From Ideonella sp. A 288 (GTDB lineage Bacteria > Pseudomonadota > Gammaproteobacteria > Burkholderiales > Burkholderiaceae_C): a stretch of 64,000 bases of DNA. How positions within the stretch are numbered: the first letter of the stretch is position 1; each line of letters opens with the position of its first letter. Under the pieces are notes generated by a model that searched no databases, was not told the DNA's origin, and worked only from the letters and a program-made list of their open reading frames with translations. Location: contig NZ_MWLO01000126.1 in NCBI RefSeq assembly GCF_002198735.1, positions 1 through 64,000 of the forward strand, given 5' to 3'. This document shows, one piece after another, positions 1 through 64,000 of this stretch. The position numbers and the translations under genes are program-made.

Positions 1-1
1 G

Positions 2-3000
2 ACCTCGCAGATCGCCGCGCTGGGCACCACGCAGCTGTCCAACCTGACGACCACGCAGCTGACCGCGCTGACCTCGGCGCAGATCGGCAGCCTGGGCACC
101 AGCAGCCTGAATGCGCTGGGCACCACCCAGTTCACCGCGCTGACGACCAGCCAGATCGCCGCGCTGTCGACCACGCAGGTGGCCAACCTGGAAACCAGTG
201 ACCTCTACGCGCTGACCACCAGCCAGATCCGCGGCCTGCAGACGGCCGACCTGGCGGTGCTGGGCACCACGCAGATCGCCGCCTTCGAATCCAGCCAGAT
301 CGCCGCGCTGACCACCGGTCAGCTGCGCTCGCTGTCGACCACCGCGGTGGCCGCCATCGAGACCACCGACCTGGCGGCGCTGGGCACCAACCAGGTGGCC
401 GCACTGACCACCGCGCAACTGGCCGCGCTGACGACCACGCAGCTGTCCAACCTGGGCACCACCCAGGTCGGCGCGCTCACCACCGCGCAGGTGGCCAGCC
501 TGGGCACCAGCAGCCTCAACGCGCTGGGCACCACGCAGTTCTCGGCCCTGACCTCCAGCCAGCTCGCCGGGCTGACCACCACGCAAGTGGCCAACCTGGA
601 AACGGCCGACCTGCACGCCCTGGCCACCAGCCAGATCCGCGGCCTGCAGACGGCCGACCTGGCGGTGCTGGGCACCACGCAGATCGCCAGCCTGGAATCG
701 AGCCAGATCGCCGCGCTGACGACGGGCCAAGTGCGCTCGCTGTCCACCACCGCCATCGCCGCCATCGAGACCACCGACCTGGCCGCCATGGGCACCGTGC
801 AGGTGGCGGCGCTGACGACCGCGCAGCTCAATGCCCTGACCACCACACAGATCGCCAGCCTGGCCACCACGCAGGTGTCGGCCTTCGGCACGGCGCAAGT
901 GGCCAGCCTGGGCACCAGCAGCCTGAACGCGCTGGGCACCACGCAGGTGACCTCGCTGACCACCAGCCAGATCGCCGCGCTGACCACCAGCCAGGTGGCC
1001 AACCTGGAGACCGCCGACCTCTACGCGCTGACCACCAGCCAGATCCGCGGCCTGCAGACCAATGACCTCGCCGCGCTGGGCACGACCCAGATCGCCGCCT
1101 TCGAATCCAGCCAGATCGCCGCGCTGACGACCAGCCAGGTGCGCTCGCTCGGCACCACCGACATCGCCGCCATCGAGACCACCGACCTGGCCGCGATGAC
1201 CACCGTGCAGGTGGCCGCACTGACCACCGCGCAGATCGCCGCGCTGGGCACCACGCAGCTGTCCAACCTGACGACCACGCAGCTCGTGGCACTGACCTCG
1301 GCGCAGGTCGCCAGCCTGGGCACGACCAGCCTGAACGCGCTGGGCACGACGCAGTTCACCGCGTTGACCACCAGCCAGATCGCCGCGCTGACCACCGCCC
1401 AGGTGGCCAACCTCGAAACCAGCGACCTGGTCGCGCTGACCACCACCCAGGTGCGCGGCCTGCAGACCAATGACCTGGCCGTGCTGGGCACGACGCAGAT
1501 CGCCAGCCTGGGCACCAGCCAGATCGCCGCGCTGACCACCGGCCAGCTGCGCTCGCTGGGCACCACCGCCATCGCCGCCATCGAGACCACCGACCTGGCC
1601 GCGATGACCACCGTGCAGATCGCCGCGCTGGCCTCGTCGCAACTGGCCGGTCTGACGACCACGCAGATCGCCAGCCTGTCGACCACGCAGGTGGCCGCGT
1701 TCGGCACGGCGCAGATCGCCAGCCTGGGCACGACCAGCCTGAACGCGCTGGGCACGACGCAGGTCACGGCGCTGACCACCAGCCAGATCGCCGCGCTGAC
1801 CACCACACAGGTCCTCAACCTCGAGACCGCCGACCTCTACGCCCTGGGCACCAGCCAGATCCGCGGCCTGCAGACCAACGACCTCACCGTGCTCGGCACG
1901 ACGCAGATCGCTGCGCTGGAATCCAGCCAGGTCGCCGCGCTGACCACCGGCCAGGTGCGTGCTCTGGGCACCACCGCCATCGCCGCCATCGAGACCACCG
2001 ACCTGGCCGCCATGGGCACGGTGCAGATTGCCGCGCTCACGAGCGCACAGCTCGGCGCACTGGGCACCACGCAGGTGTCCAACCTGGGCACGGCGCAGGT
2101 GGCCGCCCTCGGCACGGCGCAGGTCGCCGTGCTGGGCACCACCCAGCTCAATGCACTGGGCACCACGCAGTTCACCGCACTGACCACCAGCCAGATCGCC
2201 GCGCTGACCACCGCGCAGGCCGCCAACCTGGAGACCAGCGACCTGGTGGCCCTGAGCACGGCGCAGATCCGCGGCCTGCAGACGGCCGACCTTGTGGCAC
2301 TGGGCACCACCCAGATCGCCAGCCTGGGCACGACCCAGATCGCCGCGCTGACGACCAGCCAGGTGCGCGCGCTGGAGACCACCGACGTGGCCGCCATCGA
2401 GACCACCGACCTGGTGGCGCTGACCACCGCGCAGGTGGCGTCGCTGACCTCAGCCCAGCTCAACGCGCTGACGACGACGCAGGTCTCGAACCTGGGCACC
2501 TCGCAACTCGTGGCGCTGGGCACCTCGCAGATCGTCAGCCTGGGCACGAGCAACCTCAACGCCCTGGGCACCACCCAGTTCACCGCGCTGACCACCGGCC
2601 AGCTCGCCGTGCTGACCACCACGCAGGTGGACAACCTCGAGACGGCCGACCTCTACGCGCTGACCACCAGCCAGATCCGCGGCCTGCAGACCGACAGCGT
2701 GGCCGCCCTCGGCACCACGCAGATCGCCAGCCTGGAATCGAGCCAGTTCGCCGCGCTGACCACCGCGCAGGTGCGGGCGCTCGAGACCACCGACGTGGCC
2801 GCCATCGAGACCACCGACCTGGTGGCCCTGACCACGGTGCAGGTGGCCGCGCTGGGCACCTCGCAGATCGGCGCGCTGGGCACCACCCAGCTGTCCAACC
2901 TGACGACCACCCAGCTCGTGGCCCTGACCACCGGCCAGGTGGCCAGCCTGGGCACCAGCAACCTCAACGCCCTGGGCACGACGCAGATCGCGGCGCTGAC

Positions 3001-4357
3001 CACGGCGCAGATCGCGGCGCTGACCACCTCGCAGATCGCCAACCTCGAGACCACCGACCTGTCCACGCTCACCAGCGCCCAGGTCCGTGCGATCCAGACG
3101 GCCGACCTGATGGCGCTGGGCACCACGCAGATCCAGTCGCTGACCACCGCGCAGGTGAGCTCGCTCACCAGCTCGCAGATCCGCGCGCTCGAGACCACCG
3201 ACGTGGCCGCGATCGAGACCACCGACCTGGTGGCCCTGACCACGGCGCAGATGGTGGCCCTGACCTCGGTGCAGCTGGCCGCGCTGGACACGACGCAGAT
3301 CTCGAGCCTGGGCACCACCCAGCTCACGGCGCTGACCACCGCGCAGGTGGCCACGCTGGGCACCAGCAGCCTGGTGGCGCTGACGACGACGCAGATCAGC
3401 GCGTTGACGACGGCCCAGATCGCCTCGCTGACGACCACGCAGTTCTCCAGCATCGAGACCGCCGACATCGTGGCCCTGACCACCGCCCAGGTGCACGCGC
3501 TGACGACCAACGAGATCGTCGCGCTGACCACCGCCCAGGTGGTGGCGCTGGAGACCACCGACATCGCCGCGATGACGATGGAGCAGTACGGCGCCTTCCA
3601 GTCGTCCGACATCGCGGTGATGTCGACCTCGCAGATCAACGCGCTGTTCAGCGTGACGCCGATCGTGCTCGACCTGGACGGCCATGGCATCCAGACCCTG
3701 TCGGCCGCCGACGGCGTGCGCTTCGACCTGGCCGCCACCGGCCAGGCCCACCAGGTGGGCTGGGTCGCCGGCAACGACGGCCTGCTGGTGATGGACCGCA
3801 ATGGCAACGGCACCATCGACGACGGCCGCGAACTCTTCGGCATGGCCACGCCCGATGCCAACGGCCACCGGTCCGGCAACGGCTACGCCGCGATGGCCGG
3901 CGAGGACAGCAACCGCGACGGCCTGCTCAGTGCCGCCGACGCGCGCTTCGCCGACCTGAAGCTGTGGGTCGACGCCGACCACGACGGCCAGACCGACGCC
4001 GGCGAACTGAAGGGCCTGGCCGAGCACGGCATCGTCTCGCTCGACCTGAATGCCGTCGCCGGCACCCAGGTCGACCACGGCAACCTGATCGGCCTGGTCT
4101 CCGGCTACACCACCGCCGACGGCCAGCAGCACGAGATGGCCGACGTGTGGTTCAGCCGCGCCGCACCGCCGGCAGAGGCTGCGCCGCCGGCCCTGGGCGA
4201 ACTGCTCTCGGCCCCGGCCGCCGAACTGCCCGCCCTGGCCGAACCGCCGGCCGCAGCCAGCGCCCCGCCGACGCCGCCGCCGATCGAGCACGTGCTGCCG
4301 GTGATGCCGTACCGGCGGCCGGACGACGACGAGCACCGACAGCTGCCGCTGCTCTGA
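2..4357 (+). CDS. Giant octapeptide-repeat secreted-type protein, 3' part (5' end outside window)
   Basis: The frame is open from base 2, so only the last ~1451 residues are seen; an internal GTG at 179 is not a real start. Nearly all of it is an octapeptide L-x-T-x-Q-[IVL]-x-[AS], with Asp replacing Gln at fixed places (LETADL, LQTADL, IETTDL). Repeats stop near 3643. A C-terminal domain opens with PIVLDLDGHGI and carries three EF-hand-like Asp loops at 3794-3832, 3905-3940 and 3971-4006, then a Pro/Ala-rich tail. This PIVLDLDG/Asp-loop domain is common in RTX-type proteins secreted by type I systems. No GGxGxD nonapeptides occur in the visible part. An LapB-like ABC transporter, HlyD adaptor and TolC homologue lie 16-29 kb away. 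Role as adhesin, surface fibre or S-layer-like protein is inference. Confidence 0.8.
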   Translation, partial: TSQIAALGTTQLSNLTTTQLTALTSAQIGSLGTSSLNALGTTQFTALTTSQIAALSTTQVANLETSDLYALTTSQIRGLQTADLAVLGTTQIAAFESSQIAALTTGQLRSLSTTAVAAIETTDLAALGTNQVAALTTAQLAALTTTQLSNLGTTQVGALTTAQVASLGTSSLNALGTTQFSALTSSQLAGLTTTQVANLETADLHALATSQIRGLQTADLAVLGTTQIASLESSQIAALTTGQVRSLSTTAIAAIETTDLAAMGTVQVAALTTAQLNALTTTQIASLATTQVSAFGTAQVASLGTSSLNALGTTQVTSLTTSQIAALTTSQVANLETADLYALTTSQIRGLQTNDLAALGTTQIAAFESSQIAALTTSQVRSLGTTDIAAIETTDLAAMTTVQVAALTTAQIAALGTTQLSNLTTTQLVALTSAQVASLGTTSLNALGTTQFTALTTSQIAALTTAQVANLETSDLVALTTTQVRGLQTNDLAVLGTTQIASLGTSQIAALTTGQLRSLGTTAIAAIETTDLAAMTTVQIAALASSQLAGLTTTQIASLSTTQVAAFGTAQIASLGTTSLNALGTTQVTALTTSQIAALTTTQVLNLETADLYALGTSQIRGLQTNDLTVLGTTQIAALESSQVAALTTGQVRALGTTAIAAIETTDLAAMGTVQIAALTSAQLGALGTTQVSNLGTAQVAALGTAQVAVLGTTQLNALGTTQFTALTTSQIAALTTAQAANLETSDLVALSTAQIRGLQTADLVALGTTQIASLGTTQIAALTTSQVRALETTDVAAIETTDLVALTTAQVASLTSAQLNALTTTQVSNLGTSQLVALGTSQIVSLGTSNLNALGTTQFTALTTGQLAVLTTTQVDNLETADLYALTTSQIRGLQTDSVAALGTTQIASLESSQFAALTTAQVRALETTDVAAIETTDLVALTTVQVAALGTSQIGALGTTQLSNLTTTQLVALTTGQVASLGTSNLNALGTTQIAALTTAQIAALTTSQIANLETTDLSTLTSAQVRAIQTADLMALGTTQIQSLTTAQVSSLTSSQIRALETTDVAAIETTDLVALTTAQMVALTSVQLAALDTTQISSLGTTQLTALTTAQVATLGTSSLVALTTTQISALTTAQIASLTTTQFSSIETADIVALTTAQVHALTTNEIVALTTAQVVALETTDIAAMTMEQYGAFQSSDIAVMSTSQINALFSVTPIVLDLDGHGIQTLSAADGVRFDLAATGQAHQVGWVAGNDGLLVMDRNGNGTIDDGRELFGMATPDANGHRSGNGYAAMAGEDSNRDGLLSAADARFADLKLWVDADHDGQTDAGELKGLAEHGIVSLDLNAVAGTQVDHGNLIGLVSGYTTADGQQHEMADVWFSRAAPPAEAAPPALGELLSAPAAELPALAEPPAAASAPPTPPPIEHVLPVMPYRRPDDDEHRQLPLL
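188..3451 (+). repeat. Eight tandem copies of an exact 408-bp supra-repeat (17 octapeptides each)
   Basis: The LET/IET codon triplet that opens each unit falls at 188, 596, 1004, 1412, 1820, 2228, 2636, 3044 and 3452, always 408 bp apart, so each unit is 136 residues or 17 octapeptides. Position-specific variants recur in every unit: octad 1 LETxDL, octad 3 LQTxDL, octad 8 IETTDL, octad 14 LGTSxL. Bases 2-187 are the tail of one more unit upstream, and 3452-3643 is a partial last unit of eight more diverged octads. No indel breaks the register across 3.2 kb. Confidence 0.95.
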
Positions 4358-4380
4358 CGCGCCAGCCGACCCGGCCCCGC

Positions 4381-4431
4381 GACGGCCGGACCCTCGCCTG
4401 ACCCTTTGGGTCGGGCGGCGGTCCGGCCGTC
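4381..4431 (+). terminator. Long inverted repeat after the giant gene
   Basis: Perfect 12-bp arms GACGGCCGGACC (4381-4392) and GGTCCGGCCGTC (4420-4431) flank a second, imperfect inner stem with loop around CTTTGG. It begins 24 bp after the stop codon of the repeat protein. There is no T-tract, so it could be a Rho-independent-like hairpin or an mRNA 3'-end stabiliser. Confidence 0.6.
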
Positions 4432-4588
4432 GCCATTGGGGCGGCCCAAGGCGCAGAACTGCCGGGTGCCGGCCCGCTTCATCGGCGCTTCGGGCCAGTG
4501 CCTGCACGGCGAACATGGCGACAGAGCAGGTCCGGCCCGCCGCCCGTCGGGGTGACGTGCCGCGGCACTGCGCGACCCTGGAGCCCGC

Positions 4589-5815
4589 ATGCCCGCCTCA
4601 CCCACCCCGCCGCTGCCCGTGCCGGCCGCGCCCGACGCCCTGCAGCGTGCGCTGCTGGCCAGCTGCCGCGACGTGTTCGAGCGCTACGTGGCCGGCGAGC
4701 GGCAGGCCCTGGCCCAGGTGGGCATGGCAGCCCATGGCACGGCCCACCATGAGGCCCGGCTCGACCACCTGGCCATCCGCGCCCAGCGCGCCCTGCACGC
4801 GATGCGCCAGTGGCAGCGCCACGGCCGCGCGCTGTACGTCGGCCGCTACCTGCATTCCGGCGACATCGCCGCGCACTTCGCGCCGCGCTTCCCGGTGCAC
4901 GCGCTCGACCTGCAGCAGGTGCCCGACGAGGCCGACTTCGGGGCGCTGTGCGAGCGCCTGCGCGGCGCCGCGGTCATCGTCAACAACAACGACCTGGGCC
5001 ACCTGCAGCTGCTGCAGCGCCTGTACCTGAGCTGCCCCGACACGCTGTTCATCGCCTGCCTGTACGACAACCACCACACGCTCGAGCTCAGCGCCACCAT
5101 CAGCCTGTGCGCCGACCTGGTGTTCCCGGCGCACTTCGACTACCTGGCGGTGCTCAACCGCTACTGCCCCTTCGTCTGCGGGCCGCTGCCCGCGTCGACC
5201 ATGCAGTGGTCACGCGCCGACGCGCAGCGGCTCGAGCCGCTGCTGTACACCACCGAGCGCACGGTGGCGCTGTCCGGCGGCTTCACGCACTACCCGCAGT
5301 TCCCGTTCCGCAACGGCATCGTGCGCCGCGTGATGGCGCAGCCCGTGGGCGCGTCGCTGGAGCTGCCCGGCCAGGGCGGCGGCGACCACCACACCCGCCG
5401 CAGCGCCGACGACAACTGGCGCGTCTGGGCGCAGTCGAAGGTGAACCTGATGGTGCCGACGATGACCGACCTGCCGCACCGCTTCTTCGACGCGCTGCTC
5501 ACCGGCAACGTGGTGCTGGCGCCGCGCTGGATCCAGCCCTTCTTCGCGCAGTTCGACTTCTCGGCCTTCGAGCGGCCGCCGGTGGTGTGGTTCGACCACG
5601 CCGACCTGCCCGACATGGCCCCTCGCGTGGCCGAGGCCGTGGCGCTGTTCGACGCCGAAGGCCACGCCGGCATCGCCATGCGCCACCGCTGGGTGCGCGA
5701 CCACCACCTGCTCGAGCACCGGCTCGAGCGCATGCTCGACGAGGCGCAGGCGCTGGTGCGCGGCCGCGCGGCGACGGGCCCGTCCACCGAACTCATCGCA
5801 GGAGTTGCCGCATGA
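4589..5815 (+). CDS. Putative glycosyltransferase, first gene of the glycan operon
   Basis: 408 residues, no signal peptide or membrane segment. The C-terminal third contains a block ([11 protein letters not shown]...[20 protein letters not shown]) resembling the donor-binding region of GT-B/CgeB-type glycosyltransferases, where a Lys-x-x-Leu-Asn stretch is followed by R.fEAla.G. The N-terminal half is not recognised. The stop overlaps the next start (ATGA at 5812-5815), so it is translationally coupled to rfbF. A hairpin isolates it from the upstream repeat gene. A surface-glycan role is inferred from neighbours; the glycosyltransferase call rests on a weak fold-level match. Confidence 0.55.
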
Positions 5816-6582
5816 AAGCCGTCATCCTGGCCGGGGGCCTGGGCACCCGCATCAGCGAGGAGACCTCGCTCAAGCCCAAGCCCATGGTCACCATCGGCGG
5901 CAAGCCGATCCTGTGGCACATCATGAAGGGCTACTCGGCCCACGGCGTCAACGACTTCGTGATCTGCTGCGGCTACAAGGGCTACCTGATCAAGGAGTAC
6001 TTCTCCAACTACTTCCTGCACACGTCGGACGTCACCTTCGACATGCAGCGCAACCAGATGGAGGTGCACTGCCGCCACGCCGAGCCCTGGCGCGTGACAC
6101 TGGTCGACACCGGCGACGAGACGCTCACCGGTGGCCGCCTGAAGCGCGTGCGCCAGTACGTCGACGAGGAGCACGCCTTCTGCTTCACCTACGGCGACGG
6201 CGTCAGCAACGTCGACATCGGCGCGCTGATCCAGTTCCACCACCGCCACGGCAAGCAGGCCACGCTCACCGCCATCCAGCCGCCCGGCCGCTTCGGCGTG
6301 CTCGACCTGCAGGGCGAGCGCATCGCCGGCTTCAAGGAGAAGCCGCAGGGCGACGGCGCCTGGATCAACGGCGGCTTCTTCGTGCTGTCGCCGCAGGTCA
6401 TCGACACCATCGACGGCGACCACACCACCTGGGAGAAGGAACCGATGGAACGCCTGGCGCGCGACGGCCAGTTGCAGGCCTATGTGCACGACGGCTTCTG
6501 GCAGCCGATGGACACGCTGCGCGACCGCAACCTGCTGGAGGACCTCTGGCGCAGCGGCACCGCCCCGTGGAGGCAATGGTGA
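5812..6582 (+). CDS. rfbF: Glucose-1-phosphate cytidylyltransferase
   Basis: 256 residues. It makes CDP-glucose from CTP and glucose-1-phosphate in the cytoplasm, the entry step to CDP-linked 6-deoxyhexoses. The N-terminus has the nucleotidyltransferase signature [12 protein letters not shown] with KPKPM, and the body carries family features [32 protein letters not shown] and the C-terminal WQPMDTLRD. Length is normal for RfbF. The start is the ATG of the ATGA overlap, with GGAG 8 bp before it. It overlaps rfbG by 7 nt. Confidence 0.95.
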
Positions 6583-7748
6583 GCGCGGCCCGCGAGGCCG
6601 CGCCGCCGGCGGCACCCGGCGCCGGGGCGCCGCACACCGCCTTCGGCGGCGCCTTCGCCGGCAAGCGGGTGCTCATCACCGGCCACACCGGCTTCAAGGG
6701 CGCGTGGCTCGGCGCCTGGCTGCGCCGGCTGGGCGCTCATGTCTCGGGCTATGCCATCGACGTGCCGACCACGCCCTCGCTGTTCGACACGCTGGGCGGT
6801 GGGGCCTCGATCGACCACCACCTGGGCGACGTGCGCGACGCGGCGGCCGTCGAGCGGGTGCTGCGGCGCGTGCGGCCCGACTATGTCTTCCACCTGGCCG
6901 CGCAGGCCATCGTGTCGACCTCGTACGACGACCCGCTGGCCACGCTGTCGACCAACGTGATGGGCACGGCCACCGTGCTCGACGCGCTGCGCCGCATCGG
7001 CCACCGCTGCACCGCCGTGGTCATCACCTCCGACAAGTGCTACGAGAACGTCGAGTGGGTGTACGGCTACCGCGAGACCGACGCGATGGGCGGCAAGGAC
7101 ATCTACAGCGCCAGCAAGGGTGCCGCCGAGCATGTGTTCCACGCCTTCCAGCGCTCGTTCTTCGCCGATGTCGATGGCCCGGTGCGGCTGGCCAGCGCCC
7201 GCGCCGGCAACGTCATCGGCGGCGGCGACTGGGCGCGCGACCGCATCGTCGTCGACTGCATGGTGCAGTGGGCCGAGGGCCGACCGGTGGAAATCCGCAG
7301 CCCGCGCGCCACCCGCCCCTGGCAGCACGTGCTGGAGCCGCTGTCGGGCTACCTGGCGCTGGCCGCGCGGCTGCAGGGCGACCCCGCGCTGCACGGCGAA
7401 TCCTTCAACTTCGGCCCCAACGCCGAGCAGAACCGCAGCGTGCTCGAACTGCTGCAGGACCTGGGCCGCTGCTGGGGCCATGACGACCCGTCGTCGCTCT
7501 ATACCGTCACCGAGGACCGGCCGTTCAACGAGGCCGGGCTGCTCAAGCTCAACTGCGACAAGGCGCTGGCCCAGTTGCGCTGGCAGGCCACGCTGCGCTA
7601 CGACGAGTGCGTGCGACTGGTTGGCGATTGGTACCACGCCTACTACCGCGGCCCGCGCGGCACCGACATGGCCGCGCTCACCGCGCAGCACATCGCGCGC
7701 TACGAGGCGCTGGCCGCCGAGCGCGGGCTGGCCTGGGCCGCGCGATGA
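6576..7748 (+). CDS. rfbG: CDP-glucose 4,6-dehydratase
   Basis: 390 residues, extended SDR family. It converts CDP-glucose to CDP-4-keto-6-deoxyglucose. The dinucleotide motif is [11 protein letters not shown] (near residue 31), then [12 protein letters not shown], and the catalytic Ser/Tyr/Lys region reads ITSDKCYEN and YSASKGAAE. The [10 protein letters not shown] segment is typical of RfbG. The N-terminus has an Ala/Pro-rich extension of about 25 residues before the fold. It sits between rfbF (7-nt overlap) and a cupin gene (ATGA overlap), so it is part of a coupled operon. Confidence 0.93.
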
Positions 7749-8197
7749 GTTCCCTGCCCGTGGCCGGCACCCTGCCCGCGGGCGTCGTGCTCACGCCGCT
7801 GCGCCGCATCGCCCACCCGCTGGGCGACGTGGTGCACGGCATGAAGGCCGGCGACGACGGCTTCGCCGGCTTCGGCGAGGCCTACTTCAGCCACGTGCTC
7901 GGCGGCGCAACCAAGGGCTGGAAGCGCCACCGCCGCATGGTGCTGAACCTGCTGGTGCCCGCCGGCACGGTCGATTTCCACCTGCACGACGAGGCCGGCG
8001 GCCACGGCGCCACCGTGCGCATCGACGCGCAGTCACCGGCCCGCCTGACCGTGCCGCCGGGCCTGTGGATGGCCTTCTCGGCCGTCGGCGGTGCGCCGGC
8101 CCTGGTGCTGAACCTGGCCAGCCTGCCGCACGACCCGGCCGAGGCCGACACGGCGCCGCTCGAGCGCTTCGCGCGCGTGCCCTGGGAGATGCCATGA
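7745..8197 (+). CDS. Cupin-type sugar epimerase-like protein (RmlC/WxcM-like)
   Basis: 150 residues, overlapping rfbG and the next gene by 4 nt each. The pattern is that of short dTDP-4-dehydrorhamnose 3,5-epimerase-related proteins: VVHGMKAGDDGFAGFGEAYFS at the front, KGWKRHRRM and LTVPPGLWMAFSA later. In RmlC the catalytic His lies in an equivalent strand; here H-R-R follows KGWK. Between a 4,6-dehydratase and a reductase it could epimerise a CDP-4-keto-6-deoxy sugar. Substrate is inference from gene order. Confidence 0.7.
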   Translation: MSSLPVAGTLPAGVVLTPLRRIAHPLGDVVHGMKAGDDGFAGFGEAYFSHVLGGATKGWKRHRRMVLNLLVPAGTVDFHLHDEAGGHGATVRIDAQSPARLTVPPGLWMAFSAVGGAPALVLNLASLPHDPAEADTAPLERFARVPWEMP

Positions 8198-9039
8198 AGA
8201 TCTGGCTCACCGGCGCCAACGGCCTGCTGGGCACCGCCGTGCGCGAGGCCGCACTGAAGGCCGGCCACGACTGCGTGCCGCTGTCGCGCGACGGACTGCT
8301 GGTGCCCGGCGCCCCGCTGCCGCTGGCCCCCGGCGACGTGCTGGTGCACGCCGCCGCCAACACCGACGTCGAGGCCTGCGAGCGCGAGCCCGCCGCCTGC
8401 TGGCGCGACAACGTGCTGCTGAGCGAGGCGCTGGCCCGCCGCGTGGCCCTGGTCGACGCCCGCATGGCCTACATCTCCAGCACCGGGGTCTACGGCAGCG
8501 CCAAGGCGACGCCCTGGCACGAATTCGACGCGGCCGACCCGGCCACGGTGCACCACCGCAGCAAGCTGCTGGCCGAAAGCGCCGTGATGCGGCACTGCCC
8601 CGACGCGCTGATCGTGCGCACCGGCTGGCTCTACGGCGGCCGCGCCGACAACGCGAAGAACTTCGTCGCCCGCCGCATCGACGAGGCGCGCGCCGCCACC
8701 GGCGGGCGCATCGCCTCCAACCCGCGGCAGCGCGGCAACCCCAGCGCCGCCACCGACGTGGCCGAGCGGCTGCTGCTGTTGCTGGCGGCGCGGCACACCG
8801 GCGTGTTCAACACGGTGGCCCGCGGCCACGCCAGCCGGCTGGAGTATGTGGCCGAGATCGTGCGCCTGGCCGGCCTGCCGGTGGCGGTGGAGCCGGTCGA
8901 CCCGTCCCACTTCAAGCGCCTGGCGCCGGTGTCCGACAACGAGATGGCCGACAACCTGCGCTCGCGCCTGCTCGGCCTGCCCGAGATGCCCGACTGGCGC
9001 GACAGCCTGGCGCGCTACGTCGCCACGCTGCCGAGCTGA
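8194..9039 (+). CDS. RmlD-like nucleotide-sugar 4-ketoreductase
   Basis: 281 residues, extended SDR of the dTDP-4-dehydrorhamnose reductase family. GANGLLGTA near residue 7 binds NAD(P)H; VHAAANTDVEACE is typical of RmlD; the Thr/Tyr/Lys site reads SSTGVYG and HHRSKLLAE, so the Tyr of the usual YxxxK is His-shifted here and should be checked. RTGWLYGG is a strong RmlD signature. The start overlaps the previous stop. It probably reduces the keto sugar made by RfbG and the cupin protein. Confidence 0.8.
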   Translation: MKIWLTGANGLLGTAVREAALKAGHDCVPLSRDGLLVPGAPLPLAPGDVLVHAAANTDVEACEREPAACWRDNVLLSEALARRVALVDARMAYISSTGVYGSAKATPWHEFDAADPATVHHRSKLLAESAVMRHCPDALIVRTGWLYGGRADNAKNFVARRIDEARAATGGRIASNPRQRGNPSAATDVAERLLLLLAARHTGVFNTVARGHASRLEYVAEIVRLAGLPVAVEPVDPSHFKRLAPVSDNEMADNLRSRLLGLPEMPDWRDSLARYVATLPS

Positions 9040-9053
9040 GCGCGGCCCGCCCG

Positions 9054-10319
9054 ATGGCCGACGAACCGATCGACGTGATGGTGCTGGGCGGCGGCATCGC
9101 CGGCCTGGGCGCCGCCTGGCGCGCGCGAGAGCTGGGCCGCAGCGCGGTGGTGTACGAGGCCCGCGAACGCGCCGGCGGCCTGCTCGACCACTTCACGGTG
9201 GACGGCTTCCGCTTCGACCAGGCGGTGCACCTGAGCTTCGCCACCGAGCCGCGGGTGCGCGAGCTGTTCGACCGCACGCCGCACCACACCCACCCGTCCG
9301 ATTCGCGCTGCTTCGAGACCGACCGCTGGCTCAAGCACCCGGTGCAGAACAACCTGTTCCCGCTGGCCGCGGCCGACAAGGTGGCGCTGCTGAAATCCTT
9401 CCTGGCGCGCCCCGACGCACCGGCCGGCGACGACTACGAGTCCTGGCTGCGCCACCAGTACGGCGACGCCATCGCCGAGCGCTACCCGCTGCGCTACACC
9501 CGCAAGTACTGGGACACGCCGGCCGCACAGCTGTCCACCGCCTGGGTGGGCAACCGCATGCGCCGCGCCGAGCTCGACGAGGTGCTGCTGGGCCTGGTCA
9601 CCGACGAGACGCCCAACACCTACTACACGAAGGAGATGCGGTACCCCAAGGCAGGCGGCTTCCGCGCCTTCATCGACCCGCTGATCGCCGACACCGAGCT
9701 GCGCACTGGCCACCGCGTCACCGCCATCGACACGGCGGCACGCACCGTGTGCTTCAACGGCGGCGCGCCGGTGGCCTACCGGCAGCTCGTCTCCAGCCTG
9801 CCTCTGCCGCTGCTGGCCACGCTGTGCACCGACATGCCCGCACCGGTGCGGGCCCATGCCCGGCAACTGGTGGCCACCTCGATCGATCTGGTGTCGGTGG
9901 GTTTCGACAAGCCGCTGGTCTCCGACCTGTGGTTCTACCTCTACGACGAATCCATCTGGGCCAGCCGCGGCTACTCGCCGTCGGTGAAGTCGCCCGACGC
10001 CGCACCGCCTGGCTGCAGTTCGCTGCAGTTCGAGGCCTACAGCCGCGGCCTGCTGTCGCGCTTCGAGCCCGAGGCGCTGAAGGCCAACACCGTGCAGGCA
10101 CTGCGCACGCTGGGCATCGCCCGGCCCGAGGACATCGTCGTGCTGCACCACTGCCGGCTGCCCTGGGGCAACGTCGTGTTCGACCAGGGCATGGAAACCC
10201 ACCGCGACGCCGTGCGCGGCTGGCTGGCCGACCAGGGCGTGCGCACCTGCGGCCGCTTCGGCGAGTGGGACTACCTGTGGAGCCACCAGAGCCTGCTCAG
10301 CGGCTGGAACGCGCTGTAG
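9054..10319 (+). CDS. FAD-dependent amine-oxidase/UDP-galactopyranose-mutase-like oxidoreductase
   Basis: 421 residues. The N-terminal Rossmann motif GGGIAGLGAAW (residues 11-21) and the following VYEARERAGGLLDHF match the NAD(P)-binding-8/protoporphyrinogen-oxidase-like group; C-terminal GRFGEWDYLWSHQSLLSG lies where these proteins close over FAD. Members within O-antigen loci act on sugars or lipid-linked intermediates, but the substrate cannot be read from sequence. It is 14 bp downstream of the RmlD-like gene and is the last gene before a new promoter-like element. Confidence 0.75.
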   Translation: MADEPIDVMVLGGGIAGLGAAWRARELGRSAVVYEARERAGGLLDHFTVDGFRFDQAVHLSFATEPRVRELFDRTPHHTHPSDSRCFETDRWLKHPVQNNLFPLAAADKVALLKSFLARPDAPAGDDYESWLRHQYGDAIAERYPLRYTRKYWDTPAAQLSTAWVGNRMRRAELDEVLLGLVTDETPNTYYTKEMRYPKAGGFRAFIDPLIADTELRTGHRVTAIDTAARTVCFNGGAPVAYRQLVSSLPLPLLATLCTDMPAPVRAHARQLVATSIDLVSVGFDKPLVSDLWFYLYDESIWASRGYSPSVKSPDAAPPGCSSLQFEAYSRGLLSRFEPEALKANTVQALRTLGIARPEDIVVLHHCRLPWGNVVFDQGMETHRDAVRGWLADQGVRTCGRFGEWDYLWSHQSLLSGWNAL

Positions 10320-10334
10320 TCCACGGCGGAACAA

Positions 10335-10389
10335 GGGCCCAAGGGGGGCGCTTTTCCGGCGTCGCCGGCCGCCGCACCCGCCCTAGACT
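10335..10389 (+). promoter_or_regulatory. Candidate FlhDC-class promoter before gene 10396
   Basis: GGGCCC (10335-10340), then CGCTTTTCCGGCG (10350-10362), then a -10-like TAGACT (10384-10389) 31 nt after the TTT. The same arrangement precedes six other units in this window. TAGACT is only 6 nt before the ATG at 10396, so the transcript would be leaderless. The regulator assignment is inference. Confidence 0.6.
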
Positions 10390-10395
10390 GGCCCG

Positions 10396-11247
10396 ATGAG
10401 CCCCCCGACCGCCCCTGCCCTGGCGCTGGAGCCCGCCGCGCCGCCGGTGCACCTGTTCCAGATCGCCTACTCGCCGGCCACGCTGGCGGCCATCGAGCCC
10501 GGCTACCGCGTGCTCGACAACCTGGCCAACGCCCGGCCCGACTGGTACGAGTACTGGCCGATCCGCCGCTGGCTGCTCGATCAGCCGATGGCCGAGGACG
10601 CGTTCTACGGCTTCTTCTCGCCCAAGTTCGGCGCCAAGACCAGCCTGACGCACGCCGACGTCACCGCCTTCGTGCAGCAGCAGGCGCCGCAGGCCGACGT
10701 GGTGCTGTTCTCGCCGCAGCCCGACATGGGGGCCTTCTTCCTCAACGTGTTCGAGCAGGGCGAGACCTTCGACCCCGGCCTGATCGACGCCTATGGCGAG
10801 TTCCTCGAATCGGTCGGCCGGCCGGCGCCGCTGCGCAACCTGGTGATGGACTCGCGGCAGACCGTGTTCTCCAACTACTTCGTCGCCCGGCCCGCCTTCT
10901 GGCGCGAGTGGCTGCTGCTCAACGAAGGGCTGTTCGCGGCCTGCGAGTACGGCCCCTCGCCGCTGCGCGAGCGGCTGTGCACGGAAACCACCTATGCCCC
11001 CGGCGCGCAGCGCAAGGTGTTCCTGCAGGAGCGCGCCGCCTCGCTGCTGCTCACCGTGCAGCCGCAGTGGCGCAGCGTGGCCTACAACCCCTACGGCTTC
11101 GGCTGGTCGATGTCGCGCTTCCGCGAGCACCCGACCGAGGCCTTCATCAGCGACGCGCTGAAGATGGCCTTCCGCGACCAGCACTACCCGCAGTTCCTGC
11201 AGGCCTTTGCCACCGTGCGCGAGCGTTTTCGCGCCGGCGCGGGCTGA
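10396..11247 (+). CDS. Uncharacterised glycan-locus protein
   Basis: 283 residues, soluble, not recognised as a named enzyme. It opens with an Ala/Pro-rich stretch, then HLFQIAYSPATL and LDNLANARPDWYEYWPIRRWL, a block I associate with uncharacterised proteins of polysaccharide loci. Trp/Tyr/Phe are abundant. Because a promoter-like element ends 6 nt before the ATG and no other start exists for about 70 codons, the ATG is firm. It is followed after 31 bp by pseI and may be co-transcribed with it. Confidence 0.6.
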   Translation: MSPPTAPALALEPAAPPVHLFQIAYSPATLAAIEPGYRVLDNLANARPDWYEYWPIRRWLLDQPMAEDAFYGFFSPKFGAKTSLTHADVTAFVQQQAPQADVVLFSPQPDMGAFFLNVFEQGETFDPGLIDAYGEFLESVGRPAPLRNLVMDSRQTVFSNYFVARPAFWREWLLLNEGLFAACEYGPSPLRERLCTETTYAPGAQRKVFLQERAASLLLTVQPQWRSVAYNPYGFGWSMSRFREHPTEAFISDALKMAFRDQHYPQFLQAFATVRERFRAGAG

Positions 11248-11278
11248 GCGGCAGGCCGCCCCCCGACGAGGACACCGC

Positions 11279-12349
11279 ATGAGCACCCCCCAGCCAACCG
11301 CCTTCGCCATCGCCGGCCGCCGCATCGGCCCGCAGGACGCGCCCTACTGCATCGCCGAGGTGGGCATCAACCACAACGGCGAACTCGACCGGGCGCTGCG
11401 CATGATCGACGCCGCCCGCGAGGCCGGCGCCGATGCGGTGAAGTTCCAGACCTTCCGCGCCGAGGAGTTCTGCGGCGACCCCCGGCAGACCTTCACCTAC
11501 CAGTCGCAGGGCAAGTCGGTCACCGAGTCGATGCTGGCGATGTTCAGCCGCTACGAGTTCACGGCGGCCCAGTGGCGCACGATCCAGGCCCATTGCGCGC
11601 GCGCCGGCATCACCTTCTTCTCGACGCCGCAGAACCGCAGCGACCTCGACCTGCTGCTCACCCTGGGCGTGCCGGCCATCAAGATCGGCTCGGACGACTT
11701 CACCAACCTGCCGCTGATCGCCAGCTACGCCGCCGCCGGCCTGCCGATGATCCTGTCGTGCGGCATGGCCGACCTGGCCGAGGTGCACCGCGCCATCGAC
11801 ACCGCCGGCTGGTACGCCGGCCGGCCGGTGGCGCTGCTGCTGTGCACCTCGCAGTACCCCACGCCGGCCAAGGACGTGAACCTGGCCAAGCTGGCCACGC
11901 TGCGCCAGGCGTTTCCGGGCCTGCTGGTCGGCTTCTCCGACCACACCCAGGGCACGCTGGCCGCCAGCCTGGCCGTGGCCATGGGCGCGCGCGTGTTCGA
12001 GAAACACTTCACCCTCGACAAGGGCCTGCCCGGCCCCGACCACTGGTTCTCGGAGGAGCCCACGGGCCTGGCCGCCTGGATCGACGGCATCCGCACCGCC
12101 GACACGATGATGGGCTCGCCCTTCGTGCGGCCCACCCAGGCCGAAACCGACATGCGCACGCTGGCCCGCCGCAGCGTCGTCACGCTGCGCGACGTGGCCG
12201 AAGGCGAGCCGCTGCACATCGACAACATCGGCCTTCGCCGGCCCGGCAACGGCCTGCCGCCCGAGATGCTGGCCAGCGTGCTGGGCATGACCACCAACCG
12301 CGCCCTGCGCCGTGGCACCACGCTCAGCCTGAAGGACCTGCGAGGATGA
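11279..12349 (+). CDS. pseI: N-acetylneuraminate/pseudaminate synthase (NeuB family)
   Basis: 356 residues. It condenses a 6-carbon amino sugar with phosphoenolpyruvate to make a nonulosonic acid. The NeuB N-terminal barrel is clear: IAEVGINHNGEL, DAVKFQTFRAEEF, FFSTPQ, KIGSDDFTNLPL, LCTSQYPTP, GFSDHTQG and EKHFTLDKGLPGPDHWFS. The last ~60 residues form the SAF/antifreeze-like domain (RSVVTLRDVAEGEPL...). The other pse genes lie on the opposite strand from 14.6 kb, so PseI rather than NeuB or LegI is the best call. The ATG at 11279 is preferred over an upstream in-frame codon because it follows GACGAGGAC. Confidence 0.88.
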   Translation: MSTPQPTAFAIAGRRIGPQDAPYCIAEVGINHNGELDRALRMIDAAREAGADAVKFQTFRAEEFCGDPRQTFTYQSQGKSVTESMLAMFSRYEFTAAQWRTIQAHCARAGITFFSTPQNRSDLDLLLTLGVPAIKIGSDDFTNLPLIASYAAAGLPMILSCGMADLAEVHRAIDTAGWYAGRPVALLLCTSQYPTPAKDVNLAKLATLRQAFPGLLVGFSDHTQGTLAASLAVAMGARVFEKHFTLDKGLPGPDHWFSEEPTGLAAWIDGIRTADTMMGSPFVRPTQAETDMRTLARRSVVTLRDVAEGEPLHIDNIGLRRPGNGLPPEMLASVLGMTTNRALRRGTTLSLKDLRG

Positions 12350-13053
12350 TCGTCTCCGCACACCAGCCCGCCTACCTGCCCTGGCTGGGCTACTTCGACA
12401 AGATCGCCGCGGCCGACGTGTTCGTCTTCCTCGACACGGTGCAGTTCGAGAAGAACAGCTTCATCAACCGCAACCGCATCAAGACGGCCCAGGGCCCGCA
12501 GTGGCTCACCGTGCCGGTGCAGACGCGCGGCCACCTCGACGGCAGCCTGCGCGACACGCTGATCGACGATCGCCAGCCCTGGCGCGGCAAGCACCTCAAG
12601 TCGATCGCGATGAACTACGCGCGGGCACCGCACTTCGACGCCGGCTTCGAGGCCGTGGCGGCCCTGATCGACGAGCCGCTGGACGCCCCGCAGCACCACC
12701 TGGCCGAGCTGTGCTGGCAGCAGCTGCAGTTCTGGCTGGCCGCGCTGCGCATCGACACCCGCGTGGTGCGCCTGTCCGAGCTGGGCATCGACAGCCGCAA
12801 GTCAGACCTGGTGCTCGACCTGTGCCTGGCCACCGGCGCCGAGCGTTACCTGTCGGGTGCGCTGGGCCGCGACTACCTGGAGGTCGAGCGCTTCCACGCC
12901 GCCGGCGTGGACGTCGAGTTCCAGGATTACGACCACCCGGTCTACCCGCAATGCTGGGGCGCCTTCGCGCCGGCGATGAGCGTGGTGGACGCCTGGCTCA
13001 ACTGCGGTGCCGACGCCACCGCCGACCTGCTGCAGGTGTGCGCCCATGCCTGA
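12346..13053 (+). CDS. WbqC-like family protein
   Basis: 235 residues. The first 45 residues are diagnostic: VSAHQPAYLPWLGYFDK, VFLDTVQFEKNSFINRN and RIK, followed by WLTVPVQ; the C-terminal half has YLSGALGRDYL. WbqC proteins are found in O-antigen and nonulosonate loci, with proposed aminotransfer or acyl/amino-acid transfer to sugars, but no settled reaction. It overlaps pseI by 4 nt and the deacetylase by 8 nt, so the three are coupled and probably act on the same glycan. Confidence 0.85.
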   Translation: MIVSAHQPAYLPWLGYFDKIAAADVFVFLDTVQFEKNSFINRNRIKTAQGPQWLTVPVQTRGHLDGSLRDTLIDDRQPWRGKHLKSIAMNYARAPHFDAGFEAVAALIDEPLDAPQHHLAELCWQQLQFWLAALRIDTRVVRLSELGIDSRKSDLVLDLCLATGAERYLSGALGRDYLEVERFHAAGVDVEFQDYDHPVYPQCWGAFAPAMSVVDAWLNCGADATADLLQVCAHA

Positions 13054-13723
13054 GCGCATCCTGGTCATCGCCGCGCACGCCGACGACGAGGCGCTGGGCT
13101 GCGGCGGCACCATCGCCCGCCACCTGGCCCAGGGCGACACGGTGCACCTGGTCTTCATGGCCGACGGCGTGGGCTCGCGCCGCGGCGACGACCTGGCCGC
13201 CGAGCGCCACGCCCGCGACACGGCGCGCGACCGCGCCCTGGCGGCGCTGGGCGTGGCCTCGTGGGTGTCGTTCGGCCTGGCCGACAACCAGATGGACGCG
13301 CTGCCTCTGCTCGACGTGGTGCAGCCGCTGGAACGCGCGATCGCCGCGTTCGACCCGCACGTGGTCTACAGCCACCACGCGGGCGACCTCAACATCGACC
13401 ACCGCATCACGCATCAGGCGGTGATGACGGCCTGCCGGCCGCTGCCGGGCCGCACGCTGCGCGAGATCCTGGCCTTCGAGGTGCCGTCCAGCACCGAGTG
13501 GGCCCCGGCCGGCCTGCCGCCCTTCGTGCCCGACGTGTTCGTCGACATCACGGCCACCTGGCCCGCCAAGCGGGCCGCGCTGGACGCCTACGCCGACGAG
13601 CTGCGCCCCGCGCCGCACGCCCGCAGCCTGCCCGCCATCGAGGCGCTGGCCACCTGGCGCGGCCACAGCGTGGGCCTGGCCAAGGCCGAGGCCTTCATGC
13701 TCCAGCGCCGCATCGTGCGCTGA
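13046..13723 (+). CDS. PIG-L family deacetylase
   Basis: 225 residues. PIG-L/LmbE zinc deacetylases remove N-acetyl groups from sugar substrates. The motif is AHADDEALGCGGT near residue 9 (the usual AHPDDE with Pro replaced by Ala; metal-binding His and Asp kept), and the second metal-binding segment is SHHAGDLNIDHR. The start lies inside the WbqC-like gene (8-nt overlap). In this operon it could deacetylate an amino sugar before another acyl group is added. Confidence 0.85.
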   Translation: MPERILVIAAHADDEALGCGGTIARHLAQGDTVHLVFMADGVGSRRGDDLAAERHARDTARDRALAALGVASWVSFGLADNQMDALPLLDVVQPLERAIAAFDPHVVYSHHAGDLNIDHRITHQAVMTACRPLPGRTLREILAFEVPSSTEWAPAGLPPFVPDVFVDITATWPAKRAALDAYADELRPAPHARSLPAIEALATWRGHSVGLAKAEAFMLQRRIVR

Positions 13724-13749
13724 GCCAACCTGTTCGAAAGTCCCCCGTC

Positions 13750-14523
13750 ATGCTCGCCACCGCCCCCGTCCGCAGTTCCAACCCCGACCACGGCATCGTG
13801 TCCAGCCCAGGCGGCGAACCCGCCGGCCACGCCACCAGCCCATCCGCCACCGCCGGCTTCAGCCACGAGTGGGAAGAGCGCTACCGCGAGAGCACCCACC
13901 TGAGCATCTGGCCGTGGAGCGACCTGGTCTCGCTCACCCACCGCCACGCCAGCCCGAAGGCGGGCTTCCGCCGCGTGCTCGAACTGGGCTGCGGCGCCGG
14001 AGCCAACATCCCGTTCTACCTGGCGCTGGGCTGCGAATACCACGCCATCGAGGGCAGCCTGTCGATCGTGCGCACGCTGCGCGGCAGCTTCCCCGACATC
14101 GCCAGCCAACTGCTGTGCGGCGACTTCACCTTCGCCCTGCCGCAGACCGATGCCAGCATCGACCTGGTGGTCGACCGCGCCAGCATCACCCACAACGACA
14201 CGCTGTCGGTGAAGGCCGCGCTGCGCCACGCCGCGCGCGTGCTGCGCCCCGGCGGCAAGTTCATCGGCGTGGACTGGTTCTCCACCGAGCACGAGGATTC
14301 GCAGCGCGGCACCGCCGTCGACGCCCACACCCGGCGCGACATCGACAGCCGCAACTTCGGCGGCGTCGGCCAGGTGCACTTCTCCGACGAGGCGCACCTG
14401 CTGTCGCTGTTCTCGGCCGCCGGCTTCGAGATCGAGGTGCTGCAGCACAAGGTGCACGACCACCGCATCGGCGGCCACGGCGCGCACTTCGCGTCCTGGA
14501 ACCTGGTGGCCGTGAAGGGCTGA
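13750..14523 (+). CDS. SAM-dependent methyltransferase
   Basis: 257 residues. A class I methyltransferase fold follows a ~35-residue low-complexity N-terminus. Motif I is VLELGCGAGANIPFYLALG; the acidic end of strand 2 is AIEGS; post-motif blocks are LLCGDFTF and RVLRPGGKFIGVDW. It is the last gene of the + strand glycan operon (26 bp gap) and faces a convergent GNAT gene 66 bp away. Likely methylates the glycan; target unknown. Confidence 0.8.
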   Translation: MLATAPVRSSNPDHGIVSSPGGEPAGHATSPSATAGFSHEWEERYRESTHLSIWPWSDLVSLTHRHASPKAGFRRVLELGCGAGANIPFYLALGCEYHAIEGSLSIVRTLRGSFPDIASQLLCGDFTFALPQTDASIDLVVDRASITHNDTLSVKAALRHAARVLRPGGKFIGVDWFSTEHEDSQRGTAVDAHTRRDIDSRNFGGVGQVHFSDEAHLLSLFSAAGFEIEVLQHKVHDHRIGGHGAHFASWNLVAVKG

Positions 14524-14589
14524 GCCGGCCTCGGGGGCGGCCCGCTGGCCGGGACGCGGCCGCGGCATCGAACGCCCGGTGCAGCCCCG

Positions 14590-15075
14590 TCAGGGCCGGA
14601 CCACCAGGCAGATGCCGTGACACTCGCCGGCCGCGATCAGGCCCACCGAGGCCGCAAGTCGCCGCGAGGCGGCGTTGTCGGACTTGATCTCGGCGCGGAT
14701 CGCGCCCGGGGTCGCCGCCAACACTTCGGCCAGCAGGCGCCGGCCGACACCACGACCACGCGCGGCCTCGTCGACGAACCACGACAGCTGGTGGCCGCCC
14801 GGTTCGCGTTCCAGCCGGGCCATCGCCACCGGTTGGCCGTCGAGCTCGGCGATGAAGATCTGCCGCTCCGGGTCGCGCAGCGCGCGGGCGAACCATTGCA
14901 TGTGCACGGCCGCATCGACCAGGTCCTGCTGGTGGCTGGCCTGCCGGGCCGCCGGATCGTTGCGCCACCGCAGCAGCAGCGCCTCGTCGCGCGGCTCCGC
15001 CAGGCGCAGCCGCCAGGCCGGCGCAGGCGCCGACCGGCCGTGACGGGTGGTGATCATCGGCCGCTGATGTGGCAT
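14590..15075 (-). CDS. GNAT acetyltransferase, PseH-like
   Basis: 161 residues. GNAT fold: WRLRLAEPRDEALLLRWRND near the start, acetyl-CoA loop DEAARGRGVGRRLL, then AEIKSDNAASRRLAASVG. PseH N-acetylates the C4 amine of the pseudaminic acid precursor, and this is the only unassigned step among its neighbours, so PseH is likely. The ATG lies 1 bp after the pseG stop (15077); an internal Met at residue 7 is an alternative. It ends the long - strand operon that starts at the TolC-like gene. Confidence 0.7.
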   Translation of the reverse strand: MPHQRPMITTRHGRSAPAPAWRLRLAEPRDEALLLRWRNDPAARQASHQQDLVDAAVHMQWFARALRDPERQIFIAELDGQPVAMARLEREPGGHQLSWFVDEAARGRGVGRRLLAEVLAATPGAIRAEIKSDNAASRRLAASVGLIAAGECHGICLVVRP

Positions 15076-15076
15076 G

Positions 15077-16126
15077 TCAGGCCTCGCACACCCGCCGGCC
15101 CGCGCGGGCCAGCAGACGGTCGGCCACGCGGCGGGCGCCCTGCCCGTCCACCAAGGCCAACGCGCCGCGGTGCAGGGTCTCGCGGGCGGCGGCCGAGTCG
15201 ATCAGCTGGCGCACCATCGCCGCCAGTGCCGTGGCCTGGGCTGGGGTGCGGCCGATGGCGTCGCCGGTGAGCGCCGCACCGGCCTCGGCCAGCCAGGGCA
15301 CGCTGTGCCGCTGGTTGTCGGCACACACCAGCACGATGGCCGGCACGCCGAGGCAGCAGCGCTCCCAGGTGGCACCGCCACCGGCGCCGATCTGCAGGTC
15401 GTGCCGCACATGGAAGTCGGCCAGGTTCGGCTGGTCGAGCAGCAGCGTGACGCCGGCATCGGCGGCACTCAAGGCCTGCAGCGCGCCAAGGCTGGGGTTG
15501 CCCGAGGTGCTGGCGATCTCGATCGGACCGGACCAGCCAGCCTCGTGGCGACAGGCCCACACGGCCCAGGACGACACGTCATCGGCATCGGTGCCGCCCA
15601 TGAACACACCCAGGCTGCGCACCCGCGGCTGCAGGCGGTGGCGGGCATGGTCGGCGTACACCGCGTCGAGCAGCGCCCAGCGCGGGCCGCCGCACAGCTC
15701 GGCCTCGCACTGCAGCACGGCGCGGTACTTGGCGGCATGGTCGGGCGCGGGGTTGTGGTCGATCAGCAGGTCGGGCGCCAGCGGCCGGTCGGCCAGGTCG
15801 TCGATCACCGCGAGGCAGGCGCCGGTGGCCGCGCGCACGCGCTGGTGCCAGTCGGCGGCCAGCCGGTAATGGTCGACCACCACCGCGTCCACGGCCCAGT
15901 CGCCCAACGCGGCCAGCGTGTCGGCGGCATCGTCACCGGTCGGGCGCAGGCAGCGGCCGCCGAAGCCGGCAGCGGCCACCATCGCCGGTACGTCCAGGTC
16001 GCCTGGCGACGAGACGAAGCGAACGTCGGCGCCGCGGTCGCGCAGCGCCTGCGCCAGTGCCAGGCAGCGCTTCACATGGCCCCAGCCGAGCGCGGTGCTC
16101 GCGTCGGCACGCACCATCACGCGCAT
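15077..16126 (-). CDS. pseG: UDP-sugar hydrolase of pseudaminic acid pathway
   Basis: 349 residues, GT-B fold hydrolase. It removes UDP from UDP-2,4-diacetamido-trideoxy-altrose. The start reads MRVMVRADAST-LGWGHVKRCL, the PseG/SpsG signature of R-D-x-S...GxGHxxR; central VVVDHYRL and LGVFMGGTDADD; C-terminal GAGGGATWERCCLGVP. The ATG at 16126 lies inside pseF (10-nt overlap). Confidence 0.88.
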   Translation of the reverse strand: MRVMVRADASTALGWGHVKRCLALAQALRDRGADVRFVSSPGDLDVPAMVAAAGFGGRCLRPTGDDAADTLAALGDWAVDAVVVDHYRLAADWHQRVRAATGACLAVIDDLADRPLAPDLLIDHNPAPDHAAKYRAVLQCEAELCGGPRWALLDAVYADHARHRLQPRVRSLGVFMGGTDADDVSSWAVWACRHEAGWSGPIEIASTSGNPSLGALQALSAADAGVTLLLDQPNLADFHVRHDLQIGAGGGATWERCCLGVPAIVLVCADNQRHSVPWLAEAGAALTGDAIGRTPAQATALAAMVRQLIDSAAARETLHRGALALVDGQGARRVADRLLARAGRRVCEA

Positions 16127-16827
16127 GGCGCGGCCCCGCTGCGGGCGCTGTGCAGGGCCTGGTACAGCGCCTCGGCGCGAGCCCAGTCGTCGGGGGTGTC
16201 GATGTCGGCCACCCGCCACAGCGGCAGCACGATGCTGCGGGCCTGCTGGTGCGGGTGCCTGCCAGCGCACCACGCGGCCGCCGCGCCCCAGTAGAACTGG
16301 CCGGCGTCGAAGTAGGCCGGCTCGAGATCCTGCGAGCGGCTCATCGTGTGCTCGGGGTGCATGGCGCTGGTGCGGCCCTGCGCATCGCGGCGCAAGGCCC
16401 GCTGCACCGCCGCCGGGAAGGCCGCCACCGGGAACACATAGTCGCAGCCGCCAGCGTCCAGCAGGGCCAGCGCCTGGCGCAGATCGTCCGCCTCGAGCAT
16501 CGGCACACCGGGGTAGATGCAGCACACCTGCGCGGCCTGCCAGCCCTGCGCGGCCAGCGTCTCGATGGCGTGGGCGATCACCTCCACCGTGCCGGCGTGG
16601 TCGTCGGCCAGTTCGGGTGGGCGCATGAACGGCACCTCGGCCCCTGCCGCCGCAGACAGCGCGGCGATCTCAGCGTCGTCGGTGGAGACGACGATGCGGT
16701 CGAACACCCCCGCGGCGCGCGCGCCGGCGATGGCGTGGTGGATCATTGGCCGCCCCGCGAAGGGCTTGATGTTCTTGCGCGGGATGCGCTTGCTGCCGCC
16801 CCGCGCGGGGATCACTGCCAGTCTCAT
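16117..16827 (-). CDS. pseF: Pseudaminic acid cytidylyltransferase
   Basis: 236 residues. It activates the nonulosonic acid with CTP to give CMP-Pse. The N-terminal RLAVIPARGGSKRIPRKN and KPFAGRPMIHHAI are the NeuA/PseF hallmark; DRIVVSTDDAEI and DIDTPDDWARAE close the fold. CCIYPGVPML and the length favour PseF over NeuA or LegF. It sits 30 bp after pseC and overlaps pseG. Confidence 0.9.
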   Translation of the reverse strand: MRLAVIPARGGSKRIPRKNIKPFAGRPMIHHAIAGARAAGVFDRIVVSTDDAEIAALSAAAGAEVPFMRPPELADDHAGTVEVIAHAIETLAAQGWQAAQVCCIYPGVPMLEADDLRQALALLDAGGCDYVFPVAAFPAAVQRALRRDAQGRTSAMHPEHTMSRSQDLEPAYFDAGQFYWGAAAAWCAGRHPHQQARSIVLPLWRVADIDTPDDWARAEALYQALHSARSGAAPCA

Positions 16828-16857
16828 GGCCTGCTCCGATTCAGGGCTTCGCCAGCC

Positions 16858-18018
16858 TCAGCGCAGCACCTGCTGCAACACCTCGACCACGCGGTCCTGC
16901 TCGTCGTGCGTCATCTGCGGAAACAGCGGCAGCGACAGCGTGCGCGCCGCGTAGGCCTCGGCCGCCGGAAAGTCGCCCGGCCGGAAGCCCAGTTCGCGAT
17001 AGTAGGGCTGGGTGTGGATGGGGATGTAGTGCACGTTGACGCCGATGTCGGCGGCGCGCAGCGCGGCAAACACCTCGGCCCGCGTGCGATCGGTGCGCGC
17101 ACCGTCCACCTCCACCGGGTACAGGTGCCAGGCCGACACGCGGTCGGCCAGCCGCGCCGGGCGGATCAGCGGCAGCGCGGCCAGCAGGCCGTCGTAACGT
17201 TCGGCCAGCGCCGCCCGACGGGCGTGCGCGGTGTCGAGGTGCTGCATTTGCGACAGGCCCAGCGCGGCCTGCAGCTCGGTCATGCGGCAGTTCCAGCCCA
17301 GCAGGTGCTGCTCGTAGACCCAGGGGCCTTCGGGCGGCGACCGCAGCTGCGCGGCGTCGCGCACCATGCCGTGCGAGCGCAGCAGGCGCAGGCGCTCGGC
17401 CAGTGCCGCGTCGGGCGTGGTGACCATGCCGCCTTCGCCGGTGGTGACGATCTTCACCGCATGGAAGCTGAACACCGAGGCATCGGCCCAGGCGCTGCCC
17501 ACCGGGCGGCCGTGCAGCCGAGCGCCGGTGGCGTGCGAGGCGTCTTCCAGCACCGCAAAGCCGAACTCGTCGGCCAGCGCGCGGATCTCGGGCAGGTCGC
17601 AGGGCAAGCCGCCGAAGTCCACCGGGATCACCACCCTGGGCAGTGCGCCCAGCGTGGCCGCCGCCTCGAGCCGGGCGCGCAGCGCGGGCACCGACAGGTT
17701 GCGGGTGCGCGGGTCGATGTCGACGAAGTCGACCTGCGCGCCGCAATACAGCGCGCAGTTGGCCGAGGCCAGGAAGCTGTTCGGGCTGGTCCACACCCGC
17801 GTGCCCGGCCCCACGCCCAGCGCCAGGCAGGCCAGGTGCAGCGCGGCGGTGGCGTTGGTCACCGCCACCGCGTGCGCCACCTGGTGGCGCTGCGCGAAGG
17901 CAGCCTCGAAGCGCGGCAGCTCGGGGCCCTGCGTCAGGAAGTCCGATCGCAGCACCGCCACGACCGCGGCGATGTCCTCTTCGCTGACCTGCTGCCGGCT
18001 GTAGGGGATGAAGGCCAC
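16858..18018 (-). CDS. pseC: UDP-4-amino-4,6-dideoxy-N-acetyl-altrosamine transaminase
   Basis: 386 residues, DegT/DnrJ/EryC1 aminotransferase. It adds the C4 amino group with PLP. N-terminus IPYSRQQVSEEDI and LTQGPELPRFE are typical of PseC. The PLP Schiff-base Lys is K189 in FSFHAVKIVTTGEGG; LEDASHATGA provides the PLP-stacking region. C-terminal YYRELGFRPGDFPAAE is PseC-like. It lies 10 bp after pseB. Confidence 0.92.
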   Translation of the reverse strand: MAFIPYSRQQVSEEDIAAVVAVLRSDFLTQGPELPRFEAAFAQRHQVAHAVAVTNATAALHLACLALGVGPGTRVWTSPNSFLASANCALYCGAQVDFVDIDPRTRNLSVPALRARLEAAATLGALPRVVIPVDFGGLPCDLPEIRALADEFGFAVLEDASHATGARLHGRPVGSAWADASVFSFHAVKIVTTGEGGMVTTPDAALAERLRLLRSHGMVRDAAQLRSPPEGPWVYEQHLLGWNCRMTELQAALGLSQMQHLDTAHARRAALAERYDGLLAALPLIRPARLADRVSAWHLYPVEVDGARTDRTRAEVFAALRAADIGVNVHYIPIHTQPYYRELGFRPGDFPAAEAYAARTLSLPLFPQMTHDEQDRVVEVLQQVLR

Positions 18019-18028
18019 GGCCGGCCTC

Positions 18029-19039
18029 TCAGTGCGAATGCACCGACTTGACCTGCTGCGAGATCATCTCGCGCAGCTGCGGCACGCTGAGGAAGTCGGC
18101 ATTGCTGCCGCTGTCGTACGAGAAGCCGGGGGCCACCTGCGTGGCGCCGGTGCGGGCGCAGTAGTCGGCCAGCGTGTACTCGGCACCGCTGGGCAGGATG
18201 GCGTAGTAGGGGCCCAGGTCCACCGTGTTGGGGCTGTCGCTGGCGGTGATCATCTCCTCGTGGATCTTCTCGCCGGGGCGGATGCCGATCACCTTCTGCT
18301 CGGCCTCGGGGGCGATGGCGCTGGCCACGTCGGTGATGCGGTAGGACGGGATCTTGGGCACCAGGATCTCGCCGCCCCAGGCGTGCTCGATCGACCACAG
18401 CACCATGTCCACGCCCTCCTGCAGGCTGATGTTGAAGCGCGTCATCAGCGGGTGGGTGATGGGCAGCACGCCCGAGGCGCGCTTCTCGGCGAAGAACGGG
18501 ATCACCGAGCCGCGGCTGCCCATCACGTTGCCGTAGCGCACCACCGAGAAGCGCAGGTCGCGGCTGCCCTTGATGTTGTTGCCGGCGACGAACAGCTTGT
18601 CCGAGCACAGCTTGGTGGCGCCGTACAGGTTGATCGGCGCGGCGGCCTTGTCGGTGGACAGCGCCACCACGCGCTGCACCTTGCTGTCCAGGCAGGCCTC
18701 GATGAGGTTCTGCGCGCCCAGCACGTTGGTCTTGATGCACTCGAAGGGGTTGTACTCGGCGGTGGGCACCTGCTTCAGCGCCGCGGCATGCACGACGATG
18801 TCGATGCCTTCCAGCGCGCGGGTCAGGCGGGCCGGGTCGCGGATGTCGCCGATGAAGAAACGCAGGCCCGGGTGGGCGCGGCCGGCCAGTTCCTGCTGCA
18901 TCTCGAACTGCTTGAGCTCGTCGCGCGAATAGATCACCAGGCGCTTGACGCCGGGCCAGCGCGACAGCACGGTGTGCACGAAGGCGCGGCCGAACGAACC
19001 GGTACCGCCGGTGATGAGGATGGACTTGTTGTTCAGCAT
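18029..19039 (-). CDS. pseB: UDP-GlcNAc 4,6-dehydratase (inverting)
   Basis: 336 residues, SDR of the FlaA1/PseB group. It catalyses the first dedicated step, C4,6 dehydration with C5 inversion. ITGGTGSFGRAF (residues 9-20) binds NADP; the catalytic set lies in STDKAAAPINLYGATK (Asp130, Lys131, Tyr139, Lys143). RYGNVMGSRGSVIP is family-diagnostic, as is the VAPGFSYDSG.N region near the C-terminus. Length matches PseB. Genes pseB-C-F-G-(H) run in pathway-compatible order. Confidence 0.95.
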   Translation of the reverse strand: MLNNKSILITGGTGSFGRAFVHTVLSRWPGVKRLVIYSRDELKQFEMQQELAGRAHPGLRFFIGDIRDPARLTRALEGIDIVVHAAALKQVPTAEYNPFECIKTNVLGAQNLIEACLDSKVQRVVALSTDKAAAPINLYGATKLCSDKLFVAGNNIKGSRDLRFSVVRYGNVMGSRGSVIPFFAEKRASGVLPITHPLMTRFNISLQEGVDMVLWSIEHAWGGEILVPKIPSYRITDVASAIAPEAEQKVIGIRPGEKIHEEMITASDSPNTVDLGPYYAILPSGAEYTLADYCARTGATQVAPGFSYDSGSNADFLSVPQLREMISQQVKSVHSH

Positions 19040-19043
19040 GGCG

Positions 19044-20759
19044 TCATGCTCCTGCGAGGGGAAGTGGATCGGGAAACAGGGTGTCGTGCGCGCCGCGGCG
19101 ACGCGCGGCGTAGGCCGCGGCCTGCGCCTGATGGCGCTGGCCCCAGGCGGCGGGATCGGTGAAGAGGTGTTCGAGGTCGGCCAGCGCCTCGGCGCAGCGC
19201 ATCGAGGGCATCAGCGTGCCCTTCAGTGGCGTGGTGATCACGTAGTCGGTGGGCCAGTCCTGCTCGCTGACGTGCACCACGTGGCTGCCGGCGTCGAAGA
19301 AGGCGATGGTGCCGCTGGTGGGCTCGCCGAAGGCGATGCACAGGTCGCTGTCCTGTGCCACGGCCTCGATCGGCGCCTGCATCGTGCGCATGAAATCGCC
19401 CACCGGCCGGCCCAGTGCCGAGGCCACCACCGACAGCGCCGGCGTGCTGGGCTTCAGGCGCACCACCAGGTCGCGGTCGTGCCGTTCGCACAGCGCCGAC
19501 AGCGCCTTGTGGAAGCCGATCAGCGCGAACAGCTCGACGTAGGACAGGCCCTCGGCCAGCATGGTGTTGAGCAGCAGGCAGACCCGGCGCAGCGCCGGGC
19601 GTGGCGGCACCTCGACCGTGCCGCGGAAGCGCACCGGGCGAACGGCCACCGGCTGGCCCAGCACGGTGCACACCGGCACGGCCAGGCCATCGCGCTCGAC
19701 CACCGTCACGCGCTGCGCGTGCGGCATGCGCGTGGTCGGGTAGGCCGAGTGCGGCAGCACCGTGACCGGTGCCTCCAGCGCTGCGGCCAGCGAGAACAGC
19801 GGGCCGTTGCAGCCGATGTCGTGGTCGGCCAGCACCACGTACGGCCGCTGGCCGGCCAGCGCCTCGCGCAGGCCCAGGAAGTTGGCCGCCTGCTGGTGGC
19901 AGCGCTGCGCGAACACCTCGACCTGCCGCGCCAGCGCATGCGCCGACGGCACCAGCGGCGCGAGGTGGTCGATGAGCACCTGGCGCGCCCGCTCGCGGTA
20001 GACCGCCACGCTGGCGTCGGCCGCCGCGCCGCCGGCGTCGGCCAGGCGCTGCAGCAGCAGGCCGGGGCCGCGGCGCACCGGCACGTCGCAGTAGGCGCCG
20101 GGCAGGTCGATGTTGCGCTCGAAGGCCGCCGCGATGGCGGCCTCGAAGCGGCCCGCGTCGTAGAAGCAGGTGGGGATGTGCGTCAGTGCCTGCGCGTCAC
20201 CGGCCTCGGCACGGGCGCGCACGCCGTCGAAGTCGAAGCACAGCTCGAACAGGGCCGGGTTCCAGTAGCGGCCACTGGCATAGCGGTCGACCACCTGCCA
20301 GCGCTCGCGGTCGGCGCCCACCACCTCGGTGCTGAGCATCGAATCCCAGTTGAACAGCGCCGCGTTGTCCGGCCGCAGCAGGCCCAGGCGCGGCTCGGGA
20401 AAGGCGCGCTCGATGGCGCGGCCGATCAGCCGCATCGTGAAGGCGCGCTGCAGCGTCAGGTACAGCACCGTCTGGTCCCAGCCGTGGAAGGCGCCGTCGC
20501 CCCACAGCGCATGGCGTTCGCGCGTCAGCGCCAGGTCGATCGACGCGGCCAGGGTCATCGCCTCGGCAAAGGCCAGCGCCGAGATGTCGCGGCCGACGTC
20601 GAGCCGTCGCAGTTCGTAGTGCTTGAGACCGGCCTGCAGGGCGGCATCGAGGATGCCGGGGTCGACGAACAACAGTGGCGTGTCGGCGTAGCGTTCCGCA
20701 TGCGCGGCCAGGTGATCGACGTCGCTGCGCTGCAGGACGACCAGGGCGTCGACCGTCAT
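19044..20759 (-). CDS. Large putative glycosyltransferase of the nonulosonate operon
   Basis: 571 residues, soluble, unrecognised at family level. The second half reads like a GT-B donor domain: VLADHDIGCNGPL, VLPHSAYPTTRM, DLVVRLKPSTPALSVV and AFGEPTSGTIAFFDAG, resembling the HP-R-x-H/KP and G-T/S patterns of capsule polymerases and sialyl-type transferases. The start overlaps the stop of the TolC-like gene (ATGA, 20756-20759), and pseB follows 4 bp after its stop. A transferase moving CMP-pseudaminic acid onto a protein or glycan would complete the operon; this is inference. No Maf-type flagellin transferase is seen elsewhere in the window. Confidence 0.5.
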   Translation of the reverse strand: MTVDALVVLQRSDVDHLAAHAERYADTPLLFVDPGILDAALQAGLKHYELRRLDVGRDISALAFAEAMTLAASIDLALTRERHALWGDGAFHGWDQTVLYLTLQRAFTMRLIGRAIERAFPEPRLGLLRPDNAALFNWDSMLSTEVVGADRERWQVVDRYASGRYWNPALFELCFDFDGVRARAEAGDAQALTHIPTCFYDAGRFEAAIAAAFERNIDLPGAYCDVPVRRGPGLLLQRLADAGGAAADASVAVYRERARQVLIDHLAPLVPSAHALARQVEVFAQRCHQQAANFLGLREALAGQRPYVVLADHDIGCNGPLFSLAAALEAPVTVLPHSAYPTTRMPHAQRVTVVERDGLAVPVCTVLGQPVAVRPVRFRGTVEVPPRPALRRVCLLLNTMLAEGLSYVELFALIGFHKALSALCERHDRDLVVRLKPSTPALSVVASALGRPVGDFMRTMQAPIEAVAQDSDLCIAFGEPTSGTIAFFDAGSHVVHVSEQDWPTDYVITTPLKGTLMPSMRCAEALADLEHLFTDPAAWGQRHQAQAAAYAARRRGAHDTLFPDPLPLAGA

Positions 20760-22186
20760 TTCAGAAAGTCCTGCAGGCCGCGGCCCAGCGACAGCAGCAG
20801 CGCGTTCAGTTGCACCGCATCGTGCGTGGCGTCCACCTGCGCCTGGCGCAGGCCGTGGTGCTCGCCCTCGGCGGCCATCACGTCGAACAGCGAACGGCGG
20901 CCCAGCTGCTGCCACTGCGCGCGGGTGGCCTGGCGCACGCGCTCGCTGTCGCCCAGCACGGCGGCGACGCGGTGGGCGCGGTCGATTGCGTTCCCGGCCT
21001 GCTCGTGCAGTTCGGCGATGCGGCTGCGGCGCGACTGCAGCGCGTCGTCGCGCGACAGGCGGGCCGATTCGGCGCGCTTGCGCGCGGCATCGGTGGCCGC
21101 GGTGGCGCCAGGCGCCAGCAGCGGCACGTTCAGCAACAGCCCGGCCGACACCGACCGGCCCAGGCCGCCGGGGGCGGTGCCGCCCAGCGCGGTGTGGGTG
21201 CTGGCCGAGACCGTCCAGCTGAGCTGCGGCCGGGTCGAGGCCTCGACCGAGCGGGCCAGTTCGCGCGCGGCGTCGGCCTGCGCGTCGAGCGCGGCGATGG
21301 CGGGTGCGCGCTCGGCCTCGGCCTGCACCTGCGCCAGCGCGGGCACGGCCTGCGGCAGCGCGGCCAGGGCCGCGTCGGGTGACGGCCCGTCGGGCAGCGG
21401 GTCGCCGACCAGTCGGCGCAGCCGCTGCTCGGCCTGGCGCAGTTGCGACTGCGTCGACGCCAGCGTCAGCTCGGCCTGCTGCAGGCCCTTGCGCGCCTGC
21501 ACCAGTTCGCTGGCGCGGCCGCGGTCGGTGGCCACGATCTGTTCGAGCGACTGCACCAGGCAGCCCATCTGCCGCACATGCTGGCCCTGAACCTGCGCCT
21601 GCACGCGGAAGCGGCTGCGCTCCAGCGCCTGCGACACGGTGTCGACGACGGTCTGCTCCTGGCTGCCCAGAAGGCCCAGGCGGGCGGCGTCGGCCAGGCG
21701 TTCGCGGAAGTCGACGAGGCGGTCGGTGCGGCCGCCGTCGCTGATGAGCTGGCTCAGGCTCAGCGAGCCGGCGGCGCGCGCTGCGGCACTGTCGGTGACG
21801 CCCTCGGCGCGCGACAGCGTCGGCCCCACGCTGGCGTTGGCACTGGCCTGCGGACGGCGCGCGGCGCGGGCTTCGTCGGTGTCCTGGTCGGCCGCCTCGG
21901 CATTGAGCCGGGCCGCGCCCACCGCGGCGCTGCGCGCCAGGGCCGATTGCACCAGCGTGCGCAGGGCGGCGCGGCCGCCCTCGACCAGCGCCGGCGCCGC
22001 CTCGGCCAGGCCGGGCAAGGCCGCACGCTGGACGGCCGCGTCGTCGTCGACGCAACTGGCCATCGCCGGCAGCAGCATCGCCCCGGCCAGCCAGCCCGCC
22101 AGCGCCGCGGGCAGGCACTGGCGCCAGCGCGCCAGCCGAGGCACGGCGCGGGACGGGACGAGGACGCGGAAGGCGGAGCGGGACAC
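20756..22186 (-). CDS. TolC/LapE-like outer-membrane efflux protein
   Basis: 476 residues if the GTG at 22186 is used; another GTG at 22144 would give a shorter n-region (MPRLARWRQ) before the hydrophobic h-region ending MLLPAMA. It forms the outer-membrane channel of type I secretion. The body shows two long Ala/Gln/Arg-rich helical halves typical of OEP repeats, with LSLSQLISDGGRTDRLVDF and an SLFDVMAAEGEHHGLR region near the C-terminus, both LapE/AggA-like. It heads the operon with the pse genes. The matching ABC transporter and adaptor are at 29.6-33.1 kb, so the type I system is split. Confidence 0.78.
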   Translation of the reverse strand: MSRSAFRVLVPSRAVPRLARWRQCLPAALAGWLAGAMLLPAMASCVDDDAAVQRAALPGLAEAAPALVEGGRAALRTLVQSALARSAAVGAARLNAEAADQDTDEARAARRPQASANASVGPTLSRAEGVTDSAAARAAGSLSLSQLISDGGRTDRLVDFRERLADAARLGLLGSQEQTVVDTVSQALERSRFRVQAQVQGQHVRQMGCLVQSLEQIVATDRGRASELVQARKGLQQAELTLASTQSQLRQAEQRLRRLVGDPLPDGPSPDAALAALPQAVPALAQVQAEAERAPAIAALDAQADAARELARSVEASTRPQLSWTVSASTHTALGGTAPGGLGRSVSAGLLLNVPLLAPGATAATDAARKRAESARLSRDDALQSRRSRIAELHEQAGNAIDRAHRVAAVLGDSERVRQATRAQWQQLGRRSLFDVMAAEGEHHGLRQAQVDATHDAVQLNALLLSLGRGLQDFLK

Positions 22187-22192
22187 GGCACC

Positions 22193-22251
22193 CAGTAGAC
22201 CGCCGCGACCTGCGAGGCAATCGCCGGAAAGCCGGCGCTTTTCGGGCTCAA
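22193..22251 (-). promoter_or_regulatory. Candidate FlhDC-class promoter of the TolC-Pse operon
   Basis: Read on the - strand: GAGCCCGAAAAGCGCC (from 22249), GGCTTTCCGGCGATTGCC, then TCTACT (22199-22194) 31 nt after the TTT. Both half-sites and the -10 spacing match the elements at 29.6 and 44.8 kb to the base. The -10 lies 7 nt before GTG 22186. The rest of the 214-bp space to gene 22401 shows no clear element. Confidence 0.6.
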
Positions 22252-22400
22252 TCCCGGCGCGGCTGTGCCGAAGGGCTTTCGAGCCGCGCGGCCTCCGTCC
22301 CTCAGAACGGGCCCTGGGTTCACCCGGACTCCGCATACCTTGTCAGGGGCTTGGCACATCCACAAGAATGGGGTCGTCCAGTCCAACAACAACGATCACG

Positions 22401-24212
22401 ATGTCCAGCGAGGTGAGCGGAGGAAACCGTCCCGCGGTGATGCCCGGCATGTGCTGGGTGCGCCGGGCGCTGCTGGTGGCCGATATCGTCGAATCGGTTC
22501 GCCTGATCCGCGAGCACCCTGAAGACGTCATCGAACGCTGGAGTCGCTTCATGCGCCTGGTGAGCGCCGAACTGCCGCACTACCGCGGCGTGATGGTGAA
22601 GAGCCTGGGCGACGGCATGCTGCTCGGCTTCGAGAGCGCTGACGATGCCGTGGCCTGCGGACTGGCATTGCAGCCGCTGCTGGCACCGTTCAACTCGGAT
22701 CGCCCGGCCGACCGGGTCATCTGGCTGCGCTGCGGCGTTCACCTGGGCGAGGTCGTGCCGACCGAATTCGACTGGTTCGGCAACTCGGTGAACCTGGCCG
22801 CACGGCTGGCCGCGCTGGCCGAACCGGGCGGCTGTGTCGCCTCGGTGGAGGTGCGCGACACCCTCACCCCGGGCCTCGACGCCGAGTTCGTCGACCTGGG
22901 CGACTGCTTCCTGAAGCATGTGGACCAGCCGGTCCGTTGCTGCCGTGTGCGCCCGGTCCGAACCCTGGGTGGCACCCGGGACCTGGCGCCGCCGACCCTG
23001 GACGACCCGACCCGCCTGGTGATGGCCGTGGTGCCGTTCGACGCCGCCGATGGCGCCACGACAGCGGCCGGGCAACAGTCGATCGGCGATGCGCTGGCCG
23101 ATGGCCTGATCTCGGCTTTCTCCAAGCGCCGGGACTGGACGGTCCAGTCTCGGCTGAGCACGGCCGCGCTGCGACAGCGAGCGCTGCACTGGTCAGCACT
23201 GAGCGAGTCGTTGGGTGCCACTCACCTGGTGTGCGGTCGTTTCCGCACAATGGGGCGGCAGATCGAGGTGCATGTCGAACTGCACGACGTGCGCCGCCGC
23301 AGCCAATTGTGGGAAGGCGAACACCGGCTGTTCCTCGATGAGTACTTTGCCGGCGATGCGAGCTTCGTGCCAGACGTGATCGCGGCAGTCGCGCGCGCCG
23401 TGGCACTGCACGAGCAGCGCTGTGCCCATGCCTTGCCGCTGCCCACTCTCGACACCTATTCGCTGTACCTGGGCGGAACGACGCTGATGAACCGCCTCAG
23501 CACGAGCGACTTCACGCGCTCGCGCGCCCTGCTGGAGCAACTGAGCGAACGCGCGCCGCGCGCCGCATCGCCCCATGCCGTATTGGCCAAGTGGCACGTG
23601 CTGTGCATGGCGCAGGGCTGGTCGCAGGATCGCGGCACCCAGGCCATGGAGGCGCGCGCCGCGGCGCGCCGCGCGCTGCAGCTGGACCCCGACCACGCCT
23701 ATGCGCTCAGCGTCGATGCACAGACTGCGGTGCACACCGGCGGCGACCTCGACGAGGCGCGCCTTGGCTATGGCCGGGCGCTGCAGAGCGATCCGCACGA
23801 GCCCGCCGCCTGGTACCTGTTGTCGGGGCTGCATGCCTACTGCGACGAGGGCGAGCTGGCCGTGGCCGCCGCCCAGCGCGCCATCGAGCTGTCGCCGCTG
23901 GACCCGTCGCGCTTCCTGATGGATGCCTACCTGTCGATGGCCATGCTCGCCGCCGGCCGCTACGACGAAGCCGTCGCCGCCAGCGAAAGTGCGCTGCAAC
24001 GCAATGCCTGCCTGTCCAGCACCTACCGGACGCTGGCACTGGCGCTGGTGTTCAGCAACCGCGTGGTCGATGCGCGCGCGGCCATCCAGAAGCTGCTGGC
24101 CGCCGAGCCGCGCAGCACGCTGCGCAGCTACCGGCAGCACTACCCGGGCCGCCACTCCCCGCACATGCCGCGCTATGTGGACGCCTTGCAGATGGCCGGC
24201 ATGCCCGACTAG
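22401..24212 (+). CDS. Class III adenylate/guanylate cyclase with TolB-like and TPR regions
   Basis: About 603 residues. The cyclase domain (first ~170) keeps the metal Asp pair (LLVADIVES and KSLGDGML), the transition-state Asn/Arg (GNSVNLAARL), substrate Lys (VKSLGD) and Asp (FDWFG), so it should be active, probably on ATP. A middle block (MAVVPFDAAD..., SLGATHLVCGRF) looks like the TolB/FlgO-like segment of rhizobial-type cyclases. The last ~250 residues are TPR-like (ARRALQLDPDHAYAL, LQSDPHEPAAWYLLSG). No membrane segment. Start is uncertain: ATG 22368, 22401 or 22440 are in frame; GGAGG at 22419-22423 is poorly spaced for all. First gene of a four-gene operon (27 bp to the next). Confidence 0.85.
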   Translation: MSSEVSGGNRPAVMPGMCWVRRALLVADIVESVRLIREHPEDVIERWSRFMRLVSAELPHYRGVMVKSLGDGMLLGFESADDAVACGLALQPLLAPFNSDRPADRVIWLRCGVHLGEVVPTEFDWFGNSVNLAARLAALAEPGGCVASVEVRDTLTPGLDAEFVDLGDCFLKHVDQPVRCCRVRPVRTLGGTRDLAPPTLDDPTRLVMAVVPFDAADGATTAAGQQSIGDALADGLISAFSKRRDWTVQSRLSTAALRQRALHWSALSESLGATHLVCGRFRTMGRQIEVHVELHDVRRRSQLWEGEHRLFLDEYFAGDASFVPDVIAAVARAVALHEQRCAHALPLPTLDTYSLYLGGTTLMNRLSTSDFTRSRALLEQLSERAPRAASPHAVLAKWHVLCMAQGWSQDRGTQAMEARAAARRALQLDPDHAYALSVDAQTAVHTGGDLDEARLGYGRALQSDPHEPAAWYLLSGLHAYCDEGELAVAAAQRAIELSPLDPSRFLMDAYLSMAMLAAGRYDEAVAASESALQRNACLSSTYRTLALALVFSNRVVDARAAIQKLLAAEPRSTLRSYRQHYPGRHSPHMPRYVDALQMAGMPD

Positions 24213-24239
24213 ACACCCAGCCGAGAGAGGACCTTCGCC

Positions 24240-25373
24240 GTGGACCTGAACGCCAACATACGAGGTGTGCTGATCGACCCCCATCCAGGTTCGAGTCTCG
24301 ACCCGATGCCGGGCAGCGCGCACGATCCGATGCCCGGCCGGAGCAACAGCGCCGAGCCCACCGAGTCGCATCCCAACGGTCTGGTCGCGCAGGCCTTGCT
24401 GAGCCACCGCGCGGCCATCGTGCGCGCCAGCGACCGCGCTGAGCGGACGCAGATGCGCGGCACGCGCCAGCCGACGCTGTGGCAGTGGGCCTCCAGCGTG
24501 AGGGTAGGCGCAGTCACGCGCGAGGTCACGCAGGCGCTGCGCTTCGCGCACGGCGCCTGGTGGCTGGTGCCAGACCTGGCCAGCGACGGCCGCATCACCG
24601 GCAATGCGCTCGAACTGCTTCGCCTGTTGCCACCGAGCCCCGACCGGCTGAACTCGCAGCTGATGCGCGTGATCGATTGCGCCGACGAGCGCCCCGACCG
24701 GCTGGCCGAGATCCTGGTGCAGGCCGACGGCCTGTGGCCTTTCTGGACAGCCGTGACCCACGTGGTGCCCGGACAGGCCGCTCGCACCGCAGAACTGATG
24801 GCGGTGGCGCAGGCCGTGGCCAGTCACATCGGTCACCAGTTCAAGCAGGCGCTGGCGGTGCCTCGCCCGACCGACCTCTCGCCGTTGGTGCAGCCGTGCC
24901 TGACCACGCCGGGCCACGGCGCCATGCCCAGCGGACACGCCATCGCGGCCTTCACGGCGAGTCGACTGCTGGGGGCCTTGTTGAGCAGCAGTGTCTTCTT
25001 CACCACCAACCCGGTCGCACGGGTGGACACCGTCGGCATCGCGCTCGACCGCACGGCTCGCCGCATTGCCGCCAACCGGGTGGTCGCCGGGCTGCATTAC
25101 CCGCTGGACAACAGCGCGGGGTGGTGCGTGGCCGAGACCACCTTCGAGGTCCTGTCAATGATGGCTGGTCGCCAGGGCACCGTGCCCACCACGCGCCGGT
25201 TCGACGCCGACACGACCACGGTCGAGGCCTTGCCCGACGACGATGTCCCCCTCACCGACGCCGCCGTGGGCAGCACCGGCATCGCCCAAACCGGTACCGC
25301 CACCGTCAGCCCGATGCTCACGCTGTTGTGGGACGCGGCCGAGGCCGAGTTGTCTCGCCTGCAGCTGAACTGA
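24240..25373 (+). CDS. Soluble vanadium-haloperoxidase/PAP2-superfamily protein
   Basis: 377 residues, GTG start with GAGAGAGG before it. All three vanadate/phosphate motifs are intact and correctly spaced: K202-x6-R209-P210, P230-S-G-H233, and R280-x5-H286-x3-D290. No hydrophobic helices fit a membrane PAP2 phosphatase, so it resembles soluble bacterial vanadium-dependent haloperoxidases or class A acid phosphatases; sequence alone does not separate the two. The N-terminus is polar, with DPMPG repeated twice, and no signal peptide is seen. It sits between the cyclase and a subtilase (11 bp), a combination I do not recognise. Confidence 0.8.
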   Translation: MDLNANIRGVLIDPHPGSSLDPMPGSAHDPMPGRSNSAEPTESHPNGLVAQALLSHRAAIVRASDRAERTQMRGTRQPTLWQWASSVRVGAVTREVTQALRFAHGAWWLVPDLASDGRITGNALELLRLLPPSPDRLNSQLMRVIDCADERPDRLAEILVQADGLWPFWTAVTHVVPGQAARTAELMAVAQAVASHIGHQFKQALAVPRPTDLSPLVQPCLTTPGHGAMPSGHAIAAFTASRLLGALLSSSVFFTTNPVARVDTVGIALDRTARRIAANRVVAGLHYPLDNSAGWCVAETTFEVLSMMAGRQGTVPTTRRFDADTTTVEALPDDDVPLTDAAVGSTGIAQTGTATVSPMLTLLWDAAEAELSRLQLN

Positions 25374-25384
25374 GCGGTGGCACC

Positions 25385-27487
25385 GTGAACTGGAGTTCCC
25401 CCGCCCCACACGACTGGCCGCGCGACCGGCAGCAGCCGCTGGACCCATACGTGCAGTGGGCCGAAGCCAGCCGATGGCGCGGCTACACCTCGCAGGCGCA
25501 GTTCAGCCGGACCACCTTGGCCAGGAGTTGGATCACCTTCATGGCCGAGCTGACCCCTTCGGCCGCTGCACACCCACTTCAGGCTATCGCCGGGTTGAGC
25601 AAGTTGCGCGCCCCTGAGGTGACGAAACCGGACCAGATCCGGAACCTGCTCTACATCCCCAACGCCTACAGGCAGGCAGCGCCTGGCGCACTGGTCGGAA
25701 CACGGTTCTTCACCGGTCGGATCCGCCATCGGCACCTTAGGCTGCTGCACGGCATCGATGCCATCGCCCGGTGGGAGCTGGCACAGCCCGTGGGCAGACC
25801 GGACCCCTCTGTCGTCGGCACGGACAGGGAACACAACGCCACCCGGGTCACATCTCATGTGCCGACGGCAGTACGCGACCGCGTCGTGCCTCGCAGCCAG
25901 ACCGATCAGGACAGCCAGCGCAACCGGCTCATCGGCATCATCGACAGCGGCTGCGCATTCCTGCACCCGGCATTCCGCGATGACCACGGCGCCACGCGCA
26001 TTGTGCAGTTCTGGGACCAGGGCATCGCGCGCCGCCACGGCCGACGGAACTGGTCGCCAGCCTCCCACTTCGGATATGGCAGCGTGCTGTGGCACGACGA
26101 CATCGACCGCCTGCTGACCTTGCATCTGCCGTCCGCCATGGGCCAGGCAGACGATGAAATCCACACTTACGAGGCTTTGCAGCACCTGCTGCGCCAGGGC
26201 CGCGTGGGCCGGCCCGTGCGCCGGGCCATGCACGGCACCCACGTGCTGGACGTGGCGGGCGGCCGGCGCGACCCATGGAACCGCGGGGCCGCGCCCGACG
26301 CCGCGTCCAGTGCACCCTTGGCCTTCGTGCAGTTGCCCCGCCGCACGGCGGCCGATGGCACGGGCGGCGCGCTGGGCGCACACCTGTTGGACGGTGTGCG
26401 CCAGCTGATGACCCTGGTGGATGCCGATGGCGACCTGGTCATCTCGATCAGCCAGGGCACGCAGGCCGGGCCGCACGACGGCAGTTCGATGATCGAATCG
26501 GCGCTCGACGAGTTGCTGGAGTTGCGCCCCAACAACTTCGCGATCGTCGTCGGCGCTGGCAATGCGCGACTCAGCGACTGCCACGCCGTCGCCTCGGTGC
26601 CGCCGGGCCAGACCGTCGAGCTGGCGCTGCACATCCCGCACCTCGACAGCACCGACTCCTTTGCCGAATGTTGGTATCCGCGGGTGGACCCGAAAGGCCA
26701 GCCGCACCGGCTCAGCCTGCAGGCGGTGGCGCCAGACGGACCGGCCAGCCACCGGCTGTTCACTGGCTGCGCCAGCCGCCTGGTCGGTGGTGCGCGCACC
26801 ACCGACCCCGCCGTGGCCATGCTGATCCACGAAGCAGCCGTGCCGGGCGGTGCCGATGCCATGGCCTTGCTGGCCTTGTCGCCCGCGTCCGCCGACGACG
26901 GTCAGCCACCCAAACCCAAACTCCACGCGCCTTGTGGCACCTGGACGCTGCGCATCTGCAACGAGGGCACTGAGCCGTGCGTTGTAGACGCCTGGGCCGA
27001 GCGTGACGAGCCCGTGCACCCACCTTGGAACGACTTTCCGCGCTGGCGCGTCGGCCGCGCAGGTGTCACGACGCACCCGGTGCCACCCACCGCCCAAGGC
27101 ACCTTGAACACACTGGCCACGGCGCAGCACGTGTTGGTGGCCGGCGCGCTGGTGAAGGCCAGCCGCAGGCCTTCCCCCTACAGCTCGCTGGGCCCGCCCC
27201 GCGGCGGACCACGGCTTGCCGCCGGACTGCCCACGCCCAACGTGCTGGCGGCGGCGGATGCGTCCACGCAGCTTCCGGGCGTTCGCGCCGCCGCCGTGCG
27301 AGGCGGCGACACCGTGCGCATGCGGGGCACCAGCGTGGCGGCGCCCACGCTCGCCCGACAGCTCTTCAACGCCATGGTCGCCTCACCCCAGCCGGTGCAG
27401 CGCGGCGACTGGCAGGTCCTGATCGATGGCCTGGCCGATCCCCTGCAGGCCGACGGCCGCTTCATGCCCACCCCGCCCACCCCATGA
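25385..27487 (+). CDS. Subtilisin-like (S8) serine protease
   Basis: 700 residues from GTG 25385. Catalytic Asp187 is in IGIIDSGCAF, His283 in MHGTHV, oxyanion Asn393 in VGAGNA and Ser650 in RGTSVAAPT, all intact, with the Ser very close to the C-terminus. A ~250-residue insert of jelly-roll character lies between the Asn and the Ser blocks. There is no signal peptide; the first 180 residues are a polar N-terminal region that might act as an inhibitory or targeting domain. It is tightly linked to the haloperoxidase-like gene and overlaps the lipoprotein gene by 4 nt. Base use is less G+C-saturated than neighbours. Confidence 0.88.
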   Translation: MNWSSPAPHDWPRDRQQPLDPYVQWAEASRWRGYTSQAQFSRTTLARSWITFMAELTPSAAAHPLQAIAGLSKLRAPEVTKPDQIRNLLYIPNAYRQAAPGALVGTRFFTGRIRHRHLRLLHGIDAIARWELAQPVGRPDPSVVGTDREHNATRVTSHVPTAVRDRVVPRSQTDQDSQRNRLIGIIDSGCAFLHPAFRDDHGATRIVQFWDQGIARRHGRRNWSPASHFGYGSVLWHDDIDRLLTLHLPSAMGQADDEIHTYEALQHLLRQGRVGRPVRRAMHGTHVLDVAGGRRDPWNRGAAPDAASSAPLAFVQLPRRTAADGTGGALGAHLLDGVRQLMTLVDADGDLVISISQGTQAGPHDGSSMIESALDELLELRPNNFAIVVGAGNARLSDCHAVASVPPGQTVELALHIPHLDSTDSFAECWYPRVDPKGQPHRLSLQAVAPDGPASHRLFTGCASRLVGGARTTDPAVAMLIHEAAVPGGADAMALLALSPASADDGQPPKPKLHAPCGTWTLRICNEGTEPCVVDAWAERDEPVHPPWNDFPRWRVGRAGVTTHPVPPTAQGTLNTLATAQHVLVAGALVKASRRPSPYSSLGPPRGGPRLAAGLPTPNVLAAADASTQLPGVRAAAVRGGDTVRMRGTSVAAPTLARQLFNAMVASPQPVQRGDWQVLIDGLADPLQADGRFMPTPPTP

Positions 27488-28776
27488 CGACGCACCAGTG
27501 CCTGCCCAGCATGGGCCGCCGAGCGATGATCGCTGCCACGGCGGCCTTGTCGGCCGGCTGTGCCAACGTGGTCGACATCGCCGAGCGCCACGGCGATGCC
27601 AACCTGGTTCAAGAGCGGGTGATGAACCAGCAACTGCTGCTCAACGTGGTTCGGGCCGCACACCGGCAGCCGCTGCACTTCAGCCGCATCCCGTACATCA
27701 AGCTGCCACTGGCCAGTTCCTCACCCTGGGAGTTCACCTTCCCGTTCGGCGACGTGGGGAGCTATACCCGCAATTCGGTCAAGACCAGCGTGGGAGGCGG
27801 CCTGATCACGGTGGAAGTCTCGCCGCAGGACAGCCAGGAATTCATCCAGGGCATCACCACGCCGGTGCGCCTGGGCATGATGGAGTTGTACCTTCAACAG
27901 GGCTGGCCGAAGCAACTCGTGATCTACCTGATGGTGGAGGAGATTCGGCTGTACCGAAAGACCGACGCCGGGCAAGAGATCGTCCTTCGATTCCGAAACG
28001 ACCCCGGGGATCCGAATGACCTGGACCGTTTCGCCGAGGCCGTGGACGACATCACCGCGTGCGACCTTGCCATCAGCCCCGAGCCGGCGAAGTTCGGCCC
28101 CGCTCTGGCGCCGCTCTGGAACGCACCCTTGGCGGGGGTACCCGAAGCGATGCAGGCCGGCGTGGTGGGCCTGAACGGCAAAGTCATGTCGCTTCAGTTG
28201 GCACCGGGCAGCCGCTTCAAGCTGGTCCCTCGCGCTGGCGAAGCCGATCCAAAGAACTGCCTGCCCGCTGACAGCGACAAGACCCAAATCAGTGCCCAAG
28301 AGCTCCGGTCGAGCAATGTCGCGACCAAGCGTGAGACGCTCATGCAAGTCATTCGCAAATCCGGCGCCGTCGACCGCCGCACGGCCCAGACCACCAGCGA
28401 AACCGGGCCCTCCGCGTACTCGGCCGAGTTCGTCATGCGCTCCCCCGACAGCATGATCTACTACCTAGGCGAGGTGCTGCGCAACGGTGGAAAAGTCACG
28501 GTCCGCCGCGACCGTGACGACAGCCGGGCGACACTGTTCACTGTCACCGCAGGACCCGTCGGCTTCGGGTCAGCGCCCGAAGCCGCCGCGGTTTGGGTCG
28601 ATCACTGGGGTACCCGCTATGCCATACCGCGGGCCGACTCACTCGGCGCACCGGCATCGCTCACCAAACCCAAGGACCGGAGCATGCAGACCCTCGCGCT
28701 GGTCGGCCAGATCCTGCAGTTGCAGAACAAGGCCAGTGCACCACCGCGATCTGCATTGGTTCGGGTCGAGCCTTGA
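27484..28776 (+). CDS. Uncharacterised lipoprotein of the cyclase-protease operon
   Basis: 430 residues. N-terminus has Arg residues (GRRAMIAATAALSAGC) with lipobox LSAGC, so it is predicted to be lipid-anchored. The rest has no family I recognise; FTFPFGDVGSYTRNS and EVLRNGGKVTVRR hint at a beta-rich body. The start overlaps the subtilase stop (ATGA). Convergent with a methyltransferase 64 bp away, with no clear terminator. A role as a surface or periplasmic partner of the protease is inference. Confidence 0.7.
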   Translation: MTTHQCLPSMGRRAMIAATAALSAGCANVVDIAERHGDANLVQERVMNQQLLLNVVRAAHRQPLHFSRIPYIKLPLASSSPWEFTFPFGDVGSYTRNSVKTSVGGGLITVEVSPQDSQEFIQGITTPVRLGMMELYLQQGWPKQLVIYLMVEEIRLYRKTDAGQEIVLRFRNDPGDPNDLDRFAEAVDDITACDLAISPEPAKFGPALAPLWNAPLAGVPEAMQAGVVGLNGKVMSLQLAPGSRFKLVPRAGEADPKNCLPADSDKTQISAQELRSSNVATKRETLMQVIRKSGAVDRRTAQTTSETGPSAYSAEFVMRSPDSMIYYLGEVLRNGGKVTVRRDRDDSRATLFTVTAGPVGFGSAPEAAAVWVDHWGTRYAIPRADSLGAPASLTKPKDRSMQTLALVGQILQLQNKASAPPRSALVRVEP

Positions 28777-28840
28777 ATCAGCCGTCACCGTCACCGGCCA
28801 AAGTTGGCTCGGCAGGACGGTCAGAGTGCCGGCGGGGCTC

Positions 28841-29512
28841 TCAGTTCGCCTTCAGCCGGAACACGTACTGGAACGCGTTGGCATCCACTGCGGCCTGCTC
28901 GGGGTCGACGCCACCGGCGGCGGCCAGCGTGCGGATCGCGTCCATCAGGCCCGCGGGCGGCTGGGCCGGCAACTGGCGGCTGATGGCGTGGTCGATGCGC
29001 CAGCCGGCCTGCAGGAACATCTCCATCATCGTCACCCGGGTGAACCAGCGCAGGTGGGTGCGGTCCATCAGGCCCGAATCCTCGTAGCGGAACAGGCCGC
29101 TGGCCAGGCGCATCTGCAGGCTCCAGTGCTGGGCATTGGGGATGCAGGCCAGCAGGCAGCCGTCGGGGTCGATGGCCTCGCGGATGCGGGCCACCTGGCG
29201 CCACGGGTCGCGCAGGTGCTCGAGGCAATCGCCGAAGATCCAGCAGTCGCTCGGAAAGAGATTGTCGAAGGCAGCGCCGCCGAAAGTCTCGATGTCGCCG
29301 GCCAGCGCCTCGGTGCAGGCCGAGGCGGCCACGGCGGCGTAATCGGGGTCGATGTCGATGCCCACGTACTCGGCCGCCGGGTTGGTGGCACGGTAGGCGC
29401 GGGCCATCGCGCCGTGCATGCAGCCCACCTCGACGACGCGCCGCGCGTTGGGCGGGATCAGGGCCAGCAGGTCGGCGTTGACGATGCTGTGGGCGGGGGT
29501 CTGCTTCATCAT
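28841..29512 (-). CDS. SAM-dependent methyltransferase (Methyltransf_23-like)
   Basis: 223 residues. VVEVGCMHGAMARAY is motif I, YVGIDIDPDYAA the acidic strand-2 end, and WIFGDCLEHLRDPW, ACIPNAQHWS and LRWFTRVTMMEMF the usual small-molecule/glycan methyltransferase blocks. Two ATGs stand in tandem at the start, with CTGGAGCG spaced for them. A candidate FlhDC-class promoter lies 43 nt upstream, so it seems to form its own transcription unit. Target unknown; a flagellin, glycan or secreted-protein role is possible. Confidence 0.8.
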   Translation of the reverse strand: MMKQTPAHSIVNADLLALIPPNARRVVEVGCMHGAMARAYRATNPAAEYVGIDIDPDYAAVAASACTEALAGDIETFGGAAFDNLFPSDCWIFGDCLEHLRDPWRQVARIREAIDPDGCLLACIPNAQHWSLQMRLASGLFRYEDSGLMDRTHLRWFTRVTMMEMFLQAGWRIDHAISRQLPAQPPAGLMDAIRTLAAAGGVDPEQAAVDANAFQYVFRLKAN

Positions 29513-29554
29513 GGGGACACGCTCCAGGGCCGCGCCGAGCGCAGCCAGCGCAGG

Positions 29555-29611
29555 CAGTAGACCGCGGCGGCGGCCCGGGCGATCGGTGGAAAGCGGGCGC
29601 GATCACGGCCC
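29555..29611 (-). promoter_or_regulatory. Candidate FlhDC-class promoter of methyltransferase 28841-29512
   Basis: On the - strand: GGGCCGTGATCGCGCC (from 29611), CGCTTTCCACCGATCGCC, and TCTACT (29561-29556) exactly 31 nt after the TTT. GGCGGTCTACTG-type downstream sequence is shared with the TolC-Pse operon promoter. Confidence 0.6.
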
Positions 29612-29649
29612 ATCTCCGGCGCCGGCCACCACCGCCGGCCGCGCAGCCG

Positions 29650-30873
29650 TCAGCGCTCGCGGAACGCTTCCTTCGACTTGAGCACCGGACGCAGCAGGTA
29701 GCTCAGCACCGAGCGCTGGCCGGTGTGGATCTCGGCCTGGCCGGACATGCCCGGCAGCACCGCCAGCGGCCGGCCGCCGGCCTGCAGCGAGGCCGAATCG
29801 GCCTGCACCACCGCGCGGTACCAGGTGGCCTCGGCGGCGCCGCGCTCGGTGTCGCCCAGCACGTCGGGGCTGATGCTGCGGATGGTGCCGTGCAGGCTGC
29901 CGTAGACGGTGGATTCATAGGCCGACAGCTTGATTTCGACGCCCTGCCCCACCTGGATGAAGCCGATGTCGGCCGGGCGGATGCGCGCCTCGACCAGCAC
30001 CCGGTCGCCCAGCGGCACGATCTCCATCACCACCGCGCCGGGCCCGACGACGCCGCCCACGGTGTTGGCCGCGATGCGTTTGACCAGGCCGCGCACCGGC
30101 GACTTCAGCACCGTGTGCTCGACCAGATCACGACGCACCACCATCTGTTCGTCGAGCTGGCTCAGCTCGGTCTGCAGCCGCACCAGTTCGGCACTGGCGT
30201 CCTGGCGGAAGCGGTTGATGCGCTCCTGCGTCTGCAGCTCCAGTTCGTTGAGCTGGCGGCGCACGCGCATCACCTCCACCTCGCTCATCAGGCCCTTGGC
30301 CGACATCGATTCGGCCATCGCCAGCTCGCGCTCGAGCAGGCCCAGGCTGCGACGGTTCATCGCCACCGCCTCCTGCAGCGCGCGGGCCCGTGCCTGGTAG
30401 GACTCTGTCTCGCCGGCCACCACTGCCGAGGCGCCCTTGAGCGCCGGGCCGAACACCAGCGGGCGGCCGGTGGCTTCGGCCTGCAACCGCGCGATCGCGC
30501 CGCGCAGGGCCATGCGCTTGGCCTGGCCTTCGTTCTGCTGCGCCTCCGCCCGCGTCGGGTCCAGCAGCGCCAGCGGCTGGCCGGCCTCGACGGCCTGGCC
30601 CTCGCGCACCATCAGCTCGCGCAGCAGCCCGCCTTCCAGGCTGGCGATGACCTGCTCGCGGCCGTCGGGCACCACGCGCGCATCGGCGCGGCTGACCATG
30701 TCCACCTGCGCCACCGAGGCCCAGCCGATGCCCGACACCAGCAGCGCCAGCATCAGGTAGATGGCCCAGGACGCGCCGGGCGTGCCCTCGACCTGGCGCG
30801 CGGCCTGCACCGCGTCGACGAACACGAGGTCGCTGCGCCGCAGCGTCGCGTCCTTGGGGGTGAACCAGGCCAT
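29650..30873 (-). CDS. HlyD-family type I secretion adaptor (LapC-like)
   Basis: 407 residues, one N-terminal membrane helix (WAIYLMLALLVSGIGWASVA, residues ~39-58) and a large periplasmic part. It bridges the ABC transporter and TolC protein. A lipoyl-like half reads DGREQVIASLEGGLLRELMV and VEAGQPLALLDPTRAE, then a long coiled-coil, then VKSPVRGLVKRIAANTVGGVV and the beta-barrel end with GYIQVGQGVEIKLSAY-like sequence. Length fits HlyD/LapC. It is 16 bp after the ABC gene, last in that operon. Confidence 0.9.
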   Translation of the reverse strand: MAWFTPKDATLRRSDLVFVDAVQAARQVEGTPGASWAIYLMLALLVSGIGWASVAQVDMVSRADARVVPDGREQVIASLEGGLLRELMVREGQAVEAGQPLALLDPTRAEAQQNEGQAKRMALRGAIARLQAEATGRPLVFGPALKGASAVVAGETESYQARARALQEAVAMNRRSLGLLERELAMAESMSAKGLMSEVEVMRVRRQLNELELQTQERINRFRQDASAELVRLQTELSQLDEQMVVRRDLVEHTVLKSPVRGLVKRIAANTVGGVVGPGAVVMEIVPLGDRVLVEARIRPADIGFIQVGQGVEIKLSAYESTVYGSLHGTIRSISPDVLGDTERGAAEATWYRAVVQADSASLQAGGRPLAVLPGMSGQAEIHTGQRSVLSYLLRPVLKSKEAFRER

Positions 30874-30889
30874 CGCGGGGTCGGGCGCG

Positions 30890-33079
30890 CTAGGCGACCG
30901 CCTCCGGGCTGGTGGTGGCCGACGGGACGGCCGCCGCGCCGGGCGGTGGCGGGCGCTGGCCCGACAGCGCCGCCAGCACCACGGCCTTGGGGCCGTCGAG
31001 CACGACGCGGCCGAGGTCGACCACCAGCACGCGCTGCACCAGTTCCAGCACCGCCGGGCGGTGCGTCACCATCACCAGCGTGCAGTCGCCGCAGGCCGCG
31101 TGCAGCTGGCGCAGGAAGGCGGCCTCCGACTGTGCGTCCATCGAGCTGGTGGGCTCGTCCATCAGGATCACCTGCGGCCGCGTCACCAGGCAGCGCGTCA
31201 GCGCCACCAGCTGGCGCTGGCCGCCGGACAGCAGCGTGCCGGCCTCGCCGACCGGCAGGTCCCAACCCATCGGGTGAGCGTCCACCACCCGGGCCAGGCC
31301 GGTGAGGCGGGCGATCTCGTCGAGCCGGCCCGGGTCGGCCGACGAACGGCCGAGCAGCACGTTGTCGCGCAGCGTGCCGTGGAAGAGGCGCGGGTCCTGC
31401 GCGACGAAACCCACCTTGGCGCGGTAGTCGGCCGGGTCGATCTGGCGCAGGTCGATGCCGTCCACCTCCACGCGGCCGGCGGTGGGCAGGTACAGCCCCG
31501 CCAGCAGGCGCAGCACGGTGGACTTGCCGCTGCCGATGCGGCCCAGGATGGCCACCCGCTCGCCGGGCTCGAAGCGCAGGTTCAGCCCCTGCAGCACCTG
31601 CGGCGCGGCCTTGCCGGCGGGCGACGGATAGGCAAAGCCCAGGTCGTGCAGCGACAGCCGGCCGCGGATGCGCGGCTGCGGCACGTAGTTGCGGGCGGGG
31701 TCGCGTTCAACCGGCTGGGCCATCACGTCGTCGAGCGCCCGCATCGCCGCGCGCGCACCCTGGTAGCGCATGCCCAGGCTCACCAGCATCGACAGCGGCC
31801 CCAGCGCGCGGCCGGCGAACATCACCGCGCCGATCAGCATGCCGCCGGTGATGGCCTTTTCCTGGATCAGGTGCACGCCCCACACCAGCATCAGCAGCGT
31901 GACGATCTGCTGCGACACCGCCGACAGGTTGATCGTCCAGCTGGTGATGCGGCGCGAGCGCAGCGCCGATTCGGCGGCCGCGGCATTGGAGGTCTCGAAG
32001 TGCTGCAGGAAGCGGCCCTGCGCGCCGGCGGCCTTCAGGTCCTCCAGGCCGTCCACCGCCTCGACCAGCACGCCGTGCAGGTCGGCATGCTGGCGCATGT
32101 TGGCGCTCATCGCGCGGCGCAGCGAGCCCTGGATGGCCATGGCCAGCCCCAGCACCAGCGGGATGGTGATCACCAGCACCCAGCCCAGTGGCCCGCCGAT
32201 GACGAAGGTCATCGCCACGAAGACCAGCACGAAAGGCAGGTCGGTGACCGCCGCCAGCGTGGCCGACGAGAAGAACTCGCGCACCGTCTCCACCTGGCCC
32301 AGCACGTGCGCGTAGGCGCCCGACGAGCCGGGCCGGCTTTCCATGCGCACGCCCAGGCTCTGGCGGAACAGCGTGCTGCCCACTAGCAGGTCGGCCTTGC
32401 GGCCGGCCAGGTCGATCAGGTGCGTGCGCAGTTGCCGTGCCGTCAGGTCGAACAGCACCGCCAGCGCGCCCACCGCGGCCAGCGCCCACAGCGTGGTCAT
32501 GGCCTGGTGCGGGATGACCTTGTCGTAGACCACCGCGGTGACGATGCCGGTGACCAGCATCAGCGCATTGCTCAGCAGCGCGGCCAGCAGGGCAGAGCGG
32601 TAGTAGGGCAGGAAGCGCCGCATGGTGCCCCACAGCCAGTGGGCACCGGGTTCGCGCAGGCCATCGCCGTGCGCGCCCTGCGCCACGCGCGGGTGCGCCA
32701 CCAGCAGCTCGCCGCGGCAGCGTGCGACCAGTTCCACCTCGGGCAGACAGCGCTCGATGGCCACCGCGCCGGGCAGCACGATGTCGCACACCGGCACGTC
32801 GCCGTCGCGGCGCCGCGCCACCAGGATGCAGGCCTCGCCCTCGTCGAGCAGCAGCACCGCGGGCAGCAGCAGCGCATGCACCTGGTCGAGCCGCCGCGCC
32901 AGCAGGGCCGATTCGTAGCCGGCGTCGCGCAGCGCACGCACCGCCTGCTCGGGCGTCAGTGCGCCGTCCACCGGCACGTCGGCCAGCAGCGCCTCGACCG
33001 TGCGCTCGCGGCCATGGTGGCGGCTGAGCCAGGCCAGCGCTTGCGCCAGGCTGTCGTGGTCGAGGTTGCGGTCGCTCAT
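30890..33079 (-). CDS. Type I secretion ABC transporter with C39-like N-domain (LapB-like)
   Basis: 729 residues. N-terminal ~130 residues form a C39-like domain without the catalytic Cys (no Cys in the first 40 residues), as in HlyB/LapB, which recognise unprocessed RTX cargo. A six-helix membrane domain follows (~160-440), then the ATPase: Walker A GRIGSGKST, signature LSGGQ, Walker B ILMDEPTSS, switch MVTHR. Domain order and length match LapB-type exporters of large adhesins. Between an O-GlcNAc-transferase-like gene and the HlyD adaptor. Confidence 0.92.
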   Translation of the reverse strand: MSDRNLDHDSLAQALAWLSRHHGRERTVEALLADVPVDGALTPEQAVRALRDAGYESALLARRLDQVHALLLPAVLLLDEGEACILVARRRDGDVPVCDIVLPGAVAIERCLPEVELVARCRGELLVAHPRVAQGAHGDGLREPGAHWLWGTMRRFLPYYRSALLAALLSNALMLVTGIVTAVVYDKVIPHQAMTTLWALAAVGALAVLFDLTARQLRTHLIDLAGRKADLLVGSTLFRQSLGVRMESRPGSSGAYAHVLGQVETVREFFSSATLAAVTDLPFVLVFVAMTFVIGGPLGWVLVITIPLVLGLAMAIQGSLRRAMSANMRQHADLHGVLVEAVDGLEDLKAAGAQGRFLQHFETSNAAAAESALRSRRITSWTINLSAVSQQIVTLLMLVWGVHLIQEKAITGGMLIGAVMFAGRALGPLSMLVSLGMRYQGARAAMRALDDVMAQPVERDPARNYVPQPRIRGRLSLHDLGFAYPSPAGKAAPQVLQGLNLRFEPGERVAILGRIGSGKSTVLRLLAGLYLPTAGRVEVDGIDLRQIDPADYRAKVGFVAQDPRLFHGTLRDNVLLGRSSADPGRLDEIARLTGLARVVDAHPMGWDLPVGEAGTLLSGGQRQLVALTRCLVTRPQVILMDEPTSSMDAQSEAAFLRQLHAACGDCTLVMVTHRPAVLELVQRVLVVDLGRVVLDGPKAVVLAALSGQRPPPPGAAAVPSATTSPEAVA

Positions 33080-33097
33080 CGGGATCCGGAAGGTCGC

Positions 33098-34954
33098 TCA
33101 GTTTGCGCGATGGGCCAGCGCCAGCCGTTCGAACTCGGCCTCGATGTCGCGCACGAGTTGCGGCAGGTCGAACAGCGGCGACTGCCGGCCGTGCTCGGCC
33201 AGGTAGCGCTTGTACGAGGCCACGCGCTGCGGCTGGCGGCCCAGGCGCACGGCCTGGCGCTCGTACTCGTCCTGCGATTCGGTGACGAGGTCGGGCAGGC
33301 CCACCGCGGTGAGCAGGCTGCCGGCCATGCGCGAGATGTAGCTGCGGCCGGCGCGGGTGAGGATGGGCAGGCCCATCCACAGCGCGTCGCTGGCGGTGGT
33401 GCCGGCGTTGAACGGGAAGGTGTCGAGCATCAGGTCGGCCAGCTGGAAGCGAGCCAGGTAGTCGGGCGGCGACACCCGCGGCGCGAACACCAGGCGCTCG
33501 CGCGCCACGCCCTGGGCATCGGCCTCGCGCAGCATGTTCTCGCGGGCGGTGTCGTTGTCGGCCAGCAGCCACAGCACGCTGCCAGGCACCTGGTGCAGCA
33601 CCCGCATCCAGCCCTGGAACACCTCGTGGGTGAACTTGTGGTTGTTGTTGAACGAGCAGTAGACGAAGCCGTCCTCGGGCAGGCCGTTGGCCGCGCGAGT
33701 GGGCATCGGCCCGACGATGCGCTGGCGGTCGCTCACCTGGTAGCAGTGCGGCAGGTGGATCGGCTGTTCGGTGCAGTAGGGCTCCAGCTCGGGCGGCATC
33801 ACGAAGCGGTCGGCCAGGATCCAGTCGACCCCCGGCAGCGCCGAGGTGCCCGGCAGGCCGAGGTAGCTCACCTGCACCGGCGCGGCGCGGTGGCCCAGGA
33901 TGGCCGGTCGCGCGCCGTTGGTCAGGCCCTGCAGGTCGACCAGCACATCGATGCCGGCCTCGGCGATCAGCCTGGCGGCGGTCTCGTCATCGACGCCGGC
34001 CAGGCGCACGTGGTGGTCCACCGCGGCGAGCAGGCGGCGGCGCTGCGGGTCCTGGCCCTCGGGCGCCCAGCAGAAGGCCCAGACCTCGAAGCGGCTGCGG
34101 TCGTGCAGTTCGAACAGCTCGGGCACCAGCAGGCCCACGGCGTGCATGTGCAGGTCGCCCGACAGGTAGCCCACGCGGATGCGGCCGGTGCGCGGCGGCA
34201 TGGCCGCGTGCAGCGGCTCGGCCGGCGGCTTGGGCAGCCGCTCGTGCACGAAGCGCTGCGCGGCCAGCAGCTGCAGCGCCGGGTCGTCGGACAGGCCCAT
34301 CATCGCCAGCAGCGAGGTGCCGGTGAGTTGCATGTTCGGCGTCACCCCCGGCAGCGCCGTATAGGTGGGCCACGCGCACTGCTTCTGGCGCAGGTGCACG
34401 TGGTGCTGAATGACATCGAATTGGCGCGGCTTCAGTGCCAGGCTGGCGGCCAGCGCGGCCTCGGCCTCGGGAAAGCGGCGCAGGGTTTCCTGCAGACGGC
34501 CCAGGTTGTTGAACGCATGCACCTTCAGGTCGGGCGGCGTGGCGGCGTCGGCGGCCACCGCGCGCCATTGGTCGAGCGCCTCCTCGGGCTGGCCGCGCCG
34601 CTCGAGCAGGCTGCCCAGGTTGAGCCGCGCATGCGGGAACGAGGGCTGGGCCTCGATGGCCTGGCGGTAGGCCGCCTCGGCCTCGTCGGCCCGGCCCAGC
34701 GCGCTGAGCAGCGTGCCGCGGTTGAAGCAGGCCACGTGGCGCAGCGGCGAATCGGTGTGCTCGATCCAGGCGCCGTACAGCGCCTCGGCCGCGGCGGTGT
34801 CGCCGCCCTGCTGCAGCCGGTGGGCATGGCCCAGCAGATCGGGCAGCGGCATGGTGCCGCTGCGGGCGTGCACCAGCGCAGGCTGCGGGGGCTGGGCAGG
34901 CTGCGAGGGCTGCGCAGGCTGCGCCGTGGCCGAAGGCAGGGTCGTGACGGGCAT
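33098..34954 (-). CDS. TPR-containing O-GlcNAc-transferase-like protein (SPINDLY family, GT41)
   Basis: 618 residues from ATG 34954. A Gln/Pro-rich N-terminus (QPAQPSQPAQPPQPA) is followed by TPR repeats (residues ~50-200: FNRGTLLSALGRADEAEAAY, LNLGSLLERRGQPEEAL, FNNLGRLQETLRRFPEAEA) and a GT41 catalytic region with VGYLSGDLHMHAVG, DVLVDLQGLT, QVSYLGLPGTSALPGVDWI, FNAGTTASDALWMGLPILT. Such enzymes move a sugar onto Ser/Thr of proteins. A longer in-frame start (35119) is rejected because it would overlap the promoter element at 35012-35078. It shares an operon with the type I exporter (18 bp), so its target may be the cargo. Confidence 0.85.
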   Translation of the reverse strand: MPVTTLPSATAQPAQPSQPAQPPQPALVHARSGTMPLPDLLGHAHRLQQGGDTAAAEALYGAWIEHTDSPLRHVACFNRGTLLSALGRADEAEAAYRQAIEAQPSFPHARLNLGSLLERRGQPEEALDQWRAVAADAATPPDLKVHAFNNLGRLQETLRRFPEAEAALAASLALKPRQFDVIQHHVHLRQKQCAWPTYTALPGVTPNMQLTGTSLLAMMGLSDDPALQLLAAQRFVHERLPKPPAEPLHAAMPPRTGRIRVGYLSGDLHMHAVGLLVPELFELHDRSRFEVWAFCWAPEGQDPQRRRLLAAVDHHVRLAGVDDETAARLIAEAGIDVLVDLQGLTNGARPAILGHRAAPVQVSYLGLPGTSALPGVDWILADRFVMPPELEPYCTEQPIHLPHCYQVSDRQRIVGPMPTRAANGLPEDGFVYCSFNNNHKFTHEVFQGWMRVLHQVPGSVLWLLADNDTARENMLREADAQGVARERLVFAPRVSPPDYLARFQLADLMLDTFPFNAGTTASDALWMGLPILTRAGRSYISRMAGSLLTAVGLPDLVTESQDEYERQAVRLGRQPQRVASYKRYLAEHGRQSPLFDLPQLVRDIEAEFERLALAHRAN

Positions 34955-35011
34955 GGCAGGTTCTCGGCGCCACTGCGGCGCAAGGGCAAGGCGCACGGAG
35001 CGCGAGTGCCC

Positions 35012-35078
35012 ATCGTAGAAGCGGTGGGCGGGCGGAGAACCGGCGCAAAGGGGGGCGAAACGGGCGCTGTTCGGGCCC
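35012..35078 (-). promoter_or_regulatory. Candidate FlhDC-class promoter of the glycosyltransferase-T1SS operon
   Basis: On the - strand: GGGCCCGAACAGCGCC (from 35078), CGTTTCGCCCC, a second TTTGCGCCGG (from 35049), then TACGAT (35017-35012) 32 nt after the second TTT. The first TTT is one helical turn further up, so spacing is less regular than in the other sites. The element also bears on the divergent GNAT gene at 35185 only by proximity. Confidence 0.5.
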
Positions 35079-35184
35079 GGCGGGCGGCACATGGCACGAG
35101 CCGACGCCCGCCTGGCCACCCCCGGCGGTCGGCGGCACGCGAAGGCGCCGCAGAATGGCGACCGCCACCCCGGGAGCCCAGCCC

Positions 35185-35706
35185 ATGCACATCCGCCCGC
35201 TGACCGACGCCGATGCGACCGACTATCGCGCGCTGATGCTGCGCGCCTACACCACCGCGGCCGATGCCTTCACCTCGACCGCCGACGAGCGCGCGGCCGA
35301 GCCGCTGTCGTACTGGGTGCGGCGCATCGCCGATCCGCAGGGTCTGGGCGTGGCGCTGGGCGCGTTCGACCGCGGCGCGCTGGTCGGCACCGTGGCGCTG
35401 GAATTCAATGCCAAGCCGAAGACGCGGCACAAGGCCCTGTTGATCGGCATGTTCGTCGACGACGCCTGCCGCGGCCGCGGCGGCGGCCGGGCGCTGATGG
35501 ACGCGGCCCTGGCCTGCGCACGCGCGCGCGATGGCCTCACGCTGGTCACGCTCACCGTCACCCAGGGCAACGGTGCCGCCATCGGCCTGTACCAGCGCTG
35601 CGGCTTCCAGCCCTTCGGCGTCGAGCCGATGGCCATCCTCACGCCGGAGGGCTACCGGTCCAAGGTGCACATGGCTCTGGTGCTGAGCGCCAGCGCGGCG
35701 GCCTGA
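35185..35706 (+). CDS. GNAT family N-acetyltransferase
   Basis: 173 residues. MHIRPLTDADATDYRAL is a typical GNAT start; FVDDACRGRGGGRALM is the acetyl-CoA loop; VTQGNGAAIGLYQRCGF is motif B. CGGGAG lies 9 bp before ATG 35185, which is preferred to the upstream ATG 35155. It is divergent from the glycosyltransferase-T1SS operon and otherwise alone. Substrate cannot be inferred. Confidence 0.85.
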   Translation: MHIRPLTDADATDYRALMLRAYTTAADAFTSTADERAAEPLSYWVRRIADPQGLGVALGAFDRGALVGTVALEFNAKPKTRHKALLIGMFVDDACRGRGGGRALMDAALACARARDGLTLVTLTVTQGNGAAIGLYQRCGFQPFGVEPMAILTPEGYRSKVHMALVLSASAAA

Positions 35707-35878
35707 CGGCAGGCGGCCCCCGACGCCGCGCGCGGCTGCGTCCTTCCGTTGACGGACGCACCCCTGCGCCGCCGCGGTGCGTGGGATTGACGCTCCAGCG
35801 GGCCGCGTCGAGAGTGGACTCCCGTGCCGACGCCGTGTCGGCCGGATTCACACCCGCCACAGCCCGAGGAGATCGACG

Positions 35879-36730
35879 ATGGCAACCAAGCGAGAAGAGG
35901 CCATGGCGCTTCTGGACCGGGAACTGCCGGTGGGCACCGAGGTCTGGTCGAGCCGCCACGGCGCGCGCTTCCAGCAACTCACCAACACCTCGCACGAGAC
36001 GCTGGTCGCCAACTGGAAGAAGGGCGGCATCATGACCTCGTGCAACGGCTTCGCAGGCTGGTACGCGGGGCGGATGGGCATCACCGGCATCGAAAGCTTC
36101 TTCAAGCTCGAGGACTCGCTGGTCAAGATCGACAAGGGCCACGCCTGGGTGCCGGCCGACGGCAAGGCCGACCCCAAGATCGGCGACATCCTGCACCACT
36201 CGAAGGGTGGCACCGGGCTGCACGTCGACGTGGCCATCGGCTTCACCCCGGACCGGCGCCTGGTGCGCGCCGCCGCCGGCCAGACGCTGTTCAAGTCGCC
36301 ACGCAACCCGGCCGCCGAGACCGACGTGCTCAAGCGCGTCACCGGCGACGGGCCCTACAACTTCCGCAACCTGATCGGCTGGCTCGATCTCGAGCGCTTC
36401 TTCCAGGAGGCCCCCGCCGCAGACGCCACCCCCACGTCGAACTGGGCGATGGGCTGGTGGGACGTGAGCGACGGCAACCAGTACTACTACCACTTCGGCC
36501 CCGACGGCCGCGTGCAGTACACCAAGAAGCGTCCGGTGACCTCTTTCGCGCCACCCGCCGTGCCGCTGAGCAGCGGCCAGTATCAACTGCGGCCGAACAA
36601 CGTGGTCTTCATCCGCTGGAACCCGCTGGACGGCGGCGCCACCGAGGAGACCTTCACCGCCACGGGCAACCGCCGGGCCATGAACGGGCGCTCGAACCGC
36701 TACGGGCCGCTGGCGGCGCGCCGGCTCTGA
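35879..36730 (+). CDS. Putative papain-fold (NlpC/P60 or CHAP-like) amidase with C-terminal domain
   Basis: 283 residues, GAGGAGATC before the ATG. No named family recognised. The N-terminal half has a Cys in MTSCNGFAGWYAG (Cys55) and a His in GLHVDVAIGF (His115), with DILHHSKGG before it, which is the Cys...His order of NlpC/P60, CHAP and related amidases. The second half (from ~165) is rich in Trp/Tyr/Asn (WWDVSDGNQYYYHFG) and ends in RSNRYGPLAARRL; it resembles a lipocalin-like beta domain. No signal peptide. Isolated gene. Confidence 0.5.
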   Translation: MATKREEAMALLDRELPVGTEVWSSRHGARFQQLTNTSHETLVANWKKGGIMTSCNGFAGWYAGRMGITGIESFFKLEDSLVKIDKGHAWVPADGKADPKIGDILHHSKGGTGLHVDVAIGFTPDRRLVRAAAGQTLFKSPRNPAAETDVLKRVTGDGPYNFRNLIGWLDLERFFQEAPAADATPTSNWAMGWWDVSDGNQYYYHFGPDGRVQYTKKRPVTSFAPPAVPLSSGQYQLRPNNVVFIRWNPLDGGATEETFTATGNRRAMNGRSNRYGPLAARRL

Positions 36731-36869
36731 GCCCCTGTGGCCCACCCGGCACCGCCGGCTGGCCATGCACCAGGATGACGCATCGGCTCATTGGCCCGGC
36801 TTTGTCCTGGCGCGTCACTGCGGCAAATGGCGTGGGGTACGCTCGATGGCCATCCATCAAGGAAGTCCC

Positions 36870-37274
36870 ATGCGCGCCCCCCGCCTCCGCAAGTCCCAGT
36901 CGGTCACGTCCCAGGCCGCCGAACTCGCCATGGCGGTGCCGCAGGTCGTCGTGCACCGGATGACGCGCCTGGCCATGGCCGGGCCCAACGTGTCGGCGCG
37001 CGACCGCAAGGAATTCCAGTTGATGGTGGAAGAAAAGCAGGCCGCGTTCACCGAGGCCTGGCAGGCGATGGCCACGCAGTCGCTGCACGCGCAGGGCCAG
37101 TTGGCGGCGTCGTTCATGCAATCGCTGTGGACCCCGGCGAGCCCGCACTCGGCCACCTCGCTGGCCACGCAGATGCACGACGCCACGATGGGCGTGCTGG
37201 GCAAGGGCATCGCGCCGATGCACCGCAAGGCCGTGGCCAACGCCAAGCGGCTGGCGCGCACGCGCCTGCGCTGA
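36870..37274 (+). CDS. Phasin-like protein
   Basis: 134 residues. AAGGAAG stands 5 bp before ATG 36870. The protein is Ala/Gln/Met-rich and helical: a Lys/Arg-rich N-terminus (RAPRLRKSQS), ELMVEEKQAAFTEAW-type helix and a Lys/Arg-rich C-terminus (MHRKAVANAKRLARTRLR). This is the pattern of polyhydroxyalkanoate-granule phasins of Burkholderiales. Function on PHA granules is family knowledge; no PHA genes are nearby. Confidence 0.7.
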   Translation: MRAPRLRKSQSVTSQAAELAMAVPQVVVHRMTRLAMAGPNVSARDRKEFQLMVEEKQAAFTEAWQAMATQSLHAQGQLAASFMQSLWTPASPHSATSLATQMHDATMGVLGKGIAPMHRKAVANAKRLARTRLR

Positions 37275-37302
37275 TCGGCCGGCGGCGCACTGCCGCCCCG
37301 GG

Positions 37303-38688
37303 TCAGACGAAGCCGAGGTTCCGCGTCGCGAAGTTGCCGATGCGCGGCACCACCAACGCCAGGTCACCCGCACCCACGCCCAGCCAGGTGGCCAGCGTGG
37401 CCCCGAACTGGTCGACCGAGGTGCTGGGCAGCAGCCGGCCCTGGCCGACATCGTCGGGGCCGTTCACGGCCACGGCGGGAGCCGTGCCGTAGAAGCGGCG
37501 GCCTTTGACGGCACCGCCCATCACCATGTGGTGGCTGCCCCAGCCGTGGTCCGACCCATCGCCGTTGGACGAGAGCGTGCGGCCGAAGTCCGACGCGGTG
37601 AACGCGGTGACCTGGCCGGCCACGCCCAGTTCCACCGTGGCGTCGTGAAAGGACCGCATCGCGCCGGCCACCCGCGCCAGCAACTCGGGGTGCTTCTCGG
37701 GCAACCCGTCGTGCAGGTCGAAGCCGCCCAGCGACACCATGAACACCTGCCGCGACAGGCCCAGCGTGCCGCGCGCGGCGATCAGGCGGGCCACCATCTT
37801 CAACTGCGACGCCAGCGGGTTGGCCGCGTCGAACGGCGTGGCCAGCGCGGGCACCGAGGCCAGCGCGGCGCTCACCGTGGCCTCGGCGTCGATCGACCGG
37901 CGGGTGATGCGCGACATCTCGTCCTCGAACAGGTGCGCCCGCGGCTGGGTGATCAACGTGCGCAGCGCGGCCTGCGCGGTGGACGAGCCGTACAGCGAGC
38001 GGGCGATGCCGTTGATGGCCACCGCGCCATTGGGGCCGATCTGGTACTGCACCGCGCTGCGGCCCGACAGGTAGACCGCGTTGCCGGTGACCGACACGCA
38101 GGTGAAGACGCTGTTGCCGTTGCCCGACAGGATGAGGTCGCCGATGCGCCCGCCCCAGCCCGAGGTGGCGCCCTCGGGCAGGTCGGACTGCCAGATCGAC
38201 TGCTGGTCGTTGTGCGAGAACAGCTTGGGCGGCAGCGGCACCGAGCGCGCGGTGTACTGGGCCACGGTGGTGGGCTGGATCAGCGGGCCGACGTTCAGCT
38301 GCACCGCCAGCGCGCCGGCGTCCCACAGCGGCTTCAGCGGCGCCATCTCGGGCGCCAGCGCGTACTGCAGGCCGTCGGGCAGCGGCACCGTGGGCGCCAG
38401 CGCCGTGGCCTGCAGGCTGGCCAGCGGCGTGGCGATGCCGGTGCGGATGGCGGCATAGCTCGCATGGTGAGCGGCATCCACCGGCACCAGCGTGTTGCCC
38501 TGGTCGTTGCCGCCGTACAGGAAGACGCACACCAGGGCCTTGTAGTCGCCCGGGGCCCCGGCCGCCGCCGCGTCGGCCATCAGCGACAGGTTCAATGCCC
38601 AGGGCGCTGCGGCACCGGCCGCGCCCACCAGGGCGCTGCGGCGCAGGAAGGCGCGGCGCGCCAGGTCGGTGGGGTCGGTCCGGCTCAT
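37303..38688 (-). CDS. DUF1501 family protein with Tat-type signal
   Basis: 461 residues. The N-terminus has a twin-arginine-like RRAFLRRSALVGAAGAAAPW signal, then VCVFLYGGNDQGNTLVP, a DUF1501 (sulfatase-like fold) hallmark, and ASDFGRTLSSNGDGSDHGWGSHH near the C-terminus. It lies downstream of a DUF1800 gene; this pair is widespread in Burkholderiales, and is exported or periplasmic, with no settled function. Confidence 0.88.
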   Translation of the reverse strand: MSRTDPTDLARRAFLRRSALVGAAGAAAPWALNLSLMADAAAAGAPGDYKALVCVFLYGGNDQGNTLVPVDAAHHASYAAIRTGIATPLASLQATALAPTVPLPDGLQYALAPEMAPLKPLWDAGALAVQLNVGPLIQPTTVAQYTARSVPLPPKLFSHNDQQSIWQSDLPEGATSGWGGRIGDLILSGNGNSVFTCVSVTGNAVYLSGRSAVQYQIGPNGAVAINGIARSLYGSSTAQAALRTLITQPRAHLFEDEMSRITRRSIDAEATVSAALASVPALATPFDAANPLASQLKMVARLIAARGTLGLSRQVFMVSLGGFDLHDGLPEKHPELLARVAGAMRSFHDATVELGVAGQVTAFTASDFGRTLSSNGDGSDHGWGSHHMVMGGAVKGRRFYGTAPAVAVNGPDDVGQGRLLPSTSVDQFGATLATWLGVGAGDLALVVPRIGNFATRNLGFV

Positions 38689-38702
38689 GGCGCGCGTCTC
38701 AC

Positions 38703-38785
38703 TTGAGTCAACGAAGGGCCGCTCCCGAGTTGACTCAACCCCCTCGGGGGGCGGAGGCGGGGTCTTTGCCGCCGCCTGGGGGCGT
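38703..38785. repeat. Dispersed palindromic intergenic repeat, copy A
   Basis: Arms TTGAGTCAAC (38703-38712) and GTTGACTCAA (38729-38738) are a perfect 10-bp inverted repeat enclosing GGGCCGCTCCC, followed by CCCCCTCGGGGGG and a GC-rich stem (GGCGGAGGCGG...CCGCCGCC). The GGGCCGCTCCC and CCCCCTCGGGGGG blocks recur at 47.0-47.1 kb. It fills the 97-bp gap between DUF1800 and DUF1501 genes and may act as an mRNA hairpin. Confidence 0.7.
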
Positions 38786-40828
38786 TCATTTCTGCACCTG
38801 GTACTCGGGGCTGGCCATCACCAGCAGCACCGCGGTGTGGACGCGGCCGGCCCGGCCCGCGGCGGTGCCGGCCGAGAGGCTTTCGATGGCGCCCTGGATG
38901 AGGCTGCGCGTGCTGGCCTGCAACTGGTCGGCGCACAGCAGCAGTTCCACGCGGGCCAGCAAGGCAGCCGCGTCGCCGGCCAGTGCCAGCTCGGCCGCGT
39001 AGTCGGCCTGCAGGTCGGCGTGGCTGTTGCCGACCACGTTGCGCAGGTAGTTCAGGCTGCCGGCCACGCTGCTCTCGTTGGCCAGCTGGAACTCGGGCGC
39101 CACCAGGCCCGATTCGGCGATCTCGGTGCCCGCCGGCACGTAGCCGGGGCGGAAATAGTTGAACACCGACGGCGAGCGCAGCGGGCTCTGGCCCAGCCGC
39201 GTGGCGGCGTCGCTGGTGTTGCCGATGGCCCAGTCGCCGCCCTTGGACGTGGCCTTGAAGCTGCGCGCCCAGTGCACCAGGCGCAGCATCGGCTCGCGCA
39301 GCTTGCCGAAGGCCGGCGCCACCAGGCCCAGGTCGCTGCGCGCCTCTTCGTCCAGCAGCACCGCGCGCACGACGGCCGACAGGTCGCCGCGCACGCCGGC
39401 GCCGTTGTCGGCAAAGGCCGCGGCCACGCGGCGCACATAGGCCGGGCTCGGGTTGCTGGTGACCAGCCGCTGGATCAGCTGCCGGCCGATGAAGGGCCCG
39501 ACGTTGGGGTGCGCGGCCAGGGTGTCCAGCGCCATCGCCAGCGCGGTGGCGCCGGGCGTGTTGGCCGGCACGGTGGTGCCCAGAAAGCTGGCCGCCAGGG
39601 GCGAGTGCAGCGCCGCGTTCAGCACCATCGGCCGCCGCGCGAACGCGGGCCCGGCCTCGCCGCGCGGCAGGTCGACGTTCCAGCCGGTGAAGACGCGGGC
39701 CAGCTGCGTCACCATGTCCTGCGTGTAGGTCTCGATCGGCCGGCCGCTGCCGTCGAGGCGCGGCGTGCCATCGGGCTCGAGCACCACCAGGCCGATGGAG
39801 AACAGCTGCATCACCTCGCGCGCATAGTTCTCGTCGGGCAGGCGGCCGGTGCCGGCGTTCTCCTTCTGGTTGCCGGCGGTGTTGAGGTAGCTGCCCATCG
39901 CGGCGTTCAGCGTCACCGCCTCGAGCAGCCGCCGGTAGCTGCCGAAGGCGTGGCTGGCCAGCAGGTCCCACCAGGCGGCGAGCTTGAACTGCTTGTAGGG
40001 GCCGCTGATGCCGTCGAAGCCGACGACGAAGATCTCGGCCAGCGCCGCCGTGACGCGCTGGCGCAGGCTGTCGGGCGCGGTGATCAGTCGCTGCCACACC
40101 TGCCCGTCCACGCCAATGGCGCTGTTGCGCGCGTCGGGGTTCGTGTCGAGCCCCTTGCCCACCAGCCAGTCCCAGTTGCCGGGCGACACGGGCCGCGCGA
40201 ACTCCTGCGCCAGCCAGGCCGTGTAGCCGAGACGGCGCACGTCGGCGATGGCCGCGTCGGTGGGGCCCAGCGTGGCCTGCGCCAGGAAGCGCGCAGCCTG
40301 CGCGTCGCTGAAGGCGGTCTGCGTGGCGAACACCTGCGTTGCGTAGTCGGCCAGCCGGCCCACGGCCACCGGCACCGTCGAGTGGCCGGACACCGGCCCG
40401 AGCAGATAGACGGTGCCGGCATCGGCGCCGGTCTCCGACACGCCCAGGTAGTTGTCGGGGCCGGGGTAGTGGCGGTAGACGTAGGGAGCCGAGCGCTGGT
40501 CGGGTTCGGTGGTCGGGAAGAACTGCGGGTGGGCCCGCTCGGCCCAGTCCATCAGCTCGGTGGCAGTGGGCACGCGCAGCGGTGCGTCGGACGCGGCGGC
40601 CACGCCCAGGATCTGGCGGCGGGTGGGGGCCTCGGCGGTGCGCGAGAAGGCCGCCGGCAGGCGCCCACCGCCGCCACAGGCCGACAGCAGCGCGGCCGCG
40701 GTCAGGGCGCCGACGATGGGGGAGGTGCCGAGGGCCATTGAGGGGCCGAGCTCGCGCGCAGGCGGCGTGGTGGCCGCTGGGCCTGCCGCAGGCGGTTCAC
40801 GGACCGCCGGCTCGTCGATGTGCGGCAT
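38786..40828 (-). CDS. DUF1800 family protein
   Basis: 680 residues from ATG 40828 (GAGGGCAGG before it); a second Met at 40738 would start a lipoprotein-like signal ending LLSAC. DUF1800 signature blocks: AARFLAQATLGPT, LPDENYAREVMQLFSIGL, VFTGWN, FIGRQLIQRLVTSNPSPAYVRRVAAAFADNG and SPSVFNYFRPGY. A 100-residue region between the signal and the domain holds a Ser/Pro-rich stretch. Coexists with DUF1501 in the same orientation. The family's role is unknown; export is likely. Confidence 0.85.
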   Translation of the reverse strand: MPHIDEPAVREPPAAGPAATTPPARELGPSMALGTSPIVGALTAAALLSACGGGGRLPAAFSRTAEAPTRRQILGVAAASDAPLRVPTATELMDWAERAHPQFFPTTEPDQRSAPYVYRHYPGPDNYLGVSETGADAGTVYLLGPVSGHSTVPVAVGRLADYATQVFATQTAFSDAQAARFLAQATLGPTDAAIADVRRLGYTAWLAQEFARPVSPGNWDWLVGKGLDTNPDARNSAIGVDGQVWQRLITAPDSLRQRVTAALAEIFVVGFDGISGPYKQFKLAAWWDLLASHAFGSYRRLLEAVTLNAAMGSYLNTAGNQKENAGTGRLPDENYAREVMQLFSIGLVVLEPDGTPRLDGSGRPIETYTQDMVTQLARVFTGWNVDLPRGEAGPAFARRPMVLNAALHSPLAASFLGTTVPANTPGATALAMALDTLAAHPNVGPFIGRQLIQRLVTSNPSPAYVRRVAAAFADNGAGVRGDLSAVVRAVLLDEEARSDLGLVAPAFGKLREPMLRLVHWARSFKATSKGGDWAIGNTSDAATRLGQSPLRSPSVFNYFRPGYVPAGTEIAESGLVAPEFQLANESSVAGSLNYLRNVVGNSHADLQADYAAELALAGDAAALLARVELLLCADQLQASTRSLIQGAIESLSAGTAAGRAGRVHTAVLLVMASPEYQVQK

Positions 40829-41000
40829 GGGCCTGCCCTCGTGGTGCGCGGATTGCACGCCATTGTGGCGGCCATCCCCGGGGCGGGGCCAAGCGGCTTT
40901 ACCGTTCGAGAGTGCAGCTTTACGTTCGGCAACGGTGCGTGCGGATGCCAGCGCAACGACCGACCGGGGGCGGACTGGGCGCCCGCCGCCGCGGGGCGGG

Positions 41001-41633
41001 TCAGAACCCCAGGCTGGCGAGCAGGTCGTCGACCTCGCCCTGGTTGGCCACCACATCGGTGCGGCCTTCGGGGTTGACGATCGGGCCGTGCAGCACGTTG
41101 GGGTCGACCTTCTCGCGCTGTTCCGGCGGCACCACGCTGACCAGCAGCTTGACTAGGCTGTCTTCCAGCTCGTTGGCCAGCCCCACCACCTTGGCCACCA
41201 CCTGGCCGGTGAGGTCGTGGAAATCCTGCGCCATCATGATGTCGGTGAGGTGCGAGTCGATCACCTTGGTGCGTGCCTCGACCTCGTTGACGAAGTTGAA
41301 GACCGCCCCGGAGGCCACGGCCTTCACCGGATCGGCCAGCAGCGCGGCGGCCAGGCGGCGGGTTTCCTCGGCGATGTGCGCGTGCTCGGCCTTGGCCTGG
41401 TCGACCGAGTTCAGCACCTTGTCGGCCGCGGCGGCCGTCTTGTTGGCGATGTAGTTGAGCCGGCTGCGCGCGTCGGGCAGGCCGTCCGCGGCGATCTGCA
41501 GCTTGGGCATCACACCGAGCTGCTGCATCGTGTCGTGCAGCAGCCGCGTGATCGAGCCGATCTGCTGGAACACTTCCGGCGAGGCCACGATGCCCTGTTC
41601 CGGGACGAGGGCGGTCAGGTCTTCCATCTTCAT
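41001..41633 (-). CDS. cheZ: Chemotaxis protein phosphatase CheZ
   Basis: 210 residues. CheZ dephosphorylates CheY-P. The catalytic helix is DIMMAQDFHDLTGQVV (Asp131, Gln136). The C-terminus (NQGEVDDLLASLGF) is the conserved CheY-binding tail. 16 bp after cheY; last gene of the mot-che operon. Confidence 0.95.
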   Translation of the reverse strand: MKMEDLTALVPEQGIVASPEVFQQIGSITRLLHDTMQQLGVMPKLQIAADGLPDARSRLNYIANKTAAAADKVLNSVDQAKAEHAHIAEETRRLAAALLADPVKAVASGAVFNFVNEVEARTKVIDSHLTDIMMAQDFHDLTGQVVAKVVGLANELEDSLVKLLVSVVPPEQREKVDPNVLHGPIVNPEGRTDVVANQGEVDDLLASLGF

Positions 41634-41649
41634 GTTGGTTCTCCCTCAG

Positions 41650-42048
41650 TCAGGCCGTGGCGGCGATCTTCTGCAGGATCTTCTGCACCTTCTCTTCCAA
41701 GGTGGCCTTGGTGAAGGGCTTGACGATGTAGCCGGCCGCCCCGCTCTGCGCCGCGAGCACGATGTCTTCCTTGCGCGCCTCGGCCGTCACCATCAGCACG
41801 GGGATGTGCTTGAGGCTGTCGTCGGCCTTGCAGGCCTTGAGCAGGTCGAAGCCGTTCATGTTCGGCATGTTGATGTCGCTGACGATGAAGTCGAAGCGCT
41901 GGTTCTTCAGCATGTTCAGCGCCACGGCGCCGTCCTCGGCCTCTTCGGCGTTGTTGCAGCCCATCTCCTTGAGCAGGCCTCGCACGATGCGCCGCATGGT
42001 GGAGAAGTCGTCGACGATCAGGAACTTCAGGTCGGATGGCGTGCTCAT
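41650..42048 (-). CDS. cheY: Chemotaxis response regulator CheY
   Basis: 132 residues, a single receiver domain. Acidic pocket VDDFST, phospho-acceptor Asp in [10 protein letters not shown], Thr in MVTAEA and Lys in YIVKPFT are all present. CheY-P binds FliM to switch rotation. It lies 47 bp after motB and 16 bp before cheZ. Confidence 0.95.
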
Positions 42049-42095
42049 GAAATCCTCGGGAATTTGAGACGTACGGACAGAGGCGATGCCTGCAT

Positions 42096-43070
42096 TTATC
42101 GGCCGTTGACCGCTTGACTTGACACCAGCTTGGGTTTTTCGGGACGGATGGACGGCTCAGCGTCGGCCTCGGCCTCGGCCGGCGGCTCGGCCTGCACCTG
42201 GGGTCGGAAGACCCGGTCCTCGGCTTCGCGGTTCATGACGATCAGGCTGATGCGCCGGTTCTGCGGATCGAGCGGGTCGTCGCGGTTGAAGGGCGAGCTT
42301 TGCGCCAGGCCCTGCACGCGCAGCACGCGGTCTTCGGTGAGGCCGCCGGCCACCAGCTCGCGTCGCGAGGCATTGGCGCGGTCGGCCGAGAGCTCCCAGT
42401 TGCTGTAGCCGCGCTCGCCGCCCGAGAAGGGCTGCGAGTCGGTGTGGCCCTCGAGCGTGATGCGGTTGGGCACCTCGGACAGCACGCTGCCGATGGCCCG
42501 CAGCAGCTCGCGCATGTAGGGCTTGACCACCGCGCTGCCCGAATCGAACATCGGACGCGACAGCTCGTCGACGATCTGGATGCGCAGGCCGTCGCGCGTC
42601 ATGTCGAGCTTGATCTGCGAGGCGAACTGCGCGAGCTTGGCGTTGTTGCGCAGCTCGCTCTCCACCTTGTCCTGCAGTTCCTTCAGCTTGGCCGCTTCGG
42701 CGCGCTGTTGCTCTTCCTTGAGCTTGCGCAGGTTGAAGGTGCTCTTCTCGCTGTCGGGCGAGCCCTTCTTGACCTGGCCCTGGCTGCGGCTGAGATCTTC
42801 GCCGCCGCCCTTGACCACGCTGGACGAATCGCCCGAGCCCGAGCCACCGCCCATCAGCGACACCTTCATCGGAGACTGGAAGTAGTCGGCAATGCCCTTC
42901 TTGTCGCCGTCGGTGGTGGAGCCCAGCAGCCACATCAGCAGGAAGAAGGCCATCATGGCCGTCACGAAGTCGGCGTAGGCGATCTTCCACGCCCCGCCAT
43001 GCACCGCATGGCCGCCCTTCTTCACCCGCTTGATGATGATGGGCTGCAGCTTCTTCGCGTCACCGGCCAT
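42096..43070 (-). CDS. motB: Flagellar motor stator protein MotB
   Basis: 324 residues. One membrane helix with the proton-carrying Asp in [19 protein letters not shown], then a linker of Lys/Glu/Ala coiled coil, and an OmpA/peptidoglycan-binding domain with [20 protein letters not shown] and [13 protein letters not shown]. Next to motA with 2 bp between them. Confidence 0.96.
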
Positions 43071-43072
43071 GG

Positions 43073-43930
43073 CTATTTCTTCTTCACGTGGGATTCGAGC
43101 TCGGTGAAGGTCGGGCGGTCACCGGAATAGAGCACCTTGCGGCCGAACTCGATGGCCACCTGCGGGGCATAGCCCTGCATGCTGGCGAGCAGCGTGGTCT
43201 TGATGCACTGCAGTTCCTTGCCGGCGTCCTCGACCTTCTGCTCGAGCAGGCCGCCCAGCGGCTCGACGAAGCCGTAGGCCAGCAGGATGCCGAGGAAGGT
43301 GCCCACCAGGGCCGAGCCGATCATGCCGCCCAGCACCGCGGGCGGCTGGCCGACCGAGCCCATGGTGTTGACCACGCCCAGCACCGCGGCCACGATGCCG
43401 AAGGCCGGCAGGCCACCGGCCAGGCGGGCGATGGCGGCCACGGCGGCGTGCTCCTCGGCGTGGTGGGTGTCGATCTCGCTGTCCATCAGCGATTCGATCT
43501 CGTGCGCGTTGAGGTTGCCCGAGACCATCATGCGCAGGTAGTCGGTGATGAACTCGGTGACGTGGTGGTCGTTGCCCACGGTGGGGTACTTCTGGAACAG
43601 CGGCGAGCTGTGCGGGTCTTCGACGTCCTTCTCGATGGACATCAGGCCTTCCTTGCGCGCCTTCTGCAGGATGTCGTACAGCAGCGCCAGCAGCTCCATG
43701 TAGCGGGCCTTGCTGAACTTGCTGCCCTTGAAGCAGGCGCCCAGGCCCTTCAGCGAGGCCTTGACGACCTTCGTCTGGTTGTTGGCCAGGAAGGCGCCGA
43801 TCGCGGCGCCGAAGATGGTGATCATCTCGAAAGGCAGCGCCTTCAGGATGACGCCGATGTTGCCGCCGTGCACGATGTACACGCCGAAGATGCAACCCAG
43901 CGCGAGGACCCAGCCGATGATGACGAACAT
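43073..43930 (-). CDS. motA: Flagellar motor stator protein MotA
   Basis: 285 residues, four membrane helices. The conserved stretch RLAGGLPAFGIVAAVLG and the TFLGILLAYGFVEPL helix are the MotA signature; the cytoplasmic loop (residues ~60-165) holds charged residues that contact FliG. The C-terminus is KK-rich. The gene follows a methyltransferase gene by 9 bp, which puts the promoter upstream at 44.8 kb. Confidence 0.96.
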   Translation of the reverse strand: MFVIIGWVLALGCIFGVYIVHGGNIGVILKALPFEMITIFGAAIGAFLANNQTKVVKASLKGLGACFKGSKFSKARYMELLALLYDILQKARKEGLMSIEKDVEDPHSSPLFQKYPTVGNDHHVTEFITDYLRMMVSGNLNAHEIESLMDSEIDTHHAEEHAAVAAIARLAGGLPAFGIVAAVLGVVNTMGSVGQPPAVLGGMIGSALVGTFLGILLAYGFVEPLGGLLEQKVEDAGKELQCIKTTLLASMQGYAPQVAIEFGRKVLYSGDRPTFTELESHVKKK

Positions 43931-43939
43931 GGTGTGTGG

Positions 43940-44791
43940 CTATTCCGCGTTGTGCTTGGCCGGGCCCCGGTGGACGGCCGTCCTGGGGGTTTTATCGGCC
44001 GCGGGCGCGGCGGATTGAGTCGACCGATCGCTCGATTTGCGTTCCGCGCCGCCGACGCGGTACAGCCACACCGGCCGGCCGGCCGCGCCCGCCAGCTGCG
44101 CGTCGGCGCGGCGCGACGGCACCGGGAACTCCAGGCTCGCCAGCCAGGCGCCCGGCGCCATCTCGGCCTCGGCCTTGGCCAGCGCGCGGTCCATGCTCTC
44201 CGGCCGCTGGAACAGGTACACCAGGGTCACGCCCTGCCACGGTTCGCGCCACATGTCGCCCTGGCGCACGCGAGCCCAGGGGCAGCGCAGCCGGGCCAGC
44301 AGGCCCAGCGGCCAGCTGCGCTCCACCCCTTCCACCTGCGCCTGCGGGCAGGCCCGGCGCAGGGCCTGCAGGCCATGGCCGAGGCCGCAGCCGGCGTCGA
44401 GCACGCGGGCGCCGGGCGCCAGGCCGGTGGCCTGGGCCAGGCCGGCCAGCGCGTCGGCCGGGGTCGGGAACATCGGCGCGTCGCGCCAGGCCTGCAGCGG
44501 GTACAGCCAGGCCAGCAGCGCCAGCGGCAGCAGCCAGGCGGCGGCGGGCAGTTCGGCGCCCAGGCCCGACAGCATCAGCGACAGCGGAAAGCCGCCGCCC
44601 ATCAGGCCCTTGCGCCAGGGCGTGTCGCCCCAGGCCCAGGCCAGCGCCACGGCGGCCAGCGTGGCCGCCAGCGCCGCCACGGGCACACCTTGGTTGCGCA
44701 AGACCACGAACAGCGCCCAGCCGGTGGCCCAGGCCACCAGTGCCGGCAGGGGCCACGGCAGGCGGCGTCGCGGCAGCGGGACCGTACTCAT
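43940..44791 (-). CDS. Membrane-anchored SAM methyltransferase-like protein, first in the mot operon
   Basis: 283 residues. Two or three N-terminal hydrophobic stretches (LPALVAWATGWALFVVL, VAALAATLAAVALAWAW, PAAAWLLPLALLAWLYP) precede a methyltransferase domain: RVLDAGCGLGHGLQALR, VEGVERSWPLGLL, VRQGDMWREPW. The acidic motif II is E, as usual. It sits 9 bp before motA. The ATG 44791 is the only plausible start and lies 7 nt after a -10-like hexamer, implying a leaderless transcript. Confidence 0.7.
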   Translation of the reverse strand: MSTVPLPRRRLPWPLPALVAWATGWALFVVLRNQGVPVAALAATLAAVALAWAWGDTPWRKGLMGGGFPLSLMLSGLGAELPAAAWLLPLALLAWLYPLQAWRDAPMFPTPADALAGLAQATGLAPGARVLDAGCGLGHGLQALRRACPQAQVEGVERSWPLGLLARLRCPWARVRQGDMWREPWQGVTLVYLFQRPESMDRALAKAEAEMAPGAWLASLEFPVPSRRADAQLAGAAGRPVWLYRVGGAERKSSDRSTQSAAPAADKTPRTAVHRGPAKHNAE

Positions 44792-44798
44792 GGCCACG

Positions 44799-44854
44799 AG
44801 TGTGGGTGGGCAGCACCCCACGGGGTCGCCGGAAAAGCGGCGGGATTCGGGCCC
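44799..44854 (-). promoter_or_regulatory. Candidate FlhDC-class promoter of the methyltransferase-motAB-cheYZ operon
   Basis: On the - strand: GGGCCCGAATCCCGCC (from 44854), CGCTTTTCCGGCG, then CACACT (44804-44799) 31 nt after the TTT. Class II/III mot operons are often FlhDC- or FliA-controlled. No TCAAG/GCCGATA sigma-28 element is seen here. Confidence 0.6.
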
Positions 44855-44912
44855 CTGGGGCTCGACTCGCGCGGCATGGGCCCGACGCGACCGAGGCGTC
44901 GCAGCGCGGCCT

Positions 44913-46115
44913 TCAGCGCAAGGCCAGCAACTGCTCGTGCGGCGGGCGCACCTTGACGGCGTGGCCGCCGACGGCGCACTTGACGGCATAGCGCTTGTCG
45001 AGCGTGTCGCGCACGGCGGGCACGCCCAGCGGCGCGCCGCTGGTCGACACCAGCGAGGCCACCACCGGCAGGTTGGCGCGGCGACCGCGGGCGATGACGA
45101 TGCCGACCTCGCCGTTGCTGAGTTCGACGAAGCTGCCCGGCGGGTACAGGCCCACCGACTTGAGCAGGGCCGCGCCGATCTCGTCGGGCGAGCCGTCGGC
45201 GCCCAGGCAGGCCTCGCGGGCGGCCTGCACCGGCGACATCGGGATGCGGGTGGCGCGGCGGCTGAGCTTGGCGGCGAAGACGTCCACCCGACGCAGCACG
45301 CGGGCCGAGCGCTGCGTCCCGTCCAGCGACGCCAACGGCACCTGGCGCCGGCTGTCGTCGTGGTGCAGGCGCACGGTCTCGATCCACACCGGGTCGGCCA
45401 CGCCGGCGGCGGCCAGCATCTCCGCCGAGCGCGCGGCATGGGCATCGATCTCGGCGCGCATCTCGGCGGTGATGCGCGGATCGCCCGACGCCAGCGTGTC
45501 CTGCAGCCGGCGCATCGACACGTTCATCGTCAGCGCGGCCTGCTCGAGGCTGGTGACCTCGGCATCGCCCCAGCCCAGCGTGCGCGCGGTCTCGCGGGCG
45601 ATCAGCATGCACAGCAGGCCGTGGTTGCTGCTGTAGCGTTCGGTCGAATGGCCGGCCTGGAAGATGAGGTGGTACAGCGACGCGTCGAGCTTGCGCTCGG
45701 CGAAGCGCAGCACGCGCTCGCGCACGGCCATCAGCCGGGTCATCCAGGCGGTGTCCGGGCGCATGTCGCGCAAGGCGCTGTCGAGCACCAGCGCCAGTTC
45801 GTGCCACTGTTCGAAGAAACCGAGCTCGCGCGCGGTCGAGCGCTCCTGCTCGATCTCGGGCCGCGCCTCCGAGATGCGCTGCAGCGACACGTTCTGCCGG
45901 ATCATCGCGTCCATGGCACCGTTCAGTCGGCGGCGCCATTCACTCGATTCCACCTCGTCGGCGTAGAGGTCGGCGGCCTGCAACTCGACCAGGGTCTCCG
46001 GCCGGTCCAGCCGCACGCCCGCGGCCAGCAGCAGACGCCCGGACGCATCGCGCACGCCGAATGGCAGCGATTCGTTCAGTCGAAGGTACTGCTTGGAGAA
46101 CGGGATCAGGTTCAC
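44913..46115 (-). CDS. Degenerate HD-GYP-like protein
   Basis: 400 residues from GTG 46115. The last ~230 residues align by pattern with HD-GYP c-di-GMP phosphodiesterases: H-x-x-x-x-x-A (NHGLLCMLIARETA), a helix where HDIGK should be (here TMNVSM, so HD is missing), AEIDAHAARSAEML (His kept), and RLHHDD without GYP. A catalytic role is unlikely; it may bind c-di-GMP or act as a scaffold. An N-terminal PilZ/DUF3391-like beta section (NLIPFSKQYLRLNESLPFGV) may be present. A start further up (46265) is ruled out by the terminator at 46203-46232. Confidence 0.7.
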   Translation of the reverse strand: MNLIPFSKQYLRLNESLPFGVRDASGRLLLAAGVRLDRPETLVELQAADLYADEVESSEWRRRLNGAMDAMIRQNVSLQRISEARPEIEQERSTARELGFFEQWHELALVLDSALRDMRPDTAWMTRLMAVRERVLRFAERKLDASLYHLIFQAGHSTERYSSNHGLLCMLIARETARTLGWGDAEVTSLEQAALTMNVSMRRLQDTLASGDPRITAEMRAEIDAHAARSAEMLAAAGVADPVWIETVRLHHDDSRRQVPLASLDGTQRSARVLRRVDVFAAKLSRRATRIPMSPVQAAREACLGADGSPDEIGAALLKSVGLYPPGSFVELSNGEVGIVIARGRRANLPVVASLVSTSGAPLGVPAVRDTLDKRYAVKCAVGGHAVKVRPPHEQLLALR

Positions 46116-46202
46116 GGTGGCGATCGTGGTGCAACAGGGATGTCGCTGGCTCCATGCTGTATCGGCATCGATCGCCGCCGGCTGAAGCCCCGCTCGCACA
46201 AG

Positions 46203-46232
46203 AAAAAGGGCGGGTCCTTGTGGGGCCCGCCC
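46203..46232 (-). terminator. Rho-independent terminator after flhC
   Basis: Stem of 10 bp (one G-T wobble) formed by GGGCGGGTCC (46208-46217) and GGGCCCGCCC (46223-46232) with a short loop, followed on the - strand by a T-tract (A5 at 46203-46207 on the + strand). The A-run (46234-46237) on the other side makes it partly bidirectional. It separates flhDC from the degenerate HD-GYP gene. Confidence 0.85.
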
Positions 46233-46406
46233 GAAAAGCACAGGGGATGTGCTAGGAGGAGACAAACAAACGGAAGAACCGAATGCTCACCATGACTATC
46301 GGCCTGCGCGGGCCTGGGTGAACGGTCATGGCCGGTCGATGCGTGAAATCCTGGGCGGTCGGCGTGGAATCGAGGGCGGTCGAAGGCCGTGTCGCAGCGC
46401 GCCGCC

Positions 46407-46970
46407 TCAGTTGGACAGGGCGGCCTGCGACGCGCCGGCCATGCGGATGGCCCCGACGTTGCGGCCCTTGCCGGCACGCGCCGGCGGGTTGCACAGGCCG
46501 CACACGTAGTGCCGCGCGATCTCGTGCGGGTGGGTGACGAAGTGGCCGCCGCACTTGCTGCAGGCGGTCATCGTGAGCATGCCGTTGTCGACGAACTTGA
46601 CCAGGCGCCACGCGCGGGTCACCGACAGCTGGGGCTCCAGGCCCTGGGCCCCCACCTGCTCGAGGTAGAGCTTGTAGGCCTTGATGACGGTCTCGATCTC
46701 CTCGAGCTCGGCCACCTTGTTGAGGTATTCGTGGATGTTGAGGAACAGGCTGGCGTGAATGTTGGGCTGCCAGGTCATGAACCAGTCGGTGGAGAACGGC
46801 AGCTGGCCCTTGCTGGGGCTGCGGCCGGCCACTTCCTTGTACAGGCGCAGCAGGCGTTCGTAGCTGAGGTCGGTCTCGCTCTCCAGCACCTGCAGGCGGG
46901 CGCCGAGGCGGATCAGCTCGACCGCGGTCTCGATCTGGTGGGCTTCGGTGAGGATGCTCTTGCTCTTCAT
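46407..46970 (-). CDS. flhC: Flagellar master regulator subunit FlhC
   Basis: 187 residues from ATG 46970 (AGGGGAAC ahead). FlhC and FlhD form the activator of class II flagellar promoters. A four-Cys zinc site is visible in TACSKCGGHFV and YVCGLCNPP. QPNIHASLFLNIHEYL and GARLQVLE are conserved FlhC blocks. A dispersed repeat fills most of the gap to flhD. Confidence 0.95.
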   Translation of the reverse strand: MKSKSILTEAHQIETAVELIRLGARLQVLESETDLSYERLLRLYKEVAGRSPSKGQLPFSTDWFMTWQPNIHASLFLNIHEYLNKVAELEEIETVIKAYKLYLEQVGAQGLEPQLSVTRAWRLVKFVDNGMLTMTACSKCGGHFVTHPHEIARHYVCGLCNPPARAGKGRNVGAIRMAGASQAALSN

Positions 46971-47034
46971 GGTGTTCCCCTGGCAGTGTGGCTGGTGAGT
47001 GGTGAATGTGTCGTCGATTCCGCGAGGCCAGCGC

Positions 47035-47105
47035 CGGGCCGCTCCCAAGCGGCCTCGCACCCCCTCGGGGGGTGGCCGCCGTACCCGGCGGCCGGGGGCC
47101 GATGT
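47035..47105. repeat. Dispersed palindromic intergenic repeat, copy B
   Basis: GGGCCGCTCCC (starting 47037), CCCCCTCGGGGGG and a stem GGCCGCCG...CGGCGGCC in the flhD-flhC gap. Same block order as the copy at 38.7 kb, though the 10-bp TTGAGTCAAC arm is replaced. As in copy A, it ends against the next stop codon on the - strand. Confidence 0.65.
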
Positions 47106-47429
47106 TCAGGCGGCTTCCTGGTGGCGGCCGGCCATCAGGATGGACGCGTGCAGGCGCGAGACGCTGTCGTTGGCAGAAGACTTGCCATGGCTCGTCAGCA
47201 GGCTCCAGACCATGTCGTCGTCGCAGCGCATGCGGCACAGCAGGGTGTTGCCCGAGGCGATCTTCATCATCTGGGCCGGGGTGAGCGCGCCGATGAGCAG
47301 GGCGGTCTCCTCGCTCACGCCGAGGCGGAACAGGGCCTGGTCGCGGTCGGCGCGGATCAGGGTCTGGGCCAGCATCAGGTAGGACAGGTTGGCTTCGCGG
47401 ATTTCGGCGAGGACTTGTTCGGTGTTCAT
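47106..47429 (-). CDS. flhD: Flagellar master regulator subunit FlhD
   Basis: 107 residues. EIREANLSYLMLAQTLIRAD and LTPAQMMKIASGNTLLCRMR are FlhD signatures; length is typical. GGAG precedes the ATG. FlhD-FlhC expression opens the flagellar cascade; the 479-bp space upstream separates it from the first flagellin gene on the opposite strand. Confidence 0.95.
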   Translation of the reverse strand: MNTEQVLAEIREANLSYLMLAQTLIRADRDQALFRLGVSEETALLIGALTPAQMMKIASGNTLLCRMRCDDDMVWSLLTSHGKSSANDSVSRLHASILMAGRHQEAA

Positions 47430-47908
47430 GGGGCGGCTCCGTGGGGTTGCGTGGTTCGGTGAAGGTGTGAAACGAACTGTAGTGAGTGCAACTGGACCGC
47501 AACATCAGCCCAGTTCCCCTTCTGCAGTCCCGGTTCTTCCCGAGCGCGTGTCAGGCAACTTCCTACAAGGGAAAACCGCCCTGCAGACCGCTTGAACCCG
47601 GTCGGGGGCCGCCGTCAAGTGACATCAGCGGAAACAGCGGGACAAATTCACCTCAAGTTCAAAGATTCCATCGCCGATACCCAATCCAACGGGTGGTCCG
47701 CAAGACCCCCGCGGTCCGGCCAGCCGGCCGAAGGACCGGGACCCCCACCAGGGGACCCGGCACCAGAAGCAACTGGCGCGGGCGGGTCGACCGAGGGTGA
47801 TGAACCCGACGTCGGCCGGCAACGGCGGTGCCCCGCCCCGATGGGGGGAACCTCCTGAGTAACGTCGGCGCCTGAAGCCGGAATTCGTGGAATCGCAAGG
47901 AGCACATC
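47430..47908. other. 479-bp control region between flhD and fliC
   Basis: No gene. On the - strand a weak -10-like TACAGT (47481-47476) may serve flhD; the -35 side is not clear. On the + strand a strong sigma-28 promoter (47653-47680) serves fliC, leaving a ~220-nt leader. The leader ends with AAGGAGCAC before the fliC ATG. A hairpin-like GGCCGCCGTC/GACGGCGG section exists but I cannot assign it. Confidence 0.6.
47653..47680 (+). promoter_or_regulatory. Sigma-28 (FliA) promoter of fliC
   Basis: TCAAGTTC (47653-47660), 12-nt spacer, GCCGATAC (47673-47680). This matches the betaproteobacterial/pseudomonad FliA consensus TCAAG-N12-GCCGATA. It has the same 8-12-8 geometry as the fliS promoter. 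Confidence 0.9.
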
Positions 47909-48772
47909 ATGCCCATGACCATCAACAGCAACATCCAGTCGTTGAACGCACAACGGAACCTTTCCGCCTCGCAGTCTTCGCTGGCCACCTCGATGCAGCG
48001 CCTGTCCTCGGGCCTGCGTGTCAACTCCGCCAAGGACGATGCCGCCGGCCTGGCGATCGCCGAGCGCATGAACTCGCAGGTGCGAGGCATGAACGTGGCG
48101 ATCCGCAATGCCAACGACGGCATCTCGCTGGCGCAGACCGCCGAAGGCGCGCTCGGCAAGGTGGCCGACGCCCTGCAGCGCATGCGCGAACTCTCGGTGC
48201 AGGCCGCCAACGCCACCAACAGCGATGACGACAAGGACTCGCTGGACAAGGAATTCGGCGAACTGGCCAAGGAAATCCAGCGCGTCGTGAGCGGCACCAC
48301 CTTCAACGGCAAGAACATCCTCGGCGCCGATGCCGCGGCGCAGACCTTCCAGGTCGGTGCCAACACCTCGGGCGACGACACCATCGACATCACCACGCTG
48401 GACATGACCACCGAGGCGACGATCACCACCGTGGCCGGCACCGACAACACCGGTGCGGGCCGCGCGGTGATCGACAACACGGCCAACGCCGGCGCCATCC
48501 AGACGGTGATGGACAACATCGACCTGGCACTCGACAAGGTGAACTCCGAGCGCGCCACGATGGGTGCCTCGCAGTCGCGCTTCGACGCCGTGATCTCGAA
48601 CCTGCAGATCTCGGTGGAGAACCAGTCCGCCTCGCGCAGCCGCATCATGGATGCCGACTTCGCCGCGGAAACCGCCAACCTCAGCCGCTCGCAGATCCTG
48701 CAGCAGGCCGGCAATGCCATGGTCGCCCAGGCCAACCAACTGCCCCAGCAAGTGCTGGCGCTTCTTCGATGA
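47909..48772 (+). CDS. fliC: Flagellin, copy 1
   Basis: 287 residues. N- and C-terminal D0/D1 domains are intact: MTINSNIQSLNAQRNL, SSGLRVNSAKDDAAGLAIA, and RSRIMDADFAAETANLSR...VLALLR. The variable D2/D3 part is nearly missing (residues ~155-205 form a short hairpin region), giving a minimal flagellin. Ser/Thr-rich stretches at DTIDITTLDM may be exposed for glycosylation. About 90% alike to the second flagellin gene by eye. Confidence 0.96.
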   Translation: MPMTINSNIQSLNAQRNLSASQSSLATSMQRLSSGLRVNSAKDDAAGLAIAERMNSQVRGMNVAIRNANDGISLAQTAEGALGKVADALQRMRELSVQAANATNSDDDKDSLDKEFGELAKEIQRVVSGTTFNGKNILGADAAAQTFQVGANTSGDDTIDITTLDMTTEATITTVAGTDNTGAGRAVIDNTANAGAIQTVMDNIDLALDKVNSERATMGASQSRFDAVISNLQISVENQSASRSRIMDADFAAETANLSRSQILQQAGNAMVAQANQLPQQVLALLR

Positions 48773-48855
48773 CGCCGCGCTGACCCCCAGTTCGGGGTTG
48801 GCCACAGGCGTCGTCGGGCCCGCTGGGCCGGGGCCGCCGCTGCTCGATTCCGGAT

Positions 48856-48900
48856 AGGCACGCGCCACTCCCGCAAGGGACGTGGCGCGTGTGCCTTTGT
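48856..48900 (+). terminator. Rho-independent terminator after fliC copy 1
   Basis: Stem GGCACGCGCCAC (48857-48868) pairs with GTGGCGCGTGTGCC (48882-48895, with a 2-nt bulge), continued inside by TCCC-GCAA-GGGA, and ends in TTTGT. A very stable hairpin 84 bp after the stop. Confidence 0.85.
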
Positions 48901-48950
48901 GGGGCCGGCGAACGCGCGCTCGTCGACGCGATGAAGGGGCTGCTGCCACC

Positions 48951-49018
48951 ACGGCGGCGAACTGGGCGGTGTTGCCGCCGCATTTCGGCCCATCCTGCCG
49001 CGCTGCGATGCCGAGAAT
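48951..49018 (+). promoter_or_regulatory. Weak FlhDC-class promoter candidate before fliC copy 2
   Basis: The 354-bp gap between flagellins (48773-49126) holds a terminator and this element: GGCGGCGAAC (48952-48961), GTTGCCGCCGCATTTCGGCC, and GAGAAT (49013-49018) 30 nt after the TTT. No TCAAG or GCCGATA is present, unlike the first flagellin gene. Confidence 0.4.
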
Positions 49019-49126
49019 TCATTTGAACGCTGCCGCACTCGCAGTGGCGTGGTCCGGAAGGTTTGCCGCCCCTGCAAGGGCGTGCCAGGTTCTCCGGGAG
49101 TCATCGATTCTTGTGGAGTGCTCAAC

Positions 49127-49993
49127 ATGCCCCAGACGATCAACACGAACCTTGCATCGCTCAACGCGCAGCGCAACCTCAATTCATCGCAGTCCTCACT
49201 GGCGACGTCGATGCAGCGCCTGTCGTCGGGCCTGCGGGTCAACTCGGCCAAGGACGACGCCGCCGGCCTGGCGATCGCCGAACGCATGAACACGCAGGTG
49301 CGTGGCATGAACGTGGCGATCCGCAATGCCAACGACGGCATCTCGATGGCGCAGACCGCCGAAGGCGCGCTCGGCAAGGTGGCCGACGCCCTGCAGCGCA
49401 TGCGCGAGCTGTCGGTGCAGTCGGCCAACGCCACCAACAGCGACGACGACAAGGACTCGCTGGACAAGGAGTTCGGCGAGCTCGCCAAGGAAGTGCAGCG
49501 CGTGCTCGCGGGCACCACCTTCAACGGCAAGCACATCCTCGGCGCCGAGGCGGCGGCTCAGACCTTCCAGGTTGGCGCCAACACCTCGGGCGACGACACC
49601 ATCGACATCACCACCAACGACCTGACGGTGGATGCGCTGATCACCGTGGTCGCCGGCACCGACAACACCGGCGCCGGCCGCGCGGTGATCGACAACACCG
49701 CCAATGCCGGTGCCATCCACACCGTGATGGACAACATCGACCTGGCGCTGGACAAGGTGAACTCCGAGCGCGCCACGCTGGGCGCCGCGCAGTCGCGTTT
49801 CGACGCGGTGATCTCCAACCTGCAGATCTCGGTGGAGAACCAGTCGGCCTCGCGCAGCCGCATCATGGACGCCGACTTCGCCGCGGAAACCGCCAACCTC
49901 AGCCGCGCGCAGATCCTGCAGCAGGCCGGCAACGCGATGGTGGCGCAGGCCAACCAGCTGCCGCAGCAGGTGCTGCGACTGCTGCAGAACTGA
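49127..49993 (+). CDS. fliC2: Flagellin, copy 2
   Basis: 288 residues from ATG 49127; the upstream in-frame codon at 49049 is less likely because TGGAG lies near the ATG. Domains as in copy 1 (MPQTINTNLASLNAQRNL; ends VLRLLQN). Differences cluster in the centre (DLTVDALITVV against DMTTEATITTV). The two copies are tandem but separated by a strong terminator, so they are independently expressed. Confidence 0.96.
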   Translation: MPQTINTNLASLNAQRNLNSSQSSLATSMQRLSSGLRVNSAKDDAAGLAIAERMNTQVRGMNVAIRNANDGISMAQTAEGALGKVADALQRMRELSVQSANATNSDDDKDSLDKEFGELAKEVQRVLAGTTFNGKHILGAEAAAQTFQVGANTSGDDTIDITTNDLTVDALITVVAGTDNTGAGRAVIDNTANAGAIHTVMDNIDLALDKVNSERATLGAAQSRFDAVISNLQISVENQSASRSRIMDADFAAETANLSRAQILQQAGNAMVAQANQLPQQVLRLLQN

Positions 49994-50067
49994 CGCCGGG
50001 CAACGCCGTGGGGGCGATGGCCGCGACGCCGCTGGCGTCCGCGGCCGTGATCGTTTGTAACGCCAAC

Positions 50068-50094
50068 TCAAGTCGGCGCCACAGACGCCGAAAG
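50068..50094 (+). promoter_or_regulatory. Sigma-28 (FliA) promoter of fliD
   Basis: TCAAGTCG (50068-50075), 11-nt spacer, GCCGAAAG (50087-50094). One nucleotide shorter in spacer than the fliC and fliS promoters, and the -10 has one mismatch, so it is weaker. It is 25 bp before the fliD start. Confidence 0.75.
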
Positions 50095-50119
50095 CCTGGA
50101 CGAGAAGGAGTCAAAAGCC

Positions 50120-51592
50120 ATGGTCTCGTCGATCAGCAATGTAGGCACCATCAGTTCGGCCGGGCTGGGCAGCGGGCTGGACGTGAGCGGCATCGTCACG
50201 CAGTTGATGGCGCTGGAGCGCCGGCCCTTGCAACTGCTGGAGTCGCAGGCCACCAACCTCAACACCAAGCTGTCCACCTACGGCAAGCTGCAGAGCTATT
50301 TCTCGGCACTGCGGGACAAGAGCAACGACCTCGTGTCGAGCACGCTGTGGAGCGCCACCGTGGCCGCGTCGACCGATGCCGCGGCGGTGAAGGTGTCCAC
50401 CGGCACCAACGCGGCCACCGGCAGCTATGCGGTCGAGGTGCAGAAGCTCGCCAAGGGCCAGACCATCACCACCGGCACCGCGCTGGCCAACAAGGACGCC
50501 ACCCTCAACGAGGGCACGCTGACCATCGAGCTGGGGGCCTGGACGGGCCTGGCCGCACCGGATGAATTCGCGCCCAAGTCGGGCAGCGCGCCGGTGGCCA
50601 TCGCCATCGGGGCCGGCGAGACCAGCCTGGCGAAGATCCGCGACAAGATCAACGGCGCCGGCGCCGGCGTGGTGGCCAGCATCATCACCGACGCCAGCGG
50701 CGCGCGGCTGTCGCTGCGCTCGAAGGACACCGGCGCCGAGAACGCCTTCCGTGTCAGCGTCACCGAGACGGCCGACGACGGCGTGGCCGGCACCGGCCTG
50801 TCGGCACTGGCCTACGACGCCACGGTGCCCGCCTCGCCCATGACGCGCTCGCAACTGGCGATCAACGCCGAGGCCACGGTCAACGGCATCCCCGTCTCGT
50901 CAGCCGGCAACACGCTGAACAACGTGGTCGACGGCCTGACCATCAGCCTGCTGAAGGAAACCACCGCCCCCGTCGATGTGACGGTGAGCGCCGACAGCGC
51001 GGCCATCAAGCAGAAGCTCACCGACTTCGTGGCGGCCTTCAACGACCTGTCCGGCTTCCTGCGCACGCAGATGGCCTACAACGCCGACAGCAAGACCGGC
51101 GGCATCCTGCAGGGCGACCAGAGCGTGATGTCGCTGCAGCGGCAACTGCGCGACGTGCTCAACCAGGCCTCCACGGCCTCGGGCACCTGGACGCGCCTGT
51201 CCGAGGTGGGGATGTCGCTGAAGGCGGACGGCTCGATGGAGCTCAGTGCCACCAAGCTGGACAACGCCTTGGGCAACCTGCCCGAGCTGAAGAAGCTGCT
51301 GGCCACCGACGGCGCCGACAACGCCAGCTCGGGCTTCATGCGACGCTGGAAGCGCCTGGCCGACACCTCGCTGGGCAGCGGCGGCACCTTCGAGACGCGC
51401 AAGGAAGGCATCAACGCCAACCTCAGCCGCAACGCCAAGACGCAGGACGGCATGACGCTGCGCCTGGCGCAGACCGAAGCCCGGCTGCGTGCCCAGTACA
51501 GCACGCTGGACACGCGCATGGCCACGCTCAACGGCCTCAGCGGCTACCTCACGCAGCAGATCACGGCGTTCAACAACAACAACGGCAACTGA
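50120..51592 (+). CDS. fliD: Flagellar filament cap protein FliD
   Basis: 490 residues. N-terminal GTISSAGLGSGLDVSGIVTQLM and ALERRPLQLLESQ are conserved; the C-terminal ATLNGLSGYLTQQITAFNN heptad repeats complete the leg domain. AGAAGGAG stands 10 bp before the ATG. FliD caps the filament and controls flagellin polymerisation. Confidence 0.95.
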   Translation: MVSSISNVGTISSAGLGSGLDVSGIVTQLMALERRPLQLLESQATNLNTKLSTYGKLQSYFSALRDKSNDLVSSTLWSATVAASTDAAAVKVSTGTNAATGSYAVEVQKLAKGQTITTGTALANKDATLNEGTLTIELGAWTGLAAPDEFAPKSGSAPVAIAIGAGETSLAKIRDKINGAGAGVVASIITDASGARLSLRSKDTGAENAFRVSVTETADDGVAGTGLSALAYDATVPASPMTRSQLAINAEATVNGIPVSSAGNTLNNVVDGLTISLLKETTAPVDVTVSADSAAIKQKLTDFVAAFNDLSGFLRTQMAYNADSKTGGILQGDQSVMSLQRQLRDVLNQASTASGTWTRLSEVGMSLKADGSMELSATKLDNALGNLPELKKLLATDGADNASSGFMRRWKRLADTSLGSGGTFETRKEGINANLSRNAKTQDGMTLRLAQTEARLRAQYSTLDTRMATLNGLSGYLTQQITAFNNNNGN

Positions 51593-51610
51593 CCGTTCCC
51601 GCCCTCGACA

Positions 51611-51650
51611 CGGCCGCCGGCACGCTCATGCCGGCGGCCGTTTCATTTGT
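51611..51650 (+). terminator. Rho-independent terminator after fliD
   Basis: Perfect 12-bp stem: CGGCCGCCGGCA (51611-51622), loop CGCTCA, TGCCGGCGGCCG (51629-51640), then TTTCATTTGTT. 18 bp after the fliD stop, with the fliS promoter downstream. Confidence 0.9.
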
Positions 51651-51687
51651 TGCAGGCCCCTGGGGATTCACCGGTGTCGGACGTGGC

Positions 51688-51715
51688 TCAAGTGGTACGC
51701 ATGGCTGTCCGATAA
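51688..51715 (+). promoter_or_regulatory. Sigma-28 (FliA) promoter of fliS
   Basis: TCAAGTGG (51688-51695), 12-nt spacer, TCCGATAA (51708-51715). Same geometry as the fliC promoter; only the first base of the -10 differs from the consensus. Confidence 0.85.
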
Positions 51716-51748
51716 CCCATCAACAGCCCGCGACACACACCCCACACC

Positions 51749-52186
51749 ATGTACAGCGCCCCCTTTGCCTCCCGCATGGCCCCGCATCGCCAGCCCGCCG
51801 GTGTCTACCACCAGGTGGGCGTGCAGACCGCGGTGTCCGGCGCCTCGCCGCACCAGCTGGTGGCCCTGCTGTTCGACGGCTATTTCGCCGCCGTGCAGCG
51901 CGCCCGCCACGCCATCCAGCAAGGCGACACGGCGGCCAAGAACCGCGCCATCAGCCATGCCGTGCGGATCATCGACGAAGGCCTGAAGGCGAGCCTCAAC
52001 CTGACCGCCGGCGGCAAGCTCGCCACCGACCTGTCGGACCTGTACGCCTACGTCTGCCTGCGACTGACGCAGGCCAACCTGCGCAACGACGAGAAGGCGC
52101 TCGACGAATGCCGGCAGCTCATGCAGCCCCTGCACGAAGCCTGGTCGGCGATCGGCCCCCGCCACGACGCAGCCAACCACCTGTGA
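51749..52186 (+). CDS. fliS: Flagellin export chaperone FliS
   Basis: 145 residues. GVYHQVGVQTAVSGASPHQLVALLFDG and KNRAISHAVRIIDEGLKASLN are family hallmarks, with the helical four-helix pattern of FliS. It binds the C-terminal D0 of flagellin before export. fliT follows after 5 bp. Confidence 0.93.
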   Translation: MYSAPFASRMAPHRQPAGVYHQVGVQTAVSGASPHQLVALLFDGYFAAVQRARHAIQQGDTAAKNRAISHAVRIIDEGLKASLNLTAGGKLATDLSDLYAYVCLRLTQANLRNDEKALDECRQLMQPLHEAWSAIGPRHDAANHL

Positions 52187-52191
52187 ATGCC

Positions 52192-52509
52192 ATGTACAGC
52201 CAAACCGCCATGACCACGAGCCTGCTGACCTACTACGAGGCCATCGAGAAGGCCAGCGCCGACATGCTCGACGCGGCTCGCGCCGGCAACTGGGACCACG
52301 TCATCAAGCTCGAGGGCGCCTGCGTGCTGCTCATCAGCCAGCTGAAGAACGCCGCCAAGGCCAGCCCGATGAGCACCGAGGAAAGCCAGCTCAAGTCGCG
52401 CATCATGCAGCGCATTCTGGTCAACGACGCCGAGATCCGCCACCTCGCGGAGCCTTGGATGGACGACCTCGACCAGATGATGGGCGGCAAGCAGACCACG
52501 CTGCACTGA
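52192..52509 (+). CDS. fliT: Putative FliT-like flagellar chaperone
   Basis: 105 residues, mainly helical. No strict motif, but size, position directly after fliS and ends TYYEAIEKASADML / WMDDLDQMMGGKQ are FliT-like. FliT binds FliD and modulates FlhDC in enterics. Call rests on context more than on sequence. Confidence 0.7.
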   Translation: MYSQTAMTTSLLTYYEAIEKASADMLDAARAGNWDHVIKLEGACVLLISQLKNAAKASPMSTEESQLKSRIMQRILVNDAEIRHLAEPWMDDLDQMMGGKQTTLH

Positions 52510-52561
52510 GCGACGACCCGCTCCCTTCCCGCGCCCGACTCCCGCAGCAGAGGAACCCGCG

Positions 52562-53326
52562 ATGGCCTTCATGGACACCCAACCCGCGCCGCTCGGCGAC
52601 ATCGACGGCCTGGACCCGTACGCGGCATTCCGCGTGGACGCCACGCGCGAGATCATCGCCCTGCTGCGCGAACTCAACGAGACCGGCTCGCCGGTGCAGC
52701 TCAGCGCCCCGGGCGGCGCCCACATGTCCACCGTCATCTGGTCGGTCGACGTCACCGGCCACCGCATCTCGATGCGCGCCGAGCCCGACGATCCCCAGCT
52801 GTCGCAGCTCATCGACGCCAACGAGGCCACGGCCGTGGCCTACCTCGAAGCCGTCAAGCTGCAGTTCGACGTGAACGACCTGGTGCTGGTGCGCGGCGCA
52901 CGGGCCTGCGCCCTGCAGGCGCGGATGCCGCAGGCCATGCACCGCTTCCAGCGCCGCCAGGCCTTCCGCGTGCGGCCGCAGATGCGCACCGCGCCCACCG
53001 CGGTGATGCGCCACCCGGCAATGCCCGACATGCAGCTCGCGCTGCGCGTGCTGGACGTGAGCATCGGCGGCTGCTCGCTGCTGCTGCCCGACGACGTGCC
53101 GCCCCTGGCGGCCGGCGGACAGGTGCGCGGCGTGGTCTTCGAGCTCTCCCCCGACGCCCACTTCGTCGCCACCCTGCAGGTGCACCACGTCACCTCCATC
53201 CGGCCCGACGCCACCGGCGTGCGGCTGGGCTGCGAGTTCGTGCGCCTGGGCGCCGATCACGAACGCATGCTGCAGCGCTACATCGACCAGACGCAGAAGC
53301 GCCATCGCCTGCTGTCCCTGAGTTGA
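52562..53326 (+). CDS. ycgR: Flagellar brake protein, YcgR-like (PilZ domain)
   Basis: 254 residues. The N-terminal YcgR domain (STVIWSVDVTGHRISMRAE) is followed by the PilZ domain: FQRRQAFRV holds the RxxxR c-di-GMP motif and VLDVSIGGCSLLLP the (D/N)xSxxG motif. Both are intact, so c-di-GMP binding is expected. It acts at the flagellar motor to slow rotation. Overlaps the next start by 4 nt (TTGA). Confidence 0.9.
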   Translation: MAFMDTQPAPLGDIDGLDPYAAFRVDATREIIALLRELNETGSPVQLSAPGGAHMSTVIWSVDVTGHRISMRAEPDDPQLSQLIDANEATAVAYLEAVKLQFDVNDLVLVRGARACALQARMPQAMHRFQRRQAFRVRPQMRTAPTAVMRHPAMPDMQLALRVLDVSIGGCSLLLPDDVPPLAAGGQVRGVVFELSPDAHFVATLQVHHVTSIRPDATGVRLGCEFVRLGADHERMLQRYIDQTQKRHRLLSLS

Positions 53327-53787
53327 CGCGATCCGCCGTGGCCGCCGCCCTGCCCTCGAGCCACCGCGCGGCCCCTGCCGGCCGCCGGCCCCGCGGCTTC
53401 TCGCTGGTCGAGATCGGCGTGACGCTGGCGGTGGTGGCCCTGGTGGCCACGCTGGCGGTGCCTTCCTACCTCGAGCAACTGGCGCGCAGCCGCCGACCGG
53501 AGGCCATGGCCGCCCTGCAGCAGCTGCAATGGGCCCAGGAGCGCCATCGCCAGGACCACGGCCGCTATGCCGAACGGCTCGACCAGCTGAAAGGCGCCGT
53601 GTCGCGCCGCAGCCCGAACGGGCACTACCGCCTCGAGATGACCGGCCACGGCCCCGAGGCCTACGACGCCACGGCTCATGCCGAGGCCAGCCAGGCGCGC
53701 GACCGCGCCTGCCCCATGCTGACGCTGCACGTGCAGGGCGCCATCACCCGCCGCGAGCCGGACGGGCGCTGCTGGAGCGGTGGATGA
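53323..53787 (+). CDS. Type IV pilin-like (PilE/minor pilin) protein
   Basis: 154 residues from TTG 53323 (GTG 53338 is an alternative). GFSLVEIGVTLAVVALVATLAVPSYL-type prepilin N-terminus: cleavage between Gly and Phe, Glu5 present. The first 20-27 residues form a long, Ala/Arg-rich leader. The rest is globular with two Cys near the C-terminus (ACPM, GRCW), like PilE. It is coupled to ycgR and to the next pseudopilin, with no pil assembly genes in the window. Confidence 0.75.
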   Translation: MTRSAVAAALPSSHRAAPAGRRPRGFSLVEIGVTLAVVALVATLAVPSYLEQLARSRRPEAMAALQQLQWAQERHRQDHGRYAERLDQLKGAVSRRSPNGHYRLEMTGHGPEAYDATAHAEASQARDRACPMLTLHVQGAITRREPDGRCWSGG

Positions 53788-54317
53788 CCACGCCAACGCG
53801 CCTGCACGCCGGTGCCCATCCCACGAGGCCCTGGCACGGGCTGACGCTGATCGAGCTGACCATTGCGCTGGCCGTGCTGGCGCTGCTGATGACCATGGGC
53901 GTGCCGCCGATGGCCAGCTGGATGGGCCGCCACCGGCTGCGGGCCACCGCCCAGCACCTGGCCGTCGACCTGGGCGAGGCCCGGCACGAGGCGGTGCGGC
54001 GCGGCCAGACCTTGCACGTGCGCTTCCAGACCGGCCGCGATTGGTGTTATTCGGTGGCGCTTCGGCCCGACGCCGACTGCCGCCAACCCGACGCCCAGGT
54101 GCTGAAGACCGTGCGCGCCCGCGACCACGCCGGCGTGCAGCTGGTCGATGCGAGACCCCTGGAGATCGACGGCCGCGACGGCAACGCCTCGGCGCTGCGC
54201 GGCTACGGCCGCTTCGCCTCGCCGCAGGGCGACGAGCTGCAGGTGCGGCTGCTGCCGATCGGCCGCGCCGGACTGTGCGCACCCGAAACTGCCTGGCCCG
54301 ACATCGGGCGTTGCTGA
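53784..54317 (+). CDS. GspH/FimT-like pseudopilin
   Basis: 177 residues, ATGA overlap with the previous gene. GLTLIELTIALAVLALLM is a prepilin signal with Glu5; GRHRLRATAQHLAVDLGEARHEAVRRGQ is the FimT/GspH continuation. FimT/GspH are minor pilins of type IV pili or type II secretion. A single pair without pilV/W/X/Y is unusual. Confidence 0.8.
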   Translation: MTTPTRLHAGAHPTRPWHGLTLIELTIALAVLALLMTMGVPPMASWMGRHRLRATAQHLAVDLGEARHEAVRRGQTLHVRFQTGRDWCYSVALRPDADCRQPDAQVLKTVRARDHAGVQLVDARPLEIDGRDGNASALRGYGRFASPQGDELQVRLLPIGRAGLCAPETAWPDIGRC

Positions 54318-54519
54318 GGCGCCACCGGCAGCCACGCCACACCGGCGCCGGCGCGACAGCTTCGCCGATCGGGCCATGCTGCAGGCCATCCATGCCGAGG
54401 CCAGCGAGGTGGATGCGGCAGGTGACCGGCTTGGTCGGCACGTTCCCGCTGACGGGCTGCGGGTACTGACGCGCAGGCACGGAGCCACGGCGCGGCGTCG
54501 CCCCGTCCATCGCAGGAAA

Positions 54520-54575
54520 TGGCGAGGATTCCGGGCCGTTTCGTGGCAATGGACCGATCCAGACGCCCCTACGAT
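54520..54575 (+). promoter_or_regulatory. Candidate FlhDC-class promoter of the GGDEF/EAL gene
   Basis: TGGCGAGGATTCCGGG (54520-54535), CCGTTTCGTGGCAATGG, then TACGAT (54570-54575) 31 nt after the TTT. TACGATG is shared with the element at 35.0 kb. The first half-site is diverged. It lies within the 5' part of a longer ORF, which favours the later start 54612. Confidence 0.5.
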
Positions 54576-54611
54576 GCGGCCCAAATGGGACCATTGCGCA
54601 CGGAGACCCAA

Positions 54612-57600
54612 ATGCACGTTGCCCCTGGCCGCCATGACGAAATCGGCGCGCTGGCCGCGCTGAGCAGCCTGGAGGTGCTCGACAGCGGACCTGAGCCCGA
54701 GCTCGACGCGCTGGTGCGCATCGCCTCGACGGTGTGCGGCGTGCCGATCTCGCTGATCAGCCTGGTCGATGCGGAGCGACAGTGGTTCAAGGCCAACATC
54801 GGCCTGCCCGGCGTGTCGGAGACGCCGCGCGACGTTGCGTTCTGCGCGCATGCGGTGCTCCAGGACGGCCTGTTCGAGGTGCCGGACGCCACCCAGGACC
54901 CGCGCTTCGCCGACAACCCGCTCGTGTCGGGCGCGCCCGACATCCGCTTCTACGCCGGCGCGCCCCTGCGACTGAGCAGCGGCCACCGCGTGGGCACGCT
55001 GTGCGTCATCGACCGCCGGCCGCGCTGGCTCGACCCCACCCAGCGCGACGTGCTGCGGCAGCTCGCCGTGGCGGCGGCACAGATCCTGGAAGGACGCCAC
55101 GCGATCCGGCAGGTTGAACGGGCCAACGCCGAGGCTGCAGCGGCCGCACTGGTGCTGCGGCACAGCGCCGACGCGGTGATCGGGCTCAGCATCGGCGCCC
55201 ATGTGAAGCAATGGAACGGTGCCGCGGAACGGATGTTCGGCTATGCGCCGCAGGAGATCGTCGGGCAGCCCATGGCGCTGCTGGTGCCGCCCCAGGACCA
55301 CGGTGCGCGCGACAGCGTGTTCGGCCGGCTGACCCACGATGGCGACTCCGAATCGTACGAGGCTGTGCTGGTGCATCGCAACGGCACGCCGATCGACGTT
55401 GCGATCACCCTGGTGCCCGAATTCGATGCCGCTGGGCAGCGAACCGGCTGCACCAAGTTCGTTCGCGACATCAGCAAGCGCAGGCGGGCCGAGCGGGCGC
55501 TGCTGGAAAGCGAACGCAGCCTTCGCTTCGAGGTGACCGAGCGCGAGCGGGTGAACGGCCTGCTGATGCGCAGCACCGCATCGATGCAGGAAGCCCAGCG
55601 CCTGGGCCGCATCGGCAGCTGGGAATGGCGCATCGACCCGGACATCACCACCTGGTCCGACGAGCTCTACCGCATCCTCGGGCAGGACCCCAGATGTCCT
55701 CCGCCAAGCTACGCCGAGCACGCCATGGTCTACCTGCCGGCCAGTTGGGCCCTGCTCCAGGCCGCGGTGGAACAGGCACTGCGTACCGGCGAGCGCTACG
55801 CGATGGACCTGGAGTTCCAACGGCCCGACGGCGGGCGCGGCTGGGTGCACGCGCGCGGCGAAGCCATGCGCAATATCCGAGGTGACATCATTGGCCTGCG
55901 CGGCACCGCCCAGGACGTGACCGACGCGCGCCGACTGTCCGCCGAACTGGCCCGCCAGAACGAGTTGCTGCGGGTCACGCTGCAATCCATCGGCGACGCC
56001 GTCATCACCACCGACGCCGAAGGCCGCGTCACCTGGCTCAACCCCGTGGCCGAGCGCATGACCGGCTGGCCGTCTGCCGAGGCGTCGGGCCGGCCGCTGA
56101 CTCAGGTGTTCAACATCGTCGACGCAGAAACGCGGCAGCCCTCCACGAACCCCGTGGCCGCCTGCCTGGCGCAGGACGCGGTCGTCGGCCTGGCCCAGCA
56201 CACCTTGCTGGTGTCGCGCGACGGCGCCGAATTCGGCATCGAGGATTCCGCCGCACCGATCCGCAGTGACCGCGGCGACATGCTCGGCGTCGTGCTGGTG
56301 TTCCACGACGTGACGGAGCAACGCCGGCTTTCGGGCGAGATGAGTTTCCGCGCCACCCACGATGCGCTGACCGGCCTGGTCAACCGCGCCGAGTTCGAGA
56401 CCCGGCTGAGCCGCACGCTCGACAAGTCGCACCAGGACCGGAGCGAGCACGCGGTGCTCTACATCGACCTGGACCAGTTCAAGCTCGTCAACGACGCCTG
56501 CGGCCATGCGGTGGGAGACCAGTTGCTGCAGCAGGTGTCCAGGCTGCTGGCCGACGCCGTGCGCGCCCGCGACACCCTGGCGCGATTGGGCGGCGACGAG
56601 TTCGCTGTCATCCTGGAGCACTGCACCAGCGAGCAGGCCCAGCGAGTGGCGCAGCAGGTCTGCGACCGCATGGACGATTTCCGCTTCGTCCACGATGGCC
56701 GACGCTTCCGCATCGGCACCAGCATCGGGCTGGTGCCCCTGGACTCGCGCTGGGCCTCCACCGCCGCCATCCTGCAGGCCGCCGACACGTCGTGCTATGC
56801 CGCCAAGGAAGCTGGCCGCAACCGCGTGCACGCCTGGTTCGACACCGACGGTGCGATCCGCGCGCGCCACGGCGAAATGCAGTGGGCCTCGCGACTCGAG
56901 ACGGCGCTGGACGAAGGCCGTTTCGTGCTCTTCGCGCAGCGCATCGAGCCGCTGCACGGCAAGGCCGGTGGGCTGCACGCCGAAGTGCTGCTGCGCATGC
57001 TCGACGACGACGGTGCCCTGGTGCCGCCGGGCGCCTTCCTGCCCGCAGCCGAACGTTTCCATCTGGCCTCGCGGATCGACCGCTGGGTGCTCAGGCGGGC
57101 CGTGGAATGGATGAAGGCCGTGCCGGCAATCGACAAGATCGAGAACCTCAGCGTCAACCTGTCGGGTCAGTCCATCGGCGACCGCTCATTCCACCGCTGG
57201 GCCCTCGAACTGCTGGGCGACGCTGGCGCCGCCGTGTGCACCCGACTGTGCCTGGAGATCACCGAAACCGCGGCCGTGACGAGTTTCGCCGATGCCACCG
57301 TGTTCATCGAGAGGGTGCGCGCAGCCGGCGTGAAGGTGGCGCTGGACGACTTCGGCGCCGGCGCGTCGTCGTTCGGCTACCTGAAGACGCTGCCGGTGGA
57401 CTACCTGAAGATCGACGGACAGTTCATCCGGAACCTCATCACCGACCCGCTCGACGAAGCCGCCGTGCGCTGCTTTGCCGATGTCGCCAAGGTGATGGGC
57501 ATCGAGACCGTGGCCGAGTTCGTCGAGAACGCCGAGGTGATGCAGCGCTTGCGCGCCATCCGCATCGACCATGCGCAGGGGTTCCTGCTGCACCGTCCGG

Positions 57601-57647
57601 AGCCTCTGGACGCACTGCTGGCGTCGTCGACCGCTGTGCCGGGCTGA
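54612..57647 (+). CDS. GAF-PAS-GGDEF-EAL c-di-GMP enzyme
   Basis: 1011 residues from ATG 54612, with CGGAG 6 bp ahead; 54519 is an alternative. Order: GAF-like (VRIASTVCGVPISLISLVDAERQWFKA), then PAS domains (VLRHSADAVIGLSIGAHVKQWNGAAERMFGY; RLGRIGSWEWRIDPDITTWSDE; VTLQSIGDAVITTDAEGRVTWLNPVAERMTGW), GGDEF (residue ~660, RLGGDEFAVIL intact), EAL (from ~780, AEVLLRM, VALDDFGAGASSFGYL, LKIDGQFI, VMGIETVAEFVE). The EAL core Glu/Asp/Lys residues are all present, so both halves could be active; which dominates is unknown. Next to fliE/fliF, hence likely tied to motility control. Confidence 0.92.
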   Translation: MHVAPGRHDEIGALAALSSLEVLDSGPEPELDALVRIASTVCGVPISLISLVDAERQWFKANIGLPGVSETPRDVAFCAHAVLQDGLFEVPDATQDPRFADNPLVSGAPDIRFYAGAPLRLSSGHRVGTLCVIDRRPRWLDPTQRDVLRQLAVAAAQILEGRHAIRQVERANAEAAAAALVLRHSADAVIGLSIGAHVKQWNGAAERMFGYAPQEIVGQPMALLVPPQDHGARDSVFGRLTHDGDSESYEAVLVHRNGTPIDVAITLVPEFDAAGQRTGCTKFVRDISKRRRAERALLESERSLRFEVTERERVNGLLMRSTASMQEAQRLGRIGSWEWRIDPDITTWSDELYRILGQDPRCPPPSYAEHAMVYLPASWALLQAAVEQALRTGERYAMDLEFQRPDGGRGWVHARGEAMRNIRGDIIGLRGTAQDVTDARRLSAELARQNELLRVTLQSIGDAVITTDAEGRVTWLNPVAERMTGWPSAEASGRPLTQVFNIVDAETRQPSTNPVAACLAQDAVVGLAQHTLLVSRDGAEFGIEDSAAPIRSDRGDMLGVVLVFHDVTEQRRLSGEMSFRATHDALTGLVNRAEFETRLSRTLDKSHQDRSEHAVLYIDLDQFKLVNDACGHAVGDQLLQQVSRLLADAVRARDTLARLGGDEFAVILEHCTSEQAQRVAQQVCDRMDDFRFVHDGRRFRIGTSIGLVPLDSRWASTAAILQAADTSCYAAKEAGRNRVHAWFDTDGAIRARHGEMQWASRLETALDEGRFVLFAQRIEPLHGKAGGLHAEVLLRMLDDDGALVPPGAFLPAAERFHLASRIDRWVLRRAVEWMKAVPAIDKIENLSVNLSGQSIGDRSFHRWALELLGDAGAAVCTRLCLEITETAAVTSFADATVFIERVRAAGVKVALDDFGAGASSFGYLKTLPVDYLKIDGQFIRNLITDPLDEAAVRCFADVAKVMGIETVAEFVENAEVMQRLRAIRIDHAQGFLLHRPEPLDALLASSTAVPG

Positions 57648-57669
57648 GCGCGCCCGGCTCGGACGATGC

Positions 57670-57993
57670 TCAGACCTGCATGTTCATGATGTCGGTGTAG
57701 GCCTGCATCAGGCGGTTGCGCACCGACAGCGTGGCCTGGAAACCGATCTGGGCCTTCTGCATCGACATCATGGTCTGCTCGAGGCCGACCTCGGGGTTGC
57801 CGAGCTGCAGCTCGCGCTGCATCGACTGGGCCTCGATCTGCGATTCGCTCACGTCGCGCAGCGCCTGCGCCATCGTGGCCTGGAAGCTGCCCTGCTCGGC
57901 CACCTTGGGTGGGGCGATCGGGTGCCCGTCCGGCCGCAGGCCAGCCCGGGCCACGGCCTGGGCGAAGTCGAAGGGCTTGAGCTTCACGTCCAT
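57670..57993 (-). CDS. fliE: Flagellar hook-basal body protein FliE
   Basis: 107 residues from ATG 57993 (AGAGGTGA ahead). FQATMAQALRDVSESQIEAQ and NPEVGLEQTMMSMQKAQIGFQATLSVRNRLMQAYTDIMNMQV-like C-terminus are the FliE pattern. FliE links the MS ring to the rod. Divergent from fliF with a shared control region. Confidence 0.92.
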   Translation of the reverse strand: MDVKLKPFDFAQAVARAGLRPDGHPIAPPKVAEQGSFQATMAQALRDVSESQIEAQSMQRELQLGNPEVGLEQTMMSMQKAQIGFQATLSVRNRLMQAYTDIMNMQV

Positions 57994-58100
57994 CGGGTCA
58001 CCTCTGTGGCGTCGGCGCCGTCGCAGGCCGCCGCGCCGGCACGGTGGCGGGCGGGGGGCACGAAAGCGGCGGGCGCATGAAGGGCTTGTCCACGGTCCGC

Positions 58101-58194
58101 ACTGTAGGCCGGCCCCTCGGCCACGATGGCGCGAACTGAAGCGCGAAATGCAGGCTGTTTGCGCCATGCCGAGACCCCCCGCTGCCGAACAATC
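58101..58194. promoter_or_regulatory. Divergent fliE/fliF control region with palindrome
   Basis: Inverted repeat ATGGCGCGAAC (58126-58136) and GTTTGCGCCAT (58157-58167), 20-nt centre holding GAAGCGCGAAATGC. To the right the fliF -10-like AACAAT (58188-58193) is 30 nt after the TTT; to the left the fliE -10-like TACAGT (58106-58101) is 29-30 nt from the mirrored half. In E. coli, fliE and fliF also share an FlhDC-controlled intergenic space. Confidence 0.65.
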
Positions 58195-58211
58195 GAGCAC
58201 ATCCGGGGCCC

Positions 58212-59957
58212 ATGTCGACCTCGGCCTCGCCCCCCGATTGCAGCCCGGTCCCGATGGACGCCAACATCACACCCCTCACGCCGCAGAACGCCGTCACCGC
58301 CCGGTCCGCCGACGCGATGAACCGCACGACGATGTCGCGCCTGGCGCTGATGCCCACCCGTGCCAAGGTGATGCTGGGCGTGGGCGCCGCAGCGCTGGTG
58401 GCGCTGGCCGCGTCGCTGCTGCTGTGGAGCCAGTCGGCCAACCTGGCACCGCTCTACCCGAACGGCATGTCCGACAAGGACGCCGCGCCGGTGCTCGACC
58501 AACTGCGCCAGCTGGGCGTGGCGCCCAAGGTGATGGACGGCGGGGTGGTCATGGTGCCGGCCGCCCAGGTGGCCGAGCTGCGCATGAAGCTGTCGCAGGC
58601 CGGGCTGCCCAAGTCCAGCCCCAGCGGTTTTGCCTTGATGGACAACGCGCGCTTCGGCCAGTCGCAGCTGCAGGAGCGCACCCAGCTGCAGCGTGCGCTG
58701 CAGGACGAGGTGGGCAAGTCGATCGCACAGCTCGCGTCGGTGGATTCGGCCCGCGTGATCCTGGCCCTGCCGACGCAGAACGGCTTCTACCGCGAGCAGC
58801 AGAAGCCCAGCGCCTCGGTCGTCGTCACGCTGCGCCCGGGCCACACGCTCGACCGCCAGCAGATCGCCGGCATCGTGCACCTGGTGTCGTCGTCGGTGGC
58901 CGACCTGTCGCCCAAGGCGGTGACCGTGCTCGACCAGAACGGCACGCCGCTGGCCGGCACCGGCGACAGCGCGCAGCAGGGCCTCGATTCGCAGCAGCTG
59001 CAGTACGTGCAGCAGGTGGAGAACAGCTACCTCAAGCGCGTGCTCGAGATCCTCGAGCCGGCGCTGGGCCGCGACAACCTGCGCGCCACCGTCACCGCCG
59101 AGATCGACTTCACACAGCAGGAATCCACCTCCGAGGCCTACAAGCCCAACCAGACCGGCGAGGCCACGCTGCGCAGCCAGCGCAGCGCCGAGTCGACCGT
59201 GCCCGGCACGGCCCAGCCGTCCGGCGTGCCGGGTGCGGCCAGCAACCAGCCGCCGACACCGGCCGCCGCCCCGCTCACCGGCGCCTCGGCGCCGCTGCAG
59301 GGCTCGCAGGTGGGCTTGGCCGGCGGCGGTGCGCGCAAGGAAAGCACGATCAACTACGAGGTCGACAAGACCGTCAGCGTCAAGCGCAATGCCACCGGCG
59401 TGGTCAAGCGCCTGAACGCGGCCGTGCTGGTCAACCACCGCAGCACAACCGACGCCAAGGGCAAGACCACCACCGCGCCGCTGCCGCCCGAAGAGATGGA
59501 AAAACTCACGGCCCTGGTGCAGGAGACCATCGGCTTCAGCAAGGACCGCGGCGACTCGGTCAAGGTGGTGAGCATCCCCTTCCGTGCCGACGCGGTGCCC
59601 AAGACCGAAGACCTGCCGCTGTGGAAGCAGCCCTGGCTGCTCGACCTGGTGCGTGCCGGCGCGGTGCCGCTGGCCCTGATGGGCGTGGCCCTGCTGCTGG
59701 TCTTCGCGGTGATCCGCCCGGCGTTGAAGCAGGGCGAGCTGCCCGAGACCGACGCCGAGGCCGAGGCCGCTGCCAAGGGCCTGGACGCGGTGGTCGACGA
59801 CACGCAGGCCCTGCCCGGCCCCGACGGCGCCGAGATGGCCGCGCTGGAACCCCCGAAGGTCAACAAGAAGCTCGAGGACGCCCGCATGCTGGCGCGCGAG
59901 AACCCCTCGGCCGTGGCCAGCATCGTGCGCGGCTGGGTCAGCGGCGAAGCCGCCTGA
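58212..59957 (+). CDS. fliF: Flagellar MS-ring protein FliF
   Basis: 581 residues from ATG 58212 (an internal Met at 58254 is an alternative). Two membrane helices: TRAKVMLGVGAAALVALAASLLLW near residue ~50 and AGAVPLALMGVALLLVFAVIRP near 480. Ring-building motifs RVILALPTQNGFYREQQKPSASV and FTQQESTSEAYKPN lie between; the cytosolic C-terminus (LEDARMLARENPSAVASIVRGWV) binds FliG. First gene of fliFGHIJK. Confidence 0.96.
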   Translation: MSTSASPPDCSPVPMDANITPLTPQNAVTARSADAMNRTTMSRLALMPTRAKVMLGVGAAALVALAASLLLWSQSANLAPLYPNGMSDKDAAPVLDQLRQLGVAPKVMDGGVVMVPAAQVAELRMKLSQAGLPKSSPSGFALMDNARFGQSQLQERTQLQRALQDEVGKSIAQLASVDSARVILALPTQNGFYREQQKPSASVVVTLRPGHTLDRQQIAGIVHLVSSSVADLSPKAVTVLDQNGTPLAGTGDSAQQGLDSQQLQYVQQVENSYLKRVLEILEPALGRDNLRATVTAEIDFTQQESTSEAYKPNQTGEATLRSQRSAESTVPGTAQPSGVPGAASNQPPTPAAAPLTGASAPLQGSQVGLAGGGARKESTINYEVDKTVSVKRNATGVVKRLNAAVLVNHRSTTDAKGKTTTAPLPPEEMEKLTALVQETIGFSKDRGDSVKVVSIPFRADAVPKTEDLPLWKQPWLLDLVRAGAVPLALMGVALLLVFAVIRPALKQGELPETDAEAEAAAKGLDAVVDDTQALPGPDGAEMAALEPPKVNKKLEDARMLARENPSAVASIVRGWVSGEAA

Positions 59958-59971
59958 GGTAGGCAAACGCC

Positions 59972-60967
59972 ATGGACGACGAAGGCCTCGAAGACGCAGC
60001 GATCCTGCTGATGTCCCTCGGCGAAGAGGAAGCCGCGGAGGTGTTCAAGCACCTTGCGCCGAAGGAAGTGCAACGCCTGGGCGAGACCATCGCCCGGCTC
60101 AAGGTGGTGGGCCGCGAGCGCGTGGACAGCGTGCTCGACAAGTTCACCATCGTGGCGGCCGAGCAGCACATCCTGGTCTCCGACACCGACGAGTACGTGA
60201 AGGCAGTGTTGCGCAAGGCGCTGGGCGAGGACAAGGCCAGCCTGCTGATCGACCGCATCCTGCAGGGCAGCGACGTCTCGGGCATCGAGAGCCTGAAGTG
60301 GATGGACGCCGACTCGGTGGCCGAACTGCTGCGCCACGAGCACCCGCAGATCGTCGCCGCCATCCTGGTGCACCTGGACTACGACCAGGCCTCGTCGATC
60401 ATCAAGGCCTTCACCGAGCGGCAGCGCAACGAGGTGCTGGTGCGCATCGCCACGCTCGACGGCATCCAGCCCACCGCGCTGAAGGACCTCAACGAGGTGA
60501 TGAGCCGCGTGCTGGCCGGCGGCGACCGCCTGAAGAAGACCTCGCTCGGCGGCGTCAAGCCGGCGGCCGAGATCATCAACCTGCTGGGCACCGCGGTCGA
60601 GACCTCGGTGCTGGACTTCATCCGCGAGGCCGACGCCGACCTGGCCCAGAAGATCATGGACAACATGTTCACCTTCGACGACCTGAACAAGCTCGACGAC
60701 AAGGGCATGCAGGCGCTGCTGAAGGAAGTGCAGTCCGAATCGCTGGTCATCGCGCTGAAGGGCGCCGCGCCCGAGATGCGCGAGAAGGTGTTCAAGAACA
60801 TGTCCAGCCGCGCCGCCGAGACGCTGCGCGAAGACCTCGAATCGCGCGGCCCGGTGCGTGTGTCCGAGGTCGAATCGGAACAGAAGGAAATGCTCAAGAC
60901 CGTGCGCCGCCTGATGGACGAAGGCCAGATCGTGATGGCCACCGGAGGCGCCGATGAGTTCCTCTAG
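59972..60967 (+). CDS. fliG: Flagellar motor switch protein FliG
   Basis: 331 residues. The EHPQ motif (LRHEHPQIVAAIL) and the C-terminal charged torque helix (VLDFIREADADLAQKIMDNMFTFDDL) are typical. The N-terminus (AILLMSLGEEEAAEVFKHL) binds FliF. It overlaps fliH by 14 nt. Confidence 0.96.
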   Translation: MDDEGLEDAAILLMSLGEEEAAEVFKHLAPKEVQRLGETIARLKVVGRERVDSVLDKFTIVAAEQHILVSDTDEYVKAVLRKALGEDKASLLIDRILQGSDVSGIESLKWMDADSVAELLRHEHPQIVAAILVHLDYDQASSIIKAFTERQRNEVLVRIATLDGIQPTALKDLNEVMSRVLAGGDRLKKTSLGGVKPAAEIINLLGTAVETSVLDFIREADADLAQKIMDNMFTFDDLNKLDDKGMQALLKEVQSESLVIALKGAAPEMREKVFKNMSSRAAETLREDLESRGPVRVSEVESEQKEMLKTVRRLMDEGQIVMATGGADEFL

Positions 60968-61700
60968 ATCGAACGGCCCGCGCCAGGTGCCGCCGCCGCC
61001 GGGCTCGCGCACCGCCGCGTCGTATACGCGCTTCATCCCGCGCGAAGAGCTGCAGGGCTTCGCCAGCTGGATGCCCGATTCCTTCGGCGACACGCCGGCC
61101 CAGGCCAGCGCGGCGCCCGAGCCCGCGCCAGCGCCGGCCGAACCCAGCGCCGCCGAATGGCAGGCCGAGGTGAACGCCGCACGCCAGGCCGGCTACCAGG
61201 ACGGCTACCGCGACGGGCTGTCGGCGCTGGAGAGCTTCAAGCAGAGTTTTGCACGCCAGATGAGCGGCCAGTTCGCGCCGCTGGTGCAGTCCTTCGATGC
61301 CCAGCTGGGCGCGCTCGAGCAGCGCATCGCCGCCTCGGTGGCCCAGGTGGCCGTGCAGCTGGCCCGGCAGGTGGTGCGCAGCGAGCTCGCCGCTCGCCCG
61401 GCGCTGGTGGCCCAGGTGGCCCAGGAGGCGGTGCACGCGGTGCTGATGAGCGCCAAGCACATCGTCGTGCACGTGAACCCGGCCGACCAGGCGCTGATCG
61501 ACGGCGAGGCCGCCGAGACCCTGGCCGCGCGCGGTGCCCGCATGGTCGGCCAGGCCAGCATCGAGCGCGGCGGCTGCCTGGTCGAGACCGATGCCGGCAC
61601 CATCGACGCGCGCGTCGAGGCGCGCTGGAACGACACCGTGCAGGCCCTCGGCACCGAGGTGCCCTGGCACGGCGACCCGCCACCGGCCACCACGCCATGA
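60954..61700 (+). CDS. fliH: Flagellar export ATPase regulator FliH
   Basis: 248 residues from ATG 60954, within the fliG end. Start contains [20 protein letters not shown]; a Pro/Ala-rich linker; [13 protein letters not shown] glycine-spaced segment; C-terminal [14 protein letters not shown] and [21 protein letters not shown] common to FliH/YscL. It anchors FliI to the export gate. Confidence 0.92.
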
Positions 61701-63163
61701 TCGACGCCGACCTGTCCCACGGCAGCAGCGACTCCGCCCTGGCATCGGCACCCGACGCCGCCATGCCCGCCAGCCCGCGCATCGAGCGCTGGGGCCACTA
61801 CCTCGCCGACCTCGAGGCCTACGCCGGCATGCATGTGCCGCTGCAGACGCAGGGCACGCTGGTGCGGGTGGCCGGCCTGGTGCTCGAAGCCGCCGGCGTG
61901 CGCGCCCCCGTGGGCTCGGTGTTCGAGGTGCACGGCGACAGCCCGATGCCGGTGCTGGCCGAGGTGGTGGGCTTCAACGGCGACCGCGCCTACCTGATGC
62001 CCACCGGCGAGGTGCACGGCCTGGCCAGCGGCGCCCGCGTGCTGCCGCGCGCCGTGCCGCACGCGCCGCCGCGCCTGGGCCGCGACAACCAGCTCTGGCG
62101 CCGCAGCGAAGACCGCGGCCTGCACCTGGCCATGGGCGATGGCCTGCTCGGCCGCGTGGTCGATGCGCACGGCCAGCCGATGGACCGGCTGGGCCCGCTG
62201 ACCCATGTGCGCAACGAACCGATGACGCGCCGGCCCATCAACGCGATGGACCGCGACCCGGTGCGCACCCCGCTGGACACCGGCGTGCGCGCCATCAACG
62301 CCATGCTCACCGTGGGCCGCGGCCAGCGCATCGGCCTGTTCGCCGGCACCGGCGTGGGCAAGAGCGTGCTGCTGGGCATGATGGCCCGCTACACCGCGGC
62401 CGACGTGATCGTCGTCGGCCTGATCGGCGAACGCGGCCGCGAGGTGAAGGAATTCATCGAGGACATCCTGGGTGCCGAGGGCCTGGCGCGCAGCGTGGTG
62501 GTGGCCGCCCCGGCCGATGCGCCGCCGCTGGTGCGCATGCAGGGCGCCACCTACGCCACCGCGATCGCCGAGCACTTCCGCGACCAGGGCCGCCACGTGC
62601 TGCTGCTGATGGACAGCCTCACCCGCTACGCGATGGCGCAGCGCGAGATCGCGCTGGCCATCGGCGAGCCGCCGGCCACCAAGGGCTACCCGCCGAGCTG
62701 CTTCGCCAAGCTGCCGCAGCTGGTGGAGCGCTCGGGCAACGGCCTGAAGGGCGTGGGCTCGATCACCGCCTTCTACACCGTGCTGAGCGAGAGCGACGAC
62801 CCGCAGGACCCGATCGCCGATGCCGCCCGCGGCATCCTCGACGGCCACATCGTGCTGTCGCGCGACCTGGCCGAGGCCGGCCACTACCCGGCCATCGACG
62901 TCGAGCGCTCGGTGTCGCGGGTGATGCCCAGCGTGGCCCCGCGCGAGCAGCTCGAGGCCGCCCGCCGCGTGCGCGGCCTGCTGTCGCGGCTGACCAAGGC
63001 GCGCGACCTGATCCAGCTGGGCGCCTACGCGCCCGGCCACGACCCCGAACTCGACCTCGCGGTTCGGCTGCAGCCCCAACTGGCCGCACTGCTGCAGCAG
63101 GACATGCACGACCGCGCCCCGCTGGACGCCAGCCGCCATCAGCTGTGCCGTCTGGTCACCTGA
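61697..63163 (+). CDS. fliI: Flagellum-specific export ATPase FliI
   Basis: 488 residues from ATG 61697 (ATGA overlap with fliH). F1-beta-type ATPase: P-loop [23 protein letters not shown], Walker [39 protein letters not shown]. Drives loading of export substrates at the base. Confidence 0.97.
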
Positions 63164-63180
63164 GCCACTGAGCCCCCAAC

Positions 63181-63648
63181 ATGTCCACCCTGGATTCCAT
63201 CGCCACGCTGAACACCCTGCTGCAGCACGCCACCCACGAGCGCGACACCGCGCTGGCCGCGCTGCAGCAGGCCGAGGCCGCCGCCGAGGCGGCGCGCCGG
63301 CAGGCCGAGCAGTTGCTGGGCTACCGCGTCGAGTACCGCGAACGCTGGGGCAGCCACTTCCGCGGCTCCGGCACCATCGAGTTGCTGCACTGCTACCAGG
63401 GCTTCGCCGGTCGGCTCGACCAGGCCATCGGCCAGCAGGACCAGGCCGTGAAGAATGCCGAGGCCCGCGTCGAGCGCGCGCGCGCACTGTGCGTGGCCCG
63501 CGAGCAGCGCGTGGCCGCGGTGCGCAAGCTGATCGAACGCCGCCGTGCCGAACTCGACCGCGCCGCGGGCCGGCGCGAACAGCGCCAGCTCGACGAGGCC
63601 GCCGCCCGCCAGGGCGCGGCCCGCAGTGCCGCCTTCTCGTCCCAGTGA
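63181..63648 (+). CDS. fliJ: Flagellar protein FliJ
   Basis: 155 residues of Ala/Arg/Glu/Gln-rich coiled coil. Position between fliI and fliK, 17 bp after fliI, supports the call. FliJ is a general chaperone and coupling part of the export ATPase. Sequence is not strongly conserved in the family. Confidence 0.88.
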   Translation: MSTLDSIATLNTLLQHATHERDTALAALQQAEAAAEAARRQAEQLLGYRVEYRERWGSHFRGSGTIELLHCYQGFAGRLDQAIGQQDQAVKNAEARVERARALCVAREQRVAAVRKLIERRRAELDRAAGRREQRQLDEAAARQGAARSAAFSSQ

Positions 63649-63658
63649 GCCCACCACG

Positions 63659-64000
63659 ATGATGCCTGCCCTGTCCCCCCTGGCCGCCATCAGCGGCCCC
63701 GCCCCGCAGCCTTTGTCGGGCGGTGCCCGCAGCGCCGCAGGTGAGGGCCAGCCCCCAGGCGCGGGCTTTTCCAATCTGCTGAAGAAGGCCTCGGCCCAGA
63801 CGCAGCCGGTGGTGCGCGACACCAGCGCCCGCCCGCCCGCGCGGCCCGCCGATCGCCGCGGCGATGCCGCGGTGGACGACCCCGCCGCGCGCGATGGCCA
63901 GGCCGAGACCGGCGCAACCGCCGAGGCCGCGACCGACCCCGCGGCCCAGCCGACCACCGCCGACGCCTGGCGGCCCCCGCCGCCGACCGAGCCGACCACC
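63659..64000 (+). CDS. fliK: FliK hook-length control protein, N-terminal part (3' end outside window)
   Basis: The frame from ATG 63659 (or 63662) stays open to the edge: at least 114 residues, Ala/Pro/Gly/Thr-rich and low-complexity (GFSNLLKKASAQTQ, DDPAARDGQAETGAT), matching the disordered N-half of FliK. Conserved C-terminal core not seen. It is 11 bp after fliJ. Confidence 0.75.
   Translation, partial: MMPALSPLAAISGPAPQPLSGGARSAAGEGQPPGAGFSNLLKKASAQTQPVVRDTSARPPARPADRRGDAAVDDPAARDGQAETGATAEAATDPAAQPTTADAWRPPPPTEPTT

Follow-up and report, generated by a model that had tools for sequence, protein, structure and literature searches.

Why should the octapeptides of a giant threonine-rich protein be counted out in blocks of exactly 17? 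This question is raised by the gene at the start of the window, which is the whole stretch of 64,000 nucleotides of Ideonella sp. A 288 DNA that was analysed here. Our data indicate that the protein is probably a screw-like rod of ALTTAQ repeats whose higher-order repeats are whole numbers of turns, exported by a type I system as a surface rod and perhaps glycosylated by a GT41 enzyme. The features concerned are collected in Table 1.

The open reading frame at 2-4357 could be parsed into 151 octads in a row without an indel, and a 408-bp period was found at 2-3484 (8.5 copies, 80% matches; TRF). Unit 1 begins at residue 63, which is nucleotide 188, and the eight complete 17-octad units succeed one another without indels across 188-3451. 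TRF and octad parse thus confirm the 408-bp order in eight full copies that had been described in the sequence-only reading. The partial unit stops near 3643, where that reading had placed the end of the array; its start at 188 was not upheld, as octads instead run in from the contig edge at position 1. Octad-level identity was 0.73 at lag 17, 0.74 at lag 34 and 0.71 at lag 51, with a median over lags of 0.44. The repeat had been called exact, and this is true of its length and register and not of its sequence, since mean DNA identity between units is 78.7% (range 69-84%). With codons redrawn 74.6% would be expected, which makes homogenisation, by which the repeat was said to be maintained, weak as the main cause of the period; judged by this comparison the units are old and diverged. 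Asp positions had been said to be fixed within each unit; Glu and Asp are kept in 8/8 units at position 1 (LETxDL) and position 8 (IETTDL), and Asp at octad residue 5 of position 3 is nearly so (7/8 units). Position 5 has Glu in 5/8 units, and the Asp of position 7 is not fixed (4/8; units 3, 6, 7 and 8). Lys is absent from the repeat region.

Table 1. Features of the window that bear on the ALTTAQ-repeat protein, its export and its modification.
Feature	Position	Strand	Basis or remark
ALTTAQ-repeat protein, C-terminal 1451 residues	1-4357	+	open at contig start; stop 4355-4357
17-octad unit 1	188-595	+	octad parse
17-octad unit 2	596-1003	+	octad parse
17-octad unit 3	1004-1411	+	octad parse; first of three units modelled (1004-2227)
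17-octad unit 4	1412-1819	+	octad parse
17-octad unit 5	1820-2227	+	octad parse
17-octad unit 6	2228-2635	+	octad parse
17-octad unit 7	2636-3043	+	octad parse
17-octad unit 8	3044-3451	+	octad parse
Partial ninth unit	3452-3643	+	degenerates toward junction
FrpC-like self-processing-module (SPM) domain (residues 1220-1383)	3659-4150	+	similarity to 6sjw; Thr1219 precedes instead of Asp
Ala/Pro-rich tail ending DDDEHRQLPLL	4151-4354	+	candidate C-terminal secretion signal
HlyD-type adaptor of type I exporter (putative partner)	29650-30873	-	TIGR01843, 310.5 bits, cut-off 208.65
LssB-type type I ABC exporter (putative partner)	30890-33079	-	TIGR03375
TPR + GT41 glycosyltransferase (putative modifier)	33098-35119	-	PF13844, E 2.1e-69

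The octad itself belongs to a family that is already known. PF20080 (ALTTAQ repeat), a Pfam model 38 positions long, shares the octad L-x-T-x-Q-[IVL]-x-A with the window protein and matches it in 49 stretches (E 4.9e-302; 973.8 bits against a cut-off of 26.4). Hence the statement that no described family has this order fails for the octad; on the 17-fold order nothing was found in the literature search. Titles returned for ALTTAQ, HeliScrew, PF20080 and octad phrases held nothing relevant, and no paper on the ALTTAQ giant-protein family was found by name or motif. PF20080 proteins occur in 19 of 21 genomes from the genus, counting this one, and in 81 of 299 sampled genomes of the bacterial family. 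Other Pfam hits of the octads (LRR_EndoS, CAAP1, HTH_25 and Phage_TAC_7) were judged to be low-complexity matches. Retrieval of the full-length gene, which had been proposed earlier, located its N-terminal part on another contig of the same genome (C63; L009:1-2900, minus strand). Judged by the octad register, the stretch missing between the two contigs should measure about six octads plus a multiple of 408 bp. Of the loci used for comparison 64 were retrieved through the peptide [IV]AAIETTD, which favours acidic ETTD octads. What is new here is the family-wide phasing at 3.4 octads.

The two ends of the protein bear on its route out of the cell. The N-terminus, MASIVLGLTTTQ, begins with octads and has no signal peptide by eye. 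At the other end residues 1220-1383 match the FrpC module 6sjw (E 1.6e-30). Most of the D/N/E/G positions of the calcium loops are kept in at least 91% of 54 aligned ORFs, with more variation at two loop positions (12 and 112 in segment numbering); the mapping of these positions to FrpC sites is our own reading of the alignment. The junction motif was found in 59 of 111 ORFs, as Ser-Pro in 31, Thr-Pro in 28 (the window protein among these) and Asp-Pro in 0. By sequence, then, the C-terminus appears to be an FrpC-like module of calcium type without the cleavage Asp. Of 54 complete SPM-bearing ORFs, 36 finish with two hydrophobic residues, and in 20 of these the ending is PLI. The Pfam scan gave no match to RTX nonapeptides GGxGxDxxx (PF00353) in the window protein; they are present in one of three homologues scanned, from Methylomonas (L163). 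The LssB-type and HlyD-type genes lie on the same contig as the ALTTAQ gene, about 25 kb away, and the LssB-type gene is the only one of 81 matches in this genome to pass the family cut-off. Across 104 homologue loci tblastn matches to LssB were found in 14 and to HlyD in 13, many at 25-35% identity, and ABC-transporter matches at that level may represent other exporters. The rod would most likely leave the cell through the type I system of the window, fold outside in calcium and serve there as a surface or matrix rod, that is, as an adhesin or spacer. The product of this gene is thus most likely secreted, as a surface rod that may be glycosylated.

The enzyme encoded beside the exporter has a TPR region followed by a GT41 domain, as in FlmG-like enzymes, and it may glycosylate the many Thr and Ser residues of the rod in the cytoplasm before export. 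It is known that in Caulobacter flagellin is O-glycosylated by FlmG, a TPR + GT-B enzyme (PMC7591256). In the window, too, GT41 and the sugar genes could serve flagellin instead, unrelated to the ALTTAQ protein, with the linkage being local synteny, given that NeuB-type sugar genes and flagellar genes lie close by. The GT41 gene is divergent from flhB-flhA, and NeuB, WbqC, RmlD and MotA/MotB are encoded within the window. This alternative, for which FlmG is a precedent, has a little less than an even chance. Against it, a GT41 gene and the ALTTAQ gene are no more than about 25 kb apart in 19 of 25 named genomes where 0.75 would be expected, in a non-random sample of the 64 named loci, picked for long contigs after the tblastn table had been seen. 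Records labelled as several phyla are among them, and for the six genomes scored as unlinked every contig with a listed GT41 match was compared by length with the locus contig. GT41 is also found in 76 of 81 ALTTAQ genomes vs 108 of 218 others, whereas only 12 of 104 loci have flhB nearby, and ten of these belong to the window's own genus.

The order of the octads could be compared over 110 ORFs (111 before removal of an antisense ORF of locus L102). In 105 of the 110, which include the window ORF, the dominant lag was found to differ by no more than 0.15 turn from some multiple of 3.4 octads, counts that are not independent as the homologues are related. The lags on this grid include 10, 17, 24, 27, 31 and 44, and 17 is the commonest, being the top lag in 38 ORFs. 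The mean lag profile of the 101 proteins with a lag range of at least 60 has local peaks at 7, 10, 14, 17, 20, 24, 27, 31, 34, 37, 41, 44, 48, 51, 54 and 58, which are round(3.4k) for k = 2-17, along with a small extra peak at 4; its periodogram maximum is 3.40. Octad order was also permuted with the unit length kept, in 65 distinct ORFs selected by a strength rule, a few of them counted in two classes. The strongest harmonic was 17/5 in 26/32, 24/7 in 4/7, 27/8 in 8/17, 31/9 in 2/2 and 44/13 in 8/9, other harmonics being ahead of 27/8 in 9/17 of the 27-octad units. The signal of the window ORF alone is weak: circular-lag tests gave p = 0.036 at lag 4, 0.09 at lag 6, 0.12 at lag 7 and 0.67-0.89 at lags 1, 2, 3, 5 and 8. 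A close homologue with a different unit count had been held to tell against a structural meaning of the 17-fold order. Such homologues do exist, and as their other common counts (24, 27, 31 and 44) fall near whole turns of the same screw, they support the structural reading rather than refute it.

Charged residues follow a similar rhythm. Periods of 2.02-12 octads were scanned in proteins with at least 80 octads and at least eight marked octads, a range in which the 3.30-3.50 band makes up 4.2% of the frequencies. The best period fell within this band in 77 of 98 proteins for acids at octad position 2 and in 87 of 101 for any acid, and in most proteins the acidic octads phase at about 3.39 octads. 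Unit-preserving permutation gave p < 0.05 in 14 of 18 proteins, which were chosen by hand; in the four of these that have 24-octad units the acids had their 3.43 harmonic only in second or third place of twelve. Arg is likewise phased, with an offset that varies from protein to protein. A longitudinal acidic stripe along the presumed rod is thus supported for most of the family and is imperfect in the window protein. Asp at regular intervals, as the sequence-only reading had it, describes most relatives better than the window protein, where octads 1, 8 and 5 are on the stripe, 3 and 7 are off, and p is 0.21 alone.

This phasing suggests that the helices of successive octads form a compact screw in which one turn takes about 3.4 octads (27 residues). 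Seventeen octads would then make five turns almost exactly, and a residue at a fixed place in the unit would recur on the same face of the rod. Block duplications of whole turns (7 octads for 2 turns, 10 for 3, 17 for 5, 24 for 7, 27 for 8, 31 for 9 and 44 for 13) would be permitted by selection because the faces of the rod stay in line, and in most relatives one face would bear the acidic octads (ETxD). Side-chain stripes should then be straight with 17-octad units and wind slowly with units of 24 and 31. It is tempting to go further and to take 7, 10 and 17, like the leaf counts of phyllotaxis, as the whole numbers that in turn best approximate a twist of 3.39 octads per turn, giving straight acidic, basic or glycosylated stripes along rods of several thousand residues; we offer this tentatively, as a proposal not far from evenly balanced. 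The 17-octad order could on the other hand be a record of duplication only, an ancestral block length having been inherited for no structural reason and the other lengths being later joins of 7- and 10-octad pieces. It is true that 17 is the commonest length, that the common lengths can be made by adding 7s and 10s, as block duplication predicts, and that the synonymous similarity left between units shows their common descent. A history of this kind alone is nevertheless unlikely, as it fails to explain why 7, 10, 14, 20, 31, 37, 44, 48 and 54 share a single real-valued period of 3.4, or the phasing of octads and acids near 3.4 within units that unit-preserving permutation brought out in most, not all, of the proteins tested.

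Structure prediction agrees with the helical part of the screw model. AF2 models of three window units gave 51 helices in 51 octads with a mean pLDDT of 95.4 for the best of five models (two weaker ones reached 34.6 and 82.0), and a homologue with 31-octad units gave 62 helices in 62 octads at pLDDT 95.6. There are no strands in either model, so each octad is predicted to be one short helix and the solenoid proposed earlier is supported in its helical alternative. In the helix lengths of the models 3.4 is not a leading period, and a scan of ideal backbones permitted turns of about 2.3 to 4.3 octads, left- or right-handed, which makes 3.4 possible without demanding it. Among solved sequences the octads were matched best by PDB 9zem, HeliScrew4 (E 5.3e-14 by phmmer, 1.5e-17 by profile). 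In Foldseek mesothelin ranks first for both models (for one of them E 6.5e-4, prob 1.00, but TM 0.27), and the global agreement of its rows is low (TM on query 0.12-0.28, rmsd 6.8-12.1 A). In a library of viral structures two phage proteins were matched at E about 1e-5, with TM only 0.15-0.17. A beta solenoid or leucine-rich-repeat-like coil is very improbable and was rejected on both models, which at pLDDT >95 have one helix per octad and lack the strand of the LRR concave face. The weak sequence similarity to LRR chains (5a5c the best, E 0.00034) and to LRR_EndoS (E 1.3e-19) could be explained by Leu every eight residues, HeliScrew4 is the best match among solved sequences, and no LRR is found among the 50 Foldseek matches listed, which mesothelin heads.

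If 7, 10 and 17 do approximate the twist as proposed above, the stripes would offer calcium, glycans or a surface a linear lattice, and rod length could vary by whole-turn blocks with the faces undisturbed. The sequence of an ALTTAQ protein would read out its own twist. The screw model predicts about 106 degrees per octad and offers a rule for rods that are long and straight and bear patterns on their faces; a twist that sets which repeat numbers are kept in evolution, and that the sequence by itself yields to about 1% across proteins, would show cleanly, in a natural protein, how a structure can select the length of its repeats. Type I export, an FrpC-like module without cleavage site and a linked GT41 would together give a widespread giant-protein family its first functional frame.

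Each part of this picture has its counterpart in a known system. HeliScrew4 (120 residues) has, like the window protein, octads of the L-T-P-E-Q-I-A-A type; its name suggests a helical screw, it seems to be a short made or excised protein, and no paper on it was found in the literature search. Mesothelin is described, with stereocilin and otoancorin, as a right-handed solenoid of short helices (PMC10035497), like the ALTTAQ models, but the repeats described there have two or three helices each as against one per octad. From the FrpC module (6sjw, 6sjx; sites as described in PMC7078468) the ALTTAQ proteins keep most calcium-loop residues and both Trp. FrpC has Asp414-Pro415 at its cleavage site, whereas Ser-Pro or Thr-Pro stands there in 59/59 ALTTAQ ORFs with the junction; with the scissile Asp lost, clip-and-link through an Asp anhydride is not expected. 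Finally, FlmG (PMC7591256) and HMW1C (PMC3012730) are cases in which a dedicated soluble enzyme glycosylates a secreted protein, as is proposed here, the substrates described there being flagellin and a two-partner-secreted adhesin respectively, and not an ALTTAQ rod.

Base 1 of the window is also base 1 of contig C31, and the ALTTAQ gene, which encodes a giant protein of L-x-T-x-Q-[IVL]-x-A octads, enters from that edge with its C-terminal part. Octads fill about the first 1208 residues of the window ORF, a region with 30.5% Thr+Ser from which Lys, Cys, Pro and Trp are all absent. Parsing of the ORF gave 151 consecutive octads with zero indels and eight full 17-octad units, the first of them at nt 188. 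Together with the tandem repeat found by TRF, this bears out the 408-bp period of the sequence-only reading. The N-terminal part of the gene forms the end of contig C63 of the same genome (stretch L009), where the protein starts with MASIVLGLTTTQIEG, octads run from the first residues on, and flhB and flhA are divergent from the N-terminal end. A single N at L009:877, taken as an assembly join, breaks this part. The two pieces do not overlap: by reading, L009 ends with position 4 of a unit and the window begins near position 10-11, therefore at least about 6 octads are missing between them. Together the visible pieces come to about 2,400 residues. In the genus relatives L071, L072, L075, L076, L078, L079 and L082, ALTTAQ ORFs of 4,137 to >6,157 residues, some of them cut by the stretch end, adjoin flhB.

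Features of the window around the ALTTAQ gene
Feature	Coordinates (nt)	Length	Remarks
ALTTAQ ORF, C-terminal part	2-4357	1451 residues	open at contig start
408-bp period (TRF)	2-3484
Sugar genes past the ALTTAQ gene	4589-18048		GDP-mannose dehydratase/epimerase, RmlD, NeuB, WbqC, methyltransferase
ORF without Pfam match	4589-5815		relatives in three ALTTAQ loci, L113, L125 and L137 (tblastn)
HlyD-type adaptor, LssB-type ABC exporter, TPR-GT41 glycosyltransferase	29650-35119		consecutive
DUF1501 and DUF1800 genes	37303-41056		adjacent; between the exporter/GT41 block and motA/motB

The eight units have a mean DNA identity of 78.7%, as compared to 74.6% expected when the proteins are left unchanged and the codons are redrawn from the units' own usage. 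Their pS is 0.31 and pN 0.17, and identity shows only a declining trend with distance (rho -0.31, p 0.11). These values suggest old units that retain some synonymous likeness, and any gene conversion between them would not be strong. The homogenisation proposed earlier is weak as an explanation of the period.

The unit length can be placed among those of relatives from 40 fetched stretches and 64 named loci. After removal of one antisense ORF from 111, 110 ORFs, including the window and L009, were parsed into octads. Lag 17 was the commonest dominant lag (38/110 ORFs), followed by 27 (18 ORFs), 34 (10), 44 (7), 24 (7), 48 (6), 10 (6) and 7 (4), and more rarely by 31 (3), 51 (3), 14 (1), 41 (1) and 58 (1). 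In 105 of the 110 ORFs the dominant lag lies at most 0.15 turn from a multiple of 3.4 octads, where arbitrary lags would give 30%. The five off-grid ORFs, with lags 5 (L116), 16 (L140), 21 (L157), 25 (L146) and 26 (L151), are weakly periodic, or the parser skipped or stretched octads in them. Averaged over 101 proteins, the lag profile peaks locally at 7, 10, 14, 17, 20, 24, 27, 31, 34, 37, 41, 44, 48, 51, 54 and 58, which equal round(3.4k) with k running from 2 to 17; the sole extra peak, at lag 4, is small (k = 1 predicts 3). The periodogram of this profile has its maximum at 3.40. Taken singly, 70/101 proteins have their best period within 3.30-3.50. The other 31 include nine at 2.42-2.46, four at 5.4-5.7 and four at 8.3-8.6, values near aliases of harmonics of 3.4, along with eight at 8.98 (the scan edge), five at 4.7-4.8 and one at 6.7. 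Some octads carry insertions of 2-3 residues (homologues L090, L091, L094, L095, L104, L105, L163) or 1 residue (L112, L122, L146, L153), which recur along the arrays (lags e.g. 219, 355, 386, 574 residues); the octad count stays mostly on the 3.4 grid despite them.

Inherited unit length was separated from phasing by permuting octads within the unit, identically in every copy. The strongest harmonic was 17/5 = 3.400 in 26/32 proteins, 24/7 = 3.429 in 4/7, 27/8 = 3.375 in 8/17, 31/9 = 3.444 in 2/2 and 44/13 = 3.385 in 8/9; the remaining proteins favour other harmonics, e.g. 27/3 (5 proteins) and 27/11 (3 proteins). For acid at octad position 2 the median vector strength is 0.75 in the 3.30-3.50 band versus 0.22 in control bands, and 87/98 proteins exceed 200 random placements; Arg/Lys/His at position 7 reaches 0.63, exceeding random placements in 69/89. 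In a band-free scan of periods 2.02-12, of which 3.30-3.50 makes up 4.2% of the frequency range, the best period fell in that band for acid at position 2 in 77/98 proteins, acid at position 5 in 75/101, any acid in 87/101 and Arg/Lys at 7 in 53/89, with a median of 3.39. Misses for acid at position 2 include Sphaerotilus (4.67), an Acidobacteria MAG (5.42), and Azospira and a Rhodocyclales MAG (2.4-2.5). Among 18 proteins picked to cover five unit lengths, the 3.4 harmonic came first in 12, and 14 reached unit-preserving p < 0.05 for the acid stripe. The window protein is one of the other four (p = 0.21, rank 1 of 8); octads 1, 8 and 5 of its unit lie on the stripe and octads 3 and 7 off it. 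Its circular-lag tests are weak, and R is 0.79 for acids at position 2 and 0.76 for Arg at 7. As the window-only statistics are weak, the 3.4 rule is a family-level result, which the window obeys mainly via its unit length, position-2 acids and Arg at 7. Arithmetically, the best fractions for 3.39 are in succession 7/2, 10/3 and 17/5, with 7, 10 and 17 as numerators; 17 would thus be the shortest unit keeping the stripe nearly straight. Our reading of these sequences makes it fairly probable that the higher-order unit is one case of a family-wide rule, in which short helices would wind into a screw and 17 octads complete five turns.

AF2, given six shifted window stretches, returned a best model with mean pLDDT 95.4 and pTM 0.82 (remaining four: 94.9, 93.0, 82.0, 34.6) and 51 helices for 51 octads. 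For the Siccirubricoccus homologue L169, which has 31-octad units, pLDDT was 95.6, with all five models >92 and 62 helices for 62 octads. With one helix predicted per octad in both, the helical solenoid, earlier raised as an alternative, was the right choice. Mesothelin, whose short helices form a right-handed solenoid (PMC10035497), ranks top in Foldseek for both models, with low global TM.

The octads themselves belong to a known family, since PF20080 (ALTTAQ repeat) spans those of the window with 973.8 bits. The earlier remark that no family was described does not hold for the octad; of the higher-order rule no description was found in the literature searched, and a search for papers on the ALTTAQ repeat or HeliScrew4 by name also found none. 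Among solved sequences, HeliScrew4 (9zem) comes closest to the octads. PF20080 occurs in 19/21 genomes of the genus and 81/299 sampled genomes of the family. Named ALTTAQ records come from what we take, by genus name, to be Beta-, Alpha- and Gammaproteobacteria, and others from MAGs labelled Acidobacteria, Riflebacteria and Chthoniobacteraceae, labels which are fallible. The octads also give strong Pfam matches to LRR_EndoS, CAAP1, HTH_25 and Phage_TAC_7; these look false, thus automatic annotation may mislabel ALTTAQ giants. Adjacent pairs of ALTTAQ ORFs were seen in L092, L093, L097-L101, L104, L105, L109, L111, L115, L134, L148 and L151, with three in L105, and in several loci side-by-side ORFs differ in length or unit number. 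Caulobacter vibrioides was the sole ALTTAQ match among 14 control genomes and one of two with GT41; it is a tractable model organism for ALTTAQ work.

The LssB-type exporter of the window stands alone above the family cut-off among 81 matches in the genome. A tblastn survey of window proteins against 104 homologue loci, many of them short, found LssB in 14, HlyD in 13, GT41 in 21, the FrpC-type self-processing module (SPM) in 73, flhB in 12 and flhA in 13; weak LssB matches may be other ABC exporters. GT41 was present in 26/26 ALTTAQ genomes searched, namely the window's own and 25 named ones picked non-randomly for long contigs. In 19 of these 25 it lies on the ALTTAQ contig within about 25 kb (0.75 expected), inside the locus in 13 and 2 to 23 kb away in six, where the contigs were matched by length; in the other six it is on other contigs. 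In the window's own genome, about 29 kb separate the linked GT41 gene from the ALTTAQ gene. In the family sample, 76/81 ALTTAQ genomes have GT41 versus 108/218 others (Fisher 4e-14, uncorrected for kinship). The three GT41 places among the matches listed for complete genome G152 are all >400 kb from ALTTAQ genes, and one of two among those listed for G275 is about 0.8 Mb away, therefore the link is not universal. Cytoplasmic O-glycosylation of a secreted protein by a TPR-bearing enzyme has a precedent in FlmG (PMC7591256). The window GT41 has flagellin as a rival substrate, favoured by motA/motB nearby and by the NeuB, WbqC and RmlD genes downstream of the ALTTAQ gene; the sugar genes there probably make up a cluster for a nonulosonic-acid glycan of the surface or of flagellin. 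Export, glycosylation and adhesion of the ALTTAQ protein itself are putative functions reasoned from neighbours and domains.

A hydrophobic pair ends 36 of 54 complete SPM-bearing ORFs (PLI in 20 of the 36), preceded shortly upstream by an acidic pair in 35/36; the two pairs may form an export signal. The self-processing module of FrpC (6sjw) is matched by residues 1220-1383 at E 1.6e-30. In FrpC, calcium triggers the module to cut the Asp414-Pro415 bond and join Asp to Lys (PMC7078468), whereas the window protein has Thr before Pro. The junction motif was found in 59/111 ORFs, many of the 111 being cut short, and Pro there follows Ser in 31, Thr in 28 and Asp in 0. Most calcium-loop residues and two Trp are conserved at >=91% in 54 aligned ORFs. 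We infer that the family would have kept the calcium fold and lost the clip-and-link reaction. A Methylomonas homologue differs from this FrpC-type end and terminates in RTX nonapeptides instead.
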